Below, piece by piece: positions 1 through 64,000 of a DNA stretch of 64,000 nucleotides. The notes beneath the pieces were generated by a model, which ran no database searches, had not been told where the DNA came from, and saw nothing but the letters and a program-made list of their open reading frames with translations. The first letter of the stretch is position 1. Each line of letters opens with the position of its first letter. The DNA comes from Bacteroidota bacterium (GTDB taxonomy: Bacteria > Bacteroidota > Bacteroidia > Bacteroidales > FEN-979): NCBI GenBank assembly GCA_026391805.1, contig JAPLDJ010000009.1:124001-188000 (forward strand), given 5' to 3'. The translations under genes and the position numbers were made by a program.

Positions 1-1245
1 TCCAAGTTTGTGGCAATCGGCAATTCGCTGACTGCAGGTTATGCCGATGGCGCACTTTACAATTCAGGTCAGCTGAATTCTTTTCCCAACATCCTTGCCG
101 GACAATTCCAGCAGGCAGGCGGCGGCACTTTTGTACAACCCATGGTTGAAAGCGATTATGGAGTAGGACTTCCGGGCTTCCTTCCGAAACTGATCCTGGG
201 TTATAAGCAGGATTGTGCCGGAGTTACGTCCCTTGGACCTGTTCGTTCCACGGGAACACTTACCCCGTTTGCACCCGTCGGATACCCGGTTGATAATTTC
301 GGAGTTCCGGGGGCAAAATCATTTCACATCCTTGCACCCCATTATGGTGACCCGGCTTTGATGGCGCTCGGAATGTCAAATCCTTATTTTGTAAGGTTCG
401 CATCTTCACCGGCAACGACTGTTCTTGCCGATGTCATGGCCCGCAACCCGACCTTCTTCACAATGTGGCTGGGAGATAATGATGTTCTTTCCTATGCACT
501 TTCCGGCGGCGCCGGCGATACAATTACCAGCCCCGGATTCTTCCAGAATGTCATGGGTTATATTCTCCAGACCGTGACAGCCCAGGGAGCAAAAGGCGTT
601 ATCGCTACAATACCTGATGTGACATCCATCCCGTACTTTACAACGATCCCTTATAATGGTCTGTACCTGAGCAGGCAATCTCTGGTTGACTCCGTTAACG
701 GGGCCATGGCAGCTGTTTACCACCTGCCATATGTCTATCAGCTCGGATACAATCCGTTCCTGATGTTTGATCCGGCTGCTCCTAATTTCTTTAAGGTCCG
801 CCAGATGAAGCCGGGAGAAATGGTTCTGCTATCCGTGCCGCAGGATTCAATGAAATGTTACGGAATGGGCATCATCAGCAAGCTGACCTTCACGCCCTGG
901 GGTATCCCGAACCAGTTTGTACTTGATTCCGCTGAAATTGCAAACCTTAAAAACAACACGGTCCAGTACAACCTGATCATTGCAGGACTTGCAAATACAT
1001 TTAACCTCGCCCTCGTTGACATGAATGCCAAGATGGTGAATCTTCAGAAAGGAATCGTTTGGGATGGCATCAAGCTGAATGCAGATTTTGTAACAGGTGG
1101 CGCATTTTCACTTGACGGTATTCATATGAATCCAAGGGGATGTGCTGTTGCAGCAAATTATTTCATTGAGGCTATCAATGCCAAATATGGCAGTACAATT
1201 TCACAGGTTGATATCACAAAGTACCACGGGGTCATATTCCCGTAG
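1..1245 (+). CDS. SGNH/GDSL-type hydrolase, 5'-truncated by window edge
   Basis: The frame is open from the first base (S-K-F-V-A-I-G-N-S-L-T-A-G), so the true start lies upstream. The visible GNSLTAG block is the nucleophile motif of SGNH esterases/lipases (Ser in a GDSL-like block I). DGIHMNPRG near the C-terminus fits the DxxH block V that supplies the catalytic Asp and His. WLGDND at about residue 155 resembles block III with its conserved Asn. Bacteroidota carry many secreted or lipoprotein members of this type, whose usual substrates are acyl or acetyl esters. The substrate here cannot be told. No T9SS domain is present at the C-terminus. A strong terminator follows 25 bases after the stop, so this is the end of a transcription unit. 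Confidence 0.8.
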   Translation, partial: SKFVAIGNSLTAGYADGALYNSGQLNSFPNILAGQFQQAGGGTFVQPMVESDYGVGLPGFLPKLILGYKQDCAGVTSLGPVRSTGTLTPFAPVGYPVDNFGVPGAKSFHILAPHYGDPALMALGMSNPYFVRFASSPATTVLADVMARNPTFFTMWLGDNDVLSYALSGGAGDTITSPGFFQNVMGYILQTVTAQGAKGVIATIPDVTSIPYFTTIPYNGLYLSRQSLVDSVNGAMAAVYHLPYVYQLGYNPFLMFDPAAPNFFKVRQMKPGEMVLLSVPQDSMKCYGMGIISKLTFTPWGIPNQFVLDSAEIANLKNNTVQYNLIIAGLANTFNLALVDMNAKMVNLQKGIVWDGIKLNADFVTGGAFSLDGIHMNPRGCAVAANYFIEAINAKYGSTISQVDITKYHGVIFP

Positions 1246-1270
1246 TGCCTGATCCGACATGAATAAAAAA

Positions 1271-1304
1271 AACCGTTTCCCGGGTTCCGGGGAACGGTTT
1301 TTTT
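1271..1304 (+). terminator. Rho-independent terminator
   Basis: A 13-bp stem (AACCGTTTCCCGG at 1271-1283 pairing with 1287-1299, one G-T wobble) with a 3-base loop is followed by a run of seven T. An A-run on the other side could make it work in both directions, serving the hydrolase and the convergent rdgB. Confidence 0.88.
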
Positions 1305-1314
1305 GTTGGGGAAA

Positions 1315-1375
1315 GCGAAGTAGCGAAGTAGCGAAATTAATTATCCATTATCAATTATCAATCATCAATTACCAA
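1315..1375. repeat. Short tandem repeats overlapping the rdgB stop
   Basis: Two families lie back to back. GCGAAGTA (8 bp) is repeated about three times at 1315-1338. Then five heptamers of the form TTATCAA run from 1341 to 1375. The second tract contains the rdgB stop codon (1365-1367) and its last codons, so the final Gly-Asn of the protein is encoded by repeat sequence. Confidence 0.8.
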
Positions 1376-1946
1376 GGAACCGTAGCATCTTCCCTATAGC
1401 CCGGCCACGGTGGCTGATGCCGTTTTTCAGGTAAGGAGGCATCTGGGAAAATGACTGTAATTGTCCTTTGGGCCGAAATACCGGGTCGTAGCCGAAGCCG
1501 TCGGTTCCTTTCCTTTCCGTAAGAATGATGCCGTCGACCCGGCCTTCGAAAAGGTGTTCTTTACCTTCAAGGATCAGGCAGATCACGCACCGGAAGCTGG
1601 CTTTCCTGTTCTCAACTCCTTCCAGTTCAGCCAGTATTTTCCTGACGTTGTCATCGAAACTGCATCCTTCTCCGGCGTAACGGGCGGAATATACGCCAGG
1701 CCGGCCGTCGAGGGCATCGATAAAAAGACCGGTATCATCGGCAAAGCAATCCCTGCCCGTCCGTTCATAGACAAACCGGGCTTTCTGGCAGGCATTTTCT
1801 GCGAGGGTATCGCCCGTCTCCGGGATATCGCCTTCAAAACCGGCATCATTCAGGCTTATTATTTGGATTGAAGTCCCGATGATCTCCCGGATTTCCCTGA
1901 GCTTATGCTGGTTGTTTGTAGCGAAAAGAAGAGTAGTCATCAGCAA
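1365..1946 (-). CDS. rdgB: XTP/dITP pyrophosphatase (non-canonical purine NTPase)
   Basis: This is a house-cleaning enzyme of the HAM1/RdgB family that hydrolyses dITP, XTP and ITP to monophosphates and pyrophosphate, keeping deaminated purines out of nucleic acids. Seen directly: N-terminal FATNNQHKLREI (the NTP-binding T/SxxxxK loop), ADDTGLFIDAL with the metal-binding acidic residues, GRPGVYSARYAG, FGYDPVF and the C-terminal SHRGRA block. Length (about 193 aa) is normal. Translation may start at 1946 (MLMTT) or at the second ATG at 1940 (MTTLLFATNN), which matches the usual family start better. The C-terminus is oddly blunt because its stop lies in a heptamer repeat. The gene is convergent with the SGNH hydrolase gene. 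Confidence 0.95.
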   Translation of the reverse strand: MLMTTLLFATNNQHKLREIREIIGTSIQIISLNDAGFEGDIPETGDTLAENACQKARFVYERTGRDCFADDTGLFIDALDGRPGVYSARYAGEGCSFDDNVRKILAELEGVENRKASFRCVICLILEGKEHLFEGRVDGIILTERKGTDGFGYDPVFRPKGQLQSFSQMPPYLKNGISHRGRAIGKMLRFLGN

Positions 1947-2120
1947 TTAGTAGTTTGTAGTTTGTAAATAGACTTTTATTCCATCCTCCATCTTCCATTT
2001 TTAATCACCACAGATATACACAGATTCCACAGATTAAGCCACAGATTAAGCCACAGATTATTTCCATTTCAATCATCCATCCTCCATTTTCGGTCTTCTG
2101 ACCTCTGATCTCCGACCTCA
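1940..2120. repeat. Intergenic spacer of short direct repeats between rdgB and ddl
   Basis: The spacer has no gene. It is made of short reiterated words: TAGTTTG at 1950-1966, CCACAGATTAAG repeated at 2029-2060, and GACCTCTGATCTCCGACCTC next to the ddl stop. The last tract begins a few bases after the ddl stop codon. Confidence 0.65.
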
Positions 2121-2126
2121 ATCAGA

Positions 2127-3107
2127 TTATTTACAACCTTTCAGCGCCTCGACGATCATCTTCTCAAACAGTTCGGAAACGTTCCACCCATCTGCGCGGG
2201 CCATCTTGGGAACGATGCTCTGTTCCGTAAGCCCGGGAACGGTATTGACCTCCAGGAACCAGAATTCATAATTGCTGTAGATGTAATCAAAACGCACCAC
2301 ACCCCTGCAGTTGAGCTTTTCGTAAAGGCTTTTCGAGATCTTTTGGCATTTTTCAGCGACATCATCGTCGATTCCGGCCGGAACAACCTCTTCAGCAAGC
2401 CCGTCCTGGTATTTTGCCTCATAATCAAAGAAATCTTTCTTTGAGATGATCTCCGTCACAGGCAGGGCAACGATGGAACCTTCGGTCTGCAAGACCCCGC
2501 AGGTCAGTTCCCGTCCCTGGATGAAATCTTCAACCAGCACTTCATCGTCTTCCTGAAACGCCTTTTCAATTGCTGCTTCCAGCTCTTCCGGCTGATTCAC
2601 TTTCGACATCCCTACACTCGAACCACCGTTGTTGGGTTTTACGAAACAGGGGAAAGAGACCTCTTCCCACACGGCATAAACCGGGTCGGGCATGGAACGG
2701 TAGAGGTGAACTGAATTGGCCGTCCGTATACCGTTTGCGGCGACTACCTTTTTGCAGAAACTCTTGTTGAAAGTGAGGGCCGAGGTGGTGACACCGCTGG
2801 AAGTATAAGGAATACCAAGCATATCAAAATAGCCCTGCAATTTTCCGTCCTCCCCGGGTGTGCCATGGATGGCATTGAAAACAACATCAAAGCAGATCTT
2901 CTTCCCGTCAAGGATAATTGTAAAATCATTTTTTTCGACCGGGATCTCCCTGCCGTCCATTCTGCAGATCCACCCTTTCCGTGAGATCTCGATAAGGTAA
3001 GGCGTGAATTTTTCCCGGTCGAGGCGCTGGAACACCTGTAAACCGCTTTTCACGGAAATTTCAAATTCGCCGGAATCACCTCCGCAGACAACCGCAATAT
3101 TGAGCAT
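2127..3107 (-). CDS. ddl: D-alanine--D-alanine ligase
   Basis: This ATP-grasp enzyme joins two D-Ala to form the dipeptide at the tip of peptidoglycan stem peptides; it acts in the cytoplasm. Visible motifs are VVCGGDSGEFEISVKSG (N-terminal substrate loop), HGTPGEDGKLQG, the ATP-binding loop KPNNGGSSVGMSKV, RELTCGVL, and the C-terminal FLEVNTVPGLTEQS with metal-binding Glu and Asn. I chose the ATG at 3107 (MLNIAVVCGG). The frame is open upstream to a TTG at 3131, but that TTG lies inside a TATTTTTG promoter-like box. Length (326 aa) is normal. Bacteroidota often keep ddl near rluD and a PASTA protein, as here. Confidence 0.95.
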   Translation of the reverse strand: MLNIAVVCGGDSGEFEISVKSGLQVFQRLDREKFTPYLIEISRKGWICRMDGREIPVEKNDFTIILDGKKICFDVVFNAIHGTPGEDGKLQGYFDMLGIPYTSSGVTTSALTFNKSFCKKVVAANGIRTANSVHLYRSMPDPVYAVWEEVSFPCFVKPNNGGSSVGMSKVNQPEELEAAIEKAFQEDDEVLVEDFIQGRELTCGVLQTEGSIVALPVTEIISKKDFFDYEAKYQDGLAEEVVPAGIDDDVAEKCQKISKSLYEKLNCRGVVRFDYIYSNYEFWFLEVNTVPGLTEQSIVPKMARADGWNVSELFEKMIVEALKGCK

Positions 3108-3128
3108 AGGGTACTGATTAATGAGAGA

Positions 3129-3136
3129 CAAAAATA
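3129..3136 (-). promoter_or_regulatory. Putative Bacteroidota -7 element upstream of ddl
   Basis: On the minus strand this reads TATTTTTG, matching TAnnTTTG, 21 bases upstream of the preferred ddl ATG. No clear TTG -33 element is seen at the expected spacing, so this rests on the -7 box alone. Confidence 0.4.
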
Positions 3137-3173
3137 GGAGAAAAATGATGATCCCCGGAAGAAAAGTTTCAGT

Positions 3174-3670
3174 TTGGTCGGGAACTTATCAGAAGCATCC
3201 GGTCATCTGAGCGGGAAATTCAACCCCTCCGGGGCTGATATTCTGGTGGGGTTTTATGCCATGAGCTACGCTCATGGTTATTCAGACCAGGCTCTTTCAG
3301 AGCCTTTTGCAAAAAGCATCTTCTTCCTTCCAGTAACGAAATGCCACGAAGTGGCTGCATATCAATAACCGTGGATGAAATCCACGGTTATACTCACGCT
3401 ACAAATCCCAGCCCTGAAAGGGCTGAACATTATGATTAAGCCCCTCCGGGGCTGATATTCTGGTGGGGTTTTATGCCATGAGCTACGCTCATGGTTATTC
3501 AGGTAGAGTTCCTTCGGAGCATTCACAAGATTTTCACAATATAGAATCATTTTCTGATTTATCCCCGGCATAACATCCTGCAAAATTGTCGGGAAGCCAT
3601 TTGCGAATCTGCTAAAAAACCTGTAGGTTTGTCAAGAAATACAATAAACCTGAGGTTTTCAGGTTAATTA
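3174..3670. repeat. Island of short hairpins, most with a GAA triloop, including a duplicated 62-bp unit
   Basis: This 554-base gap between ddl and the PASTA gene has no credible gene. It holds a chain of perfect or near-perfect hairpins: GGCTCT-TTC-AGAGCC (3291-3305), GCCAC-GAA-GTGGC (3343-3355), AACCGTGGAT-GAA-ATCCACGGTT (3367-3389), CAGCCCT-GAA-AGGGCTG (3409-3425), CCATGAGC-TAC-GCTCATGG (in both copies of the duplicated unit), and smaller AAACC/GGTTT stems near 3617 and 3645. A 62-bp unit is repeated exactly at 3224-3285 and 3441-3502. Small open frames here are by-products of the repeats. The structure resembles REP-type palindromic elements; no RAYT transposase is visible in the window. 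Confidence 0.8.
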
Positions 3671-3685
3671 CATAAAAACGGAAGG

Positions 3686-4279
3686 ATGGATTTTTTCAGC
3701 TTTTTATTCTCGCGGAGATTTCTCAGGCATTTGTTGGGAATGATCGTGGTGGTGGCCATTCTGGTATGGGTCGTTCTGCTTTCACTGAAGATCTATACAC
3801 AGCATGGAAAATACTACACCGTTCCCGATTTTTCCGGGAAACTGATCAGTGATGTGACGGCCGGTGAGGATTCGAAAGTGTTTGAATTCGTGGTGATCGA
3901 TTCGGTGTTTGAAGTGGACAAGCCCAAAGGTATGATCCTCCGCCAGGATCCGTATCCTGATTCGAAGGTCAAATTGAACCGGAAGATCTACCTGACCATC
4001 GTATCCTTCCTCCCGGAAAAAACAGTGATGCCCGACCTGAAGTACCTTACACTGAGGCAGGCGGTCACCACGCTTGAAAGTTGCGGGCTCAAGGTCGGAA
4101 GGATCACCTACATACCCACGTTTGATGCCGATGCCGTGCAGCAGCAGCGATACAAAGGCGAAGTGATCGCCCCCGGTACCCGGCTCGATAAAGGATCGGT
4201 CATCAACCTAACGGTGGGAATCGGATCGAAAGGACAGGCGGAGGTTCCGGTGCCGGAGGTGGAACAGGATTCGATGTAG
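3686..4279 (+). CDS. PASTA-domain membrane protein
   Basis: Residues about 14-37 form one hydrophobic membrane segment (LLGMIVVVAILVWVVLLSL), followed by an extracytoplasmic part with PASTA-like units. The first is YTVPDFSGKLISD...KGMILRQDPYPDSKVK; the second is TVMPDLKYLTLRQAVTTLES...GEVIAPGTRLDKGSVINLTVG. PASTA domains bind muropeptides or beta-lactams in kinases and penicillin-binding proteins, but no kinase or transpeptidase domain is attached (197 aa in total). Location near ddl suggests a cell-envelope role; that is inference. The start at 3686 gives the normal short cytoplasmic N-terminus. An 8-bp repeat tract starts a few bases after the stop. Confidence 0.85.
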   Translation: MDFFSFLFSRRFLRHLLGMIVVVAILVWVVLLSLKIYTQHGKYYTVPDFSGKLISDVTAGEDSKVFEFVVIDSVFEVDKPKGMILRQDPYPDSKVKLNRKIYLTIVSFLPEKTVMPDLKYLTLRQAVTTLESCGLKVGRITYIPTFDADAVQQQRYKGEVIAPGTRLDKGSVINLTVGIGSKGQAEVPVPEVEQDSM

Positions 4280-4360
4280 ATAACTTGTGAACTGGCGAAC
4301 TGGTGAACTATTGAGTTTTTTGACTTTATAAACTTTACAAACTTTACAAACGTTATAAAC
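4280..4360. repeat. Octamer and nonamer tandem repeats after the PASTA gene
   Basis: AACTGGCG/AACTGGTG octamers lie at about 4290-4308 and ACTTTACAA nonamers at about 4323-4359. The same octamer family follows the stops of genes A, B, C and E in the 19-55 kb array, and the same nonamer family follows the C10-like gene at 11113. Confidence 0.75.
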
Positions 4361-4382
4361 TGATTTTGTAATTTTGACCTGA

Positions 4383-6338
4383 ATGCGAATACTATCCATT
4401 ATATTATCTTTTCTCTTCTGCGGAAGCGTGTTCTCACAGGAAGTGGTAACGGGCCTGCAATTCAACAAGGCCGTCCAGAAGAAGTTCCTGGAAGAGAAAA
4501 TGCTGAAAGCGGGCGCCGGCGATGATACCATCCCGGTAACCCTGCCGTTTTACGATGACTTTTCCGCAAACGGGGTTTTCCCCTCTTCCCTCCGCTGGAT
4601 CGACCGGTATGCATTTGAGAACAATGATTACCCGGTTTACCCGATCGACCTTGGGGTAGTGACCATGGATGCCATCAACGACTCCGGCTCGATGTACCCG
4701 GATGCTGTCGCTGGTCCGTTGCCCTTTATTGCCGACCACCTGACCTCACGGTACATCCGCCTGGATTCCGTTTTTACTCCGGTTCCAAGGGCCTTAACCC
4801 CAGCCGATTCGGTTTACCTGAGTTTCTATTACCAGCCCCAGGGAAGAGGATCGGCCCCTCATACTTCGGATACACTGATCCTTCAGTTTCTCCTCGAACC
4901 CGAACATGACAGCATTTCCCCGGTCGATACGACACTGATCCCTGACCGATGGAGTCGGACCTGGTATGCCAACGGAACATCCCTCGACACGTTTTACATC
5001 AATAACAACCTCTTCTTTAAACGTGTGATGATCCCCATCACCGATACGTTGTTCTTCAAAAAGAAATTCCGGATCCAGTTCTACAACTATGTGAGCCTGG
5101 CAAGCAGCACACTGCCCAGCTGGCAAAGCAACTGCTGCCAGTGGAACCTCGACCAGGTGTACCTGAACTATGGCAGAAATATGAACGATACGGTCCGGGC
5201 AGAGCTCCGCTTTACGGAACGGCCGCCCTCGATGCTGAAGAATTATATTTCAATGCCCTACCTGCAATACAGCAACGATCCGGGAAACGAAATGCGTGAC
5301 TCCTTGTCGATGATCCTGACCAACCGTGACCTGACCGCTCACAGCGTCAGGCACTCCTACTCTGTTACGCAGGTAGGAGGAAGTTTCAGCAAAAGTTACG
5401 AAAGCCCTTCCTTCAACCTGCTGCCCTATAACCAGTATGCGTTCGGATATACCACACATCCGCCGGTCAATTTCACCTATCCGATTTCGACTGCAGACAG
5501 CGGGCTTTTTAAAGTGCAGCATGTGATTCGTGATCTCGCCCCCGGGTCCTTAATGCCGGATACCATCACGGCATACCAGCGCTTCTACAATTTTTTCGCC
5601 TATGATGACGGATCCGCCGAAGCCGGTTACGGACTGAAGGGAACAGGAGCCATGATGGCCTACAGGTTCAACCTGAACTTATCGCCCGATACCCTCCGGG
5701 CCGTCCGGATCTTTTTCAACCAGACCCTTTCACAAACGAACCAGCAGTTTTTCTACCTTACGGTATGGAACGACAACAGCGGATTTCCCGGTGATACGAT
5801 CTATTCCCGGCTGGCCTATCCGGGATATTCCGACAGCCTCAACGATTTTAAAACCTACCGTCTTGAAAAACCTGTAAGGATCAGCGGAGCCTTCTATGTC
5901 GGGACCATCCAGACCACCGACGACAACCTCAACATTGGTCTCGACACCTATGACAACGCCGCGGCAAATCTTTTTTACAATGTCACCGGCCCTTGGATCG
6001 CTTCTTCCATTTCAGGCGCGCCCATGGTCAGGCCCGTCATCGGCAAGCCGCTTCCCCTTGGAATTACTTCCCTGTCGGTTCAGAAAAGGACGCTGACGGT
6101 TTACCCGAATCCCTGCAATACAGGACGGATCCGCCTATCCATGCAGGGAATGACCGGTAACCAGGACAACAACGACGTTACCATTTCCATCACCGGGCTG
6201 ACCGGACAGGAAGTTTATCATTCAGGATGGACTGAGATCATCGATGTTTCCATGCTTCCGGCAGGAATGTATTTCATTAAGGCTCAACACAGGGGGGATC
6301 TTCAGCACTCCGTCGCAAAGCTGATCATCATGAAATAA
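4383..6338 (+). CDS. T9SS-secreted protein with type A sorting domain
   Basis: Starts with a signal peptide (MRILSIILSFLFCGSVFS, cut near SQE). The middle is rich in aromatic residues, with repeated beta-strand segments such as LPFYDDFSANG and WSRTWYANG, which look like jelly-roll or carbohydrate-binding folds, but no enzyme motif is recognised. The last about 80 residues (LTVYPNPCNTGRIRL to GMYFIKAQHRGD...LIIMK) form a typical T9SS type A sorting domain, so the protein is exported by the Sec and then the type IX pathway to the cell surface. This sequence lies between a PASTA gene and rluD, and 25 bases separate its stop from rluD. Function unknown; 651 aa. Confidence 0.85.
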   Translation: MRILSIILSFLFCGSVFSQEVVTGLQFNKAVQKKFLEEKMLKAGAGDDTIPVTLPFYDDFSANGVFPSSLRWIDRYAFENNDYPVYPIDLGVVTMDAINDSGSMYPDAVAGPLPFIADHLTSRYIRLDSVFTPVPRALTPADSVYLSFYYQPQGRGSAPHTSDTLILQFLLEPEHDSISPVDTTLIPDRWSRTWYANGTSLDTFYINNNLFFKRVMIPITDTLFFKKKFRIQFYNYVSLASSTLPSWQSNCCQWNLDQVYLNYGRNMNDTVRAELRFTERPPSMLKNYISMPYLQYSNDPGNEMRDSLSMILTNRDLTAHSVRHSYSVTQVGGSFSKSYESPSFNLLPYNQYAFGYTTHPPVNFTYPISTADSGLFKVQHVIRDLAPGSLMPDTITAYQRFYNFFAYDDGSAEAGYGLKGTGAMMAYRFNLNLSPDTLRAVRIFFNQTLSQTNQQFFYLTVWNDNSGFPGDTIYSRLAYPGYSDSLNDFKTYRLEKPVRISGAFYVGTIQTTDDNLNIGLDTYDNAAANLFYNVTGPWIASSISGAPMVRPVIGKPLPLGITSLSVQKRTLTVYPNPCNTGRIRLSMQGMTGNQDNNDVTISITGLTGQEVYHSGWTEIIDVSMLPAGMYFIKAQHRGDLQHSVAKLIIMK

Positions 6339-6363
6339 TTTTCTTTCTTTTCACGCCCCGGTC

Positions 6364-7416
6364 ATGATCCCTCAAAATGTGACAGCAGACGAGAATAACG
6401 AATTGTACGAACACTTCCGTTTCGTTGTCGATAAAGGCCAGGGGCTTATCCGGATCGACAAATACCTGGCTGCCAAAATTGAAAACTCCTCCCGCACGCG
6501 GATCCAGAACGCCGCCAACGCCGGCAATATCCTTGTGAACGGCACAGCGGCCAAACCCAATTACAGGGTCAAACCGGAGGATGTGATCAGCATCGTTTTG
6601 CCGCATCCTCCGCGCGATACCGAGATCTACCCTGAAAACATCCCGTTCAACATCGTTTATGAAGACCGTGATATCCTCGTGGTGAACAAAGAGGCGGGCA
6701 TGGTAGTGCATCCCGGTCACGGGAATTTTACAGGAACGCTGCAGAATGCCCTCGTTTATCATTTTCAGGAGAACCTGAAGGATGAACCCGACGCCAAAGT
6801 CTTCCTGGTCCACAGGATCGACAAGGATACCTCCGGGATCCTCCTGATCGCAAAAAATGAAATCGCCCAGAACAGGCTTGCCAAACAATTTTTTGATCAC
6901 ACCATCGACCGGAAATACATTGCACTGTTGTGGGGGAACCTGGCGGATGACGAAGGAACAATTTCGGGTTTTATTGCACGCGATTCCCGCGACCGGCTCG
7001 TCATGAAGATCTATCAGGAAGAAGAAAAAGGCCGGAGCTCGGTGACCCATTACAAGGTGATCGAACGGTTCGGCTATGTAACCCTCGTTGAGTGCGTTCT
7101 TGAGACGGGCCGTACACACCAGATCCGCGCCCATTTCAAACACATCGGCCACCCGCTGTTTAACGATGAAAAATATGGCGGCGATGAGATCCTGAAGGGG
7201 ACGACATTTACAAAATACAAGCAATTCGTCCAGAACTGCTTCAAGCTGATACCCCGCCAGGCGCTGCATGCAAAGTCGCTGGGGTTTATCCATCCCTCCA
7301 CGGGCCAGTATATCTTTTTCGACAGCGATTACCCGGATGATATGAAGGCAGTGGTTGAAAAGTGGAGGAACTATAGTGTACACAAAGGATTGGAGAGTGA
7401 AGGGGAAAATAATTAG
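6364..7416 (+). CDS. rluD: RluD-family 23S rRNA pseudouridine synthase
   Basis: Predicted to isomerise uridines in 23S rRNA (the RluD target is the helix 69 loop). An N-terminal S4 RNA-binding domain (about residues 25-90, RIDKYLAAKIENSSRTRIQN...ILVNG) is followed by the RluA-type catalytic domain with HRIDKDTSGILLIAKN, where the Asp is the catalytic residue, and GRTHQIRAHFKHIGHPLFND. Length of 350 aa is normal. The stop codon TAG forms the beginning of a TAGCGAAA repeat tract. Substrate sites cannot be assigned from sequence alone, so RluD is the family name rather than a proven specificity. Confidence 0.92.
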   Translation: MIPQNVTADENNELYEHFRFVVDKGQGLIRIDKYLAAKIENSSRTRIQNAANAGNILVNGTAAKPNYRVKPEDVISIVLPHPPRDTEIYPENIPFNIVYEDRDILVVNKEAGMVVHPGHGNFTGTLQNALVYHFQENLKDEPDAKVFLVHRIDKDTSGILLIAKNEIAQNRLAKQFFDHTIDRKYIALLWGNLADDEGTISGFIARDSRDRLVMKIYQEEEKGRSSVTHYKVIERFGYVTLVECVLETGRTHQIRAHFKHIGHPLFNDEKYGGDEILKGTTFTKYKQFVQNCFKLIPRQALHAKSLGFIHPSTGQYIFFDSDYPDDMKAVVEKWRNYSVHKGLESEGENN

Positions 7417-7443
7417 CGAAAGGCGAAAAGCGAAAAGCGAAAT
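7416..7443. repeat. GCGAAAA heptamer array beginning at the rluD stop
   Basis: Four 7-bp units (GCGAAAG, GCGAAAA, GCGAAAA, GCGAAAT) begin on the last base of the rluD stop. An AATCTGTGAAATCTGTGG repeat follows and runs to the plsC start. Confidence 0.88.
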
Positions 7444-7467
7444 AATCTGTGAAATCTGTGGTTAATA

Positions 7468-8229
7468 ATGAAGAATGAAAATGAATATAAACCTGGAATC
7501 ATTGACTACGTAGTATCGTGCTATTTCTGGAGTTCACTGTACCTGATCTCAATGATCCTTTTTCCGGTTTCAATCACGACATGGCTGGTGACAATCCTAT
7601 TTGACAAAAAGCGCATCCTTCTCCACAAGTTCACCTGCACATGGTCAGATATCGTTCTGTCCATCAATCCCTATTGGAAGGTTCGTGTGGAAGGAAAGAA
7701 AAAGATTGAACCGCACAAGGTGTATGTGATGGTTTCCAACCACCAGTCCGGGGCCGATATCCTGGTGCTATTTAAGCTTCACCGTCATTACAAATGGGTA
7801 GCAAAGCGATCGCTTTTCTATGTTCCCTTCATCGGGTGGAACATGTGGCTGAACGGATACATCTCCATCGTAAGAACGAGAGGAAGAAGCAAGCTGATGA
7901 TGATGGACAAGGCAGCCAGTTCAGTAATGAAAGGGAATTCGGTGATGCTTTTCCCCGAAGGAACCCGCACCCGTGACGGAAACATCCAGCCCTTTAAAAC
8001 CGGAGCTTTCCGCCTTGCACTCGACACGGAATCCGCCATTCTGCCGATCGCAATCAAAGGAACTTTTTCAGCGATCCGCAAGGCCAGTCTCCTGATCCAT
8101 AAAAATTACGACCTGAAGGTCACAGTGCTTGACCCGATCCCGTTCGAGGTCATCTCAGAAATGGAACCAAAAGAGATTGCAGAGCTCGTGCATGATCAGA
8201 TCCGGGCGGAGTTGGAGAAAGAGCAATAG
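7468..8229 (+). CDS. plsC: 1-acyl-sn-glycerol-3-phosphate acyltransferase
   Basis: This membrane-bound enzyme acylates lysophosphatidic acid to phosphatidic acid in phospholipid synthesis. The HX4D catalytic motif is present as NHQSGAD, and the substrate-binding block is FPEGTRTRDG, followed by PFKTGAFRLAL. One or two hydrophobic segments at about residues 15-45 anchor it to the inner membrane. The 253-residue length is normal. The sequence upstream of the ATG is a repeat (CTGTGAAATCTGTGG) rather than a clear ribosome-binding site. The TAG stop is the first part of another GCGAAAA heptamer array. Confidence 0.93.
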   Translation: MKNENEYKPGIIDYVVSCYFWSSLYLISMILFPVSITTWLVTILFDKKRILLHKFTCTWSDIVLSINPYWKVRVEGKKKIEPHKVYVMVSNHQSGADILVLFKLHRHYKWVAKRSLFYVPFIGWNMWLNGYISIVRTRGRSKLMMMDKAASSVMKGNSVMLFPEGTRTRDGNIQPFKTGAFRLALDTESAILPIAIKGTFSAIRKASLLIHKNYDLKVTVLDPIPFEVISEMEPKEIAELVHDQIRAELEKEQ

Positions 8230-8299
8230 CGAAAAGCGAAAGGCGAAAAGCGAAATAAATATCAGTTGTCAATTCCCTATTGCCTATTCCCTATTGCCT
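8229..8299. repeat. Two heptamer arrays between plsC and mqnE
   Basis: Four units (GCGAAAA, GCGAAAG, GCGAAAA, GCGAAAT) at 8229-8256 start on the last base of the plsC stop. A second array of four units alternating ATTCCCT and ATTGCCT covers 8272-8299 and includes the stop and last seven codons of mqnE on the other strand. Confidence 0.88.
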
Positions 8300-9401
8300 G
8301 ATACAATGAATCCCTCTCCACCGGCTTCCTCCCCGCTGCAGTAATAAGTTTTATCATCTCAGAAACTGTGAAAGATGGATTTTGTTCCGATGCACCGGCC
8401 AGGGAATAGATCTGCGTGGAATCATTGATGGTGCCATCCATATCGTCGACGCCAAAGGCCAGTGAAAGTTGCGCCATTGGCTTGCCGATCATCGGCCAGT
8501 AGCTTTTCAGGTGCGGAAAATTATCCAGGTAGATGCGTGCTATGGCATAATTCTTCATGTCATCAATCACGCTCGCTTCGCGGATCCCCGACAATTCATT
8601 GTTGCTGTTCTTGAATTTCAAAGGAATGAATGCATTGAATCCGCCGAAACGATCCTGGGATTCGCGCAACAGCGTCATATGCTTTATCCTGTGTCCGTAG
8701 TTTTCGATGTGCCCGTAAAGCATGGTGGCATTGGAGGTGATGCCCAGCCTGTGAGCGGCTTCGTGGATCTCGATCCAGCTTTTCGTGGATGCCTTGGTCG
8801 CACAGATCTCCTTCCGTATTTTATCATCAAAGATCTCCGCTCCTCCGCCGGGAATTGAATCAAGACCGGAGGCCTGGAGGAATTTCAACCCTTGTTCATT
8901 GCTGACTTTGGCCTTCCTGATGATGTATTCCATTTCCACTGCCGACAAGGCCTTGATATGGATATCAGGCCTGATCGCCTTGATCTTCCGGAAAAGATCT
9001 TCATAATAATAAAGGTCCTTGTCGGGATGAACCGCCCCGGTGATGTGGACTTCCCGCACGGTCTCATCCTGTTTTCTCACAATGTCAAGCATCTCCTCAA
9101 CGGGAAGGTCCCATTTTTTCGGACTGAAATGATGGGAATAGGAACAGAACCTGCATTTGTTCACGCAGATGTTGGTCGGTTCGATGTGGAAATTACGGAT
9201 GTAATATGCATCGTTCCCGTTTTTCCGGAACCTCACGTGGCCGGCCAGCGTGGCAAGAAAGCCGGGGCTGGCCTTTTCATAAAGCAGCAACCCTTCTTCC
9301 GGAAGTATCCGGGCACCCGACAGCACCTTCAGTGCAACATCTTTCAGACCTCCTTCCACCCTCGATCCGAGGATGAATTGTTCATTCAGTACAGGTTCCA
9401 T
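8277..9401 (-). CDS. mqnE: Aminodeoxyfutalosine synthase (radical SAM)
   Basis: MqnE catalyses the radical-SAM addition of the 5'-deoxyadenosyl radical to 3-[(1-carboxyvinyl)oxy]benzoate, giving aminodeoxyfutalosine in the alternative menaquinone pathway. The 4Fe-4S motif CxxxCxxC is seen as CVNKCRFC at about residue 78. Downstream are PGGGAEIFDDKIR, ATKASTKSWIEIHEAAHRLG, NATMLYGHIENYGHR and RFGGFNAFIPLKF. These match MqnE rather than its paralogue MqnC. Start at 9401 lies only 3 bases after the stop of the upstream serine protease gene, so the two may be co-transcribed. The last residues (A-I-G-N-R-Q) are encoded by a heptamer repeat. MqnB and MqnD lie about 6 kb away. Confidence 0.92.
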   Translation of the reverse strand: MEPVLNEQFILGSRVEGGLKDVALKVLSGARILPEEGLLLYEKASPGFLATLAGHVRFRKNGNDAYYIRNFHIEPTNICVNKCRFCSYSHHFSPKKWDLPVEEMLDIVRKQDETVREVHITGAVHPDKDLYYYEDLFRKIKAIRPDIHIKALSAVEMEYIIRKAKVSNEQGLKFLQASGLDSIPGGGAEIFDDKIRKEICATKASTKSWIEIHEAAHRLGITSNATMLYGHIENYGHRIKHMTLLRESQDRFGGFNAFIPLKFKNSNNELSGIREASVIDDMKNYAIARIYLDNFPHLKSYWPMIGKPMAQLSLAFGVDDMDGTINDSTQIYSLAGASEQNPSFTVSEMIKLITAAGRKPVERDSLYQAIGNRQ

Positions 9402-9404
9402 CCG

Positions 9405-11075
9405 CTATTGCCTGATCATTTTAAGTGTAGATACTGACCCGGGGAAGGTGACCCGAAGGAAATACATTCCCTGCGACAGGCCGGGGAAAGAAAGTGAAAC
9501 GGAGGAAGAACCTCCTATGTTGACTGAACCTGACCATACGGTGATTCCCGTAAGGTTGATCACTTCAAGGCTACCGCTGTTTTCACTGATCCCTTCTGTT
9601 TTCAGGGTTACACTTTCGGTGAATGGATTCGGGAATAACATGATGGAGGCGCCATGCGGCAGAACCGGAACCCCCGACTGCAGTCCTTCAAGAATAAACA
9701 CCCCGGTACTGTCGGGATCCAGCCAATCCATCAGCCGCTTGGTTGAATCGCTCCCGTTCCTGTCCCATGACCATGAGAACTTGCCATAATAATCCGGTGA
9801 ATCAAGATTGGAAGGATCGCAGGAAGAATCTCCGCCTGTCAGTGTGCCGACGATCCTGCCCTTGCTGTCGAATATCGGGGAACCCGATGATCCGCCTTCA
9901 GTAACCCCGTGACCGCTCACCGTCTGGATCCAGGTTACTTTCCAGTGGCAGGGATTGGGATTGCTGACATAGTTTGAGGTTATCAGCGGCTGGTCGTAGG
10001 TGGATATCTTTTTGATGTCCCCACCCGGGTGGTGGATCCCGACACCCGATGGACTGGTTGTATCTTTCCTGCTCCATCCGTTAAAGAAGACGTCGAAGGT
10101 GCCCGGGATATTTTCGTTCAGCAAAATCAGGCAGAAGTCAGAGCCTGTATCGCCTGCATCCCCGCCGTGAGCTTTCATGGTTGCACCTGTTATTGACTTA
10201 TAACCGGGCAGTGTACCCGGATTCGGACAACCCGGCGCTTCAAATTCAAAATAGAAAATCCATTCCAGCAAATCGCTGACGGTTGCACCCTGCAGGCAAT
10301 GATCGGCTGTGAGGACATACGGGGTATGATCCCTCCTGGCATTGTTCAGCAGGGAACCGCTGCACCAGTATGTACCGCTGGCCTTCTTTATCTTCAGCCG
10401 GCAAACGCCTTTCTTTTCAAACTGCCAGTTATCGCCTTCCGGGCAATTCACGTTCACTTCACAGGTGCCGGCAGTCTCCGCGGAAGATCCGTAAGGATAG
10501 AGGAACCCGACGCCGCGGTATGCATAATCGATTGCATAAAGATGGATGGAAGGCAGAACATCTGAACCGGCCGGCTGATCATATTCAAGGATTAACTTTT
10601 CTCCTGCAATCAGTTCGGTTGCGAATTGGCCCCCCGGTGAATTGTTCGCCTCAGTATATGCACCGATGACCTGCGTTTTATTTTCATTATAGAGAAACAG
10701 CTTCCCTCCTTCCGGGATCCGGAAAATATCGAAATAGGCTGCTGTTGCAAGGGCCCCTGGAGCATCCACTTCGACCCTCCATACCCTTCCGCCCTCCGGC
10801 AGTTGTTCCCAGGTCCCGGATTTTTCAATACTGATGTCAACTGGAAGAATTACTGCAAAGCGGTAAGGCGTCGGGAACCGCTCATCCTCCACGCGGATGG
10901 CTTCCAGGTCGGGCGCTGCAACACTGACTCTGCTGATGTCATTATCCGGCAGCGACCAGGTTGCACTGGCCGGCCAACCGCCTGAGCTCAGCTGGGAAAA
11001 TATCCGCTGCGACGGCCAGATCGTCAGCGAAATAAAGATCAGGATGATGACCTGGTAATATCTTTTCAATCTCAT
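9405..11075 (-). CDS. Secreted trypsin-like (S1) lysyl-endopeptidase-type protease with T9SS sorting domain
   Basis: Predicted surface or secreted serine endopeptidase similar in layout to Achromobacter lysyl endopeptidase. After a signal peptide ending near RIFSQ comes a beta-rich propeptide of about 180 residues. The catalytic domain follows, with VLTADHC (His), SDFCLILL (Asp) and GGSSGSPIF (Ser), so the triad is complete. Several cysteines (CEVNVNC, WCSGSL, DHC, SSCDPS) fit disulfides of this family. The end (SIMLFPNPFTESVTLK to TLKMIRQ) is a T9SS type A sorting domain. I chose the ATG at 11075 (MRLKRYYQ), which gives a clean signal peptide; the frame is open to 11096. mqnE starts 3 bases downstream, and the inactive C10-like gene is 67 bases upstream. 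Confidence 0.9.
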   Translation of the reverse strand: MRLKRYYQVIILIFISLTIWPSQRIFSQLSSGGWPASATWSLPDNDISRVSVAAPDLEAIRVEDERFPTPYRFAVILPVDISIEKSGTWEQLPEGGRVWRVEVDAPGALATAAYFDIFRIPEGGKLFLYNENKTQVIGAYTEANNSPGGQFATELIAGEKLILEYDQPAGSDVLPSIHLYAIDYAYRGVGFLYPYGSSAETAGTCEVNVNCPEGDNWQFEKKGVCRLKIKKASGTYWCSGSLLNNARRDHTPYVLTADHCLQGATVSDLLEWIFYFEFEAPGCPNPGTLPGYKSITGATMKAHGGDAGDTGSDFCLILLNENIPGTFDVFFNGWSRKDTTSPSGVGIHHPGGDIKKISTYDQPLITSNYVSNPNPCHWKVTWIQTVSGHGVTEGGSSGSPIFDSKGRIVGTLTGGDSSCDPSNLDSPDYYGKFSWSWDRNGSDSTKRLMDWLDPDSTGVFILEGLQSGVPVLPHGASIMLFPNPFTESVTLKTEGISENSGSLEVINLTGITVWSGSVNIGGSSSVSLSFPGLSQGMYFLRVTFPGSVSTLKMIRQ

Positions 11076-11112
11076 CTCTTCTATTATAGGAATCAATCTC
11101 CGGTAACCTATT

Positions 11113-11145
11113 CTACTTTATGAACTTTACAAACTTTATAAACTA
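11113..11145. repeat. ACTTTACAA-type nonamer array at the C10-like stop
   Basis: Nonamers ACTTTATGA, ACTTTACAA, ACTTTATAA and ACTACCTGA end in the stop codon of the C10-like gene (TAG on the minus strand at 11143-11145). The same unit occurs at 4323-4359. Confidence 0.75.
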
Positions 11146-13653
11146 CCTGACAATTACCACCTTCTTTACGATCCTCTCCTTTTCCGTATCAATCATCAGG
11201 TAAAAGATACCCGGTGAAAGATCCTTCAGATCAACCCTGAACGGCAGTGTTATTTCTCCGGTCACAGGAACCTCCTTTACAATGGCTCCGGCGGTATTCA
11301 TGAGTGTCATCCGGTTTATTTTCATATCCTTACTGCCCCATGTTATGAAGATCTGATCCCTTGCAGGATTGGGAAAGACAGTGATGCCATCCGTCACATT
11401 TTCTTCATCCGTTCCAAGTGCGCTTCCGATCTCGATATCATCGACCATGAAGATAAACTGGTCATTTGATACGCAGTTGATCCCGATATAAACATCCTGC
11501 CCTGCATACGCGGCAAGGGAGTACCTGCGCTTTGCCCAGTCGACAGGTGCGTTCACCGGGGAGCTGTTCAGCATGACAAAGTCTGCCGGGTTGATGCCCG
11601 TGGTTGAAACCCCGATGTTGTACTGTTCGAGGCCGTATGCAGCATTGTAGGTCATCACCCAGAGTTCAATACTGGCATCGTTTCCAATGGTCATTTCGGG
11701 TGAAATCAGCCATTTGTTATTCGGGTTGTGGGGAGGCATCGATGAAAAGCAGGCGCCGAACTTATTTCCTGAATGTGCTGCCATGTACCTCGGCGGCGGG
11801 GTAGCCTGCGAAGGGTTGAAGCAGATGTAAGCCATCGATACGCCGCTGTTCGGAAAACTCACCGAATCGATCCCATACGTTATCCCTCCGTTTACATCAT
11901 ATACCGACCAGTCGTCGAAATTCAGGGTAAAATCGGGCAGGCTCTCGAAATCAAGCGACAAGTGCGACGGATGCCCTGAGACGGTGATATAACCGTATTT
12001 CGTGATCGAATCCGTTCCGCTTCCGTCACTGATCCTCAAGGTAACATCGTATGTTCCCGGTGTATCGTACCGGATATCCACCGGGTTCTGCACGTAAGCA
12101 TCCACGGGAAATCCTCCGGGGAATGACCAGCTCCATGAGGTCGGTGATCCGGATGACTGGTCGGTAAAGCTGATCTTCTCCCCTGCCCTGACGGAGGTTT
12201 TGCTGGCAATGAAATCAGCAGAAAGGTTCGACGTGGAACTTGTCTTCACCTCCAGGTCATCGATCATGAAGATGAACGAATTGTTCGAAACACATTGAAT
12301 GGCAACGTAGACGGCCTGGTTATTATACGCAGAAAGGGAAAACGTTTTTTTCGTCCACTGAAGAGGGGCTGTCAGAGGCGTTGAACCGGAAATGCAGGTA
12401 AAACTTCCGGGCAGGTTGTCGGTGGTCGAAACGAGCACATTGAATTTCTCAAGGCCGTACTGGTCGGTATAGGAGCGTTCCCAGAAGGTGAACTGCCCGT
12501 CGGTGCCGAGCTGTACCTGCGGTGAGATGAACCAGTCGTTGTTCTGAACATGCATACCTGAGAAACAGGCACCGAACCTGTTGCCACCGTGCGGCTGGAG
12601 GGCGGTATCCGAAGCCATCGAAGGCACGACCATGGCCGGATTGAATGCGATGAATGCCATCGGGCTGCCATTGTGAAGGAATGCATGGCCCTGGATGCCA
12701 TAGGTGCTGTCGAGATCCACATCGCGAACCGTCCACGGACTGAATGTCAGCGAAAAATCGGCCACGGTCTCAAAATCCATCTTAAAGGTACTGGCAGGCT
12801 GGTATGGTGACAGGTTGAAAATAGCTCCCTGGGCAAATGTATAATTATGGGTGCCGGGTGTCAGGTCGTTGAGGTAATAATAGCCGTCATCCGTTCCTCC
12901 TGCACCCCAGTTGAAATGGAACTGGTCGGTACCCTGGTAGCCGTCGCAGATAAAAAACCGTTCTTCAGTTCCGCCATTGTTGCCGAAATAAAGCAGCGGA
13001 CGGTCCGCATCCAGCTCAGCCCTGACCATTGACTGCCACTGATCGGCCGGATAATCAGCTTTCCACTTCCAGATCGCAGCAGGATTATAACTGAAGTACT
13101 TTATAAGAGCAGTATCGATCAGCGCTGAACCGGAGGCAGAAGAATCCGGACCATAATTCATCTCCTGCCCGACGCCGCAATGGTAAATAAGCGTGGAAAC
13201 GGCATCGTTCGAGGCCGTCAGCGCCTGAGGCATGTTCAGCCAGTCGTAAGTGGCCGCGCTGAAATTCACATAGATATTTCCATAAACAGGATGTACATAG
13301 GTGTGTGAACCGGTACCCTGAGCCGGAAAATTATAGTATTTCATGATCTGGGCCATCGCCACGGCGCCGCTTCCGGCAAATGCATGGTAACAGGGAGCCG
13401 TTGAGGTTGCATCCGGCGGACATTTTTCATTGTAAAAGCATCCCTGATCCCATGTCGTGGTGATCATGGGTGAAACATCCTGGAAACTCTTGCCTGAATA
13501 AAATTCAGCAACTGAACTTCTTTCCGCATGTTGCGTCCGGAGGATCGATACAGCCCGCTGGTTTTTCCCTTGCAGGACCTCCTGCGCCTGTATAAACTGT
13601 AAAGAAATGAGAAGGAGTAACAGGGTCGATGAGAAGAAGTACCGGATTTTCAT
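11143..13653 (-). CDS. C10 (streptopain-like) peptidase homologue lacking catalytic Cys and His, with PKD and adhesin-type domains and T9SS signal
   Basis: Signal peptide at residues 1-23. Residues about 55-290 are clearly streptopain-fold: TTTWDQGCFYNEKCP, MAQIMKYYNFPAQGTGSHTY, YHCGVGQEMNYGP, FICDGYQGTDQFHFNWG. In the family the nucleophile block is AGCVATAMxQ; here it reads AGSGAVAMAQ, so Cys is Ser95 (codon 13369-13371). The catalytic His block GHAFVCDG reads ERFFICDG, so His is Arg232 (codon 12958-12960), and NWGWGG has become NWGAGG. Two choice-of-anchor-J/cleaved-adhesin-like domains (about 290-470 and 565-745) flank a PKD domain (about 478-560). A T9SS sorting domain ends the protein (836 aa). 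Best reading: a surface protein reusing a dead peptidase fold, perhaps for binding. Confidence 0.88.
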   Translation of the reverse strand: MKIRYFFSSTLLLLLISLQFIQAQEVLQGKNQRAVSILRTQHAERSSVAEFYSGKSFQDVSPMITTTWDQGCFYNEKCPPDATSTAPCYHAFAGSGAVAMAQIMKYYNFPAQGTGSHTYVHPVYGNIYVNFSAATYDWLNMPQALTASNDAVSTLIYHCGVGQEMNYGPDSSASGSALIDTALIKYFSYNPAAIWKWKADYPADQWQSMVRAELDADRPLLYFGNNGGTEERFFICDGYQGTDQFHFNWGAGGTDDGYYYLNDLTPGTHNYTFAQGAIFNLSPYQPASTFKMDFETVADFSLTFSPWTVRDVDLDSTYGIQGHAFLHNGSPMAFIAFNPAMVVPSMASDTALQPHGGNRFGACFSGMHVQNNDWFISPQVQLGTDGQFTFWERSYTDQYGLEKFNVLVSTTDNLPGSFTCISGSTPLTAPLQWTKKTFSLSAYNNQAVYVAIQCVSNNSFIFMIDDLEVKTSSTSNLSADFIASKTSVRAGEKISFTDQSSGSPTSWSWSFPGGFPVDAYVQNPVDIRYDTPGTYDVTLRISDGSGTDSITKYGYITVSGHPSHLSLDFESLPDFTLNFDDWSVYDVNGGITYGIDSVSFPNSGVSMAYICFNPSQATPPPRYMAAHSGNKFGACFSSMPPHNPNNKWLISPEMTIGNDASIELWVMTYNAAYGLEQYNIGVSTTGINPADFVMLNSSPVNAPVDWAKRRYSLAAYAGQDVYIGINCVSNDQFIFMVDDIEIGSALGTDEENVTDGITVFPNPARDQIFITWGSKDMKINRMTLMNTAGAIVKEVPVTGEITLPFRVDLKDLSPGIFYLMIDTEKERIVKKVVIVR

Positions 13654-13672
13654 GGCTGCTGGTTATTTTGTA

Positions 13673-13680
13673 CAAAGATA
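13673..13680 (-). promoter_or_regulatory. Putative -7 element upstream of the C10-like gene
   Basis: On the minus strand it reads TATCTTTG, a match to TAnnTTTG, 20 bases before the ATG at 13653. No TTG is found at the expected -33 distance. Confidence 0.4.
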
Positions 13681-13730
13681 CGGATTGTGATAAAATTGCG
13701 AGGCACTCAGAGAGATTTGGCAAATTGTGT

Positions 13731-13738
13731 TACTTTTG
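13731..13738 (+). promoter_or_regulatory. Putative -7 element upstream of the heptamer array and MFS gene
   Basis: TACTTTTG matches TAnnTTTG. If used, the 140-base heptamer array would lie in the 5' leader of the transporter mRNA. No matching -33 box is seen, so this is weak. Confidence 0.25.
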
Positions 13739-13753
13739 GCGCGATTTAATTTT

Positions 13754-13943
13754 GACATAAGACATAAGACATAAGACATAAGACATAAGACATAAGACAT
13801 AAGACATAAGACATAAGACATAAGACATAAGACATAAGACATAAGACATAAGACATTTGACATTTGACATTTGACATTTGACATTTGACATTAGAAACAC
13901 GAAACACAAAACTTCACACAGCTTATGTCGTATGTCTTATGAC
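13754..13943. repeat. GACATAA heptamer array with inverted partner
   Basis: Fourteen consecutive GACATAA units (13754-13851) are followed by five GACATTT units and one GACATTA (to 13893). After 30 bases the same word returns inverted (TTATGTC, GTATGTC, TTATGAC, about 13923-13943), so the transcript could fold back on itself. The array fills most of the 325-base gap between the divergent C10-like and MFS genes. An open frame across it is a repeat artefact. Confidence 0.92.
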
Positions 13944-13978
13944 TTAAAAAGTACGAATTCTAACAAATATCGAACCAA

Positions 13979-15421
13979 ATGACCCAAACCATTGCCCTGA
14001 AAAAAGAACCACCCGCCGTGCTGCGCTGGATCGTGCTGATCTTCATCAGCCTTGCCATGTTCGGCAATTATTACATTTACGACAGCATCAGCCCGCTGGC
14101 CGTCGCACTGAAAGAGCAGCTGCATTTCAGCGACAGCGACCTGGGGTTGCTGCAGGGGATCTACAGTTTTCCGAACATCATCATGGTGCTGATCGGGGGG
14201 TTGATCATTGACAAGATCGGGACGAAAAAGGCTTCTCTTATTTTTGCATTTTTCGTTTTCCTCGGGGCCTTCATAACGGTACTGAAAGGCAATATCGTCC
14301 TGATGGCAACCGGCAGGCTGATCTTCGGGCTTGGCGCCGAATCGATGATCGTGGCGATCACAACGGTAATAGCACAGTGGTTCAAGGGAAAATCGCTCTC
14401 CTTTGCATTTGGACTGAACCTTACCGTCGCCCGGCTTGGGTCCTTCCTGGCACTGAATTCCGGAACCTGGGGAAAAAGTCTTTACACGCACTGGCAGAAC
14501 CCTCTGTGGATCTCCGTAGGCGCAGGTGCGATCAGTGTGATCACGCTCCTGATCTATTATTTCGTGGATTCTTATGCAAAGAACAATTATAACCTTGGAA
14601 AGCAGGGGGAACAGGACAAGGTGATCCTGTCGGATGTTTTTGCTTTTATTAAAACGCGTTTCATCATCTGCCTTGTTCTTCTTGTAACGGCTTTTGTTTT
14701 GATCAATTATGTTGCAAGGACGGAGATCGAGGTCATGCTGCAGATCATGGTTTACGTGCTGATCGTTGTTTTCTCCTTCCTTAATTTCAAGGCTTTCAGC
14801 AAATCCTACTGGTTCATCGTGATGCTCTGTATCACATTCTACTCCGCGATGTTCCCGTTCCAGACCTTTGCCATTAAATTCTTCCAGGAAGCGCATGGCG
14901 TTTCGGCCCAGTATGCAGGATTTTTGTCGAGCATGCTGACCCTTGCCGCCATGATCTTCACTCCTTTATTCGGACTGCTGTCGGATTTCATCGGCAAACG
15001 CTCACTTCTGATGATGTTCGGCTCGCTGCTGATCATCCCGGTTTACCTGCTGATGGGCTATACCGACATCAACCTGATCATACCAATGTCGATCATGGGC
15101 ATTGCTTTCTCGCTTGTGCCGGCCATCATGTGGCCCTCTGTTTCACTGGTGACACCGGCTTCCAAGCTCGGAACGGCTTACGGACTGATGACGATGATCC
15201 AGAACATCGGGTTGTTCGGATTTAATATTGCGATCGGCTGGGCGAATGATGTTTCCCATGCTTCGGCTGCAAATCCGAACGGATATCACCTGGGCATGTG
15301 GATCTTCAGCGTGCTTGGCTTCTTCGGGCTGACCTTTGCATTTTTCCTCCGCAGGAATGAAAACGGTCCGCACAGATTCGGGTTGGAATACGGAACACAT
15401 TACAATAAACGGCCGGATTAA
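13979..15421 (+). CDS. MFS transporter, MFSD1-like
   Basis: A 480-residue integral membrane protein with about 12 hydrophobic segments and the MFS layout of two six-helix halves separated by a loop (about residues 195-220, YAKNNYNLGKQGEQDK). The N-terminal half has GGLIIDKIGTKKASL (the MFS loop 2-3 signature), GRLIFGLGAESMIVA and QWFKGKSLSFAFGLNLTVARLGS. The last segment strongly resembles eukaryotic MFSD1, a lysosomal dipeptide uniporter (WFKGKELNLVFGL...ARIGS, quoted from memory). A peptide or amino-acid substrate is therefore a reasonable guess, not shown. mqnB follows after 38 bases, so co-transcription is possible. Confidence 0.8.
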   Translation: MTQTIALKKEPPAVLRWIVLIFISLAMFGNYYIYDSISPLAVALKEQLHFSDSDLGLLQGIYSFPNIIMVLIGGLIIDKIGTKKASLIFAFFVFLGAFITVLKGNIVLMATGRLIFGLGAESMIVAITTVIAQWFKGKSLSFAFGLNLTVARLGSFLALNSGTWGKSLYTHWQNPLWISVGAGAISVITLLIYYFVDSYAKNNYNLGKQGEQDKVILSDVFAFIKTRFIICLVLLVTAFVLINYVARTEIEVMLQIMVYVLIVVFSFLNFKAFSKSYWFIVMLCITFYSAMFPFQTFAIKFFQEAHGVSAQYAGFLSSMLTLAAMIFTPLFGLLSDFIGKRSLLMMFGSLLIIPVYLLMGYTDINLIIPMSIMGIAFSLVPAIMWPSVSLVTPASKLGTAYGLMTMIQNIGLFGFNIAIGWANDVSHASAANPNGYHLGMWIFSVLGFFGLTFAFFLRRNENGPHRFGLEYGTHYNKRPD

Positions 15422-15459
15422 TCCGTATCTTTATACTGGCATTTTAAACCTCAGACCGT

Positions 15460-16146
15460 ATGAAGATCCTGATCGTTGCTGCAACGATGTTCGAAGTAAG
15501 ACCGTTGCTGGATCATTTTGCATTTATCCGGAAAGAAGATGAGACCCTGTCGAATTACCAGTTCCGGAATGTGGCCGTCGACCTGCTTGTTACCGGGATC
15601 GGGATGACCGCTACGGCCTTCCACCTGGGAAAGCAACTGGCAGGGAAATCTTACGACCTCGTGATCAACGCCGGGATCTGCGGTTCCTTTACCCGGGACA
15701 TTCCGGTGGGGAAGGTGGTCGAGATCACGGAAGAGAATTTCTGCGAACTCGGGGCAGAGAGCGACGATAAGTTCCTCACCCTCTTTGATCTCGGCCTGGT
15801 TGACCCCGACGATCCTCCCTTCCACGCGGGTAAGCTGGTTAATACTACCGTTACAGCAAGCTCTGCACTATCGGACCTGAGAAAAGTAAGGGGGACCACG
15901 GCCAATACGATCCACGGGAATCCTGAAACGATCCGGAAGATCTCGGAACTTTTCCAACCCAAGGTGGAAAGCATGGAAGGCGCAGCTGTATTTTATGCAT
16001 GCCTGATTGCTTCAGTACCCTTCCACCAGATCCGGAGCATCTCGAATTATGTTGAGGAACGTGATAAATCAAAGTGGGATATCCCGCTGGCGCTGGCCAA
16101 TCTTAACGGGGTATTGCTGAAATTGTTGCGGGAGATGACGAGCTGA
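15460..16146 (+). CDS. mqnB: Futalosine hydrolase
   Basis: A nucleoside-phosphorylase-fold hydrolase that removes the base from futalosine to give dehypoxanthine futalosine in the MqnA-E menaquinone route. It starts MKILIVAATMFEVRPLL and has VINAGICGSFTRDIPVGKVVEI, the nucleobase-side block VESMEGAAVFYACL, and the family-specific RSISNYVEERDKSKWDI near the C-terminus. Length of 228 aa is normal. mqnD follows after 84 bases of pure heptamer repeats. The last base of the MFS stop is 38 bases upstream, so the two may share a promoter. Confidence 0.93.
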   Translation: MKILIVAATMFEVRPLLDHFAFIRKEDETLSNYQFRNVAVDLLVTGIGMTATAFHLGKQLAGKSYDLVINAGICGSFTRDIPVGKVVEITEENFCELGAESDDKFLTLFDLGLVDPDDPPFHAGKLVNTTVTASSALSDLRKVRGTTANTIHGNPETIRKISELFQPKVESMEGAAVFYACLIASVPFHQIRSISNYVEERDKSKWDIPLALANLNGVLLKLLREMTS

Positions 16147-16159
16147 TGAAATAAAAATA

Positions 16160-16230
16160 GCGAAAAGCGAAAAGCGAAAAAACCCGTAAACCGTAAACCG
16201 TAAATCGTAAATCGTAAATCATAAATCGTA
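16160..16230. repeat. Two heptamer arrays filling the mqnB-mqnD gap
   Basis: Three GCGAAAA units (16160-16180) are followed by CGTAAAC x2, CGTAAAT x3, CATAAAT and a partial CGTA (16185-16230). The array runs right up to the mqnD ATG at 16231, so no Shine-Dalgarno sequence is present there. Confidence 0.92.
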
Positions 16231-17040
16231 ATGGTTTCCCTGGCTTTCTCTCCTTGTCCGAACGACACCTTCATCTTCGATGCCATGGTGCACGGGAAGA
16301 TCGACACGGAAGGACTTTCCTTTGATTTCCGCATGGAAGATGTGGAAACGCTGAACCACCTGGCAATGGAAGGCGCCGTGGATATGGTAAAGGTGAGCTA
16401 TCACGGATACCTCTGCATCGCAGACAAGTACCTGTTACTTGACTCCGGAAGCGCATTGGGAAGAGGGAACGGTCCGCTCCTGATCAGCAAAAAGCACCAT
16501 TCCGTTTCTGAACTGAAAGATCTTCTGGTTGCCATCCCCGGAGAATATACCACTGCCCACCTTTTGCTGAAGGTGATGGCCCCCGGTATAAGCAGGAAAA
16601 AGATCATGGTTTTTCATCAGATCGAGGATGCCATTCTTAAGGAGGAAGTGGATGCCGGGGTGATCATCCATGAGAACCGTTTTACTTACCAGCGGAAGGG
16701 TCTCCTGAAAATTGCAGACCTCGGTGAATACTGGGAAAACCTGACCGGCCTGCCGGTTCCGCTCGGAGGGATCGTTGCCCGGAAAGAGCTTGGGGAAGAG
16801 ATCACCGGTAAACTGAACCGCATCATGCACAGGAGTGTCGCCTATGCCATGAAAAACCCGGAAGCAGTGATGGATTTTGTCCGGCAGAAGGCGCAGGAGA
16901 TGGAAGATGAGGTGATGCAGAAGCACATTGCGCTTTATGTAAATGATTTTACGCTAGATTTGGGCGAAGAAGGCAGGAAAGCGGTTGAGAAACTTATAGA
17001 ACTCACGAAACCAATATTAGAACAAGGATTACACGGATAA
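16231..17040 (+). CDS. mqnD: 1,4-dihydroxy-6-naphthoate synthase
   Basis: MqnD converts cyclic dehypoxanthine futalosine to 1,4-dihydroxy-6-naphthoate, the ring precursor of menaquinone. The N-terminal block SLAFSPCPNDTFIFDAMVHG is diagnostic and is followed by DMVKVSYHGY and GSALGRGNGPLL, all in the periplasmic-binding-protein-like fold of the family. HENRFTY supplies the catalytic-region His. Length (269 aa) is normal. The start follows a heptamer repeat directly. The last residues (G-L-H-G) and stop come from a GGATTACACGGATAAAACGG repeat-like word. MqnA and MqnC are not in the window. Confidence 0.94.
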   Translation: MVSLAFSPCPNDTFIFDAMVHGKIDTEGLSFDFRMEDVETLNHLAMEGAVDMVKVSYHGYLCIADKYLLLDSGSALGRGNGPLLISKKHHSVSELKDLLVAIPGEYTTAHLLLKVMAPGISRKKIMVFHQIEDAILKEEVDAGVIIHENRFTYQRKGLLKIADLGEYWENLTGLPVPLGGIVARKELGEEITGKLNRIMHRSVAYAMKNPEAVMDFVRQKAQEMEDEVMQKHIALYVNDFTLDLGEEGRKAVEKLIELTKPILEQGLHG

Positions 17041-17091
17041 AACGGATTATCATATTCCGTTCATTCCGTGTTTTCCGTGTTCCATTTCACC

Positions 17092-18369
17092 ATGAAATCT
17101 AATCTATCTATCGACTCCCTCGGAAAGGCCTTCAGATCGGCACTTTCAAAAGGACTGATCGGCGAAGAAGATACCGCCATGATCTTTCTTGATCTCTCAT
17201 TCCTTGAAGAACGGATCCGGCACCTCCAATCCCTTTTTCCTTCTTCCTCCCTGCATGCGATTGCCACAAAAGCAAATCCCCTGCTGAAGATCCTTAAATT
17301 CATGCTTCCGCTCGGCGCAGGGGCGGAGGTCGCTTCGGTCGGGGAGCTTAAATTGGCGCTGAAAGCGGGTTATCCTCCGGAAAAGATCGTTTTTGATTCC
17401 CCGGTTAAAACGATGCAGGACCTGGAATTTGCATTGTTGGCCGGCGTCCACATCAATGCCGATTCCCTTGCTGAACTTGACCGGATCGCCCTTCTCAAAG
17501 AAAAAATTCACTCTTCCGGTACCGCCGGGATCCGCATCAATCCGCAGGTCGGTGTGGGATCAATCCTTGAATCCAGCGTTGCCGGCGAATATTCAAAATT
17601 CGGTGTTCCCATCCGGACAGGGAAAGAAGAGCTTAAATCGGCATTTCTACGTTACGAATGGCTCACCGGTGTGCACCTGCACGTGGGTTCCCAGGGATGC
17701 TCAATGGAATTGCTGCTGGAAGGAATCCGCGTATTGTACGAATTTGCGGAAGAGATCAACACGATCACCGGTACGCGCAGGATCAACATCTTCGACATTG
17801 GCGGTGGATTTCCCATATCCTACGACAGTTCCATCGAACCACCTTCCATGGAGGAATATGCCGGTGAAATAAAAAAACGCTTCCCCTCACTCTTCACTAA
17901 TCACTATTCACTTTTCACTGAATTCGGCCGCTGGGTCCATGTGAACACCGGCTGGACCGTCAGCCGTGTCGAATACGTCAAACGCGATCCGGGGATCAAC
18001 ACGGCCATGATCCATGTCGGCGCCGACCTTTTCCTCAGGGAATGTCTGAACCCGAAAGCGTGGCAGCATGAGTACACGCTTTTCGATATAAACGGTATAC
18101 AGAAGCAGGGCAAAGATGTTCATCCATATAACCTGGCCGGTCCCCTCTGTTTTTCCGGCGACATCCTTGCCCGCGATGTGAAGTTGCCGGCGGCAGAAGA
18201 AGGAGATTACCTTGTCATCCACGATACCGGCGGCTATACCTTCAGCATGTGGTCGCGGTACAACAGCCGTTTAATGCCCAAAGTTATGGGTTACATTGGA
18301 AAAGATGATCAATTTATGATTCTGAAAGATCGTGAATCCTTTGAACACCTCATGACGGAATGGATATAA
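17092..18369 (+). CDS. Group IV PLP-dependent decarboxylase, LysA-like (diaminopimelate decarboxylase type)
   Basis: Alanine-racemase-fold decarboxylase. AIATKANP carries the PLP lysine. GAGAEVASVGEL, HLHVGSQG, DIGGGFPI, EFGR (for the usual EPGR phosphate-binding loop), GPLCFSGDIL (active-site Cys) and HDTGGYTFSMWSRYNS are all present. The most likely reaction is meso-diaminopimelate to lysine, but carboxynorspermidine or ornithine decarboxylase relatives share these motifs, so no symbol is given. I chose the ATG at 17092; the open frame upstream to 17068 runs through a TTCCGTG repeat. Codons 17889-17923 are a heptamer repeat read as protein just before the EFGR motif. mqnD ends 51 bases upstream. 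Confidence 0.82.
   Translation: MKSNLSIDSLGKAFRSALSKGLIGEEDTAMIFLDLSFLEERIRHLQSLFPSSSLHAIATKANPLLKILKFMLPLGAGAEVASVGELKLALKAGYPPEKIVFDSPVKTMQDLEFALLAGVHINADSLAELDRIALLKEKIHSSGTAGIRINPQVGVGSILESSVAGEYSKFGVPIRTGKEELKSAFLRYEWLTGVHLHVGSQGCSMELLLEGIRVLYEFAEEINTITGTRRINIFDIGGGFPISYDSSIEPPSMEEYAGEIKKRFPSLFTNHYSLFTEFGRWVHVNTGWTVSRVEYVKRDPGINTAMIHVGADLFLRECLNPKAWQHEYTLFDINGIQKQGKDVHPYNLAGPLCFSGDILARDVKLPAAEEGDYLVIHDTGGYTFSMWSRYNSRLMPKVMGYIGKDDQFMILKDRESFEHLMTEWI
17889..17923. repeat. CACTnnT heptamer array inside the LysA-like coding region
   Basis: Five 7-bp units in a row: CACTCTT, CACTAAT, CACTATT, CACTTTT, CACTGAA. They encode S-L-F-T-N-H-Y-S-L-F-T-E. Everywhere else in the window such arrays lie between genes or at gene ends; here the frame is kept on both sides. 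Confidence 0.85.
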
Positions 18370-18430
18370 TATTTTGCGGAACAATAATTTTTAGTCTTAA
18401 TTTAGCAGTTAATTCAAACGAAAAGTTCAA

Positions 18431-19408
18431 ATGATCATTGTCACCGGATCCGCAGGATTTATTGGAAGTTGCCTGGTAAGTAAACTGAATAATAAAGGCA
18501 TAAAAGACATTGTCCTTGTTGATGATTTCTCAACAGAATCCAGGAACAGGAATATCCAGAACAAATGTTTCCTCGAAAAGATCCACAGGAACGACTTCTT
18601 TGAATGGATGAAAGCGCATCACCCGGAAGTTACATTTATATTCCACATCGGCGCCCGCACCGACACCACAGAATTCAACATGGCCGTGTTCGACGAACTG
18701 AACCTGAACTATTCCAAATCGATGTGGAACGCCTGCTCGGAATACAGGATCCCGCTGATCTATGCCTCTTCAGCAGCAACGTATGGCGATGGGAAACTTG
18801 GGTACAACGATGACCATGAATTGACCGGCCAGTTGAAACCCCTGAATCCTTACGGTATTTCAAAGAATGAATTTGACAAATGGGCGCTTCAGCAGGAGAT
18901 GCAGCCACCGTTCTGGTACGGGCTTAAATTCTTCAATGTTTTTGGTCCGAATGAATATCACAAGGGGAGGATGGCTTCGGTGGTGTTTCACGCTTTCAAT
19001 CAGGTTAAACAGGTTGGACAAGCGGAAGGTGTTGTGAAGCTTTTCCGGTCGCATAACCCGGCGTACACTGATGGCGGGCAGTTGCGTGATTTTATTTATG
19101 TCAAGGATGTGATCGATGTGATCTGGTTCCTCATGAACCACGGAAAGGATTCCGGGATCTACAACCTCGGAACGGGCCATGCCCGAACCTTCCTTGATCT
19201 TGCTAATGCCGTATTCGCAGCCCTCGACAAGCAGTCCAACATTCAGTTCATCGATACCCCGGCCGATATCCGCGACAAATATCAGTATTTCACAGAGGCC
19301 AATATGAAAAAGCTTCTTTCCATCGGTTATTCACGACGTTTTTACACACTTGAGAAGGGGATTGAGGAGTATGTTCAGGGTTATTTAGTAGACAGAACGA
19401 TATTCTGA
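18431..19408 (+). CDS. hldD: ADP-L-glycero-D-manno-heptose 6-epimerase
   Basis: Short-chain dehydrogenase/epimerase that flips C6 of ADP-heptose, the sugar donor for the LPS inner core. The NAD(P)-binding loop GSAGFIGS is at the N-terminus (TGSAGFIGSCLVSKLN). The catalytic YxxxK is in YGISKNEFD. HIGARTDTTE, FFNVFGPNEYHKGRMASV and DTPADIRDKYQYFTEANMKKL are HldD-specific features. Length of 325 aa is normal. It lies 61 bases after the LysA-like gene. A 274-base gap with a well-formed promoter separates it from the T9SS gene array. Confidence 0.92.
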   Translation: MIIVTGSAGFIGSCLVSKLNNKGIKDIVLVDDFSTESRNRNIQNKCFLEKIHRNDFFEWMKAHHPEVTFIFHIGARTDTTEFNMAVFDELNLNYSKSMWNACSEYRIPLIYASSAATYGDGKLGYNDDHELTGQLKPLNPYGISKNEFDKWALQQEMQPPFWYGLKFFNVFGPNEYHKGRMASVVFHAFNQVKQVGQAEGVVKLFRSHNPAYTDGGQLRDFIYVKDVIDVIWFLMNHGKDSGIYNLGTGHARTFLDLANAVFAALDKQSNIQFIDTPADIRDKYQYFTEANMKKLLSIGYSRRFYTLEKGIEEYVQGYLVDRTIF

Positions 19409-19450
19409 TCTTCGGGGCAATCATTTTTCCTACCAATCATCAACTTTCCG

Positions 19451-19480
19451 TTGACTTTATTCATTTTTTTATTATATTTG
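19451..19480 (+). promoter_or_regulatory. Bacteroidota-type promoter of gene A
   Basis: TTG (19451-19453), 19 bases, then TATATTTG (19473-19480). This is an exact fit to the phylum consensus TTG-N19-TAnnTTTG. It leaves a leader of about 195 bases before the ATG at 19683, in which I see nothing else. Confidence 0.75.
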
Positions 19481-19682
19481 ATGTCTGTCCGTAAAATAGG
19501 ATGTTTGTTGCATTATTTTTATTTTTTATATTCGACTGATTGACAAGAATGCCTGAAATTATCAGCCGTTAATAAACGTATTACTCTGAGATGTAAGAAG
19601 CTTTTCAAGGTACAATCCTGAAACAAATCAATGTTTTTGATAAAAACAATAATTAACGTTTCATAAACCAAAATCAAGTACT

Positions 19683-19988
19683 ATGAAAAATTTACTCAAA
19701 TTTGTCTCAGTCCTGTTATTCATTGCCGGATTGAGCAATTCACTGACAGCACAACCCCAGTATTACAATTTCAATAACGGTACTGGGGCAAACTCTTTCC
19801 CGCTTAATGTTACTGGGGGAAAAGATGTTCAGCTGCTTTACCTTCCGGGTGCATTTAACCAGCCATCAGCCGCTCCGGCCGGAAATATTACAACTCTTTA
19901 TCTACGCTTTAACAGCCAAGGCTTCCGTAGTCTGGAACTACCCAACCGGGTGGGGAGCCATTACGCTCGACACTCCATTCCCTTATGA
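19683..19988 (+). pseudogene. N-terminal fragment of frameshifted T9SS gene A (signal peptide)
   Basis: Encodes MKNLLKFVSVLLFIAGLSNS...AQPQYYNFNNG, a signal peptide and N-terminal segment closely matching gene B at 23546. After about codon 77 (near 19912) the reading frame becomes nonsense and stops at 19988. Comparison with gene B shows why. The distance from the Gly codon of APAG to the Lys codon of KASV is 37 bases here and 144 in gene B, a net loss of 107 bases, which is not a multiple of three. The rest of the protein continues in another frame (19807-23169). Either a real disabling deletion or an assembly error; without the signal peptide the main part could not be exported. Confidence 0.75.
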
Positions 19989-22900
19989 CCCCACGCAAAG
20001 TTTAATTGTTGACATAGGACAATGCGCAGCTTCTGCTGGTGGCGGAATCCTTTATTTCACAACCCAAACAAATACTCTGAGAGTCTGGTCTGTTGGAGGA
20101 TGTCCTTTTGTCTGCTATGCCAGTTCAAGTGTTTACAATTATGATATGGGGATCAACGTGGGAGCCAGCAGCGGCCCGCCGATTGTTACAACTACAGCTG
20201 CCACGGCGGTAACAGGCAACGCTGCCACCCTGAACGGAACGGTAAATGCCAATGGTGCCTCAGCTACCGTAAGCTTTGAGTATGGTTTAACAACAACCTA
20301 CGGTTCGACTGTGGCCGGAGTTCCAAGCCCGGTAACCGGCACATCTGCAGTTGCAGTCAGCGCCGGTATTACAGGTCTGACGGCAAATACACTTTACCAT
20401 TTCAGGTGTAAGGGTGTCAATTCGAACGGGACCACCAATGGAAATGATATGACCTTCACTACACTCGGGCCACCACCGACTGTTATTACTACTGCAGCAA
20501 CCGCAGTTGCCGGCACCACTGCGACGGTGAACGGGACGGTGAATGCCAACAATGCAAACACAACGACCTCTTTCGACTATGGACTGACCACCACCTACGG
20601 TACGAATGTTCCGGGAGTTCCACTAACGGTGACTGGCAGTATAGTAACCGCTGTTTCGGCAAATCTTGTCGGATTGGCCGGCGGCACACTCTATCATTAC
20701 AGGATCAACGGCACCAGCGCCAACGGTACATCCAACGGAAATGACATGACCTTTACCACGACCGGCGCTCCGCCTACAGTTGTCACGACTGCAGCTGGTG
20801 CAATTACCGCTACCACCGCAACACTGAACGGAACTGTAGCTGCCGGCGGTTTTCTCAGTACCTGTTATTTCCAGTATGGACTTACAACAGCCTATGGCAC
20901 ACAAACTGCATCTGTTCCGCCGACGGTACCAGGAATTGCAGTAACGCCGATATCCTTAGGCATCACAGGACTGTCCCCTGGTGTCCTTTATCATTTCCGC
21001 GCGATCGCAACAAATCTGAACGGCGACACATACGGTAATGACATGACCTTTACAACGCTGACACAAGCACCTACGGTGATCACCTATGCCGCAACCGGTG
21101 TTAATACCACGGTTGCCACCCTGAACGGGCTGGTTACAGCGAATGGAGCGGCTACGACCATCTGGTTTGACTACGGACTGACTGTTGGCTACGGAACATC
21201 GGTTGCAGGGACACCCCCCAGTGTGATCGGAAATACGGCGACGACAAGCCTTTACAACGCCATCGGTCTGACCAATGCCACGCTGTACCATTACAGGATC
21301 AGAGCGGTCAATGCCATGGGAACAACCAACGGTGCCGACATGACCTTTACCACAGGGTGCTTCACTGCAGGGCCCGCAGGGCCGATCACGGGACCGACAC
21401 AGGCCTGCCAGGGAGGCTCGGGCTACGTTTATTCAGTTGCCCCCATTTCGAATGCATCGGGCTATGTCTGGACCGTACCTGTAGGAGGTACAATAACACT
21501 AGGGGCAAATACCAACACGATCACCGTGAGCTATTCGCCCACTGCAGTAGCTGGTTATATCTATGTATACGGGATCGCAGGCTGCGGAAACGGATCGCCT
21601 GCCCAACTTGGCGTGGCGATGAATCCTTATCCGGCGCCGACCATCACCGGCCCGGCCGGTACGTGTGCGAATGTGGCAGGCAATGTATATACAACCCAGC
21701 CCGGAATGACCAACTATAACTGGGCTGTTTCCATCGGTGGCTTCATTACCGCCGGTGGCACTCCTACAAGCAATACTGCAACGGTGACATGGGTAACAAC
21801 CGGGGCCAAGACCATTTCCGTCAATTACAACAGTGCGACCGGATGTTCCGGATTGGCTTCTACTGTCTATAATGTCACAAACAATCCGTTGCCCGTCCCG
21901 ACGATCACAGGACCAAGCCCTGCCTGCAGCAATTTCCCGGGACAGGTTTATACGACCCAGGCCGGCATGAGCGGGTACAGCTGGACCATCTCAGCCGGGG
22001 GTACTATAACATCAGGTGGAACTACCAATGCTGTCACCGTGACCTGGACCGGTCTGGGAGCTCAATCTATTTCGGTAAACTATACCAATGCCAACGGCTG
22101 TACAGCCGTGGCGCCAGTCACCTACGCTGTTACCGTGAACGCCAGCCCAACCCCAACCATAACCGGACCGGCCAATCTGTGCCTTAACTCAGGATTTATT
22201 ACCTATACAACGCAGCCGGGAATGACCGGGTACACCTGGACGATCTCTTCCGGCGGTGTCATCAACTATGGTGCAACAACCAATACCGCTACTGTTACCT
22301 GGAATACAGCAGGTACACAGTGGATCAGGGTGAATTACACCAATGCATCCGGATGTTCAGCGTACACAGCAACACAATTTGATGTAACGGTTAACGGGCT
22401 GCCTGGCGCTGCAGGGTCGATTACCGGCACAGCTACTGTTTGCGCTGGCACCGATGGTGTCACCTATTCAGTACCGGTAATCTCCGGGGCTGTTTCCTAC
22501 ATCTGGACACTGCCAACCGGTGCATCAAATGCAACCGGAAGCCTCGGCAACTCCATCACCGTTGATTTTGCTGCCAATGCATCCAGCGGGAACATAACCG
22601 TTGTCGGCAATAACATGTGCGGAAATGGTGCATCTTCTCCGCCGTTTGCCGTAACTGTGACACCGCTGCCGGTTGCCCCCGTTGTTACCAATACGGGGTA
22701 CATCCTTTACAGCGATGCTGCTGCAGGAAACCAGTGGTATTATTCAACGACCATTGGCGGAACGGGCGCACCCATCAGCGGAGCTGTTTTACAGACCTAC
22801 GATGCCACACTTACAGGTACCGGTTATTATTGGTCGGTAGTCACGCTAAGCGGTTGCTCTTCCGATACGTCGAACCACAAGTACATTGTTGTTACCGGAG

Positions 22901-23169
22901 TTGAATCACAATCCGCTTCCGGCATCAGCCTCTACCCGGTTCCGAACGACGGAAGGTTCAACGTGATCTTCTCCGGAACTTCAAATGATACTTACACCAT
23001 CAGCGTATTCAACAGCCTTGGACTGAAGATCTTTGAAGAACCGAATGTGGAAGTGAACGGCCCGACCCAGAAGGTGATCGACCTGCGGCCCGTTCCCAAT
23101 GGCGTTTATACCGTGATCATTGAGAACAGCCTGAAGCAGGTTGTTAAAAAGATCGTGGTGAACAAATAA
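19807..23169 (+). CDS. Gene A main part: T9SS modular surface protein (frameshifted from its signal peptide)
   Basis: Homology to gene B begins near 19918 (KASV...YPTGWGAITLDTPFPYDPTQ); the sequence before that is out-of-frame, so the ATG at 19807 is not a biological start. Four fibronectin-like modules of about 97 residues follow (from about 20175, 20470, 20765 and 21060; motif TLNGTVNANG...YGLTTTYG...LYHFR). Then come PKD-like modules of the ITGP-C...GNVYTTQ-GMxxYxWT type (21360-22670). A conserved final part GISLYPVPNDGRF...KKIVVNK is the T9SS sorting domain shared by genes A to E. Likely a cell-surface adhesin or matrix protein when intact. Confidence 0.8.
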   Translation: MLLGEKMFSCFTFRVHLTSHQPLRPEILQLFIYALTAKASVVWNYPTGWGAITLDTPFPYDPTQSLIVDIGQCAASAGGGILYFTTQTNTLRVWSVGGCPFVCYASSSVYNYDMGINVGASSGPPIVTTTAATAVTGNAATLNGTVNANGASATVSFEYGLTTTYGSTVAGVPSPVTGTSAVAVSAGITGLTANTLYHFRCKGVNSNGTTNGNDMTFTTLGPPPTVITTAATAVAGTTATVNGTVNANNANTTTSFDYGLTTTYGTNVPGVPLTVTGSIVTAVSANLVGLAGGTLYHYRINGTSANGTSNGNDMTFTTTGAPPTVVTTAAGAITATTATLNGTVAAGGFLSTCYFQYGLTTAYGTQTASVPPTVPGIAVTPISLGITGLSPGVLYHFRAIATNLNGDTYGNDMTFTTLTQAPTVITYAATGVNTTVATLNGLVTANGAATTIWFDYGLTVGYGTSVAGTPPSVIGNTATTSLYNAIGLTNATLYHYRIRAVNAMGTTNGADMTFTTGCFTAGPAGPITGPTQACQGGSGYVYSVAPISNASGYVWTVPVGGTITLGANTNTITVSYSPTAVAGYIYVYGIAGCGNGSPAQLGVAMNPYPAPTITGPAGTCANVAGNVYTTQPGMTNYNWAVSIGGFITAGGTPTSNTATVTWVTTGAKTISVNYNSATGCSGLASTVYNVTNNPLPVPTITGPSPACSNFPGQVYTTQAGMSGYSWTISAGGTITSGGTTNAVTVTWTGLGAQSISVNYTNANGCTAVAPVTYAVTVNASPTPTITGPANLCLNSGFITYTTQPGMTGYTWTISSGGVINYGATTNTATVTWNTAGTQWIRVNYTNASGCSAYTATQFDVTVNGLPGAAGSITGTATVCAGTDGVTYSVPVISGAVSYIWTLPTGASNATGSLGNSITVDFAANASSGNITVVGNNMCGNGASSPPFAVTVTPLPVAPVVTNTGYILYSDAAAGNQWYYSTTIGGTGAPISGAVLQTYDATLTGTGYYWSVVTLSGCSSDTSNHKYIVVTGVESQSASGISLYPVPNDGRFNVIFSGTSNDTYTISVFNSLGLKIFEEPNVEVNGPTQKVIDLRPVPNGVYTVIIENSLKQVVKKIVVNK

Positions 23170-23232
23170 CAAACTGGCGAACTGGCGAGCTAGCGAATTG
23201 GTGAGTATTTTTAACTCACCAGTTCACCAGTT
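23168..23232. repeat. Inverted octamer arrays after gene A
   Basis: AACTGGCG-type octamers (23172-23206) are followed, after TATTTTT, by the reverse-complement family (AACTCACCAGTTCACCAGTT, 23213-23232). They can fold into an imperfect long hairpin just upstream of the terminator. Confidence 0.8.
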
Positions 23233-23254
23233 AAAAAGCCAAGAACCAAATCCC

Positions 23255-23286
23255 AGCTCCGTCGTTCATCCGGCGGGGCTTTTTTA
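23255..23286 (+). terminator. Terminator of gene A
   Basis: AGCTCCGTC (23255-23263) pairs with GGCGGGGCT (23272-23280), including two G-T wobbles, and is followed by a T-run. Confidence 0.8.
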
Positions 23287-23332
23287 TTTTTCAACATGGA
23301 TAGCGTTTTTTTTTAATATTATTAATTTTTTA

Positions 23333-23362
23333 TTGAACTAAACTGTTTTTGTATTATATTTG
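23333..23362 (+). promoter_or_regulatory. Bacteroidota-type promoter of gene B
   Basis: TTG (23333-23335), 19 bases, TATATTTG (23355-23362). The same spacing and the same -7 box as for gene A; the surrounding bases are also similar (TATATTTGA-GTC-GTCC). Confidence 0.75.
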
Positions 23363-23545
23363 AAGTCCGTCCTGAAAATAGTACGGCTGCTGCATTCTTA
23401 TACGTTGACTTATCATCAGGACAGATTGACATCTTTAATCCTTGAACCTGTAATAAAACATACTCCTTTAAACCTTATCAGTCAAAAGAAAATTTCGGAT
23501 AACATTTAAAATAAATTCTGTTTTATAAACCAAAAACAATTCATT

Positions 23546-25705
23546 ATGAAAAATCTACTCAAGTTTTTTTCTGTCCTGTTTTTACTCCTTGCAGGATTTA
23601 ATTGTTTTGTTACTGCACAACCGCAGTATTACAATTTCAACAATGGTGCTTCGAATAATAGTTTCCCGTTTAATATGGCGGCGGGAAAAATGACCGAGTC
23701 GCTCTTCAGTGCGGGATCATTAAATCAGCCAACTCCGGCTCCTGCCGGAACTATCATAAGTATTGCAATCCGGATGACCGGAACTATGAATGCAACTTAT
23801 ACCAACCTGGAGATCAAAATGGGGCAATCGTCCATCACGGATCTGACCTCCGGGGTCTTTTACGCAGGCCTCATGACCTCGGTTTATTTCAAGGCTTCGG
23901 TAGCGTTATCCTTTCCAACCGGATGGGCGACCATTGTTCTTGACACGCCGTTCCCTTATGATCCCACTCAAAGTTTAATTGTTGACATAGGACAATGCGG
24001 GTATACAGGAACTGGTTCAACTGTCTCCAATTCTACCACATCGGGGATCAAGAGGGTCTGGTCGGTTGGAGGATGTCCGTTTGCTCCCTATGCCAGCGGC
24101 GATGCCAGTACTCTTAATTTTGGAATCAATATGGTCGTCGGCGTCCCTCCTACAGTTGTGACTACGGCGGCAACCGCCATCAGTACAACCACAGCAACGC
24201 TGAACGGCACGGTGAATGCCAACGGCTATTCAACCGTCGTTACATTTGAATACGGACTTACAACGGCCTATGGCACCACTGTTCCCGGTGTTCCCAGCCC
24301 CGTCACAGGAAGTGTGGTGACACCCGTCAGCGCAAATATTATCGGGTTGACCAACAGCACGCTTTACCATTTCAGGGTAAAAGGGGTGAATGCAGGCGGA
24401 ACTGTAAACGGTGCTGATCTGACCTTCACAACCACCAACTGTCCTTTACCTGCCACTCCGGGTGTGATAGCAGGCTCAACATCCCTTTGCGGCAACACCA
24501 CAGGGAACGTTTACTCCGTTACGCCCATACCCGGCGTTACGGGCTATTCATGGACAGTACCTCCCGGAGCAACGATCACGGCAGGATTAAACACCAATTC
24601 CATTACAGTAACAGCCGGGCAGACATCCGGTAATGTCACAGTAAGCGGCATCAACATCTGCGGTAACGGTCCCACATCAACCCTTGCCGTTACAGTAACA
24701 CCCGTTCCCATCATCACCATCAACGGAGCATCTTCAGTCTGCCTTAATTCCGGGTTTTCGTACTACTCGACACAAACCGGGATGAACAATTACATCTGGA
24801 CGATCTCTCCCGGGGGCACAATCGTAGGCGGATTTGGAACATACCAGATCCAGGTAACCTGGAACACAACAGGAGCACAGTCCGTCAGTGTGATCTATTC
24901 CACCCCGACAGGTTGTTCGCCCACAGCACCCACCGTGCTTCCTGTCAACGTTCTTACACTCCCGGGGAATGCCGGGTCGCTCACAGGCACGGCTGCTCTT
25001 TGTGAAGGAACCACGGGTGTTGCCTATTCTGTTGCACCGGTGTCAAGTGCCGGCACCTACATCTGGTCCCTCCCGGCCGGCGCCACCATTACATCTGGCG
25101 CAAGCACCAATGCGATCACGGTCGATTATGCGATGGGTGCATCCTCCGGCCCGATCACAGTATATGCAAACAATATCTGCGGGAACGGAGCAACATCACC
25201 GGCGTTCAATGTAACCGTTAATTCTATACCACCCACTCCCGTAGTCACAAGCATAGGGTACATGCTATACAGCAGCGCTCCGCTCGGGAACCAGTGGTAC
25301 TTTGAAGGGACCCTCATTCCAGGGGCCACCAATCCAACCCATGATGCAACGACCACCGGGACCGGTAATTACTGGACGATCGTTACCCTCAACAACTGCC
25401 ACTCCGCAGAGTCGAACCATCAGATGATCATCTCCACAGGCGTAGATTCTCACTCAAATGCCGCCATCAGTATCCACCCGGTCCCGAACGACGGGCAATT
25501 TACGGTGACATTCTCCTCAGCTGACACCTATAACATCAGTGTGTTAAACAACATCGGCATAAATGTCTATACAGAGAAGAACGTGGCAGCCGGAGCAGGT
25601 GCCACCAAGGTTATCGATCTCAGGCCCGTGCCGAACGGTGTTTATACAGTGATCTTTGAGAACAGCAGCACCAAGGTGGTGAAGAAGATCGTTGTGAATA
25701 AATAA
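23546..25705 (+). CDS. Gene B: T9SS modular surface protein
   Basis: 719 residues with signal peptide MKNLLKFFSVLFLLLAGFNC...AQPQ. The N-terminal domain (about residues 28-200) contains FPTGWATIVLDTPFPYDPTQ and ends WSVGGCPF; it is the intact version of the domain broken in gene A. One fibronectin-like module follows (VVTTAATAI...TLNGTVNANG...LYHFRVKG), then three or four PKD-like modules with paired Cys (LCGNTTGNVYSV, VCLNSGFSYYST, LCEGTTGVAYSV), then the shared T9SS sorting domain ending KKIVVNK. No enzymatic motif. Probably a secreted adhesin or sheath component; function is inferred from architecture only. Confidence 0.88.
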   Translation: MKNLLKFFSVLFLLLAGFNCFVTAQPQYYNFNNGASNNSFPFNMAAGKMTESLFSAGSLNQPTPAPAGTIISIAIRMTGTMNATYTNLEIKMGQSSITDLTSGVFYAGLMTSVYFKASVALSFPTGWATIVLDTPFPYDPTQSLIVDIGQCGYTGTGSTVSNSTTSGIKRVWSVGGCPFAPYASGDASTLNFGINMVVGVPPTVVTTAATAISTTTATLNGTVNANGYSTVVTFEYGLTTAYGTTVPGVPSPVTGSVVTPVSANIIGLTNSTLYHFRVKGVNAGGTVNGADLTFTTTNCPLPATPGVIAGSTSLCGNTTGNVYSVTPIPGVTGYSWTVPPGATITAGLNTNSITVTAGQTSGNVTVSGINICGNGPTSTLAVTVTPVPIITINGASSVCLNSGFSYYSTQTGMNNYIWTISPGGTIVGGFGTYQIQVTWNTTGAQSVSVIYSTPTGCSPTAPTVLPVNVLTLPGNAGSLTGTAALCEGTTGVAYSVAPVSSAGTYIWSLPAGATITSGASTNAITVDYAMGASSGPITVYANNICGNGATSPAFNVTVNSIPPTPVVTSIGYMLYSSAPLGNQWYFEGTLIPGATNPTHDATTTGTGNYWTIVTLNNCHSAESNHQMIISTGVDSHSNAAISIHPVPNDGQFTVTFSSADTYNISVLNNIGINVYTEKNVAAGAGATKVIDLRPVPNGVYTVIFENSSTKVVKKIVVNK

Positions 25706-25774
25706 CTGGCGAGTTGGCGAACTGGTGAATTGGTGAGTAATTTTTAACTCGCGAGTTCGCCAGTTCACCAGTTA
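25703..25774. repeat. Inverted octamer arrays after gene B
   Basis: Octamers ACTGGCGA, GTTGGCGA, ACTGGTGA and ATTGGTGA start at the stop codon (TAACTGG). After an AATTTTT spacer the complementary family runs from 25746 to 25774. Confidence 0.82.
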
Positions 25775-25794
25775 AAAGCTAAAAACCCATTACC

Positions 25795-25829
25795 AGGCCT
25801 CGTCGGAAACGGCGGGGCTTTTTTTTGTT
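25795..25829 (+). terminator. Terminator of gene B
   Basis: GGCCTCGTC and GGCGGGGCT form a stem around GGAAAC, followed by eight T. Same sequence type as after gene A. Confidence 0.8.
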
Positions 25830-25869
25830 TTTTTAACAATTTTTGTGAAATAAATCCCGATTTTGTAGG

Positions 25870-25877
25870 TACATTTG
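25870..25877 (+). promoter_or_regulatory. Putative -7 element upstream of gene C
   Basis: TACATTTG matches TAnnTTTG. The nearest TTG (25843-25845) is 24 bases away, longer than usual, so the -33 element is uncertain. The leader to the ATG at 26038 is about 155 bases. Confidence 0.45.
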
Positions 25878-26037
25878 TATCAATTATTGCTTTTTATTGG
25901 TATTGAGTAGTTTACAAGAACAGTCTTTTTACCAAAGAGTTTTTTTAAGGGTAAGAAGACCGTCTTTTTTTATGTGCCAACTACACTCCATATATAACCC
26001 TGAATTATAGATACAATCATAACCAAAAACAACAATC

Positions 26038-29000
26038 ATGAAGAAAATTCTCCTTTTTTTAGTCGCGTTGCTGGTGACATCTTCCGTAATCGGACAGGTA
26101 GCCAGTTACACTTTTTCCCAATCTTCGGGGACATGGACCCCGATTGCCGGAGGAACAGTCATTGCCACGGGAACCCAGGATGACGGTGTTTTCACGGGCT
26201 ATCCCATCGGGTTTAATTTTTATTTCAATGGCGCCTATTACAACACCTTCAGTCTCAATGCGAACGGCTGGATGTGCATGGGCTCTGCCGCTTCCAGCAG
26301 TTATACACCTATCAGCACAGGTGCATCAAATAACGTAATTTCTGCTTTCGGGCAAGACCTTCAGGGCCAGTTAACGGGCGAGATCCGTTACCAGGTTTTG
26401 GGGACCACTCCGAACCAGGTACTGGTACTTCAATTCCTTCATTGGGGAAAATACAGTTATTCAGGTACCGGGGCAGGTGATGACTGGTCATGGCAGTTCA
26501 GGCTGAGTGAAACCACCAATACCTGCAGTGTCGTATATGGCCCTTTTACTGTTAATGCTACCAGTACTACTGGTCAGGTCGGCTTGCGCGGCGCTTCCAC
26601 GGCTGATTTCAACAACCGGACCAATCCCACCACATGGGCGGCAAGTGCTGCCGGCGCTATAAATTCTGCAAGCTGCACAATGTCCAACACCTTGTTCCCG
26701 GTTTCAGGACAAACCTATACCTGGACTCCTCCTCCACCGCCTCCTTCAATTGTTTATACACCGCTTGCGAATACAACTTTAACGACTGCGCGTACACTCT
26801 CCACAACCATAACTTCTTCTTCAGGAATTCCTACTACAGGAATCGGACTTCCCAGACTTTACTGGAAAATCGGTGCGGGAGCCTGGAATAATGTAGCTGC
26901 AACCACACCCGTTGTTGGCAGTACCTATACTTTTACCTTCGGAGCAGGAGTAATTGTGGGGGACATTGTTTCCTATTACATCTGTGCCCAGGATTTGGCC
27001 GGAACTCCCATTGTAGCATGTTCACCTTCAGCCGGTGCAGCCGGATTGACGTACAATCCTCCTGCTGCCGGGACACCACCCACGCCTCCCAATACCTACT
27101 CGGTTGTAGCGGGGATTTGCGGGACTTTCGATGTTGGTGTCGGAAAGACTTATACCACTCTGACTGCTGCGATCGCCGATTTGAATGCAAAGGTTATTAC
27201 CTGCCCGGTCACATTCGTACTGAACGATGCAACTTATTCCACGAGTGAAACATTTCCGATCATCATCAATGCCAATGCAGGCTCCAGCCCAGGTAATACC
27301 GTAACGATCACACCCAAAGCAGGTGTAAATGTTACGGTCACCAGCACCACGGCCACAGCACTCTTAAAACTTTATGGCGCTGATTATATTATCATCGATG
27401 GGGTGAATGCAGCGGGAAGCTCCCTCACGTTCAACAACACCTATTCAAGTGGCATTGACCTTTGGATTACTTCCACCCTAACTGACGGCGCCACTAACAA
27501 CACGATCAAGAACTGTGCTTTAATTGGAACTTCGGGAACCACCACCATCGCAGGAGTGCTTGCAGGGAGCGGTGCAACTCTCGGGAATCCGGCCGAGACC
27601 CCAAATTCATACAATACCATTCAAAATAATACATTCAAGTCGACACAAAACGGTATGTTTATCTATGGCGCTGCAACGGCTGATCTCAACTGGAGTATCA
27701 CCAACAACACGTTGGGATCAACTGTAGCTGCTGAAAAACATGGTTTCAGGGGAGTATTTTTGGGCAATGCAGCCAGCTTTACTGTTTCCAATAACACGAT
27801 TGTAGGTATCCAGTCTTCTGCAACTTCCAGTGCAACTGTAACCGGGATTCAGGTTGCCGGCCTCATTAACGGAGGAACAATATCCGCCAATAAAATAGGC
27901 AACATTGCTCAAATAAATTCGGGCGGTTGGGGTTCAAACGGACTTTTCCTTAATTCAACATCGACCGCTGCCAACCTCAATATTTTCAACAACCTTATTT
28001 ATGATGTCGCTAGTTATGGCTATTCTGGAGGTGCAGGATACGCCGATAACGGATATGGAATCATGGTAGCAACTGGCGGGGGCTACAACATTTATTTTAA
28101 CTCCATCAACCTGAATACACCTCAAACTTTAGCCGCTATCGTTGCTTCCATCAATATTTCAAGCTCTATTACAACCGCGGCCTCACTGATTATCACTAAC
28201 AATATTTTTAATGTTCCAGCATCAAACACAATTGGCACAAGGTATGCCATTTACTGTGGCGCAGCAAATACGGTCTTCTCCGACATCAATTATAATGATT
28301 ACTATTCCGTCGGCACGCTTGGATATTTGGGCAGCGATATGGCGACCATTGCAGCGTGGCGCACTGCAACCGGAAAGGACGTCAATTCCCTCAATGTAGA
28401 TCCCGTTTTTGTATCCGGTACTGATCTTCATCCGACTGCTCCAGCATTAGGAAAAGCCGGAAATTACCTCGCCTTGATTCCGGTTGATTATGCCAATGCC
28501 GGCAGAACCAACCCGCCGGATATCGGTGCTTACCAGTTCTCTGCAAACCAGCTGTTAACAACCAATGCAGCTACAGCAATCCTGAGTACTTCAGCAACTC
28601 TGAACGGGACCATTAATGCCAGCAGCAACACGGTTACTTCTGGATATGATTATGGCCTCACGACCACCTATGGATCATCGATTGCCGGTGTTCCCGCAAC
28701 CGTAACAGGAACCACCGTAACCGCGTTCACAGGAGCTGCAGCAGGCCTTACTGCCAATACACTTTACCACTTCAGGGCAAAGGGTATCAGCGGCGGTGTC
28801 ACGGTTTATGGTGGCGATCTGACCTTCACAACCCCGCCGAATCCTCCTACAGTTGTTACTACTGCTGCTACAGCAGTTCTTGCAACAACTGCTACGGTTA
28901 ACGGAACAGTGAATGCCAACGGCAATTCTTCAACTGTGTCCTTCGATTATGGATTAACCACCACGTATGGATCAACCATAGCCGGTGTACCAAGTCCTGT

Positions 29001-31494
29001 TACCGGATCCGTGGTAACCACAGTTTCTGCAGGCCTGACCGGTCTTCTCCCCGGAACGCTTTACCATTACAGGGTTAAAGCAACGAACGCCGGTGGAACT
29101 TCGAATGGCGGAGATCTCACCTTTACCACGGCACCTGATTTTCCTGCTGTTGTAACGACAGCAGCCACTGCAATCACCACAATCAGTGCAACCCTTAACG
29201 GAACTGTAAATGCAAACGGTGCCAGTTCTACCGTCTTTTTTGATTGGGGACTGACGACTACTTACGGAAACACACTTGGTGGTACGCCAAGCCCTGTCAC
29301 AGGAACAACCGTAACACCTGTCAGTGCAAACATTGCCGGTCTTGTTGTGAATACCACCTATCATTTCAGGGTGAGGGCAACGAATAGTATCGGAACCTCA
29401 AATGGCAATGACCTGACTTTCCTTACGGTTTGTCCGATTGCCGGACCTGCCGGACCGATCACCGGGCCGACACAGGTTTGCCAGGGCGGATCAGGCTATG
29501 TTTATACTGTTACCATTCCGAATGCAACCGGTTATGTATGGACCACTCCTGTCGGAGGAACCATTACAGCCGGTGCCAACACCAATACGGTTACCGTAAG
29601 CTATGCTGCCAACGCAGCCCCGGGTTACATGTTCGTATATGGAACCGCAGCCTGCGGTAACGGAGCTCCCTCACAATTAGGAATCGCCGTGAATCCTCCT
29701 GCAACACCAACCGTCACCGGACCTGCTTCCGTTTGTGTTAACAGCGTGGGGAATATCTATACCACCCAGGCCGGGATGAGCAACTATACATGGACCGTTT
29801 CTGCGGGCGGTGCAATAACAGCCGGAGGCACTACCAATGCCATTACCGTTACCTGGTCAACAACAGGTGCCAAGACCGTTACGGTCAACTACCAGACGGC
29901 TGCCGGTTGCTGGGCAATTGCTCCGACAAGCTACGCTGTGACTGTTAATCCTCTCCCGGTTCCGACCATCAGCGGTCCGAGCCCTGCATGTTCAAACTAC
30001 CCGGGTCTTGTTTACTCGACCCAGGCCAGCATGACTGGCTATACCTGGACCATCTCTGCAGGTGGTACCATAACGTCAGGCGGAACAACAAATACTGTCC
30101 TCGTAACCTGGAATGCAATAGGTGCACAGTCGATTTCTGTAAACTATACAAACGCTAACGGTTGTACCGCGGCAGCAGCTGTTAATTATCCTGTTACCGT
30201 CAACAGTGGCGCTGCCCCGACCATCACCGGGCCCAACACCCTCTGTGTAAACTCAGGCTATAACAACTATTCAACCCAACCGGGAATGTCGGGTTATGCA
30301 TGGACGATCTCTGCCGGCGGTGTCATCAACTACGGTTCGGGAACCAACACCATAACTGTTTCCTGGACTGCTTCAGGTGCACAGTGGGTTGCCGTGAACT
30401 ATACAAATACAGGCGGATGTTCCGCTCCCACTGCAACACAATTCAATGTAACCGTGAACCCGATGCCGGGTCCTGCAGGATCCATCACCGGTACGGCTAC
30501 AGTTTGCGGTGGCGCTAATGGCGTTGCATATTCAACAGCCGTTATTACAGGAGCTGCAACCTATGTATGGACACTCCCCACAGGAGCCACCATCGCTTCC
30601 GGTGCAGGCACCAATGCCATCACCGTGAACTTTGCCGGCAATGCATCCAGCGGTAACATCACCGTGGTCGGCAACAACATGTGCGGTAACGGAACAGCCT
30701 CTGCCCCGTTTGCAGTAACTGTAAATGCCCTTCCGGCTAATGCTGGTACCATCACGGGACCCGCCTCGGTTTGCCAGGGTGATGCAGGAAAGGTATACAA
30801 TGTTCCGGCTATTTCAGGAGCCACAGGCTATGTATGGTCACTCCCTGCCGGAGCTGCCATTGTAGGTGGTTCAAACACCAACGCCATTACCGTTGATTTC
30901 GACGCAACTGCCGCTTCAGGAGTAATTACCGTTGCAGGTACCAACTCCTGCGGAAGCGGTACCGTTTCGCCGAACTTCAACCTGACGGTCAACCCGATCC
31001 CGGCTGCTGCCGTTGCTTCCAATACCGGTTACACTGCCAACAGCAGCGCTGCAGCAGGAAACCAGTGGTATTATTCAGTCACTGCGACCGGAACAGGAGC
31101 ACCCATCAGCGGGGCAACAGGACAGACCTACGACGCAACCCTGACCGGTACCGGTTACTACTGGGTCATTGTTACTCTGAATGGATGTCCCTCAATGGAA
31201 TCCAACCGCGTGCTGATCATCACCACCGGTGTTGAGAATCATGCAGGTGCAGGCATCAGTCTCTATCCTGTTCCCAACGACGGAAAGTTCACCGTCACCT
31301 TCTCCTCAAATGATACTTACAACATCAATGTTTTCAACAACATTGGCATAAAGATCTATGAAGAGAAGAACGTGGAAGTGAACGCTTCAACCAGCAAGGT
31401 GATCGACCTCAGGCCGGTACCCAATGGTGTCTACACGGTCATCTTCGAAAACAACCTGAACCAGGTTGTGAAGAAGATTGTTGTGAATAAATAA
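26038..31494 (+). CDS. Gene C: T9SS surface protein with beta-helix, fibronectin-like and PKD-like modules
   Basis: 1818 residues with signal peptide MKKILLFLVALLVTSSVIGQ. Residues about 20-230 form a beta-sandwich domain (YTFSQSSGTWTPIAGG...) ending in a proline-rich hinge (TPPPPPPS). A second domain with a conserved Cys runs to about 355. Residues about 360-840 look like a right-handed parallel beta-helix: FDVGVGKTYTTLTAAIADLN then many short NNT/NNI turns (ITNNTLGS, VSNNTIVG, ITNNIFNV). Three fibronectin-like modules follow (28555-29427), then about six PKD-like modules (29430-31010) and the shared T9SS domain ending KKIVVNK. The beta-helix layout is also found in gene D. No catalytic residues assigned; polysaccharide or surface binding is plausible. 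Confidence 0.87.
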   Translation: MKKILLFLVALLVTSSVIGQVASYTFSQSSGTWTPIAGGTVIATGTQDDGVFTGYPIGFNFYFNGAYYNTFSLNANGWMCMGSAASSSYTPISTGASNNVISAFGQDLQGQLTGEIRYQVLGTTPNQVLVLQFLHWGKYSYSGTGAGDDWSWQFRLSETTNTCSVVYGPFTVNATSTTGQVGLRGASTADFNNRTNPTTWAASAAGAINSASCTMSNTLFPVSGQTYTWTPPPPPPSIVYTPLANTTLTTARTLSTTITSSSGIPTTGIGLPRLYWKIGAGAWNNVAATTPVVGSTYTFTFGAGVIVGDIVSYYICAQDLAGTPIVACSPSAGAAGLTYNPPAAGTPPTPPNTYSVVAGICGTFDVGVGKTYTTLTAAIADLNAKVITCPVTFVLNDATYSTSETFPIIINANAGSSPGNTVTITPKAGVNVTVTSTTATALLKLYGADYIIIDGVNAAGSSLTFNNTYSSGIDLWITSTLTDGATNNTIKNCALIGTSGTTTIAGVLAGSGATLGNPAETPNSYNTIQNNTFKSTQNGMFIYGAATADLNWSITNNTLGSTVAAEKHGFRGVFLGNAASFTVSNNTIVGIQSSATSSATVTGIQVAGLINGGTISANKIGNIAQINSGGWGSNGLFLNSTSTAANLNIFNNLIYDVASYGYSGGAGYADNGYGIMVATGGGYNIYFNSINLNTPQTLAAIVASINISSSITTAASLIITNNIFNVPASNTIGTRYAIYCGAANTVFSDINYNDYYSVGTLGYLGSDMATIAAWRTATGKDVNSLNVDPVFVSGTDLHPTAPALGKAGNYLALIPVDYANAGRTNPPDIGAYQFSANQLLTTNAATAILSTSATLNGTINASSNTVTSGYDYGLTTTYGSSIAGVPATVTGTTVTAFTGAAAGLTANTLYHFRAKGISGGVTVYGGDLTFTTPPNPPTVVTTAATAVLATTATVNGTVNANGNSSTVSFDYGLTTTYGSTIAGVPSPVTGSVVTTVSAGLTGLLPGTLYHYRVKATNAGGTSNGGDLTFTTAPDFPAVVTTAATAITTISATLNGTVNANGASSTVFFDWGLTTTYGNTLGGTPSPVTGTTVTPVSANIAGLVVNTTYHFRVRATNSIGTSNGNDLTFLTVCPIAGPAGPITGPTQVCQGGSGYVYTVTIPNATGYVWTTPVGGTITAGANTNTVTVSYAANAAPGYMFVYGTAACGNGAPSQLGIAVNPPATPTVTGPASVCVNSVGNIYTTQAGMSNYTWTVSAGGAITAGGTTNAITVTWSTTGAKTVTVNYQTAAGCWAIAPTSYAVTVNPLPVPTISGPSPACSNYPGLVYSTQASMTGYTWTISAGGTITSGGTTNTVLVTWNAIGAQSISVNYTNANGCTAAAAVNYPVTVNSGAAPTITGPNTLCVNSGYNNYSTQPGMSGYAWTISAGGVINYGSGTNTITVSWTASGAQWVAVNYTNTGGCSAPTATQFNVTVNPMPGPAGSITGTATVCGGANGVAYSTAVITGAATYVWTLPTGATIASGAGTNAITVNFAGNASSGNITVVGNNMCGNGTASAPFAVTVNALPANAGTITGPASVCQGDAGKVYNVPAISGATGYVWSLPAGAAIVGGSNTNAITVDFDATAASGVITVAGTNSCGSGTVSPNFNLTVNPIPAAAVASNTGYTANSSAAAGNQWYYSVTATGTGAPISGATGQTYDATLTGTGYYWVIVTLNGCPSMESNRVLIITTGVENHAGAGISLYPVPNDGKFTVTFSSNDTYNINVFNNIGIKIYEEKNVEVNASTSKVIDLRPVPNGVYTVIFENNLNQVVKKIVVNK

Positions 31495-31583
31495 CTGGTG
31501 AATTGGTGTCCGCCTGCGGCGGATGGTGAACTGGCGAGCTAAATATGACTCACCAGTTCGCCAGTTCACAATTTCACTAGTTA
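31492..31583. repeat. Octamer arrays after gene C with an inserted hairpin
   Basis: Octamers (CTGGTGAATTGGTG) begin at the stop. They are interrupted by TCCGCC-TGC-GGCGGA (31509-31523) and resume as GGTGAACTGGCGAG. The inverted family follows (31549-31583). Confidence 0.8.
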
Positions 31584-31605
31584 AAAAGCTAAGAACCACT
31601 ACCCC

Positions 31606-31637
31606 AAGCCTCGACCTAACGGCCGGGGCTTTTTTTA
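31606..31637 (+). terminator. Terminator of gene C
   Basis: AAGCCTCGACC (31606-31616), loop TAAC, GGCCGGGGCTT (31621-31631), then a T-run. Confidence 0.85.
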
Positions 31638-31659
31638 TCCAATTAAACAAACAAATATT

Positions 31660-31688
31660 TTGTTATAAGTTAATTATTTCTATATTTG
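31660..31688 (+). promoter_or_regulatory. Bacteroidota-type promoter of gene D
   Basis: TTG (31660-31662), 18 bases, TATATTTG (31681-31688). The 167-base leader to the ATG at 31856 shows no other signal. Confidence 0.65.
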
Positions 31689-31855
31689 AATACTTTTAAA
31701 CCGGAAGTATAGAATAAACATCTACTCCTCCATTCTGATGACTGACCTGTACACCTTTAAAGCGTACACAGTATCTATCGCCTTTCTTCTTCCTGGAAAG
31801 AAAAACCCGAAATATACCCCTTCTTCTTGTTTCCGTCAATCCAAAAATTATTCGT

Positions 31856-34800
31856 ATGAAAAAGATTTACTTCTTATTCCTGACCTTGATCTTTAGTTAT
31901 AGTGCCTTAGGACAGACTATTTTTACACAAAATTTTGAAGGATCATGGACCATTCCTTCATCCCTGAGTCCTTCCTGGAGCGGTACCACAACACCTGCAG
32001 ATAACCAGTGGCAGCGATGCGATTATACAACTGGATGGACAAGTTCGACCGGAGCCTACTCTCCTTTAGGGGCAAATTCAACCTCCTACTCTGCCAGATT
32101 CCACACTTATGATGCGGCTTCCGGTACTTCGGGAGACTTTATAACACCAACAATCGATCTTTCTGCCTATTCAGCAGGAACAGTGAAACTTAATTTTTAT
32201 CATATCAATACAACAGGGACCGACGTTTTAAACATCTATTCTTCGAGCGATAATGGAGCCACATGGTCATCTGCACTTGCCCCATCACCGATAGGAGTAT
32301 CTGCTGCATGGACATTAAAGACGATTACCTTACCAGGAAACTCAGCCACAACAAAAATTAAATTTACCGCTACTGGTGACTACGGGACTACTGATATTGG
32401 GATTGACGAAATCAAGGTATATTTCCCTGTTGCAGCGAATGGCGTACCGATAACCTTCACGGCAACTTCCGTTACACAAACGGGTATGACTATAGGATGG
32501 ACAGACAATTCAACGAATGAAACCGCATTCAGGGTTTATCGTTCCACCGACAACATCACATTTGTTAAGGTAGGATCAGATGTAACCTCTACCACAATGG
32601 CTACTATCGGTACTACCTACAGCCAGGTACAGTCAGGGTTGGTTCCCGGAACGACTTATTATTACAGAATTACAGCTGTTGCTGATATCGAATCAGCTCC
32701 TTTAACAGGCAGTTGGGCTACCGTTGCCGGTGGTAATATTTTATCGACGGGTACAGGTGGATTGTGGAGTCAAACGAGCACCTGGGTTGGAGGAGTGGTT
32801 CCTGTTTTCACGGACAATGTGACTATTGTGAATGGTGCCACAGTGACGATTGATATCACAACGGCTACATGCTGGAACCTGACAGTCGGGCAAGGCACCT
32901 CAGGCATATTGATCTATCTTGCGGGGACGGCATCCACTTTAACGGTCAATGGTGGGGTCACTGTTGCAGCCGGCGGAAGCTTCAATGCCGGATCTGGTGC
33001 GCTTACCACACATATTTTGTACATCGGAGGGAGCACCAATACTGCTCCTGGTACCGGTAGTATCATAAATAACGGTATTTTCGACATGTATACCACAGCC
33101 GGGGTCACGGTTACTTTCTTTGGAAGCCCGGATGCCTCCATCAGCGGAACGGGAGCCACACTGGATTTCTACAGGGTTGTTCTGAATAAGGGCGCTACGA
33201 CGGCAACAGCCACGGTAACCCCTCCCATTCTTGATCTTCAGCGGGCATATACTGTAACGGGAGTTGCAACAACTGCCCTCCTGTATACTTTCACTGCAGG
33301 TGTGCTAAAAATAAGCGGTTCTTTTACCCAAAGCAACCTGGTATTTCAACCGGCAGGATATACCATACCGGCACTTGGCGGATTCTGGCTTAACAATTCA
33401 ACTTTTACAGTTACCGGGCAGAATGGTTCTCCTACGCTTGCCGGACTTCTCAGGGTTAGTGCAGGCACATACAACATCGGTACTGCGCTCGGCAATTCTA
33501 TGGGATTCAGTACTGGTTCGGTCGTTAATATTGAAGGGGGAACAATAAATGGTGCGAGCAGATTCGGTGTTTCAGCCGCTGCAAATACAATAACCTACAG
33601 CCAGAGCGGGGGCACTATTACCGTTTGTACAGTTGCCAATACCAGTACAACTTTGTGCAGTTTTGACCTTGGAACCTCAGTATCTTCCACAATAAATATC
33701 AGTAACGGAACGATCATTATCCAGAATGTAGCAACTGGTGCAACTGTACGGGATTACCGTAACCAAGCGGGTACGGGAATCGCCGGGTTGACCGGCGGAA
33801 CATTACAGATTGGTAATGCATCCACCCCTGCTGCAAAATCGTTTACAATTTATGGCGTTACCCCAAACCTGGTTATTAATGGCACGTTTGCCCACACAGT
33901 AACCTGGGGAGCTCCGGTCAACTATAATAACTGTTCTCTCAACATTACAATAAGCGCAACAACAACATTAAACATAGGGAACAATATCTTCCTATTTGCC
34001 GGCACCACTCTTACCGACAATGGTATCTTTATAGGAACCGGCGCGAGCAGCCGGCTCTATTTCTACGGTGCTGTTCCCCTGGCGATGCAGACCTTTACCG
34101 GCACCGGGGTTGTCACAGCCCCGTTGACAAGTTTTGATGTTGATAACAGTTTCGGAGTGAACGTCACCTCTACAAATAATGTACCTGTTACCCGTATTAT
34201 CCTGTTCACCGGAGGTGTTACCGGCAGCGGGAAACTTACGCTCGGGAATGGCGCAGCCACAACAGGTACTATTCAAATCGGGAATACAACCACTCCAACC
34301 AATGCAGGAGTCTTTGATGCACCTCTCACCTTTAACCTGGGCACGGGAGGCGAGGTCATTTCCTACCTGAGGACAGGATCTTCAAGGACTACTGGTAATG
34401 AGGTTACCCCCACACGTGCGCTCACGAGCATGACGTTCGATGATAACGATGTGACCCACACACTCACAATTGCAGGCGGCAATCTTTCCGCCGGAACACT
34501 GAACCTCACAAACGGAATAATTATTTCCAGTGCTGCCAATCTTCTGACCGTCAGCGGTACTGCCACTACATCTATTGTGGGAGGCAGCACTGCCGCCTAT
34601 GTAAACGGACCATTGGCAAGAACCTTGCCCGCTTCCCTCTTAACGGGATCAACGTATCCATTACCTGTCGGGAAAGGCACCTACAATCCCCTGGAGTTAG
34701 TGAATCCCACAACGAATGCAGGAGGTACGGTTGTAATAAAAGCCGAAGCATTTGATGCCAATTGCAGCGGGACCGCAGGATTGAACATGGGAGCATTGAA

Positions 34801-37800
34801 TTCAAACCGGTACTGGGGTGCCTCCATTACTTCCGGCGGGGCTAATTTCACAAATACATTTATCCGTTTGAATGATGCATCAGTGGTTTCCTCAAGTGCA
34901 ATTGCAGCTTCTGCCACATCAAATGGCACCTATGATATCGTAGGCGGGACTTCACCAACCATAGTCGTAGGGACAAGCGTATTAAGCGCAGCGCCGGCAG
35001 CAACAAGCATGCCCGGATTCTATGTTATTGGCACCAAATCAGTATCGATGACATACATATCAAGCACGACGACCCAGGCAAATACAAATGCTGTCGCTCA
35101 GGGGACAACAAATGCTGAAGTGATGGGTATTCAGGTTGTAACTTCAGGAAATGCCAGTCCATTAAGCGTTACAAGTTTTACGGTAAATGCAAACGGGACA
35201 ACAAATGTTTCCGATATTACTAATGCAAAGATATATTACACTGGCACATCAAGTACATTCGCCACCACAACTCAATTTGGTTCGACTGTGGCCTCTCCTA
35301 CTGTTTCAAATTATTCCATAACAGGGAGTCAGGTTTTAGCGGAAGGCACAAACTATTTCTGGATTACTTATGATGTTCCTTCCACTGCAACCTTAAATAA
35401 TTATATTGACGCTGAATGTACGTCTTTGACTGTGGGATTTCCGCAAACACCCACCCTCACTAACCCGTCTGGTAACCGGCAGATATTGAATCAGTCCGTA
35501 ATAGGATCTGGCGTTGCAACAGCAACCTGGCCGGTTTACAGGTACTATAATTATTCGACCTGGGAGTGTATTTATTTACAATCGGAACTGGGTACAGTGA
35601 AAGACATTACAAGTATTGCGTTTAATAAATCTTCCGGTGCAGATATTGTGGCCATCACACCGGTTACTGTTTACATGAAGCATACCAGTGCAACAATATT
35701 AACTACAGGCAAGTATGATCTGACCGGATATACTCAGGTATTTACAGGCACATTCCAGAATACAGCCACGAGCGGATGGATGGAAATGGTATTAAATACA
35801 GCATTCTCATACAACGGAACTGACAACCTCCAGATTCTGATCGTGAGAGGATATCAAGCTTATACTTCTTCCTATCCATATTATTATTCCACGACTGCTG
35901 CAACAAACAGGGCAAGACAGGGCTATTCTGATACGGAACAACCTGGAATCACTGGAGGGACTATAGATCTGACTGCTTCCACAAATGTTCCTAATCTAAG
36001 ATATAATTTCGCGCTACCTGTTCCCAAATCTTTATCCGGTATTACGTACAATCAGGCATCGACGAGTGCCGTTATACTGGGTTCTTTAAACAAGGAAATC
36101 TTAAGACTTGATTTTGCCGTAGCCGGTTCGACTGGAACATTGAGTCTGAACTCTATTGTCGTTTCGTCGAATAACACAAGTGATGCCGATATTTCCAATG
36201 TCAAATTATTCAGAACATCATCACCTGTGTTCAGCACTGCGAATCAACTTGGAACTTCCCAGACCTTCTCAGGAGGGACAGCAACTTTCTCATCCCTGAA
36301 TTATGACTTGCCTGGTTTTTCGACTACCTACATTTGGGTTGCTTACGACATCAGTGGAACTGCAACAGTTAACAATCTGGCGGATGCAAGAATTACTGCA
36401 AACAGCATTAATGTTGCAGGTTCGACGTACCCTGTTGCGGATCAGAGTCCCGCAGGAAGCAGAACAATCCGGGGACCCCTGAACGGTCCTTATGATGTAG
36501 GAACAGGAAAAGTCTACCCAAAAATCATTGATGCAATAGCCGATCTGGCCCTTCTCGGTGTCAGTGGTCCGGTAATATTCAACCTGACCGATGCAACCTA
36601 TCCATCTGAAACATTCCCGATTATTATAAACGCATACACAGGAGCGAGCGCAACGAATACAGTAACTATAAAACCCGCTTCCGGCGTTAATGCATCGATA
36701 TCAGGAGCTTCTGCTTCTTCATTGATTAAATTCAATGGAGCCAGTTATCTGACAATTGACGGTTCAAACAACGGCACTTCCTCGCAAAACTTAACGTTAA
36801 CAAACACCACTGCATCAGGAACCACTGCCGTCGTTTGGATAGGCAGCAACGGGACAGGCGCCGGAACAAATTACATCACGGTTAAAAACTGTAACCTGGC
36901 CAACGGATTCAATATAGGTACTTCTTATGGGATATTTGCAGGAGCGTCCAGCGGTCTTGGAACTGCCGGTAATGACAATGATAACCTGACCCTGCAGAAC
37001 AACAATATCAACACCTCCTATTACGGTATCTGGGCGCAGGCAACTTCGGCTGCCGGCCAAATGGATAATCTGCAGATGATCGGAAATTCTATCGGATCGG
37101 CAACTTCGGCCAATTATATCGGTTACAGCGGGATTAACATTGCATATGCTTCCGGAGCACTGATCTCCCAGAATACCATCTTTAACATTATTACTTCTGT
37201 AAATTGGACACCCGTTGGAATGACCATTGGTTCAGGTGTGGTTTCATCAACGATCAGCAGAAACAATATTAATAATGTCACCTGGTCAACAGCTGGAGGA
37301 TACGGAGGTAGAGGGCTCTATGTTAATACGGGAAATGCCGCAAGCAACCTTACCATTGCGAACAATCTTCTCTATGTAATTAGTGGTGACGGATTTACAG
37401 GTTTTTCAAACTCTTCCCCTGTCGGGATGTACTTTGATGGTACCACAGGAGGATTGAATATCTATCACAACTCGGTTTATATGAGTGGAAATTTATCTTA
37501 TACCAGCGCCACCCTTACAGCAGCTATCCTGTTCTATACCGCGACCATAACAAACATCAATCTCCGTAACAATATATTCCAGAACTCTATGGTGAACAGT
37601 GTGACTTCAGGATCCAAAAGTTATGTGATCTTTTCAGCTACCGCACCCGCCAATTTTACTCAGATTGATAACAATGACTACTTTGATGGCGGGTCACAAG
37701 CGGTTCTCGGATTTTTACCTCTTTACAGTGATATCACGACACTTGCTGCATGGCAGGCAGCAACAGGAAAAGATGTTTACTCTGCTAATGTTAACCCCAA

Positions 37801-40800
37801 TTTTGTTTCCACTACGGACCTCCATACTGCCAAACCAAGGTTAAACAACGGAGGAGTGAGCATTCCAGCCGTTACAGTTGATTATACAGGAGCAACGCGG
37901 ACCAATCCTCCTGACATCGGGGCATATGAATACACCCTGGCAATGACAGGAATTAATACACTTTCTGCAACAGCTGTCGGGCAAACCACTGCAACCGTGA
38001 ATGGAAACATAGACTCCAATGGTGAGGTCGCTGCCATGTCATTCGATTATGGACTGAACCTCAGTTATGGAAGCAGCGGAGCTGGAACACCTTCTCCTGT
38101 CAGATCGCTCTCTTCTACAGCAGTAAGTTCTGCGTTAACACTATTAACTCCAAACACGCTTTATCATTACCGGATCAAGGGCACATCGACGACCTCGGCC
38201 GAAGTAAAAACCGGCAATGACCTGACCTTCACAACACTGCCTTCCCCGACCATCACAGGACCGGCAACGGTTTGCCAAGGCTCAACAGGCAATGTCTATA
38301 CGACTGAATCCGGAATGACCAATTACCAGTGGACTGTCTCGGCCGGCGGAAGTATCACCTTAGGTGGTGGAACAGGCGACTATACGGTCACGGTGACCTG
38401 GACAGGGACAGGTGCTCAAACTGTCAGCGTGAACTACAGCAATGTAACGGGTCCTGCCCCGTCGCCAACGGTTTACAATATAACGTCCAACCCGCTGCCG
38501 GTTCCCGCTTTAGGTGGTCCGGTAACGCGCTGTCAAGGCACCACAGGTAATGTCTATACAACAGATCCCGGCATGAGCAACTACATTTGGACCGTCTCCG
38601 CCGGAGGTTCGATTACCTCTGGTGGCGGAACAGGCGACATTTCGGCCACCGTCACATGGACTTCATCCGGCAGCCAGTCGATCAGTGTGAACTATACCGA
38701 CGGGAACGGCTGTACCGCTGCTTCACCGACAGTCACAACCGTAACTGTGAATGCACTCCCGGTACCTGTTATCAATGGCACATCGCCAGTCTGCTACACC
38801 GAGTCCTGGCAAACCTATACGACGGCTGCAGGCATGACCAATTACACATGGACTGCAACCGGAGGTTCAATCGTTGATGGAGGCGGGACGACGGACAATT
38901 ATGTTTCCGTATCCTGGCCGTCCACCGGCACCTATCCGGTCACTGTCAGCTATACCGATATAAACGGCTGCACGGCTGCAGCCCCGACAACATTCTACGT
39001 AACCCTGAATGATCACCCGGTTCCGACGATCTCAGGTCCGGCATCTGTCTGCATCGGATCAGCAAGCAATGTATATACAACGGAATCCGGAATGACAAAT
39101 TACCTCTGGACCGTCTCTGCAGGAGGTTCGGTCACTCTTGGTGGCGGAACCGGCGACAATACCGTTACGGTTACCTGGGGCTCGGCCGGGCCGCAAACGG
39201 TCAGCGTAAATTACACGGATGGCAACGGCTGTACTGCCGTTTCTCCCACTGATTATTCTGTCTTTGTCCACCCACTGCCGAATCTGTCAATTACAGGTCC
39301 GACGCCGGTTTGCGCCGGGTCGACGGGAAACACGTACAATGCCATTATCATGACCAAACCGAACTATATTGGTCCAACCGGGACCTTTGTATGGACGATT
39401 TCATCCGGAGGCGTTATTACAGGAGGAGGCACAACTTCCGACAATTATGTGACCGTGACCTGGAATACGGCAGGAGCAGAGACAGTAACCCTGTTGTACA
39501 CGGATGGAAACGGATGCACTGCTGCTTCGCCCACCATATACAATGTCACTGTCAATACACTTCCCGTTCCGACCATCAGCGGCAGTACCATAGTATGCGA
39601 GGGTTCCTACGGATATACCTACACCACCGAGAGCGGAATGACCAATTATGTGTGGACAGTCTCGTCAGGCGGCACCATATCTGCCGGTGGCACATCGACC
39701 GATTACACTGCTGACATCGACTGGCTTACACCGGGAGCAGAATCCGTCACGGTAAATTATACCGATGCCAACGGTTGTACGGCTTCTTCCCCAGCGATTA
39801 AAAATGTTACGGTAAATCCGCGGTCGGTTCCGTCCTTATCAGGGCCGGGCGCCGCCTGTGCAGGATCTACAGGGTATGTTTACACCACGGATGCCCTCCA
39901 GTCAAACTATACATGGTTCATCTCCTCCGGCGGATCCATCGCATCCGGCGGCGGGACCGGCGATTACACCGTTACTGTAACCTGGAATTCAGCGGGGAAC
40001 CAATCTGTAGGCATTAACTATCAGAACACGGTCGGCTGCTGGGCTTATGGTTCAACCAGTCTGCCGGTTATAGTAACACCCAACCCTGTACCGACGATTA
40101 CTGGTCCTTCGACAGTATGTGCAAATTCGGCAGGAAATGTCTATTCGACGCCAAATATCGTTGGTCATACCTATGCCTGGGCCATCTCAGGTGGTACCAT
40201 CACAGGTGGCGATGGAACCAACTCCATCACCGTAACGTGGAACGCAGCCGGATCAGGCTGGGTGCAGGTCACCGAGACGATCACGGCTACCGGCTGTGCA
40301 GTGACAACGGCACAATATAATGTAACGATATACGCATTACCGGTTCCGACAATTACAGGATCCGGTTCAATATGCGGGCTTGCAATTACCCAATATCATT
40401 ATGTCACCGAAGCCAATATGTCAAATTACACATGGACGGTTTCTGCAGGCGGAAACATTAATGTTGGTCAATCGACAAATGATATAACCGTATCATGGTT
40501 CACTGCAGGAGCGCAAACCGTTACCGTAACCTATTCAAATTATTGTAATGCTGCTGCACCAACCAGTAAGATAGTGAATGTTTATGCACTCCCGGTTCCA
40601 TCCATTGCAGGACCGTCATCGGTTTGTGCAGGATCGACAGTACACACCTATAGCGCAAATGTCACTTATTCGCCTGTCTCGCCAACCTTCACTTATTACT
40701 GGACGGTTTCTCCGGGAGGGTCCATTACAGGCGGCGGAAACACTTACGACAATTATGTAATGGTTACCTGGAACACAGCCGGAGCACGAACAGTATCGCT

Positions 40801-43800
40801 CTCGGTCACGGATGCCTACGGATGCTCTTCTGCTTCACCTGCCGTGTATCCAGTCACTGTCAATCCGCTTCCTGTTCCAACCATCACAGGACCAGCCAGC
40901 ATCTGCGGAATCCCCTCTGCCGGAAACCATTATGTCACTGAATCCGGCAAGTCAGGCTATACCTGGACAGTTTCTTCGGGAGGCTCGATAACTGCAGGTT
41001 CAACAACGAACGATATCACTGTAACCTGGTCAACCAGCGGCGCTAAAACCGTAACCGTCAACTATGCCGACGGCAATGGATGCGGTGCGGCCACTCCGAC
41101 CAGCTACGCTGTAAATGTGTACGATCTCCCGGTTCCCACAATTACGGGTGCCGGCACGATCTGCGGGATTCCATCCTCCGGAAATCATTACATCACCGAA
41201 CCATTAATGTCCGGTTACTCATGGACGGTTTCTGCCGGCGGTTCAATCACAGCAGGTTCGACAACCAATGATATCACTGTGACATGGTCGACGACCGGAC
41301 CTAAAACCGTCACCGTCACCTACACTGATGGCAACGGTTGTAACCCGGCTGCCCCGACCAGCAAGACTGTGAATGTGTATGCCCTGCCTGTACCTTCTTT
41401 CCTCGGAGGCCCCACTGCGCTCTGCGGAATTCCAAACAACGGAAACATTTATACTACAGATCCCGGCATGTCCAATTACTCCTGGACGGTCTCCGCCGGA
41501 GGCTCAATATTTTCAGGTTCAGGAACAAACAGTATTACTGTAAACTGGTCGACCACCGGTGCTAAAACCGTTACCGTTACCTATACGGATACCCATGGCT
41601 GCAATCCTGCTATACCGACCAGCCTGACAACTAATGTTTATGACCTTCCGGTGCCAACCATTACGGGTCCGGCTACTGCGATTCTTGGAAGCACAGGGAA
41701 TTTATATACCACTGAGGCGGGCAAAACGAATTATCTCTGGAGCGTGTCGGCAGGAGGAACGCCCACTTCCGGCGGCGGTACAACAGACAATACCGTTACT
41801 GTAACCTGGAACAGCGCTGGTTCCCAGACTGTAAGTGTGAGTTACAAAGATGGAAACGGGTGCACGGCTGCTTCTCCGACCATTTTCAATGTTTCGGTTT
41901 CTTCCGTACCCGGGCCGGCCGGTTCAATCACAGGTGTCACCCCCGTTTGCCAGGGCCAGATAGGCGTAGCCTATTCGGTCGCCCCGATACTCAATGCAAC
42001 GGGATATTTTTGGACGCTCCCGTCGGGTGCAACGGTCGCAACCGGAGGCAATACCAACTCGATCACCGTTGACTATTCCATGAGCGCGGTATCCGGAAAT
42101 ATTACCGTATACGGAACCAACATTTTCGGAAACGGAACAACATCTCCACCCTTTGCAGTTACCGTAAATCCCACTCCGACCGTTGATCCCGTTTCCAACC
42201 AGGTTGTCTGCACCGGCACTTCTACGGCGCCTGTTACTTTTACCGGGTCAATGCCCGGGGCAATCTATAACTGGGTCAACAATGCGCCTGCCATCGGTCT
42301 GGCAGCCAGCGGAACCGGAAACATAGGTGCGTTTACTGCATCCAGCGCGGGGGCATCCCCGTTGGTTGCAACCGTAACCGTGACTCCAGTGTCATCGGGA
42401 ATGACCACACAAACCTTCAGTTACACAGGAGGTATGCAAACATGGACTGTACCGGCAGGTGTTACCTCGATCACAATTGAGACTTACGGTGCTTCGGGCA
42501 GCAACGGGACCAATAATCCCGGTGGTGCAAACGGCGGCCCCGGCGGTAAAGGTTCCAAAGCCACAGGTACGCTTGGCGGCATTAACAGCAACCCGACCGG
42601 AGGACCCGGCGGTGATGGCGATGGCAATGGAACGAACGGAGCCAATTCGCTGGATGGCGGCGGAGGCTTTGCAGGGATCGGCCAGATCGGTGGATTAAAG
42701 GGAATCGGTTGCTCTTACGCTTCCGGACTTCCAGGCTCAAACGGCATTACCCTTTCAGGTGGTGCCGGCGGAGCGGGATCCCTCTGTTGTACAGGTACTG
42801 CACCTCCAGGTGGTGGCGGTGGCGGCGGATACTTCGGCGGCGGCGGCGGCGGCGGCGGATCGGCCGGCACAGTCGGTTGTACCGGTAGCGGAACAGGCGG
42901 CGGCGGCGGTGGAGCCGGCGGAACTTCTTATCTTGCCGGAGTAACGGGTGGTGCATTATCCACCGGTATCCAGACCGGCGATGGCCTTATAAAAATTTCA
43001 TACGGCAGTCCGGGAAGCTGTACAGGCACACCTGTTTCATTCACGATAACAGCAAACCCCAATGCAACCATCTCCCTTACTTCAGCCCCGGGAACGAACA
43101 TTCAATCGCTCTGTATCAACACACCGATCACGAATATCACCTATTCGATCGGCGGAGGCGGAACAGGAGCAGGAGTTGTTGGTTTGCCGACGGGTGTGAA
43201 CGGAGTTTATGCTGCAGGCGTATTTACCATCAGCGGAACGCCAACGGTCAGCGGTACTTTCAATTATACTGTCACGACCACAGGAACCTGCGTCCAGGCA
43301 ACTGCAACCGGAACCATTACAGTCAATATACTGCCGGTTCCGACCATCACAGGCCCAACCATGTCCTGCACAGGCCTCGCCAGTACCTATACTACAGAAG
43401 GAGGCATGAGCGGTTATTTATGGACAGTTTCAGCGGGTGGTTCTATTCTGTCAGGACAGGGGACAAGCTTCATAAGCGTCCTATGGAGTACAGCCGGGGC
43501 ACAAACGGTAAGCGTAAATTATGCCACTGGCTTTGGTTGTTTTGCATCAAGTCCTACAGTTCTTAATGTGACGGTCAATCCAAGACCTGCACCTACCATC
43601 TCAGGTCCGACGCCGGTATGCATCAATTCAAGCGGGAATACCTATACAACCGAAGCCGGGAAGATCTATTATGTATGGTCATACTCTCCGGGAGGGACAG
43701 TCACCGGAGGTGGCACAGTGAATGATAATTTTGTCACCGTAACATGGAATTTTGCCGGTGCACAGGTTGTCCAGGTAAATTATGAGAATGCATTCGGCTG

Positions 43801-46800
43801 TTCGGCTTTTTTTCCAACGATTTATCCCGTCGTGGTCAACCCGCTGCCAATTGCAACGGCCACGCCTTCTTCCCAAACCATCTGTTCCGGATCTTCAATA
43901 ACCTCGATCGTACTCAGCAGCAGTGTCGGAGGAACCACTTACACCTGGACAAGGGATAATAGCGCCACGGTAACGGGCATTGCAGCTAGCGGCAGCGGCA
44001 ATATCAGCGGCTCGCTGACCAACACCACATTTAACCCGATCACGGTGACCTTCACAATCACCCCGACGGCCAACGGATGTGCGGGTCCGACGACAACAGC
44101 TACGGTGCTGGTCAACCCGACTCCGAATGCCATTGCAACGCCGTCGTCCCAGACGATCTGCTCGGGCTCGGCGATCACCTCGATCGTCCTGACAAGCAGC
44201 ACGACCGGGACAACGTATGCATGGACGCGCGACAACACGGCCACAGTGACAGGTATCGCGGCCAGCGGCAGCGGTAACATCAGCGGATCGCTGACGAATA
44301 CAACCACCTCTCCGGTAACGGTGACATTTACCATTACACCGACTGCCAACGGATGTCCGGGTACACCAACCACTGCGACGGTAATGGTCAATCCGATCCC
44401 TGATGTCAACCCGGTTTCGAATCAGGTGGTTTGCAACGGCACTGCAACTGCCCCGGTGACCTTCAGCGGATCCATACCAGGTACGACTTTCAACTGGACC
44501 AACAGCACCCCTTCCATCGGGCTTGCAGCCAGCGGGGCAGGGAATATCGCCTCCTTCACAGCAACGAATGGAGGAACTTCCCCTGTTGTCGCCAATGTTA
44601 CGGTGACTCCTTCGATAACAACGCCCCTGACTTTTACATACAATGGCTCATTGGTTGCCGGTGACGCCACGTTAAGTAACAGATTAAACAGGAACGGGAT
44701 TGTTCCAACCTGTGCCTCTCCAAAATTATATCCAGGGCCATTCGGTTCCGGGCTCTATTATTATGACACGTACACCTTCACAAATACAACCGGTTCGTCA
44801 CAATGCATAAGTGTGACTTACATTGCACCTTCCGGTGGCGACGTTTTCGTTTCAGCCTATAACGGAAGCTTCAACCCTGCCAATCTTAGCACCAATTACC
44901 TAACGGATGGAGGGAACAGCTCTTTGGGCTTGCCGGTTACTTTCAGCTTTAATGTGGCGAATGGCGCCACTATTGTGCTGGTTGCGAATGTTGCGGATGT
45001 ACCCATATGTCCTGCCTATACCATAACAGTTACCGGACTCGCAGTTACCTGCACAGGAAGTCCCATTTCTTTCAATTACACCGTGAATCCATCGCCGAAT
45101 GCCGTGGCGACGCCGTCGTCACAGACGATCTGTTCAGGTTCTGCCATCACAACAATCGCTCTCTCGGGCAGTGTTGCAGGTACAACCTATAACTGGACAA
45201 GGGATAACACTGTGTCAGTGACGGGTATCGCAGCCAGCGGCAGCGGCAACATCAGCGGATCGCTGACCAATACGACCTTTGCGCCCATAACGGTGACCTT
45301 TACGATAACACCGACAGCAAACGGATGTTCAGGAACACCGGTAACAGCAACGGTACTGGTCAACCCGACACCGAATGCCATCGCGACACCTTCGTCCCAG
45401 ACGATCTGTTCGGGTTCAGCGATCACCACGATCGCTCTCACCAGCAGTACGGCAGGGACTACTTACACCTGGACAAGGGATAATACGGCTACAGTAACAG
45501 GTATCGCGGCCAGCGGCAGCGGCAACATCAGCGGCACACTGACCAATACCACAACGGCGCCTGTTACAGTGACCTTTACAATCACTCCGACGGCCAACGG
45601 TTGTACGGGACCGACCACAACCGCAACGGTGCTGGTCAACCCGACGCCAAATGCTTTGGCAACACCGTCGTCTCAGACGATCTGCTCAGGAGCTACGATC
45701 ACCACGATCGTACTTACAAGCAGCACTACCGGCACGACCTACACCTGGACCAGGAATAACACAGCAACGGTTACAGGCATAGCCGCAAGCGGCAGCGGTA
45801 ATATCAGCGGCTCCCTGACCAATACAACCTTTGCCCCGATCACAGTGACCTTTACGATCACACCGACGGCCAACGGCTGTGCAGGACCAACTACTACGGC
45901 TACCGTCCTTGTGAACCCGACGCCAAATGCCATTGCAACGCCATCGTCACAGACGATCTGCTCTGCATCCGCGATAACGACGATTGTTCTTACAAGCAGC
46001 ACGACGGGCACGACCTACACCTGGACAAGGGACAATACCGTCACGGTGACAGGCATCGCGGCGAGCGGCAGCGGCAACATAAGCGGTTCGCTGACGAACA
46101 CCACGTTTGCCCCAATCACGGTGACCTTTACGATCACACCGACTGCAAACGGTTGCCCCGGACCGACCACAACGGCCATGGTCCTGGTCAATCCGACGCC
46201 AAATGCCATCGCTACGCCATCTTCACAGACGATCTGCTCGGGAACGGCAATTACCACAATTGCACTGACGAGCAGTACAGTCGGGACAACCTTCACATGG
46301 ACGAGGGATAACACGGTTTCGGTGACAGGTATTGCGGCCAGCGGCAGTGGTAACATCAGCGGAAACCTGACCAATACAACCTTTGCCCCGATAACCGTGA
46401 CCTTTACGATTACACCGACGGCCAGCGGCTGCGTCGGCCCGACCACGACCGCTACTGTGCTGGTCAACCCTACGCCAAATGCAACAGCGACACCTTCGTC
46501 TCAAACCATCTGCTCAGGATCGGCCATCACGACGATCGCACTTTCCGGTAGTGTAACAGGCACGACCTATACTTGGACGAGGGATAATACTGTGTCGGTA
46601 ACGGGTATCGCGGCCAGTGGCAGCGGAAACATCAGCGGTTCGCTGACCAATACGACGTTTGCGCCAATCACAGTGACCTTTACGATCACACCGGCCGCCA
46701 ACGGCTGTAATGGACCGACCACAACGGCTACAGTCCTGGTCAACCCGACGCCGAACGCGATCGCTACACCATCGTCACAGACGATCTGCTCCGGATCTGC

Positions 46801-49800
46801 AATCACCACGATCGTACTTACGAGCAGCACTGCCGGCACGACCTACACCTGGACAAGGAATAATACGGTCGCAGTGACGGGTATCGCAGCCAGCGGCAGC
46901 GGCAACATCAGCGGAAACCTGACCAATACGACTACGGCTCCGGTTACAGTGACCTTTACGATCACTCCGACTGCAAACGGATGTACGGGACCGACCACAA
47001 CCGCAACGGTGCTGGTCAACCCGACACCGAACGCAGTTGCAGCACCGTCGTCACAGACAATCTGTTCGGGATCTGCGATCACCACGATCGTACTTTCAGG
47101 CAGTGTTGCAGGCACAACCTATACCTGGACCAGGGATAACACGGTTACGGTGACAGGTATCGCGGCAAGCGGCAGCGGGAACATCAGCGGTAACCTGACC
47201 AATACGACGTTTGCACCAATCACCGTGACCTTTACGATCACACCGACCGCAAACGGCTGCCCCGGACCGACCACAACGGCTACAGTATTGGTCAATCCGA
47301 CGCCAAATGCAATCGCATCGCCGTCTTCACAGACGATCTGCTCGGGAACGGCAATTACCACAATTGCACTGACAAGCAGTACAGCGGGAACAACCTACAC
47401 CTGGACGAGGGATAATACGGCTACGGTGACAGGTATTGCGGCCAGCGGAAGCGGGAATATCAGCGGTTCGCTGACCAACACTACATTCGCACCAGTTACC
47501 GTGACATTTACGATAACCCCGACGGCCAACGGTTGCGTGGGACCGACCACAACCGCAACGGTGCTTGTCAACCCGACACCGAATGCGGTCGCTACGCCAT
47601 CGTCACAGACCATCTGTTCGGGCGCTACGATCACAACGATCGCCCTGACGGGCAGTGTGGCCGGAACGACCTTCAACTGGACAAGGGACAATAACGCCAC
47701 CGTGACGGGAATCGCGGCCAGCGGAAGCGGGAACATCAGCGGGATACTGACCAACACGACCCTGGCCCCGATCCTGGTGACCTTTACGATAACTCCTGTC
47801 GCGTACGGCTGTAACGGGCCAACCATAACTGCTACCGTCCTTGTCAACCCGTCTATCGGGATCCCGGTCTTTGTCCTTGGTCCGACATCGACCCGCTGCC
47901 AGGGCATAGCAACCGTGACCTACACCGCCACGTCTGTCAACAGCACCGGCATCAGCTATACACTTGACGCTGCAAGCCTTGCAGCCGGCAACACCATCAA
48001 CGGTGCAACCGGGGCAGTGACTTATACGGCAGGATGGGTCGGCGTTTCGATGATCACCGCAATTGCAAATGGCTGTAACGGACCATCTTCCTCATACCAC
48101 CTGTCGACGACCAATCCAAGGCCCATGCCGACCATTACCGGACCTGCTTCTGTTTGTGTTGGAACTGCCGGTAATGTCTATACCACGCAGGCCGGAATGA
48201 CCGGTTATACATGGACCATCTCCGCCGGAGGTTTAATTACCGGTGGCAATGGAACCAGCAGCATCACTGTAACCTGGAATACGGCGGGGGCTCAGACCAT
48301 CAGTGTCAACTACTCCAATGGGTTCTCATGTCCAGCGCTCGTTCCGTTCATTTATAATGTAATCGTAAATCCGCTGCCGGTTCCGACAATTACAGGACCA
48401 GCAACTGCATGCATGGGTTCCACGGGTAACGTGTATACAACCCAGGCTGGCATGAGCGGCTACACATGGACGGTTTCTGCAGGCGGCATTATTGCCGGGG
48501 GAACCGGAACAAATGCGGTAACCGTGACCTGGAACACTGCAGGCGCTCAGACCATAAGTGTGACCTATACGAATGGAAACGGGTGTACCGCTGCTGCTCC
48601 GACAGTTTACAATGTTACGGTAAGTGCAGCGCCTGTTCCTACGATCACAGGGACAACCAACCTTTGCGTCAATTCGGGCTATTATAACTATACGACTGAA
48701 TCCGGAATGACTAATTATGTATGGAATGTTTCGGCCGGAGGTATCATCAACTTCGGATCGGGAACCAACCAGATCCAGATATCATGGATCGGTTCGGGAG
48801 CCCAGACGGTGAGTGTCATCTATACAAGCGCTACAGGCTGTCCTGCCGTTATCCCAGCGGTTCTGAACGTTACGGTCAACCCGCTTCCGGGCTCTGCCGG
48901 TTCAATCACCGGTACGGCTGTTGTCTGCGGAGGGACCAACGGAGTTGCCTATTCAACTCCTGTTATCTCAGGAGCTGTCACGTATATCTGGACACTGCCT
49001 GTCGGGGCTACGATTGCTACCGGTTCGGGCACGAACTCCATCACCGTGAACTATGCCGCCAATGCTTCCAGCGGGAACATCACCGTTGCCGGCAACAACA
49101 TGTGCGGCAACGGAACTGCTTCACCACCATTCCTTGTCACAGTCACCACACTGCCTGATCCTGCCGGTACCATTACCGGTCCAGCTTTAGTCTGCCAGGG
49201 TGATATGGGCAAGGTTTACACTGTGCCTGCTATTACTGGCGCCACAGGCTATGTATGGTCGTTCCCGGCAGGAGCTGCCATCGTGGGTGGTAACAATACC
49301 AACTCCGTAACGGTTGATTTTGCTCCAACCGCATCATCCGGCATCATTGTCGTTGCCGGTACGAACTCCTGCGGAAGCGGTACAGTATCGCCCAATTTCA
49401 ATCTGACGGTCAACCCGCTGCCCCCAACACCTGTTGTAACAAATACCGGGTACATCGTATCCAGCAGCGCTGCAACCGGCAACCAGTGGTACTATTCCAC
49501 GACCATCGGGGGAACGGGTGCACCCATAAGTGGAGCTACAGGACAGACTTACGACGCCACACTTACCGGTACAGGTTATTACTGGGTAGTGGTCACCGTG
49601 AACGGATGCTCCGCCGTATCGAACCGCATACTGGTTATCACAACCGGAATTGAAACACTCTCTTCCTCTGTGATTAACCTCTTCCCGGTGCCGAACGACG
49701 GACGGTTCACCGTTACTTTCTCCGGAACTTCAACCGAGATATTCACCATCAGCATATTCAATAACCTTGGTGTAAAGATCTTTGAAGAACTGAATCTGGA

Positions 49801-49918
49801 GATGAACGGGATGACCAACAAGGTGATCGACCTTCGCCCGGTACCCAACGGAGTTTATACTGTGATCTTCCATAACAGCCAGAAGCAGGTGGTGAAGAAG
49901 ATCGTTGTAAACAAATAG
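31856..49918 (+). CDS. Gene D: giant T9SS surface protein (6020 aa)
   Basis: Signal peptide MKKIYFLFLTLIFSYSALGQ is followed by a jelly-roll (choice-of-anchor-J-like) domain with FTQNFEGSW at residues 20-195 and a fibronectin III module (about 198-285). Long beta-rich regions follow, then a beta-helix region similar to gene C (about 1544-2025). One YGLNLSYG fibronectin-like module precedes about fifteen PKD-like ITGP modules (about 2130-3440). A glycine-rich domain lies at about 3527-3718. Twelve 92-residue ATPSSQTICSG modules lie at 3995-4178 (2 copies) and 4411-5330 (10 copies), split by a jelly-roll-like domain. More PKD-like modules and the shared T9SS domain (from about 5940, ending KKIVVNK) finish it. 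Predicted surface adhesin or gliding/matrix fibre. The frame is intact for 18 kb. Confidence 0.9.
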   Translation: MKKIYFLFLTLIFSYSALGQTIFTQNFEGSWTIPSSLSPSWSGTTTPADNQWQRCDYTTGWTSSTGAYSPLGANSTSYSARFHTYDAASGTSGDFITPTIDLSAYSAGTVKLNFYHINTTGTDVLNIYSSSDNGATWSSALAPSPIGVSAAWTLKTITLPGNSATTKIKFTATGDYGTTDIGIDEIKVYFPVAANGVPITFTATSVTQTGMTIGWTDNSTNETAFRVYRSTDNITFVKVGSDVTSTTMATIGTTYSQVQSGLVPGTTYYYRITAVADIESAPLTGSWATVAGGNILSTGTGGLWSQTSTWVGGVVPVFTDNVTIVNGATVTIDITTATCWNLTVGQGTSGILIYLAGTASTLTVNGGVTVAAGGSFNAGSGALTTHILYIGGSTNTAPGTGSIINNGIFDMYTTAGVTVTFFGSPDASISGTGATLDFYRVVLNKGATTATATVTPPILDLQRAYTVTGVATTALLYTFTAGVLKISGSFTQSNLVFQPAGYTIPALGGFWLNNSTFTVTGQNGSPTLAGLLRVSAGTYNIGTALGNSMGFSTGSVVNIEGGTINGASRFGVSAAANTITYSQSGGTITVCTVANTSTTLCSFDLGTSVSSTINISNGTIIIQNVATGATVRDYRNQAGTGIAGLTGGTLQIGNASTPAAKSFTIYGVTPNLVINGTFAHTVTWGAPVNYNNCSLNITISATTTLNIGNNIFLFAGTTLTDNGIFIGTGASSRLYFYGAVPLAMQTFTGTGVVTAPLTSFDVDNSFGVNVTSTNNVPVTRIILFTGGVTGSGKLTLGNGAATTGTIQIGNTTTPTNAGVFDAPLTFNLGTGGEVISYLRTGSSRTTGNEVTPTRALTSMTFDDNDVTHTLTIAGGNLSAGTLNLTNGIIISSAANLLTVSGTATTSIVGGSTAAYVNGPLARTLPASLLTGSTYPLPVGKGTYNPLELVNPTTNAGGTVVIKAEAFDANCSGTAGLNMGALNSNRYWGASITSGGANFTNTFIRLNDASVVSSSAIAASATSNGTYDIVGGTSPTIVVGTSVLSAAPAATSMPGFYVIGTKSVSMTYISSTTTQANTNAVAQGTTNAEVMGIQVVTSGNASPLSVTSFTVNANGTTNVSDITNAKIYYTGTSSTFATTTQFGSTVASPTVSNYSITGSQVLAEGTNYFWITYDVPSTATLNNYIDAECTSLTVGFPQTPTLTNPSGNRQILNQSVIGSGVATATWPVYRYYNYSTWECIYLQSELGTVKDITSIAFNKSSGADIVAITPVTVYMKHTSATILTTGKYDLTGYTQVFTGTFQNTATSGWMEMVLNTAFSYNGTDNLQILIVRGYQAYTSSYPYYYSTTAATNRARQGYSDTEQPGITGGTIDLTASTNVPNLRYNFALPVPKSLSGITYNQASTSAVILGSLNKEILRLDFAVAGSTGTLSLNSIVVSSNNTSDADISNVKLFRTSSPVFSTANQLGTSQTFSGGTATFSSLNYDLPGFSTTYIWVAYDISGTATVNNLADARITANSINVAGSTYPVADQSPAGSRTIRGPLNGPYDVGTGKVYPKIIDAIADLALLGVSGPVIFNLTDATYPSETFPIIINAYTGASATNTVTIKPASGVNASISGASASSLIKFNGASYLTIDGSNNGTSSQNLTLTNTTASGTTAVVWIGSNGTGAGTNYITVKNCNLANGFNIGTSYGIFAGASSGLGTAGNDNDNLTLQNNNINTSYYGIWAQATSAAGQMDNLQMIGNSIGSATSANYIGYSGINIAYASGALISQNTIFNIITSVNWTPVGMTIGSGVVSSTISRNNINNVTWSTAGGYGGRGLYVNTGNAASNLTIANNLLYVISGDGFTGFSNSSPVGMYFDGTTGGLNIYHNSVYMSGNLSYTSATLTAAILFYTATITNINLRNNIFQNSMVNSVTSGSKSYVIFSATAPANFTQIDNNDYFDGGSQAVLGFLPLYSDITTLAAWQAATGKDVYSANVNPNFVSTTDLHTAKPRLNNGGVSIPAVTVDYTGATRTNPPDIGAYEYTLAMTGINTLSATAVGQTTATVNGNIDSNGEVAAMSFDYGLNLSYGSSGAGTPSPVRSLSSTAVSSALTLLTPNTLYHYRIKGTSTTSAEVKTGNDLTFTTLPSPTITGPATVCQGSTGNVYTTESGMTNYQWTVSAGGSITLGGGTGDYTVTVTWTGTGAQTVSVNYSNVTGPAPSPTVYNITSNPLPVPALGGPVTRCQGTTGNVYTTDPGMSNYIWTVSAGGSITSGGGTGDISATVTWTSSGSQSISVNYTDGNGCTAASPTVTTVTVNALPVPVINGTSPVCYTESWQTYTTAAGMTNYTWTATGGSIVDGGGTTDNYVSVSWPSTGTYPVTVSYTDINGCTAAAPTTFYVTLNDHPVPTISGPASVCIGSASNVYTTESGMTNYLWTVSAGGSVTLGGGTGDNTVTVTWGSAGPQTVSVNYTDGNGCTAVSPTDYSVFVHPLPNLSITGPTPVCAGSTGNTYNAIIMTKPNYIGPTGTFVWTISSGGVITGGGTTSDNYVTVTWNTAGAETVTLLYTDGNGCTAASPTIYNVTVNTLPVPTISGSTIVCEGSYGYTYTTESGMTNYVWTVSSGGTISAGGTSTDYTADIDWLTPGAESVTVNYTDANGCTASSPAIKNVTVNPRSVPSLSGPGAACAGSTGYVYTTDALQSNYTWFISSGGSIASGGGTGDYTVTVTWNSAGNQSVGINYQNTVGCWAYGSTSLPVIVTPNPVPTITGPSTVCANSAGNVYSTPNIVGHTYAWAISGGTITGGDGTNSITVTWNAAGSGWVQVTETITATGCAVTTAQYNVTIYALPVPTITGSGSICGLAITQYHYVTEANMSNYTWTVSAGGNINVGQSTNDITVSWFTAGAQTVTVTYSNYCNAAAPTSKIVNVYALPVPSIAGPSSVCAGSTVHTYSANVTYSPVSPTFTYYWTVSPGGSITGGGNTYDNYVMVTWNTAGARTVSLSVTDAYGCSSASPAVYPVTVNPLPVPTITGPASICGIPSAGNHYVTESGKSGYTWTVSSGGSITAGSTTNDITVTWSTSGAKTVTVNYADGNGCGAATPTSYAVNVYDLPVPTITGAGTICGIPSSGNHYITEPLMSGYSWTVSAGGSITAGSTTNDITVTWSTTGPKTVTVTYTDGNGCNPAAPTSKTVNVYALPVPSFLGGPTALCGIPNNGNIYTTDPGMSNYSWTVSAGGSIFSGSGTNSITVNWSTTGAKTVTVTYTDTHGCNPAIPTSLTTNVYDLPVPTITGPATAILGSTGNLYTTEAGKTNYLWSVSAGGTPTSGGGTTDNTVTVTWNSAGSQTVSVSYKDGNGCTAASPTIFNVSVSSVPGPAGSITGVTPVCQGQIGVAYSVAPILNATGYFWTLPSGATVATGGNTNSITVDYSMSAVSGNITVYGTNIFGNGTTSPPFAVTVNPTPTVDPVSNQVVCTGTSTAPVTFTGSMPGAIYNWVNNAPAIGLAASGTGNIGAFTASSAGASPLVATVTVTPVSSGMTTQTFSYTGGMQTWTVPAGVTSITIETYGASGSNGTNNPGGANGGPGGKGSKATGTLGGINSNPTGGPGGDGDGNGTNGANSLDGGGGFAGIGQIGGLKGIGCSYASGLPGSNGITLSGGAGGAGSLCCTGTAPPGGGGGGGYFGGGGGGGGSAGTVGCTGSGTGGGGGGAGGTSYLAGVTGGALSTGIQTGDGLIKISYGSPGSCTGTPVSFTITANPNATISLTSAPGTNIQSLCINTPITNITYSIGGGGTGAGVVGLPTGVNGVYAAGVFTISGTPTVSGTFNYTVTTTGTCVQATATGTITVNILPVPTITGPTMSCTGLASTYTTEGGMSGYLWTVSAGGSILSGQGTSFISVLWSTAGAQTVSVNYATGFGCFASSPTVLNVTVNPRPAPTISGPTPVCINSSGNTYTTEAGKIYYVWSYSPGGTVTGGGTVNDNFVTVTWNFAGAQVVQVNYENAFGCSAFFPTIYPVVVNPLPIATATPSSQTICSGSSITSIVLSSSVGGTTYTWTRDNSATVTGIAASGSGNISGSLTNTTFNPITVTFTITPTANGCAGPTTTATVLVNPTPNAIATPSSQTICSGSAITSIVLTSSTTGTTYAWTRDNTATVTGIAASGSGNISGSLTNTTTSPVTVTFTITPTANGCPGTPTTATVMVNPIPDVNPVSNQVVCNGTATAPVTFSGSIPGTTFNWTNSTPSIGLAASGAGNIASFTATNGGTSPVVANVTVTPSITTPLTFTYNGSLVAGDATLSNRLNRNGIVPTCASPKLYPGPFGSGLYYYDTYTFTNTTGSSQCISVTYIAPSGGDVFVSAYNGSFNPANLSTNYLTDGGNSSLGLPVTFSFNVANGATIVLVANVADVPICPAYTITVTGLAVTCTGSPISFNYTVNPSPNAVATPSSQTICSGSAITTIALSGSVAGTTYNWTRDNTVSVTGIAASGSGNISGSLTNTTFAPITVTFTITPTANGCSGTPVTATVLVNPTPNAIATPSSQTICSGSAITTIALTSSTAGTTYTWTRDNTATVTGIAASGSGNISGTLTNTTTAPVTVTFTITPTANGCTGPTTTATVLVNPTPNALATPSSQTICSGATITTIVLTSSTTGTTYTWTRNNTATVTGIAASGSGNISGSLTNTTFAPITVTFTITPTANGCAGPTTTATVLVNPTPNAIATPSSQTICSASAITTIVLTSSTTGTTYTWTRDNTVTVTGIAASGSGNISGSLTNTTFAPITVTFTITPTANGCPGPTTTAMVLVNPTPNAIATPSSQTICSGTAITTIALTSSTVGTTFTWTRDNTVSVTGIAASGSGNISGNLTNTTFAPITVTFTITPTASGCVGPTTTATVLVNPTPNATATPSSQTICSGSAITTIALSGSVTGTTYTWTRDNTVSVTGIAASGSGNISGSLTNTTFAPITVTFTITPAANGCNGPTTTATVLVNPTPNAIATPSSQTICSGSAITTIVLTSSTAGTTYTWTRNNTVAVTGIAASGSGNISGNLTNTTTAPVTVTFTITPTANGCTGPTTTATVLVNPTPNAVAAPSSQTICSGSAITTIVLSGSVAGTTYTWTRDNTVTVTGIAASGSGNISGNLTNTTFAPITVTFTITPTANGCPGPTTTATVLVNPTPNAIASPSSQTICSGTAITTIALTSSTAGTTYTWTRDNTATVTGIAASGSGNISGSLTNTTFAPVTVTFTITPTANGCVGPTTTATVLVNPTPNAVATPSSQTICSGATITTIALTGSVAGTTFNWTRDNNATVTGIAASGSGNISGILTNTTLAPILVTFTITPVAYGCNGPTITATVLVNPSIGIPVFVLGPTSTRCQGIATVTYTATSVNSTGISYTLDAASLAAGNTINGATGAVTYTAGWVGVSMITAIANGCNGPSSSYHLSTTNPRPMPTITGPASVCVGTAGNVYTTQAGMTGYTWTISAGGLITGGNGTSSITVTWNTAGAQTISVNYSNGFSCPALVPFIYNVIVNPLPVPTITGPATACMGSTGNVYTTQAGMSGYTWTVSAGGIIAGGTGTNAVTVTWNTAGAQTISVTYTNGNGCTAAAPTVYNVTVSAAPVPTITGTTNLCVNSGYYNYTTESGMTNYVWNVSAGGIINFGSGTNQIQISWIGSGAQTVSVIYTSATGCPAVIPAVLNVTVNPLPGSAGSITGTAVVCGGTNGVAYSTPVISGAVTYIWTLPVGATIATGSGTNSITVNYAANASSGNITVAGNNMCGNGTASPPFLVTVTTLPDPAGTITGPALVCQGDMGKVYTVPAITGATGYVWSFPAGAAIVGGNNTNSVTVDFAPTASSGIIVVAGTNSCGSGTVSPNFNLTVNPLPPTPVVTNTGYIVSSSAATGNQWYYSTTIGGTGAPISGATGQTYDATLTGTGYYWVVVTVNGCSAVSNRILVITTGIETLSSSVINLFPVPNDGRFTVTFSGTSTEIFTISIFNNLGVKIFEELNLEMNGMTNKVIDLRPVPNGVYTVIFHNSQKQVVKKIVVNK
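42435..43012 (+). other. Glycine-rich domain within gene D
   Basis: The segment starts TWTVPAGVTSITIETYGASG and has runs such as GGGGGGGYFGGGGGGGG and ends GTSYLAG...GLIKISYG. The order resembles the glycine-rich fold of ALK/LTK receptors and their bacterial relatives. At DNA level it is a GGC/GGT-rich island within an otherwise AC-rich gene. Confidence 0.7.
43838..44389 (+). repeat. Two tandem 276-bp modules in gene D
   Basis: Two copies of a 92-codon PKD-like unit (NPxPxAxATPSSQTICSGS ... TATVxV), each exactly 276 bp. They are separated from the larger array of the same unit by two other domains. Confidence 0.9.
45086..47845 (+). repeat. Ten tandem 276-bp modules in gene D
   Basis: 2760 bp is exactly ten copies with no insertion or deletion. 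Each reads NPTPNAxATPSSQTICSG ... YTWTRDNTxxVTGIAASG ... GPTTTATVLV with only scattered substitutions. Two alternating subtypes are visible: TSST-G versus SGSV-G after the first strand, and TTFAPI versus TTTAPV in the middle. This suggests recombination between copies. Confidence 0.93.
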
Positions 49919-49979
49919 CGAAAAGCGAAAAGCGAAGTAGCGAAATTATTTTGCCCCTCGCTACTTCGCCTCTTCGCCA
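49918..49979. repeat. Inverted GCGAA-type arrays after gene D
   Basis: Heptamers GCGAAAA, GCGAAAA and GCGAAGT begin on the last base of the stop. A perfect 12-bp inverted repeat (49932-49943 with 49958-49969) lies within them, so the RNA can form a long stem before the terminator. Confidence 0.88.
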
Positions 49980-49986
49980 TTTAAAA

Positions 49987-50016
49987 AAGCTTCGCCATTC
50001 CGGCGGGGCTTTTTTG
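49987..50016 (+). terminator. Terminator of gene D
   Basis: AAGCTTCGCC (49987-49996) and GGCGGGGCTT (50002-50011) form a stem with two G-T wobbles, followed by T's. Confidence 0.82.
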
Positions 50017-50064
50017 TTAATATTTTCTTAAACATAAATAGACCCGGGTCTCCGAATTTCTTAC

Positions 50065-50072
50065 TACTTTTG
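50065..50072 (+). promoter_or_regulatory. Putative -7 element upstream of gene E
   Basis: TACTTTTG fits TAnnTTTG. No TTG is seen at the normal distance upstream. The leader to the ATG at 50234 would be about 160 bases, like those of genes A to D. Confidence 0.4.
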
Positions 50073-50233
50073 TTATTAGGAAGAATAAGCCCCGGAGGAA
50101 AGTTCATCATCATCCACTGCTGCCTGAATCAAGCATACCAGAAATGCATGTTATCATTCAGCTTTCTCACCGGCGGGAATGGGTTGCAAGGTTTTTGCTT
50201 TCAGAAAAAAACAAAAAAGAAAATATAACTGCT

Positions 50234-53200
50234 ATGAAAAGATTTACACTTCTGACGATTTTTATCGGAATTTTTATTTCACTGGGATTTTATAACACCA
50301 GCAAAGGACAATTACTGCTGGATGAGAATTTTTCCTATACTGCCGGCGACCTGCTTACGGCCCATGGCTGGTATGCACATTCCGGTGGCGGGACCCAGGC
50401 CATCACCGTCAACACAACCGGACTTACCTTCCCGGGCTACATTGACTCAGGGATTGGCAACGCGGCGCTGGTCGACAACAACGGTGAAGATGATAATTAC
50501 GGCTTCACAGCGGTATCTTCCGGTGTGGTCTATACAGCCTTCATGGTAAATGTGACAGGTGTTGCTGCCGGATATTTCTTTCACCTGATGCCAACCCAGA
50601 CCTCAACGACCTTCCGTGGAAAAGTTTTCATGGATGCAACCAACCATTTCGGAGTGAGTGTGGGAAGCAATACCGGTACGATGGCTACGACAACGTTTTC
50701 AACCGGTACAACGTATCTCATGGTTCTGAAATATGAGATTGTCGCAGGAACCACCAATGACATCGTAAGTCTTTTCATTTTCGACACTTCGATTCCTCCA
50801 ACAGAACCGGGGACACCGACGATCGGACCGTTGACCGACGCCACCCAGGCCGACATCAGTCCTGCCAATGTTGCACTGCGCCAGTTTAATGCCTCGCAAA
50901 ACATATTGGTTGATGGTATCCGCATTGGCATGTCATGGGCAGACCTGTTTCCTGCATCCGCTCCAACTGTTCAGGCCAGTAACATCAACTTCACCGGAAT
51001 CTCAACAACCGGCATGACGGTAAACTGGACCAATGGCGACGGCGCAAAGCGGATTGTAAAAATGAACACGACCAATAGCTTTACCAACCCGGTCGACGGC
51101 ACAGATCCTTCTGCAAATGCCGTTTATGGCGGATCAGGCGAACAGGTGGTCTATAATAACAACGGAAATTCTATTGCAATAACAGGACTTACCCCCAGTA
51201 CCACATACTGGTACAGGGTTTATGAATACAACGGCACAGGCACCAGCACAAAATACCTAACCACCACGGCTACCAACAACCCGAACAGCCAAGCGACAAA
51301 CTCAGCTGCTGTTGCACCGACCATCACTACTCCTACAGTTACAACCATTACAAATACAACGGCAGTTCTTGGCGGGACGATTACATCAAACGGCGGATCA
51401 GCCATCACGGAACGCGGTACCGTTTGGAAAACCTCAGCAGGAGTAACGATCACCGACAACAAACTGGCTGAAGGCGGAACTACTGTTGCTCCATTCTCCC
51501 ATACCCGGTCTGCATTACCTGCAAAGACTCACATTTATTATAAGGCTTATGCCACAAATATCATTGGAACCAGTCTAACTGGTGAAGACTCTTTTTTCAC
51601 CCTTGCCAATGAACCAACTTCACATGTAACCGGGTTCACGGCAATACCGGGAGGAACAACGAGCATCATCCTGAACTGGACCACTCCCTCAACCGGCGCC
51701 GACGGATACCTCATTCTCCAGAAGAACGGAGCAACACCTCCGACCGGCACACCTGTTGACGCGAACGGATATATTGTCGGAAATGTGATCGGGGACGGAA
51801 CCGTTGTTGCCCTCGTCGCACCGGGGACCACGCTCACTACCACCATCACCGGCTTATCGCCTGCCACACAGTATTCCTATACACTGGTTCCCTATGCCTG
51901 GGATGGTGTAAACAGCCCGACCTACAATTATTACACGGCACCTGTGATCCCGAGTGCAAGCGCAACGACCACCGGGACGACACCTGTCATCTACACATGG
52001 CAGGGCGCCAATAACGGTTTATGGACTACCATGACCAACTGGAATCCCACCCGGTTTGTGGTTGCATCAAATGATATTCTGCAGTTCAACGACGGGACAA
52101 CCAAAAATATAACGGCCGTTCCCACTGAAACGATAGGTCAGATGATCATGTCCAACAATACCGTCATCAACCTGCAAAGCAGTGCTGCAAGTGTATTGAC
52201 GATCAGCGGTCTTGCAGGAACCGACTTTATCATCCCGGCAGGATGCGCAATGAACATGAATACCACCAATGCAATAACAATTGCAGTTGCAACATCAGCC
52301 ACCGCCAGCATCAGCGGCAGCATGACATTCTCCTCCACTGTCAATACAGCACACCGCCTGACAGGTGCTGATGCGGGTTCGATCGTTTTCAACAGCGGCT
52401 CCGTTTTCACGGCAGGAACCTTTTTCCTCGGAAATGCATTCGGTACAGGTACTGCAAACTCAGTCACATTCTCCAGTGGATCGACTTATGTTCACCAGGC
52501 TGGCAGCAACCCGTTCGTCAACAATCCGCCAACCAACATCGTTACTTTCCAGACAGGCAGCCTTTATAAGCTTATCAGCAACTCCACCCCGTCCTTTTCA
52601 GGCAAGACCTATGCTAACTTCGAAATGGACGCAACCGGTCAAACGGTGACAGTGACAGGCGCAGCCGCCGTTACTTTGGATAACCTGACCATCACCAACG
52701 GAACCTTCAATTTCAACATGACGGCTACACCCGGCCATTCCATCAAGGGGAACATCGCTGTTGCAGCCGGCGGCATATTGAATTTTTCGCCGGCATCTTC
52801 AGGAACTGTTGCCCTCAATGGTACAGCCCTCCAGTCGATTTCAGGCCCGGGACCCATTACGACGGGTGCTAATTCCATTCTTGAGATCAACAATTCCAAT
52901 GGAATTACACTAAACAACTTGCTTACTGTCAACGGTTCATTGAAGCTTACAAACGGTCTGTTCACCCTTGGTTCAGCCAACCTTTTCCTCGGGACGACCG
53001 GCACCACTTCCGGTACGCCTTCGGCTACCAGCATGATCGTAGCAACCGGAACGGGACTCTTGCAGAAGAGCTTTGCCTCAGGATTCACAGGGAGTTTCCT
53101 CTTCCCGGTGGGAGATAACATCTTATCGGCGGAATATTCACCGCTAACGCTGAATTTCATCAGCGGAACCTTCGCTGCAGGAAATTATGCAGCGGTCAAT

Positions 53201-55306
53201 CTTGTCAATGCAAAATATCCCACCGACCCGAATTTCGTAAGTTACCTTAAACGCTACTGGAATATCTCCTCAAGCGGCATTACCGCGTTCAATTACGGAG
53301 CAACATTCCAGTATACAGTTGCAGACGTAACCGGTACCGAAAGCCAGATTTCGACAGTCCAGGTAATCCCGACACCATACATCACTTATGACCTGGCAAA
53401 CAGTGCGCTACACCAGCTCACCGCAAGTGGACTTACTTCTTTCGGAACCTTTACGGGATCACAAATGAAACCGACAGTTGTTACCACTGCAGCGACTGCG
53501 GTTGGTGCAAACACCGCCACCCTCAACGGTACCATTAAAGCCAATAACCTCAGCACAGCCACTGGTTTCGAATATGGATTGACCACTACCTACGGCAACA
53601 ATGTCTCGGCCTTGCCCGCTACGGTAACCGGCAACACTGTCACGAGCGTGTCACTTGCAATTTCAGGACTCACAATGAACACAACCTATCATTTCAGGGT
53701 GGTTGGCACAAGTGTTCCGGGAACCTCAACCGGTGCAGACATGGTATTCACCACAACCTGTCCGATCCCCTCTGCTGCAGGAACAATTACCGGCCCGACC
53801 AGTGTCTGCTGTCCGGGAACCGGGTATGTCTATACCGTTCCTGTAATTGCAAACGCGATCAACTATAACTGGACCTTGCCGGCCGGTGCAATTCTTACAT
53901 CGGGGGCCAATACCAATTCAATCACTGTCAGCTTCCCTGCCGGTTCTGTATCAGGTAACGTTTCTGTATTCGGTTCAAGCATATGCGGAAACGGCACGGT
54001 ATCGCCAAACCTGGCCGTTACGGTCAACCTGCTGCCGGTTCCTACCATTACAGGCTCCGCCAGTGTTTGCATCAATTCCGGATACTACACTTATACCACG
54101 GAAGCAAACATGAGTAGTTATACCTGGGCGATTTCATCAGGCGGACTCATTAATTTCGGATCAGGAACGAACCAGATCACTGTTTCCTGGATCACGGCAG
54201 GCGCCCAGACTGTAAGTGTAACCTATCACTCTGCGGCAGGCTGTGCTGCAGCAGCACCGACTGTAAAGAACGTCACCGTTAATCCGCTTCCCGGACCGGC
54301 CGGAACCATCACGGGGATTCCCAGCGTTTGTGCAGGTCAGAGCGGTGTTCATTATTCAACCACAGTAATTGCCAATACGACAACCTATGTCTGGACACTA
54401 CCTGCAGGAGCAACAATCTCCTCAGGTTCAGGGACCAGCTCCATTACCGTCAATTTTGGCACGACTGCCGTTTCAGGGAATATTACCGTCCAGGGAAATA
54501 ATGCCTGCGGCAATGGAACGGTATCACCGCCTTATGCTGTCATCGTTATTCCGTTGCCGGTTACACCGGGAAGCATCATGGGGACCAGCACCGTTTGTGA
54601 GGGGGATGCGGCCATATCCTACCATATCCTGCCGATTACCAATGCCACGGGCTATGTCTGGTCTGTACCTCCGGGAGCCGTCATTGTTGAAGGGATAAAC
54701 ACCCGGTCGATCAAGGTCAATTTCCCGACCGGATCTACTTCAGGCAATGTCAATGTTTACGGTACCGATTTCTGCGGAGACGGACCTTTATCACCGGATT
54801 TTCCGGTGACTGTCAACCCCCAGCCGCCTGCCCCGGTAATCTCGGCTTCAGGGAATACCCTGACAAGCAGCACCCCGGCCGGTAACCAATGGTATTTCAA
54901 TGGCAATCCGATCCCGGGAGCAGTTTACCAGACTTACGTCGCCACACAGTCGGGCAACTACACCTGCAACGTGTCCCTGCTCGGATGCACCGGCCCGTTC
55001 TCAAATACGCTGAACGTCGTCATCACAGGAATCGCGGACAAAAACAATCCAACCAGCATCACTGTTTTCCCAAACCCGAACGAAGGACAATTCACCCTGT
55101 CGATCATCGGCACTCCTGAAGAAAAAGAATATGACGTCACGGTCATGAACAACCTTGGCGTGACCATATTCCAGGAAAAAGGAATGAAGGTGAAAGACCA
55201 GTTCCGCAGGGAGATCGACCTCCGCCCCGCACCGAACGGGATTTATACTGTGATTGTCAGGAACGATAATACGTCGGTGGTGAGGAAGATTGTTATTAAC
55301 AAATAG
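50234..55306 (+). CDS. Gene E: T9SS modular surface protein
   Basis: I start at the ATG at 50234 because it opens a clean signal peptide (MKRFTLLTIFIGIFISLGFYN); the frame is open 90 bases further upstream, but that stretch is basic and polar with no signal-peptide core. About 1690 residues. A lectin-like (LamG-type) domain (about residues 28-235, LLLDENFSYTAGDLL) is followed by fibronectin III modules, a long repetitive beta-rich region with TVNGSLKLTNGLF and LLQKSFASGFTGSFLFPVG, one YGLTTTYG fibronectin-like module, five or so PKD-like modules and the T9SS domain (ITVFPNPNEGQF ... VRKIVINK). The sorting domain is more diverged than those of A to D. Surface binding role inferred. Confidence 0.87.
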   Translation: MKRFTLLTIFIGIFISLGFYNTSKGQLLLDENFSYTAGDLLTAHGWYAHSGGGTQAITVNTTGLTFPGYIDSGIGNAALVDNNGEDDNYGFTAVSSGVVYTAFMVNVTGVAAGYFFHLMPTQTSTTFRGKVFMDATNHFGVSVGSNTGTMATTTFSTGTTYLMVLKYEIVAGTTNDIVSLFIFDTSIPPTEPGTPTIGPLTDATQADISPANVALRQFNASQNILVDGIRIGMSWADLFPASAPTVQASNINFTGISTTGMTVNWTNGDGAKRIVKMNTTNSFTNPVDGTDPSANAVYGGSGEQVVYNNNGNSIAITGLTPSTTYWYRVYEYNGTGTSTKYLTTTATNNPNSQATNSAAVAPTITTPTVTTITNTTAVLGGTITSNGGSAITERGTVWKTSAGVTITDNKLAEGGTTVAPFSHTRSALPAKTHIYYKAYATNIIGTSLTGEDSFFTLANEPTSHVTGFTAIPGGTTSIILNWTTPSTGADGYLILQKNGATPPTGTPVDANGYIVGNVIGDGTVVALVAPGTTLTTTITGLSPATQYSYTLVPYAWDGVNSPTYNYYTAPVIPSASATTTGTTPVIYTWQGANNGLWTTMTNWNPTRFVVASNDILQFNDGTTKNITAVPTETIGQMIMSNNTVINLQSSAASVLTISGLAGTDFIIPAGCAMNMNTTNAITIAVATSATASISGSMTFSSTVNTAHRLTGADAGSIVFNSGSVFTAGTFFLGNAFGTGTANSVTFSSGSTYVHQAGSNPFVNNPPTNIVTFQTGSLYKLISNSTPSFSGKTYANFEMDATGQTVTVTGAAAVTLDNLTITNGTFNFNMTATPGHSIKGNIAVAAGGILNFSPASSGTVALNGTALQSISGPGPITTGANSILEINNSNGITLNNLLTVNGSLKLTNGLFTLGSANLFLGTTGTTSGTPSATSMIVATGTGLLQKSFASGFTGSFLFPVGDNILSAEYSPLTLNFISGTFAAGNYAAVNLVNAKYPTDPNFVSYLKRYWNISSSGITAFNYGATFQYTVADVTGTESQISTVQVIPTPYITYDLANSALHQLTASGLTSFGTFTGSQMKPTVVTTAATAVGANTATLNGTIKANNLSTATGFEYGLTTTYGNNVSALPATVTGNTVTSVSLAISGLTMNTTYHFRVVGTSVPGTSTGADMVFTTTCPIPSAAGTITGPTSVCCPGTGYVYTVPVIANAINYNWTLPAGAILTSGANTNSITVSFPAGSVSGNVSVFGSSICGNGTVSPNLAVTVNLLPVPTITGSASVCINSGYYTYTTEANMSSYTWAISSGGLINFGSGTNQITVSWITAGAQTVSVTYHSAAGCAAAAPTVKNVTVNPLPGPAGTITGIPSVCAGQSGVHYSTTVIANTTTYVWTLPAGATISSGSGTSSITVNFGTTAVSGNITVQGNNACGNGTVSPPYAVIVIPLPVTPGSIMGTSTVCEGDAAISYHILPITNATGYVWSVPPGAVIVEGINTRSIKVNFPTGSTSGNVNVYGTDFCGDGPLSPDFPVTVNPQPPAPVISASGNTLTSSTPAGNQWYFNGNPIPGAVYQTYVATQSGNYTCNVSLLGCTGPFSNTLNVVITGIADKNNPTSITVFPNPNEGQFTLSIIGTPEEKEYDVTVMNNLGVTIFQEKGMKVKDQFRREIDLRPAPNGIYTVIVRNDNTSVVRKIVINK

Positions 55307-55363
55307 CGAATTGGCGAACTGGAGAATTGGCGAATAATTTTTAACTCACCAGTTCACCAGTTT
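55305..55363. repeat. Inverted octamer arrays after gene E
   Basis: GCGAATTG, GCGAACTG, GAGAATTG and GCGAATAA begin at the TAG stop. The reverse-complement family (AACTCACCAGTTCACCAG) follows after AATTTTT. Confidence 0.8.
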
Positions 55364-55385
55364 GTTCAGACAAACCAGAAAACAT

Positions 55386-55413
55386 TAGCCCTCCTTTGAC
55401 GGTGGGCTTTTTT
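55386..55413 (+). terminator. Terminator of gene E
   Basis: AGCCCTCC and GGTGGGCT form an 8-bp stem with one mismatch around TTTGAC, followed by a run of T. Confidence 0.78.
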
Positions 55414-55450
55414 TATCTTTATTGATGACTTATTAATCTTCTGATCTGCG

Positions 55451-58327
55451 ATGAAGAAATTTGTGCTTCTGAATATTTTCATTGCATGCATTATTCCTGC
55501 TGTGTTCTCGCAGTATTTCAGCACCGGGCAGGATCCGGCTTCCATCCGGTGGAGGCAGATCAAAACGAAAAAGTTTCAATTAATCTATCCTTCAACATTC
55601 GAAAAGAATTCCCGGTATCTGGCAAATATCCTGGATATGGTAGCAGTTGCCGAGACCACAACACTGACTGCAAAAGTTCCGCGCATTCCAGTTGTTATCC
55701 ATTCATCATCTTCCGAATCGAACGGGATCACCGTGTGGGCTCCGAAACGGATCGAACTCTACCCCTGCCCTCCTCAAAATATCTATGCGGAAGAATGGCT
55801 TGAGCAGCTGGCCATCCATGAATACCGCCATGCGGTACAGATCAGTAAAATGAACCAGGGATTTACACGCGTCCTTTCATGGATACTCGGAGAGCAGGCT
55901 ACCGGCGGAGTGCTCGGCCTCTACATTCCGACCTGGTTCCTTGAAGGGGATGCGACCTGCACGGAAACTGCCTTATCAAATTCGGGACGGGGACGAACCT
56001 CCTCTTTTGAAAGCATCCTGCGGGCCCAGCTTCTTGAGAAAAAGATCTATTCCTACGATAAAGCAGTTCTGGGCTCCTACCGGACCTTCGTTCCCGATCA
56101 GTATGAGTTGGGGTATCCGCTGGTGGCACAGGCAAGGAAAACCTACGGTTCCGAAATGTGGAACAGACCAATCGACCGGGCTGCAAAAATACCGGTCATG
56201 GTTGTTCCTTTCGCTTCAGGAATTAAGAAGGAAACCGGCCTCAGCAAGGTCCGTTTTTACAAAAAAATGCTGACGGATCTGACTTCGGATTGGAAAAAGC
56301 AGGAAGAAGCCGTCAGCTATACAGATTTCACTCCGGTGACAAAAAGAAATCCGAAGAATTATTCAACCTACCTTCACCCGGTTGCACTGAACGACAGTCT
56401 CATCATCGCTGAAAAGGAATGCATGGACGATCCTGACCGGTTCATGCAGATCAACCGGAAAACCGGCAAGGAAAAGAAGATCCTCACCATGGGCCCGGCG
56501 AGCGATGAATCGATCTCTGTTACCGGAAATTATCTTGTCTGGAGCGAATACCAGCCCGACCCGCGCTGGAATAACAGGAGCTATTCTGTGATCCGTCTCC
56601 ACGATTTTTCCAATCATACGACAAGGAACCTGACTTCCCGTACCCGCTATTTTGCACCTTTTCTCTCCCCGGATGGAGGCAGGATCGCTGCGATCCGTAT
56701 AAGCACGGAGAACCAATGTTCGATTGATATCCTGGAAACCACATCCGGCAAGATCCTGAAGACTTATCCCATGGAACGGAATGTCATGGCACTGACGCCA
56801 AACTGGTCGCCCGACGGGAGTTGCATTGTCTTTGTTATTCTCACAGAAAAAGGAAAAAGCATAGCCTGCCTCCACCTGGAAACGGGGAAAACTACATATC
56901 TTCTCCCCTTCGGCTTCACAGAGGTTTCGGGTCCTGCCTTCTTTCATAACCATCACCTGTTCTTTACCAGCGATTATTCAGGGATTTCCAACATCTATTC
57001 CCTCGATACCGCGACCCGGCAGATTTACCAGGTCACCTCCGCCCGTTTTCTTGCTGCAGATCCCGACTTCCAGGAAAACCGCAACCGGATGATCTATTCG
57101 GATTATTCCTCCGATGGACTGATGATCGTCACTTCAGGAATCGATACAACCAAATGGATTCCCCTTGGGAAGATCGCGGACAACTCCATCAGGCTTTATG
57201 AACCCCTGGTCAGGCAGGAAAATACGAACATCCAGGACAGCGTCACGATCCGGAAGATCAGTGCTCTTTTTCAGAATGACAGTGCAGGAAAGGCATATCC
57301 CTCAAAAAAATATTCAAAGCTTCTTCACATGTTCAATCCCCACAGTTGGGAACCTGCTTCCGTTGACATCAATAATCAGACGTTCAGGCCTGGTGTTGCG
57401 GTTCATTCGCAGGATGTGCTGAATACGATGATCGCATCGGCCGGGTGGGAATACAACACCGATGAAGCGGTCGGGAAATTCTTTGCAAATTTCAGTTACC
57501 AGGGCTTGTACCCGGTCTTTGATATCGGGTTTTCCGCAGGAAACAGGTCGTACACTTATTGGCTCAGTGAAACCGACGGGCCATACCGGTTCACATGGCA
57601 GGAACTGAACTTCAAGTTTCATGCAAGCATCCCATGGAACTTTTCAAGGGGAAAATACAGCCGGTTCCTGACACCTTCCATCGGCACAACCCTGATCAGC
57701 CTCAGGCATACTGCCTCGACACCCGAACAGCTCACCAAAGGCAATATCATCAGCATGGATTACCAATTGACTTTTTCACAGTATCTGAACTCATCTGCGA
57801 GAGACATGTACCCGCGGCTCGGGCAAACGCTGCAGGTAAATTTCAGGAATACACCCTTTTCCGGGAACAGCATGGGATCCATTTTTGCCGCACAAACGAA
57901 CCTCTATTTCCCGGGTATCTTCAGGCACCAGGGAATAAAAATTTATGGCGGCTACCAGGAACAACACACCAATGAAGATGTATTCTACACCTTTGAAGGC
58001 ATCATCGATTACCCGCGGGGATATTCAGGAGCGTGGGATGAACAGGTCTTAAGCCTGGCACTCAACTACAAGCTGCCGCTTTTCTGCCCTGATTTCAGCG
58101 CCGGTTCCGTGGCTTATTTCAAACGCTTCAAGCTGAACCTCTTCTTCGACTGGGCACAGGGCGCCACGGGCGACAAACTGAACATATACCAGTCGACAGG
58201 CGCGGAACTGACCACCGACCTTCATCTTCTGCGGTTTCTTTATCCTTTTGAAATGGGGGTAAGGATGACATACTTTCCGTCGTCAGCCACCTTCGGATGG
58301 GAATTCTTATATGGGATCTCTTTCTGA
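55451..58327 (+). CDS. HExxH peptidase-like / beta-propeller / beta-barrel outer-membrane protein
   Basis: 958 residues with a signal peptide cut near VFSQ. Residues about 95-175 hold a gluzincin-like zinc site: HEYRH (HExxH) followed by PTWFLEGDAT, whose Glu could be the third ligand. Residues about 290-590 form a TolB-type propeller (SPDGGRIAAIRI, WSPDGSCIVFVI, LFFTSDYSGISNIYSLD, MIYSDYSSDG). The C-terminal part from about 650 alternates aromatic and polar residues and ends GWEFLYGISF, as in outer-membrane beta-barrels (terminal Phe). The combination suggests an outer-membrane protein with a periplasmic or surface metallopeptidase-like head. Proteolysis is unproven. It is convergent with gatD, 3 bases between stops. 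Confidence 0.82.
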   Translation: MKKFVLLNIFIACIIPAVFSQYFSTGQDPASIRWRQIKTKKFQLIYPSTFEKNSRYLANILDMVAVAETTTLTAKVPRIPVVIHSSSSESNGITVWAPKRIELYPCPPQNIYAEEWLEQLAIHEYRHAVQISKMNQGFTRVLSWILGEQATGGVLGLYIPTWFLEGDATCTETALSNSGRGRTSSFESILRAQLLEKKIYSYDKAVLGSYRTFVPDQYELGYPLVAQARKTYGSEMWNRPIDRAAKIPVMVVPFASGIKKETGLSKVRFYKKMLTDLTSDWKKQEEAVSYTDFTPVTKRNPKNYSTYLHPVALNDSLIIAEKECMDDPDRFMQINRKTGKEKKILTMGPASDESISVTGNYLVWSEYQPDPRWNNRSYSVIRLHDFSNHTTRNLTSRTRYFAPFLSPDGGRIAAIRISTENQCSIDILETTSGKILKTYPMERNVMALTPNWSPDGSCIVFVILTEKGKSIACLHLETGKTTYLLPFGFTEVSGPAFFHNHHLFFTSDYSGISNIYSLDTATRQIYQVTSARFLAADPDFQENRNRMIYSDYSSDGLMIVTSGIDTTKWIPLGKIADNSIRLYEPLVRQENTNIQDSVTIRKISALFQNDSAGKAYPSKKYSKLLHMFNPHSWEPASVDINNQTFRPGVAVHSQDVLNTMIASAGWEYNTDEAVGKFFANFSYQGLYPVFDIGFSAGNRSYTYWLSETDGPYRFTWQELNFKFHASIPWNFSRGKYSRFLTPSIGTTLISLRHTASTPEQLTKGNIISMDYQLTFSQYLNSSARDMYPRLGQTLQVNFRNTPFSGNSMGSIFAAQTNLYFPGIFRHQGIKIYGGYQEQHTNEDVFYTFEGIIDYPRGYSGAWDEQVLSLALNYKLPLFCPDFSAGSVAYFKRFKLNLFFDWAQGATGDKLNIYQSTGAELTTDLHLLRFLYPFEMGVRMTYFPSSATFGWEFLYGISF

Positions 58328-58330
58328 GAA

Positions 58331-59716
58331 TTACTTCCGGAATTGCCGGATAAAGGTCTCCACCTCCGGAACTCCTCCCTGGTAGATCAGGTATCCGTTG
58401 TAGGGTTCGCGGTTGGTGATCTCCCCGTTGATCGGTGTCAGCATGATCTCCTTGACCTTTTCAAGGTCTGTGGTCTGCCCCAGCGCCCAGCTCAGCTTGA
58501 TGAAAGCCGTTTCGGGAAGCATGTTTTCCGCAGGTACGACGCCCTTGGCCATCAGGTCGCGGCCGGTATCGTATACGAACATGTGCACAAAGCCCCACAG
58601 CGTTTGAACTGTCATGTAGATGGCAACGCCTTTCTTCACGGCACGCTCGATGGCCGGGTAGAGCGGTTTGTTCACATGGCCGAGCCCGGTTCCGATGATG
58701 ATGATCCCCTTGTAGCCGTTGTCGACCAGCGAATCGATCATGTCGGGATGCATGTTGGTGTAGTAGTAGATCATGGCCACCCGTTCCTCGTAATAGGGCA
58801 TGATGGTCACCTTCCGGTCCTTCCGGCGAAGGTTGTAATCATGCTTGATCGGGAAAACACCGGCGCGGGTTACAGTTGCCAGTGGTGTGTCGCCGATGGT
58901 CCGGAAAGTGGAACGGTAGGATGAATGCATTTTACGTACGCGGGTTCCCCTGTGCAGGAAACCGTATTCATCGGAGGTAGGTCCGAACATGCAGATCATC
59001 ACTTCGGCGATGTCGCCATGGCCCGCGGCGGTTGCTGCGTGCATCAGGTTGAGTGCGGCGTCTGAACTCGGACGGTCGGATGAGCGCTGCGAGCCCACCA
59101 GCACGATCGGGATCGGTGAATTCTGAACCATGAAGGTCAGCGCGGCAGAGGTATAATGCATGGTATCCGTTCCATGGCCGATGATGATCCCGTCAGTGCC
59201 TTTTTCGATCTCCTTGCCGATGGCAACCGCCAGTTTTTTGTACTGTTCCGGACCCATGTTCTCACTGAAGACCGCAAAGAGCTTTTCGGTGGTGAGGTTG
59301 CAGATGTCGGCCAGTTCGGGAACGGCACCATAAAGCTCACCCGGGGAGAAGGCCGGGATCACCGCACCGGTCCGGTAATCGAGACGGGAGGCAATGGTTC
59401 CTCCTGTGCCGAGTAGTTTCACACTCGGTTTCCCTTCCGAGTAAGGAAATTCCTTTTCCGGGATCTTGTAAACGGCTTTCTTGTAGCCCAGTTCGGTGAT
59501 GTTCGTGATGGATCCGATGTCAACACCGATGTTGTACCCGGTAAAGAATTTCAGCACCAGGTGCTTGTCATCCGTATTCTCGGCACGTGGGAGGATGGTC
59601 CCCTCAAAGACGCCGCGGGTGGAATCCACCCTGACCTTCGCCCAGACACGTGCATTGAATTTCATCATTACTTCGAGTGCCCGTCCTTTATAGCCTTGGA
59701 AAATATCTTCGTTCAT
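58331..59716 (-). CDS. gatD: Glu-tRNA(Gln) amidotransferase subunit D (archaeal-type)
   Basis: GatD is the glutaminase/asparaginase-like subunit of GatDE, which releases ammonia for conversion of Glu-tRNA(Gln) to Gln-tRNA(Gln). The N-terminal about 90 residues (YKGRALEVMMKFNARVWAKV...) form the small beta-barrel found in GatD but not in L-asparaginases. The amidohydrolase part has KLLGTGGTIASR (first catalytic Thr), GHGTDTMHYTSAALTFM (Thr-Asp pair) and RGTRVRKMHSSYRSTFRT with the catalytic Lys. 461 aa fits GatD rather than bacterial AnsA/AnsB (about 330-350). gatE lies 30 bases upstream on the same strand, supporting the assignment. Confidence 0.92.
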   Translation of the reverse strand: MNEDIFQGYKGRALEVMMKFNARVWAKVRVDSTRGVFEGTILPRAENTDDKHLVLKFFTGYNIGVDIGSITNITELGYKKAVYKIPEKEFPYSEGKPSVKLLGTGGTIASRLDYRTGAVIPAFSPGELYGAVPELADICNLTTEKLFAVFSENMGPEQYKKLAVAIGKEIEKGTDGIIIGHGTDTMHYTSAALTFMVQNSPIPIVLVGSQRSSDRPSSDAALNLMHAATAAGHGDIAEVMICMFGPTSDEYGFLHRGTRVRKMHSSYRSTFRTIGDTPLATVTRAGVFPIKHDYNLRRKDRKVTIMPYYEERVAMIYYYTNMHPDMIDSLVDNGYKGIIIIGTGLGHVNKPLYPAIERAVKKGVAIYMTVQTLWGFVHMFVYDTGRDLMAKGVVPAENMLPETAFIKLSWALGQTTDLEKVKEIMLTPINGEITNREPYNGYLIYQGGVPEVETFIRQFRK

Positions 59717-59746
59717 TGTTCAGTTTTCATTTAATCGTGGAAGGGT

Positions 59747-61714
59747 TCAGAGTTGTATCAGTTTGCTCAGTTCTGCAAGCGGGACATTGCCAATCGCCGA
59801 ACCGCTCAGGTAGCCCATGATCCAGTTTACGCCTGCAGCATCGTCGGTTGACGTCCGGATCTGCTTGTATTTGCTGACAAGAAAAGGCACTTTCCTGATG
59901 ATCTCTTCCTTCGGGATCTCTTTGAAACCGATGGTGATCAGGATCGACTCGAACTCCATTTTTGGATACAGGTAGAGGTGTCTCAGCATCCGTTTTGCAA
60001 GGGCAAGGTCCAGGTTACGTTCCGTAAGGTACTTTATCATTCTGACCACCTTGTTGTAGGAAAATTCCGGTAATCGAGGATATTTCCCTTCGATATTCTT
60101 CAGCCAGTGTGCAAACAGGATGGCTGTGAAACGGGGCGGCACGTTGCATTTTTCCTGCAACTGTTCGATCACTGGCACAAGGTTGTTTTTCAGGATGTAA
60201 GTGAAGGTGTCTTCGGGAACGTTCCATTCCATCAGCTGGCTGATCCGTTCGGATACCAGCACCGGAAGCCGTTCTGAGATTTCCATTATCTGTGAATCTT
60301 CCAGGGGGATCGGTGCCGAATCGGTATCGGGATACATGCGGTCTGCGCCGGGAAGAACACGTTCAAAGATCGTGGTTCCGTCGTCAAACGATTTCCTTGT
60401 TTCGTTTGGCACGCCACGGAAGGCCATCAGGCACCTTTCCTCGATCGTATCCAGCGCGGTCGGAATATCTTCTTCAGGTCCCCAGATGATCAGCTGGGCA
60501 TCGTTTTCCTCACTTCCGAGAAGGGATTGTATTTTTTTCCAGTTCTTTTTCCCGACTTGTTCTTCAAGCATCTCGCTGTGCGCCATGTTGGGGAAACCGA
60601 TGCAGGCAACCACCATCAGCCGTTCCGAAATTTCGTCCGCAAACATCTTTCCGGGCTGGGTGAAATGCGACAGGATCCCCCCGTACTGTGGCAGGTTGAC
60701 TATCATCATCTTATAATGCTGAAGCCTTCCTTCCTGGAGCAAGGGTATTTCAAACGGGATTTCCCTGGGGGAAATCTCAAGGTGTGATATGCTCCATTCC
60801 GGGACATCCTTTACCCTCTCCTTCAGCTTCTCGCGGATGTTCAGCAACGCCCATTGACGAAATGCTTCGTTGTGGGTCAGCTCGGGCATCCAGCTCGTAT
60901 GTGCAACGCCCTTGATCTCCACACGCGTGCCTCCCCTGCAGCTTACGTTCACGTCGGCCCGGGTGGAGCCGATGCCGGTGCGGACCTTGCCGGTGCTGCG
61001 GTTCAGGAAGCGGATATAATCGGCACCTTCTTTTACTTCGCCGGGATTTTTAAATTCGGGATAGGTCACGGTTTCGATGAGCGGCATCCCGAGGCGGTCG
61101 GTGCGGTAAACACGCACATGGCCGATGTCGGAAACCTCGCGGCAGGCATCCTCTTCAATGCTGAGCTGGATCAGCCTTACCTTCTTGTTTCTGAGCTGGA
61201 TCTCCCCTTCCACGCCGATGATCGCGGTACGCTGAAAACCGGTCGGGATAGAGCCGTCGAGGTATTGTTTCCGGGTGATGTGCACCTCTCCGACGACCTT
61301 AAGCTTCGAAAGCAGGGAAACCTCCAGGGCGATCTCCAGCGCTTCACGGTTTAAAGGGAACGGCGGGGTGTCGTCCACATCATAGGTACACGCAGTCCGG
61401 TTGTTGATCTGGTAGATGATCTGCTTCCTTGTTTTGAATTCCATCAGCGCCGTGCCGTCGTATTCACCAAGTTCGCTGAGCGTGGGCCGCATGTGGCGGA
61501 TCAGCTCCGCGTCATATTCGTCGGGCTTCTGGTAGAAGCCGGCCGGGCAGTGGCAGAAAAGTTTCTCTTTGGTCTTCAGTTGCTGATGAACTTCAAGTCC
61601 CGACATGAACCCGATGCGGTCATAATCGGCCTGGGTGGCTTTTTTGCGAGGCACGTATCCTATGTCCTTCTGCGTTCTTGCATAGTTGCGCCTGGGATCA
61701 AATGCTTGCTTCAT
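59747..61714 (-). CDS. gatE: Glu-tRNA(Gln) amidotransferase subunit E (archaeal-type)
   Basis: GatE binds tRNA(Gln), activates its glutamyl group with ATP and transfers ammonia supplied by GatD. Diagnostic parts are FMSGLEVHQQLKTKEKLFCHC, EFKTRKQIIYQINNRTACTYDVDDTPPFP, SIPTGFQRT, LIQLSIEEDACRE, GSTRADVNVSCRGGTRVEIKG, and an inserted aspartyl-tRNA-synthetase-like (GAD) domain near residues 350-450. DTDSAPIP follows, then a C-terminal helical YqeY/tail domain. At 655 aa it is longer than GatB (about 475), as GatE should be. I chose the ATG at 61714 (MKQAFDPRRNYART). The frame is open to 61933, but that stretch would overlap the divergent OstA-like gene. Confidence 0.93.
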   Translation of the reverse strand: MKQAFDPRRNYARTQKDIGYVPRKKATQADYDRIGFMSGLEVHQQLKTKEKLFCHCPAGFYQKPDEYDAELIRHMRPTLSELGEYDGTALMEFKTRKQIIYQINNRTACTYDVDDTPPFPLNREALEIALEVSLLSKLKVVGEVHITRKQYLDGSIPTGFQRTAIIGVEGEIQLRNKKVRLIQLSIEEDACREVSDIGHVRVYRTDRLGMPLIETVTYPEFKNPGEVKEGADYIRFLNRSTGKVRTGIGSTRADVNVSCRGGTRVEIKGVAHTSWMPELTHNEAFRQWALLNIREKLKERVKDVPEWSISHLEISPREIPFEIPLLQEGRLQHYKMMIVNLPQYGGILSHFTQPGKMFADEISERLMVVACIGFPNMAHSEMLEEQVGKKNWKKIQSLLGSEENDAQLIIWGPEEDIPTALDTIEERCLMAFRGVPNETRKSFDDGTTIFERVLPGADRMYPDTDSAPIPLEDSQIMEISERLPVLVSERISQLMEWNVPEDTFTYILKNNLVPVIEQLQEKCNVPPRFTAILFAHWLKNIEGKYPRLPEFSYNKVVRMIKYLTERNLDLALAKRMLRHLYLYPKMEFESILITIGFKEIPKEEIIRKVPFLVSKYKQIRTSTDDAAGVNWIMGYLSGSAIGNVPLAELSKLIQL

Positions 61715-61746
61715 TGTAGCGGATCGGATAGATATAAAAGAATCGG

Positions 61747-61754
61747 CAAAATTA
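61747..61754 (-). promoter_or_regulatory. Putative -7 element of the gatE-gatD operon
   Basis: On the minus strand TAATTTTG matches TAnnTTTG, 33 bases upstream of the gatE ATG. Its location supports the short gatE start. No clear -33 box. Confidence 0.4.
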
Positions 61755-61833
61755 GAGATTTCTTGGATAGGAGGACCGGGTCGGTTGATAAAAAAGGAAA
61801 ACGCATGAAAAGAGCGAAGACGGGAAATTTTAA

Positions 61834-61841
61834 TACCTTTG
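61834..61841 (+). promoter_or_regulatory. Putative -7 element of the OstA-like gene
   Basis: TACCTTTG matches TAnnTTTG and ends 10 bases before the ATG at 61852, so the transcript would have a very short leader. Confidence 0.35.
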
Positions 61842-61851
61842 AACCCATAAG

Positions 61852-63363
61852 ATGCGCTGGAAACGGAAATATACAATAGCCCTGGCAACCTTCTTTCTGC
61901 TGCCACTGATCTCCTTTTCCCAGGAAACCACAAAGATCCTGCTGCAGAATGCCGATTCGCTGGTCCACAGCCAGGTGGTGCGCCCGGAGTTCCAGCGCCT
62001 GAAAGGGAATGTGGTGCTCAGCCACGACAGCACGACACTCTATTGCGACAGCGCCTTCCTGAATGACAGCAAGAATTTCGTCCTCGCATACGGCAACGTC
62101 CACATCCAGGTAAGCGACACGCTCAACCTTTTCGGGGATTCGCTCAATTACGATGGGAACACCCGCATTGCCAAAGTCTGGAGCAACGTGAAGCTGATCG
62201 ACAACGAAACCACGCTGACCACAGATACCCTCTCCTTCGACCGGACCACCGAAATCGCCAGTTACGAATACTGGGGAAAGATCGTCAACGGTAAAAACAT
62301 TTTGGTCAGCAAGCATGGATATTATCACACACAGACCAAGGAATTTTTCTTCAGGGAGAAAGTTATCCTGATCAATCCTGAGTATACAATGCATTCCGAC
62401 ACCATGTTGTACAATACCGTTACGGAAGTAGCCTATTTCTTCGGACCCTCCAACATTAAGGGAAAGGAAGATTCGATCTACTGCGAGAACGGCTGGTACA
62501 ACACACGCACCGACATTGCCCGTTTCCGGAAGAACGGCTGGATCTATCACCAGGAACAGATCCTCACCGGCGACAGCCTCTATTATGAGCGGGAGAGCGG
62601 TTTCGGGCAGGCCTTTAAACATGCCTTCCTCTATGATACCGTTCAGAAAACAACGCTCAGTGGCAATTACGGTGAACTGCAGCGAAAAAAGGGGTATGCC
62701 TTCATGACCGACAGCTCCATGGTTCAGATGGTCGACAAGAAAGACACCCTTTTCCTTCATTCCGATACGGTTTGGGCAACCTTCGACACGTCACAGAACA
62801 TCAAGGCCATACGTGCATACTATAAAGTCAAGTTCTTCCGCCGCGACCTGCAGGGGAAATGTGATTCGATGGCATACCACGGCAGCGATTCCACCATGGT
62901 CCTCTACCATGATCCTGTGTTGTGGTCGGAAGCCAACCAGCTGACAGCCGATTCCATTAAGCTAACCATGCTCAACAGCCAGATCGACTCGATGGTATTG
63001 TACAACACCGCCTTCATCATCTCCAAAGACGACACCAATAAATTCAACCAGGTGAAAGGCCGCGACATGGTGGGTTTTTTCAGGAACAATGATCTTTACA
63101 AGATCAAGGTGCTCGGGAACTCAGAAACAGTCTATTTTGCGCGGGAGGAGGACCGCACCCTGATCGGCATCACCAGGGTCTATTCAAGCGACATGCTGAT
63201 CTTTGTCGAGAACAAACAGATTGTCACCATCACCTACATTGATGAACCAAAAGCCGTCACCTACCCGGAAAAGGAGGTTTCACCCTATGACCTGAAGCTG
63301 AAAGGATTTAAATGGGTTGAAGATAAGCGACCCAGAACCAGGTACGATATTTTCAAATGGTAA
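61852..63363 (+). CDS. OstA/LptA-like outer-membrane lipid transport protein
   Basis: 503 residues with signal peptide MRWKRKYTIALATFFLLPLISFSQ. The rest is a long series of OstA-type beta strands: VVLSHDSTTLYCDSAFLND, YGNVHIQVSDTLNLFGDSL, AKVWSNVKLIDNETTLTTD. The recurrent motif of a substrate layer, then D-T-L/S-x-Y-x-x, resembles the beta-jellyroll of LptA, which carries LPS across the periplasm. In Bacteroidota, proteins of this size annotated OstA-like take the LptA role or a related one. hldD elsewhere in the window also serves LPS. Divergent from gatE (137 bases) and convergent with the MCE gene. Exact role inferred. Confidence 0.8.
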   Translation: MRWKRKYTIALATFFLLPLISFSQETTKILLQNADSLVHSQVVRPEFQRLKGNVVLSHDSTTLYCDSAFLNDSKNFVLAYGNVHIQVSDTLNLFGDSLNYDGNTRIAKVWSNVKLIDNETTLTTDTLSFDRTTEIASYEYWGKIVNGKNILVSKHGYYHTQTKEFFFREKVILINPEYTMHSDTMLYNTVTEVAYFFGPSNIKGKEDSIYCENGWYNTRTDIARFRKNGWIYHQEQILTGDSLYYERESGFGQAFKHAFLYDTVQKTTLSGNYGELQRKKGYAFMTDSSMVQMVDKKDTLFLHSDTVWATFDTSQNIKAIRAYYKVKFFRRDLQGKCDSMAYHGSDSTMVLYHDPVLWSEANQLTADSIKLTMLNSQIDSMVLYNTAFIISKDDTNKFNQVKGRDMVGFFRNNDLYKIKVLGNSETVYFAREEDRTLIGITRVYSSDMLIFVENKQIVTITYIDEPKAVTYPEKEVSPYDLKLKGFKWVEDKRPRTRYDIFKW

Positions 63364-63372
63364 TTATAAGTA

Positions 63373-63440
63373 GCGAAAAGCGAAAGGCGAAAAGCGAAAT
63401 TTTTTGAATTCCTGCATTCCTGCATTCTCACATTCCCGCA
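63373..63440. repeat. Heptamer and octamer arrays between the OstA-like and MCE genes
   Basis: Four heptamers GCGAAAA, GCGAAAG, GCGAAAA, GCGAAAT (63373-63400) have the same order as at 8229-8256. They are followed by GCATTCCT-type octamers (63409-63440) that end at the stop codon of the minus-strand MCE gene. Confidence 0.88.
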
Positions 63441-64000
63441 TTAGAATACAGAGACCTTCAGGTATTTCTTTGGATTCGCTTTGATGTCTTCAAGGAGAAG
63501 ATTGAGGTCGCGGGCGGCTTTTTCCACCTCATTGTAAAGTTTCTTATCGTTCAGCAGCAAACCGAGGGTGCCTTTCCCGCTGTTGATCTTGTTTACTGCA
63601 CTGTCGATATCAGAGACAGCCTTGTTGATCTGGCTGATCGTGGCAGGTATCTTCGCCTTGGCCAGCGAATCGCTGATCTGTTCGAAGTTGGTCAGAATGT
63701 CATTGATCTTCTGGTTGTTGTTTTTCAGGTTCAGGCTGATCGACTCGACATTCCCGATGATGTTGGCCAGGTGGCTCCTCTGCGAACCAACCAGCGTATC
63801 GAGGTAATAGGTGGTATGCGCAAGGTTATTCAGCATATCCTTGATATGACTGATGGATTCGATCAGGTTGTTGCGTGTTTCTTTGTTCAGAACAGTCTGG
63901 ATCAGTGTTGCCACAGTATCAAGCGAACTGATCAGATTTTCGGCTTTCTCTTTCAGCGGAAGAAACTGCTGGTTGAATGATTCCCCGATCGTAGCTTCGG
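63441..64000 (-). CDS. MCE/MlaD-family protein, C-terminal part (cut by window end)
   Basis: The minus-strand frame stays open to the last base (E-A-T-I-G-E-S-F-N-Q-Q-F at the edge), so the start lies beyond the window. A GTG at 63914 would give a short ORF but is internal. The visible part is a long amphipathic, coiled-coil-like helix (IESISHIKDMLNNLAHTTYY, ISLNLKNNNQKINDILTNFE) ending INSGKGTLGLLLNDKKLYNEVEKAARDLNLLLEDIKANPKKYL. That ending is the usual C-terminus of Bacteroidota MlaD-like proteins, which form substrate-binding rings for phospholipid transport between membranes. The MCE domain itself is outside the window. Confidence 0.85.
   Translation of the reverse strand, partial: EATIGESFNQQFLPLKEKAENLISSLDTVATLIQTVLNKETRNNLIESISHIKDMLNNLAHTTYYLDTLVGSQRSHLANIIGNVESISLNLKNNNQKINDILTNFEQISDSLAKAKIPATISQINKAVSDIDSAVNKINSGKGTLGLLLNDKKLYNEVEKAARDLNLLLEDIKANPKKYLKVSVF

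Follow-up and report, generated by a model that had tools for sequence, protein, structure and literature searches.

What is a GatDE amidotransferase doing in a Bacteroidota genome that also encodes glutaminyl-tRNA synthetase (GlnRS)? The available text of reviews describes GatDE as archaeal only, and ideas on the origin of both amidotransferases rest on that view (PMC9499178, PMC8007984). The window, a stretch of 64,000 nucleotides, lies on a 300 kb contig of a genome that is 98% complete. On its minus strand it carries gatE (Glu-tRNA amidotransferase subunit E; 59747..61714, 655 aa) and, after a 30-base spacer from the gatE stop to the gatD ATG (59717..59746), gatD, the asparaginase-type ammonia-releasing subunit (58331..59716, 461 aa). 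Both reading frames run uninterrupted from ATG to stop and pass curated models, confirming the gene pair recognized in an earlier sequence-only reading and supporting the view that a Bacteroidota chromosome encodes genuine GatDE.

GatE scored 403.3 bits against TIGR00134 (cut-off 319.55) and 456.1 bits against NF003107 (cut-off 456), the latter passed by 0.1 bit only. Residues E41, H43, E187, E188, and E214, which we take to be kinase-site residues, were invariant in 15/15 aligned GatE. The AlphaFold model was closest to archaeal GatE (2d6f_D, Z 30.2; a second archaeal GatE, Z 27.1), with GatB structures at Z 24.3 and below and a core fold common to both. The insert at residues about 304-440 of the model (60395..60805, minus strand) aligned with AspRS insert domains (Z 8.9-11.2), so the GAD-type insert that had been suspected from its size was borne out. 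The C-terminal part was helical at 473-654; residues 487-655 (59750..60256, minus strand) resembled the human GlnRS N-terminus with a modest Z of 8.5, and the final ~58 residues resembled YqeY (8xjg) with a modest Z of 6.7 over 52 residues. The kinase core is shared with the GatB of bacterial GatCAB (Pfam GatB_N, 158.9 bits), but all GatB models fell far under cut-off on GatE (best 122.6 vs 338), and phylogeny, proposed earlier as a check, grouped GatE with GatE on a branch separate from GatB (GatB outgroup 100*). We therefore rejected a misread GatB. A GatA-type amidase also gave no PF01425 match in the window's genome at E 0.001, a search that was positive in 12/14 control genomes, and GatCAB was not found there.

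GatD passed both NF003217 (504.3 bits, cut-off 310) and TIGR02153 (502.5 bits, cut-off 324). The N-terminal domain and asparaginase triad previously attributed to it were upheld: PF18195 (GatD_N) matched residues 25-74 (59495..59644, minus strand) at 44.0 bits (cut-off 25.7), both Pfam asparaginase domains were found, and T107, T183, D184, and K262, to which we assign a presumed catalytic role, were invariant in 13/13 aligned GatD and aligned with T101, T177, D178, and K254 of Methanothermobacter thermautotrophicus. The protein also passed TIGR00519 (373, cut-off 260.5), but a stand-alone type I asparaginase was rejected on the grounds that GatD_N is present, gatE adjoins, and the GatD models score above TIGR00519. 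Archaeal GatDE (M. thermautotrophicus 2D6F and Pyrococcus abyssi 1ZQ1) is likewise a pair of subunits and shares the catalytic residues, the GatE core with AspRS-like insert and tail, and the GatD N-terminal domain; identities over the aligned parts were 34% and 30% for GatE and 46% and 48% for GatD. Both genes are under purifying selection; compared with a genome from the same genus (G591), the differences at codon positions 1/2/3 were 22/13/63% for gatE and 10/5/58% for gatD.

GatE was present in 107/247 genomes sampled from the window's order, its own genus and family included, and cultured carriers were Marinifilum flexuosum DSM 21950, Labilibaculum, and Perlabentimonas gracilis. Going by record title, it also occurred in several other phyla. 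Among genomes of other classes, 26/29 matched the GatE model more than once; the extra matches were taken for GatB and read in one (G287). A search of viral contigs for GatE gave none. Identity to the window's GatE was 55-68% in the best 80 loci, and the nearest GatE and GatD were those of the same genus and family. The GatDE loci of other Bacteroidota, and of genomes whose record titles name a few other phyla, likewise have gatE, usually followed by gatD, and do not differ in principle; NF003217 and NF003107 from NCBIfam would name them. GatDE has a wide, vertical-looking distribution and has probably been inherited within this Bacteroidota order. The sequence-only reading had treated the locus as a lateral-transfer oddity; a recent archaeal origin is ruled out because GatE is widespread in the order, including the window's own genus and family and cultured genera. 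Bacterial GatE and GatD sat on long stems, deep apart from the archaeal ones, and an ancient inter-domain transfer may still lie behind them, since the comparison covered no more than three GatE and two GatD from archaea. A search for more archaeal sequences added a single GatE, from Natrinema, which was cut at 449 residues and formed a long branch.

In 94/106 loci gatD lay on the same strand one or two genes after gatE, 95 when L093 was added via tblastn, and it was not found in the 1.7-5.0 kb downstream of gatE at five (L087, L102, L106, L139, and L140). In a smaller set, gatD was whole near gatE in 27/30 loci; in L040 and L051 it followed another ORF and was truncated where the locus stops, and L048 stopped with the contig end. 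In one genome, G433, glnS, gatE, and gatD were arranged in tandem, separated by 100 bases at one junction and overlapping by 1 base at the other, an arrangement that links GatDE with glutamine charging in that genome.

The host's charging enzymes did not support the inference of an indirect route and a GluRS able to charge tRNA(Gln), both of which had been proposed for this lineage. A search of the genome for glnS, gatCAB, and a second gltX, suggested at the same time, recovered a full-length GlnRS (762.9 bits, cut-off 425.8) and neither GatCAB nor a second GluRS. HIGH and KMSKS are the motifs by which GlnRS was judged, and by eye it keeps HIGH and a KMSKS-like motif. AsnRS and AspRS were also present, with no second AspRS seen, and the single GluRS was of bacterial type with an Arg aligned to Thermus thermophilus R358, which we take as a discriminating mark. 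The absence of GlnRS was therefore rejected as an explanation for GatDE in this genome. When GatE and GlnRS presence was crossed by hand over the 247 genomes, GlnRS passed cut-off in 98/107 GatE-bearing and 124/140 GatE-free genomes (p 0.53); because 98/107 carry both, the indirect Gln-tRNA route is not needed.

The tRNAs did not separate carriers from non-carriers either. Of the two tRNA(Gln) genes in the window's genome, the CTG one adjoins glnS and the TTG one lies apart from it; both have U1-A72 and A73. With one tRNA(Gln) read per genome, searched for with the gene of the window's genome, U1-A72 and A73 occurred in 14/14 GatE-bearing and 15/15 GatE-free genomes of the order. Archaeal-type A1-U72 was not found in the window's genome or in these 29. 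According to the available part of PMC9499178, archaea have no GlnRS and their GatDE recognizes A1:U72; here, in contrast, a bacterial host has both GlnRS and U1-A72 tRNA(Gln).

Our preferred reading, to which we give roughly a 50% probability, is that gatDE encodes a working amidotransferase, inherited in the order, with Glu-tRNA(Gln) as its predicted substrate. Because GlnRS is present, the enzyme would offer an additional or salvage route to Gln-tRNA(Gln). GatD would free ammonia from Gln or Asn, and GatE would phosphorylate the side-chain carboxylate of the misacylated tRNA with ATP and admit the ammonia, yielding Gln-tRNA(Gln) from Glu-tRNA(Gln). This may serve to remove Glu-tRNA(Gln) produced by the single GluRS or, alternatively, to maintain Gln-tRNA supply at low free Gln. 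The enzyme would have to accept U1-A72 tRNA(Gln) rather than the A1-U72 read by archaeal GatDE. The equivalog models, the fold match to archaeal GatE, the catalytic residues, selection, co-occurrence with GlnRS, linkage to gatD, and the G433 gene run speak for a salvage route. Against it, no source of Glu-tRNA(Gln) is evident in a genome whose only GluRS carries the R358-equivalent Arg, and GlnRS is not rarer in GatE-bearing genomes, so no need is shown; further, the glnS-gatE-gatD run is from a single genome, five loci have no gatD downstream, and positions 1-72 and 73 of tRNA(Gln) do not differ between GatE-bearing and GatE-free genomes. The accessible text of a 2014 survey knew of no bacterium with both routes to Gln-tRNA(Gln), which is what a second route, if true, would be (PMC4206432).

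The asparagine synthetases point to a different product over Gln-tRNA. GatDE may have shifted to, or also use, Asp-tRNA(Asn), so that tRNA-dependent asparagine synthesis would stand in for asparagine synthetase; we consider this unlikely. In 60 hand-chosen genomes of the order, 95-100% complete and divided equally by GatE presence, AsnA occurred in 4/30 GatE-bearing vs 22/30 GatE-free genomes (p 5e-6), AsnB (TIGR01536 over cut-off, with AsnB-like matches of 600-670 residues that may or may not be true asparagine synthetases) in 11/30 vs 20/30 (p 0.04), and either one in 13/30 vs 25/30 (p 0.003). The window genome's own tRNA(Asn) also has U1-A72. The AsnA link, strong on plain counts, is inseparable from relatedness, however, because no more than 5 independent pairs, 2 of them starred, were present on the 31-genome AspRS tree. 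The window's genome itself has AsnA (280.2 bits) and AsnRS, and AsnRS-band matches occurred in 29/30 GatE-bearing genomes, one of them in pieces. AspRS anticodon domains were alike in 17 GatE-bearing and 14 GatE-free genomes, and Pseudomonas-type residues, presumably a sign of non-discriminating AspRS, were not seen. Archaeal GatDE makes Gln-tRNA in the available part of PMC9499178. Precedent comes from Bdellovibrio, Deinococcus, and Thermus, in which GatCAB likewise sits beside GlnRS and AsnRS, unneeded for charging, and is used or proposed for Asn synthesis in the accessible portion of PMC4206432; the present case differs in having GatDE, AsnA, and no second or visibly non-discriminating AspRS. 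A fuller version, in which Bacteroidales GatDE was repurposed to make Asn on tRNA(Asn), or both amides, beside GlnRS and AsnRS, with tRNA reading changed from A1-U72 to U1-A72 and asparagine synthetase replaced in many species, seems less likely still.

Another doubtful reading is that the substrate of the pair is a different misacylated tRNA or some small molecule, the likeness to GatDE being one of mechanism only. GlnRS and AsnRS render both known amidotransferase products superfluous, A1-U72 is absent from tRNA(Gln), and the long stems of bacterial GatE and GatD would fit divergence of this kind. However, both subunits score as equivalogs, their kinase and amidase residues are retained together with the insert and tail, and gatD is the sole partner gene widely conserved beside gatE.

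It is very unlikely that indirect formation is the main route to Gln-tRNA, with GlnRS weak or specialised, e.g. for one tRNA(Gln) isoacceptor. The separate placement of the CTG and TTG genes and the lack of an over-cut-off GlnRS in 9/107 GatE-bearing genomes would suit such a division, but the GlnRS of the window's genome is full length with its motifs, and U1-A72 and A73 are common to both tRNAs. One of the nine exceptions has a GlnRS fragment, and 8/9 have a genus or family mate with both genes in the same sample (G571 is the ninth); draft-genome incompleteness is the simpler cause.

An assembly chimera or archaeal contamination, in favour of which no evidence was found, is refuted by the contig context, by the pair in same-genus and same-family genomes and in isolates, and by the GatE tree and distribution.

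Common GatDE in Bacteroidota with GlnRS contrasts with the archaea-only view in the reviews as far as their text was available, and we found no account of it in the open-licence papers searched. With it, two questions can be put to the test in cultured strains: why an 'unneeded' amidotransferase is retained, and whether GatDE predates the archaeal line or reached bacteria early on.

The neighbours look like those of a Bacteroidota chromosome, as had been claimed: Por-secretion-tail proteins flank gatDE on one side, and on the other lies a divergent OstA-like (LptA-type) gene outside the operon (61852..63363, plus strand; PF13100, 195.5 bits). The gatDE/OstA-like arrangement is no chance joint, because in a genome of the same family (G493, L161) gatDE also adjoins an OstA-like gene, which shares 63% identity with that of the window across 303 residues; same-genus G591 has a different gene upstream. 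Apart from gatD, no family occurred near gatE in more than 12/106 loci, and there was no widely conserved third gene. The recurrent neighbours, each in at most 12 loci, were Mce-like and NUDIX-like genes, both named by eye, and the OstA-like family, upstream of gatE in 12/106 loci with the window's counted, one gene away in 10 and two in 2.

The window encodes gatE (59747-61714, minus strand) and gatD (58331-59716, minus strand), each identified by its equivalog models and separated by a 30-base spacer. GatD scored well above the cut-offs of its two equivalog models, and GatE plainly cleared TIGR00134, exceeded the NF003107 cut-off by 0.1 bit, and scored far under the cut-offs of all GatB models. 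In GatD, Pfam recognised the N-terminal domain and both asparaginase domains, and in GatE the GatB/GatE core; the solved chains nearest to the pair were its GatE and GatD counterparts in M. thermautotrophicus (2D6F) and P. abyssi (1ZQ1). GatE was modelled with AlphaFold from 19 sequences (mean pLDDT 81.2), with weak stretches at 76-95, 151-159, and 439-463. The top structural match of the model was archaeal GatE 2d6f_D (Z 30.2, rmsd 5.9, 499 residues), followed by 1zq1_C (Z 27.1) and then GatB at Z 24.3 and lower. Residues 304-440 of the model aligned to the AspRS insert domain (Z 8.9-11.2). Among residues that we take to be catalytic, positions aligned to four named in M. thermautotrophicus GatD were identical in 13/13 rows, and GatE E41, H43, E187, E188, and E214 were invariant in 15/15. 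The models, domains, residues, and structural match to archaeal GatE confirm the gene identities given in the sequence-only reading, which rightly singled out the locus for a second look. The family itself is not new, as NCBI models already pass the window proteins. Between the window's genome and another of its genus, gatE differed by 63% at third codon positions and 13% at second, and gatD by 58% and 5%. Because third positions differ far more than second, purifying selection is acting on both genes. We take the pair to be a functional GatDE. In this family, GatD yields ammonia from Gln or Asn and GatE activates with ATP. Conserved residues suggest that the window's GatD would likewise release ammonia from either amino acid and its GatE would perform the ATP-driven activation.

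The window's genome (3.89 Mb, 28 contigs, 98.3% complete, 0.27% contamination) contained two class-1c synthetases, GlnRS (TIGR00440, 762.9 bits, cut-off 425.8) and one bacterial GluRS (TIGR00464, 469.5, cut-off 289.95). The GluRS retained an Arg aligned to R358 of T. thermophilus GluRS, presumably a mark of discriminating enzymes. Bacterial AspRS, LysRS, and AsnRS were each present in one copy. The sole GatB_N match in the genome was the window's gatE, and no GatA-family amidase was found there by a search that was positive in 12/14 control genomes. Both tRNA(Gln) genes had U1-A72 and A73, and tRNA(Asn) had U1-A72 and G73. With GlnRS and AsnRS present, an amidotransferase is not needed in this genome for either Gln-tRNA or Asn-tRNA, and the indirect route to Gln-tRNA that had been thought necessary is not required. 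The 38 RF00005 matches in the genome (one partial, without an ARAGORN call) did not include tRNA-Glu, tRNA-Ile, tRNA-Ala(TGC), tRNA-Pro(TGG), or tRNA-Ser(GCT), probably owing to gaps at unassembled rRNA operons.

An even draw across the phylum found GatE over the model cut-off in 30/395 genomes, with the window's own the sole one of its class; this draw listed just five further genomes of its order, Bacteroidales. At the order level, GatE was present in 107/247 genomes, including the sole other members of the window's genus and family drawn, so the pair is not the rarity initially claimed. The best 80 of at least 564 named-genome matches, whose phylum counts are no survey, were headed by MAGs titled Bacteroidales or Bacteroidetes and included the isolates Marinifilum flexuosum DSM 21950, two Labilibaculum, and Perlabentimonas gracilis, and MAGs titled Aminicenantes, Cloacimonadota, Zixibacteria, Planctomycetota, Saprospiraceae, Chlorobiota, and Archangium. 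In MAGs titled Archangium sp. and Planctomycetota, Bacteroidales-type GatE was located on short contigs (loci L124 and L140) that may be misbinned. Genome G156, classed outside the window's class, carried a Bacteroidales-type GatDE (L062), either through transfer or as a misplaced contig. In the phylum draw, 26/29 GatE-bearing genomes of other classes had further GatE-model matches, probably GatB, as in archaea; GatE stood alone in G116, G294, and G357.

Crossing two profile-search results by hand over the order, GlnRS was over cut-off in 98/107 genomes with GatE vs 124/140 without (p 0.53). Of the nine GatE-bearing exceptions, G593 had a GlnRS fragment and eight had weak matches only (best E 8.9e-16), which we took for GluRS. 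Since these nine are 78-99% complete and 8/9 have a relative from their genus or family in the draw that carries both genes, we do not read the absences as true losses. GatB-like matches occurred in at least 8/107 GatE-bearing genomes. What is new is that GatDE is common in a bacterial order that also has GlnRS, which runs against passages of two reviews (PMC8007984, PMC9499178).

The substrate predicted for the pair is most likely Glu-tRNA(Gln), which would make GatDE a second or salvage route to Gln-tRNA. With the window genome's own gene as query, 49 of 60 genomes were matched and tRNA(Gln) TTG was read in 29 (30 loci returned, one partial match excluded), with U1-A72 and A73 in 14/14 genomes with GatE and 15/15 without. 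Archaeal GatDE, by contrast, reads A1:U72 and the D-loop (PMC9499178), so, should tRNA(Gln) be the substrate, the bacterial enzyme must recognise it in another way.

The main rival links GatDE to tRNA-dependent Asn synthesis. Among 60 hand-chosen genomes of the order (95-100% completeness), AsnA occurred in 4/30 with GatE vs 22/30 without, AsnB over cut-off in 11/30 vs 20/30, and either gene in 13/30 vs 25/30. This pattern resembles Bdellovibrio, in which GlnRS and AsnRS are accompanied by GatCAB, rather than GatDE, and GatCAB is proposed to produce Asn (PMC4206432). AsnRS-band matches were found in 29/30 GatE-bearing genomes, one in pieces, with none in G511 (46 genomes in the result set; bands set by score, names tested in the window's genome only). 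Against the asparagine link, the window's own genome has AsnA (280.2 bits), AspRS anticodon domains looked alike by eye in 17 genomes with GatE and 14 without, and the AspRS tree offered five independent pairs, two of them starred, too few for a test. The window genome's AsnA (G000:C6:88785-89531), at 280 bits vs at least 314 for the best copy in the other 25 AsnA-bearing genomes, is a divergent copy, perhaps separately acquired.

A gatD-family gene lay one or two genes behind gatE on the same strand in 94/106 loci with readable gatE, or 95 counting L093. Six of the remaining eleven had at most 701 bases behind gatE. At the other five (L087, L102, L106, L139, and L140), gatD was not found in the 1.7-5.0 kb read downstream; either it is sited elsewhere or GatE works without GatD there. 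In one genome of the order, at locus L152 (G433:C78:19500-27500), glnS (locus positions 1201-2907), gatE (3008-5005), and gatD (5005-6390) ran head to tail on one strand.

A tree of 62 GatE with a GatB outgroup (support 100, starred) resolved an archaeal clade (98, starred; 3 rows), a clade of other classes of the phylum (97, starred; 27 rows), and a clade joining Bacteroidales, the window included, with Cloacimonadota, Zixibacteria, Aminicenantes, and others (100, starred; 31 rows). The window grouped with its own genus, its own family, and L064 (100, starred). In the GatD tree, a branch of starred support 100 set the 50 bacterial rows apart from the two archaeal ones; the group containing the window was recovered again (25 rows, support 83, unstarred), the window falling with its genus and family (99, starred), and the other-class rows were not resolved into a single clade. 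Because the window rows cluster with their own genus and family, both trees rule out a recent date for the archaeal transfer that the sequence-only reading had proposed. Both were built quickly, their archaeal branches are long and their deep order is not settled, and they therefore do not separate an old transfer from an older origin of bacterial GatDE. L060 (genome G357) formed a single long row outside the three GatE clades. This very divergent bacterial GatE has 34% identity to the window's, as distant as archaeal GatE, and its adjoining gatD encodes a protein on a long branch that joins the other-class bacteria.

Elsewhere in the window, a single ORF of 6020 residues (31856-49918, plus strand) carries PKD_5/PKD_6 repeats and a C-terminal type IX secretion sorting tail, and is flanked by two further PKD proteins with type IX sorting tails (26038-31494 and 50144-55306).
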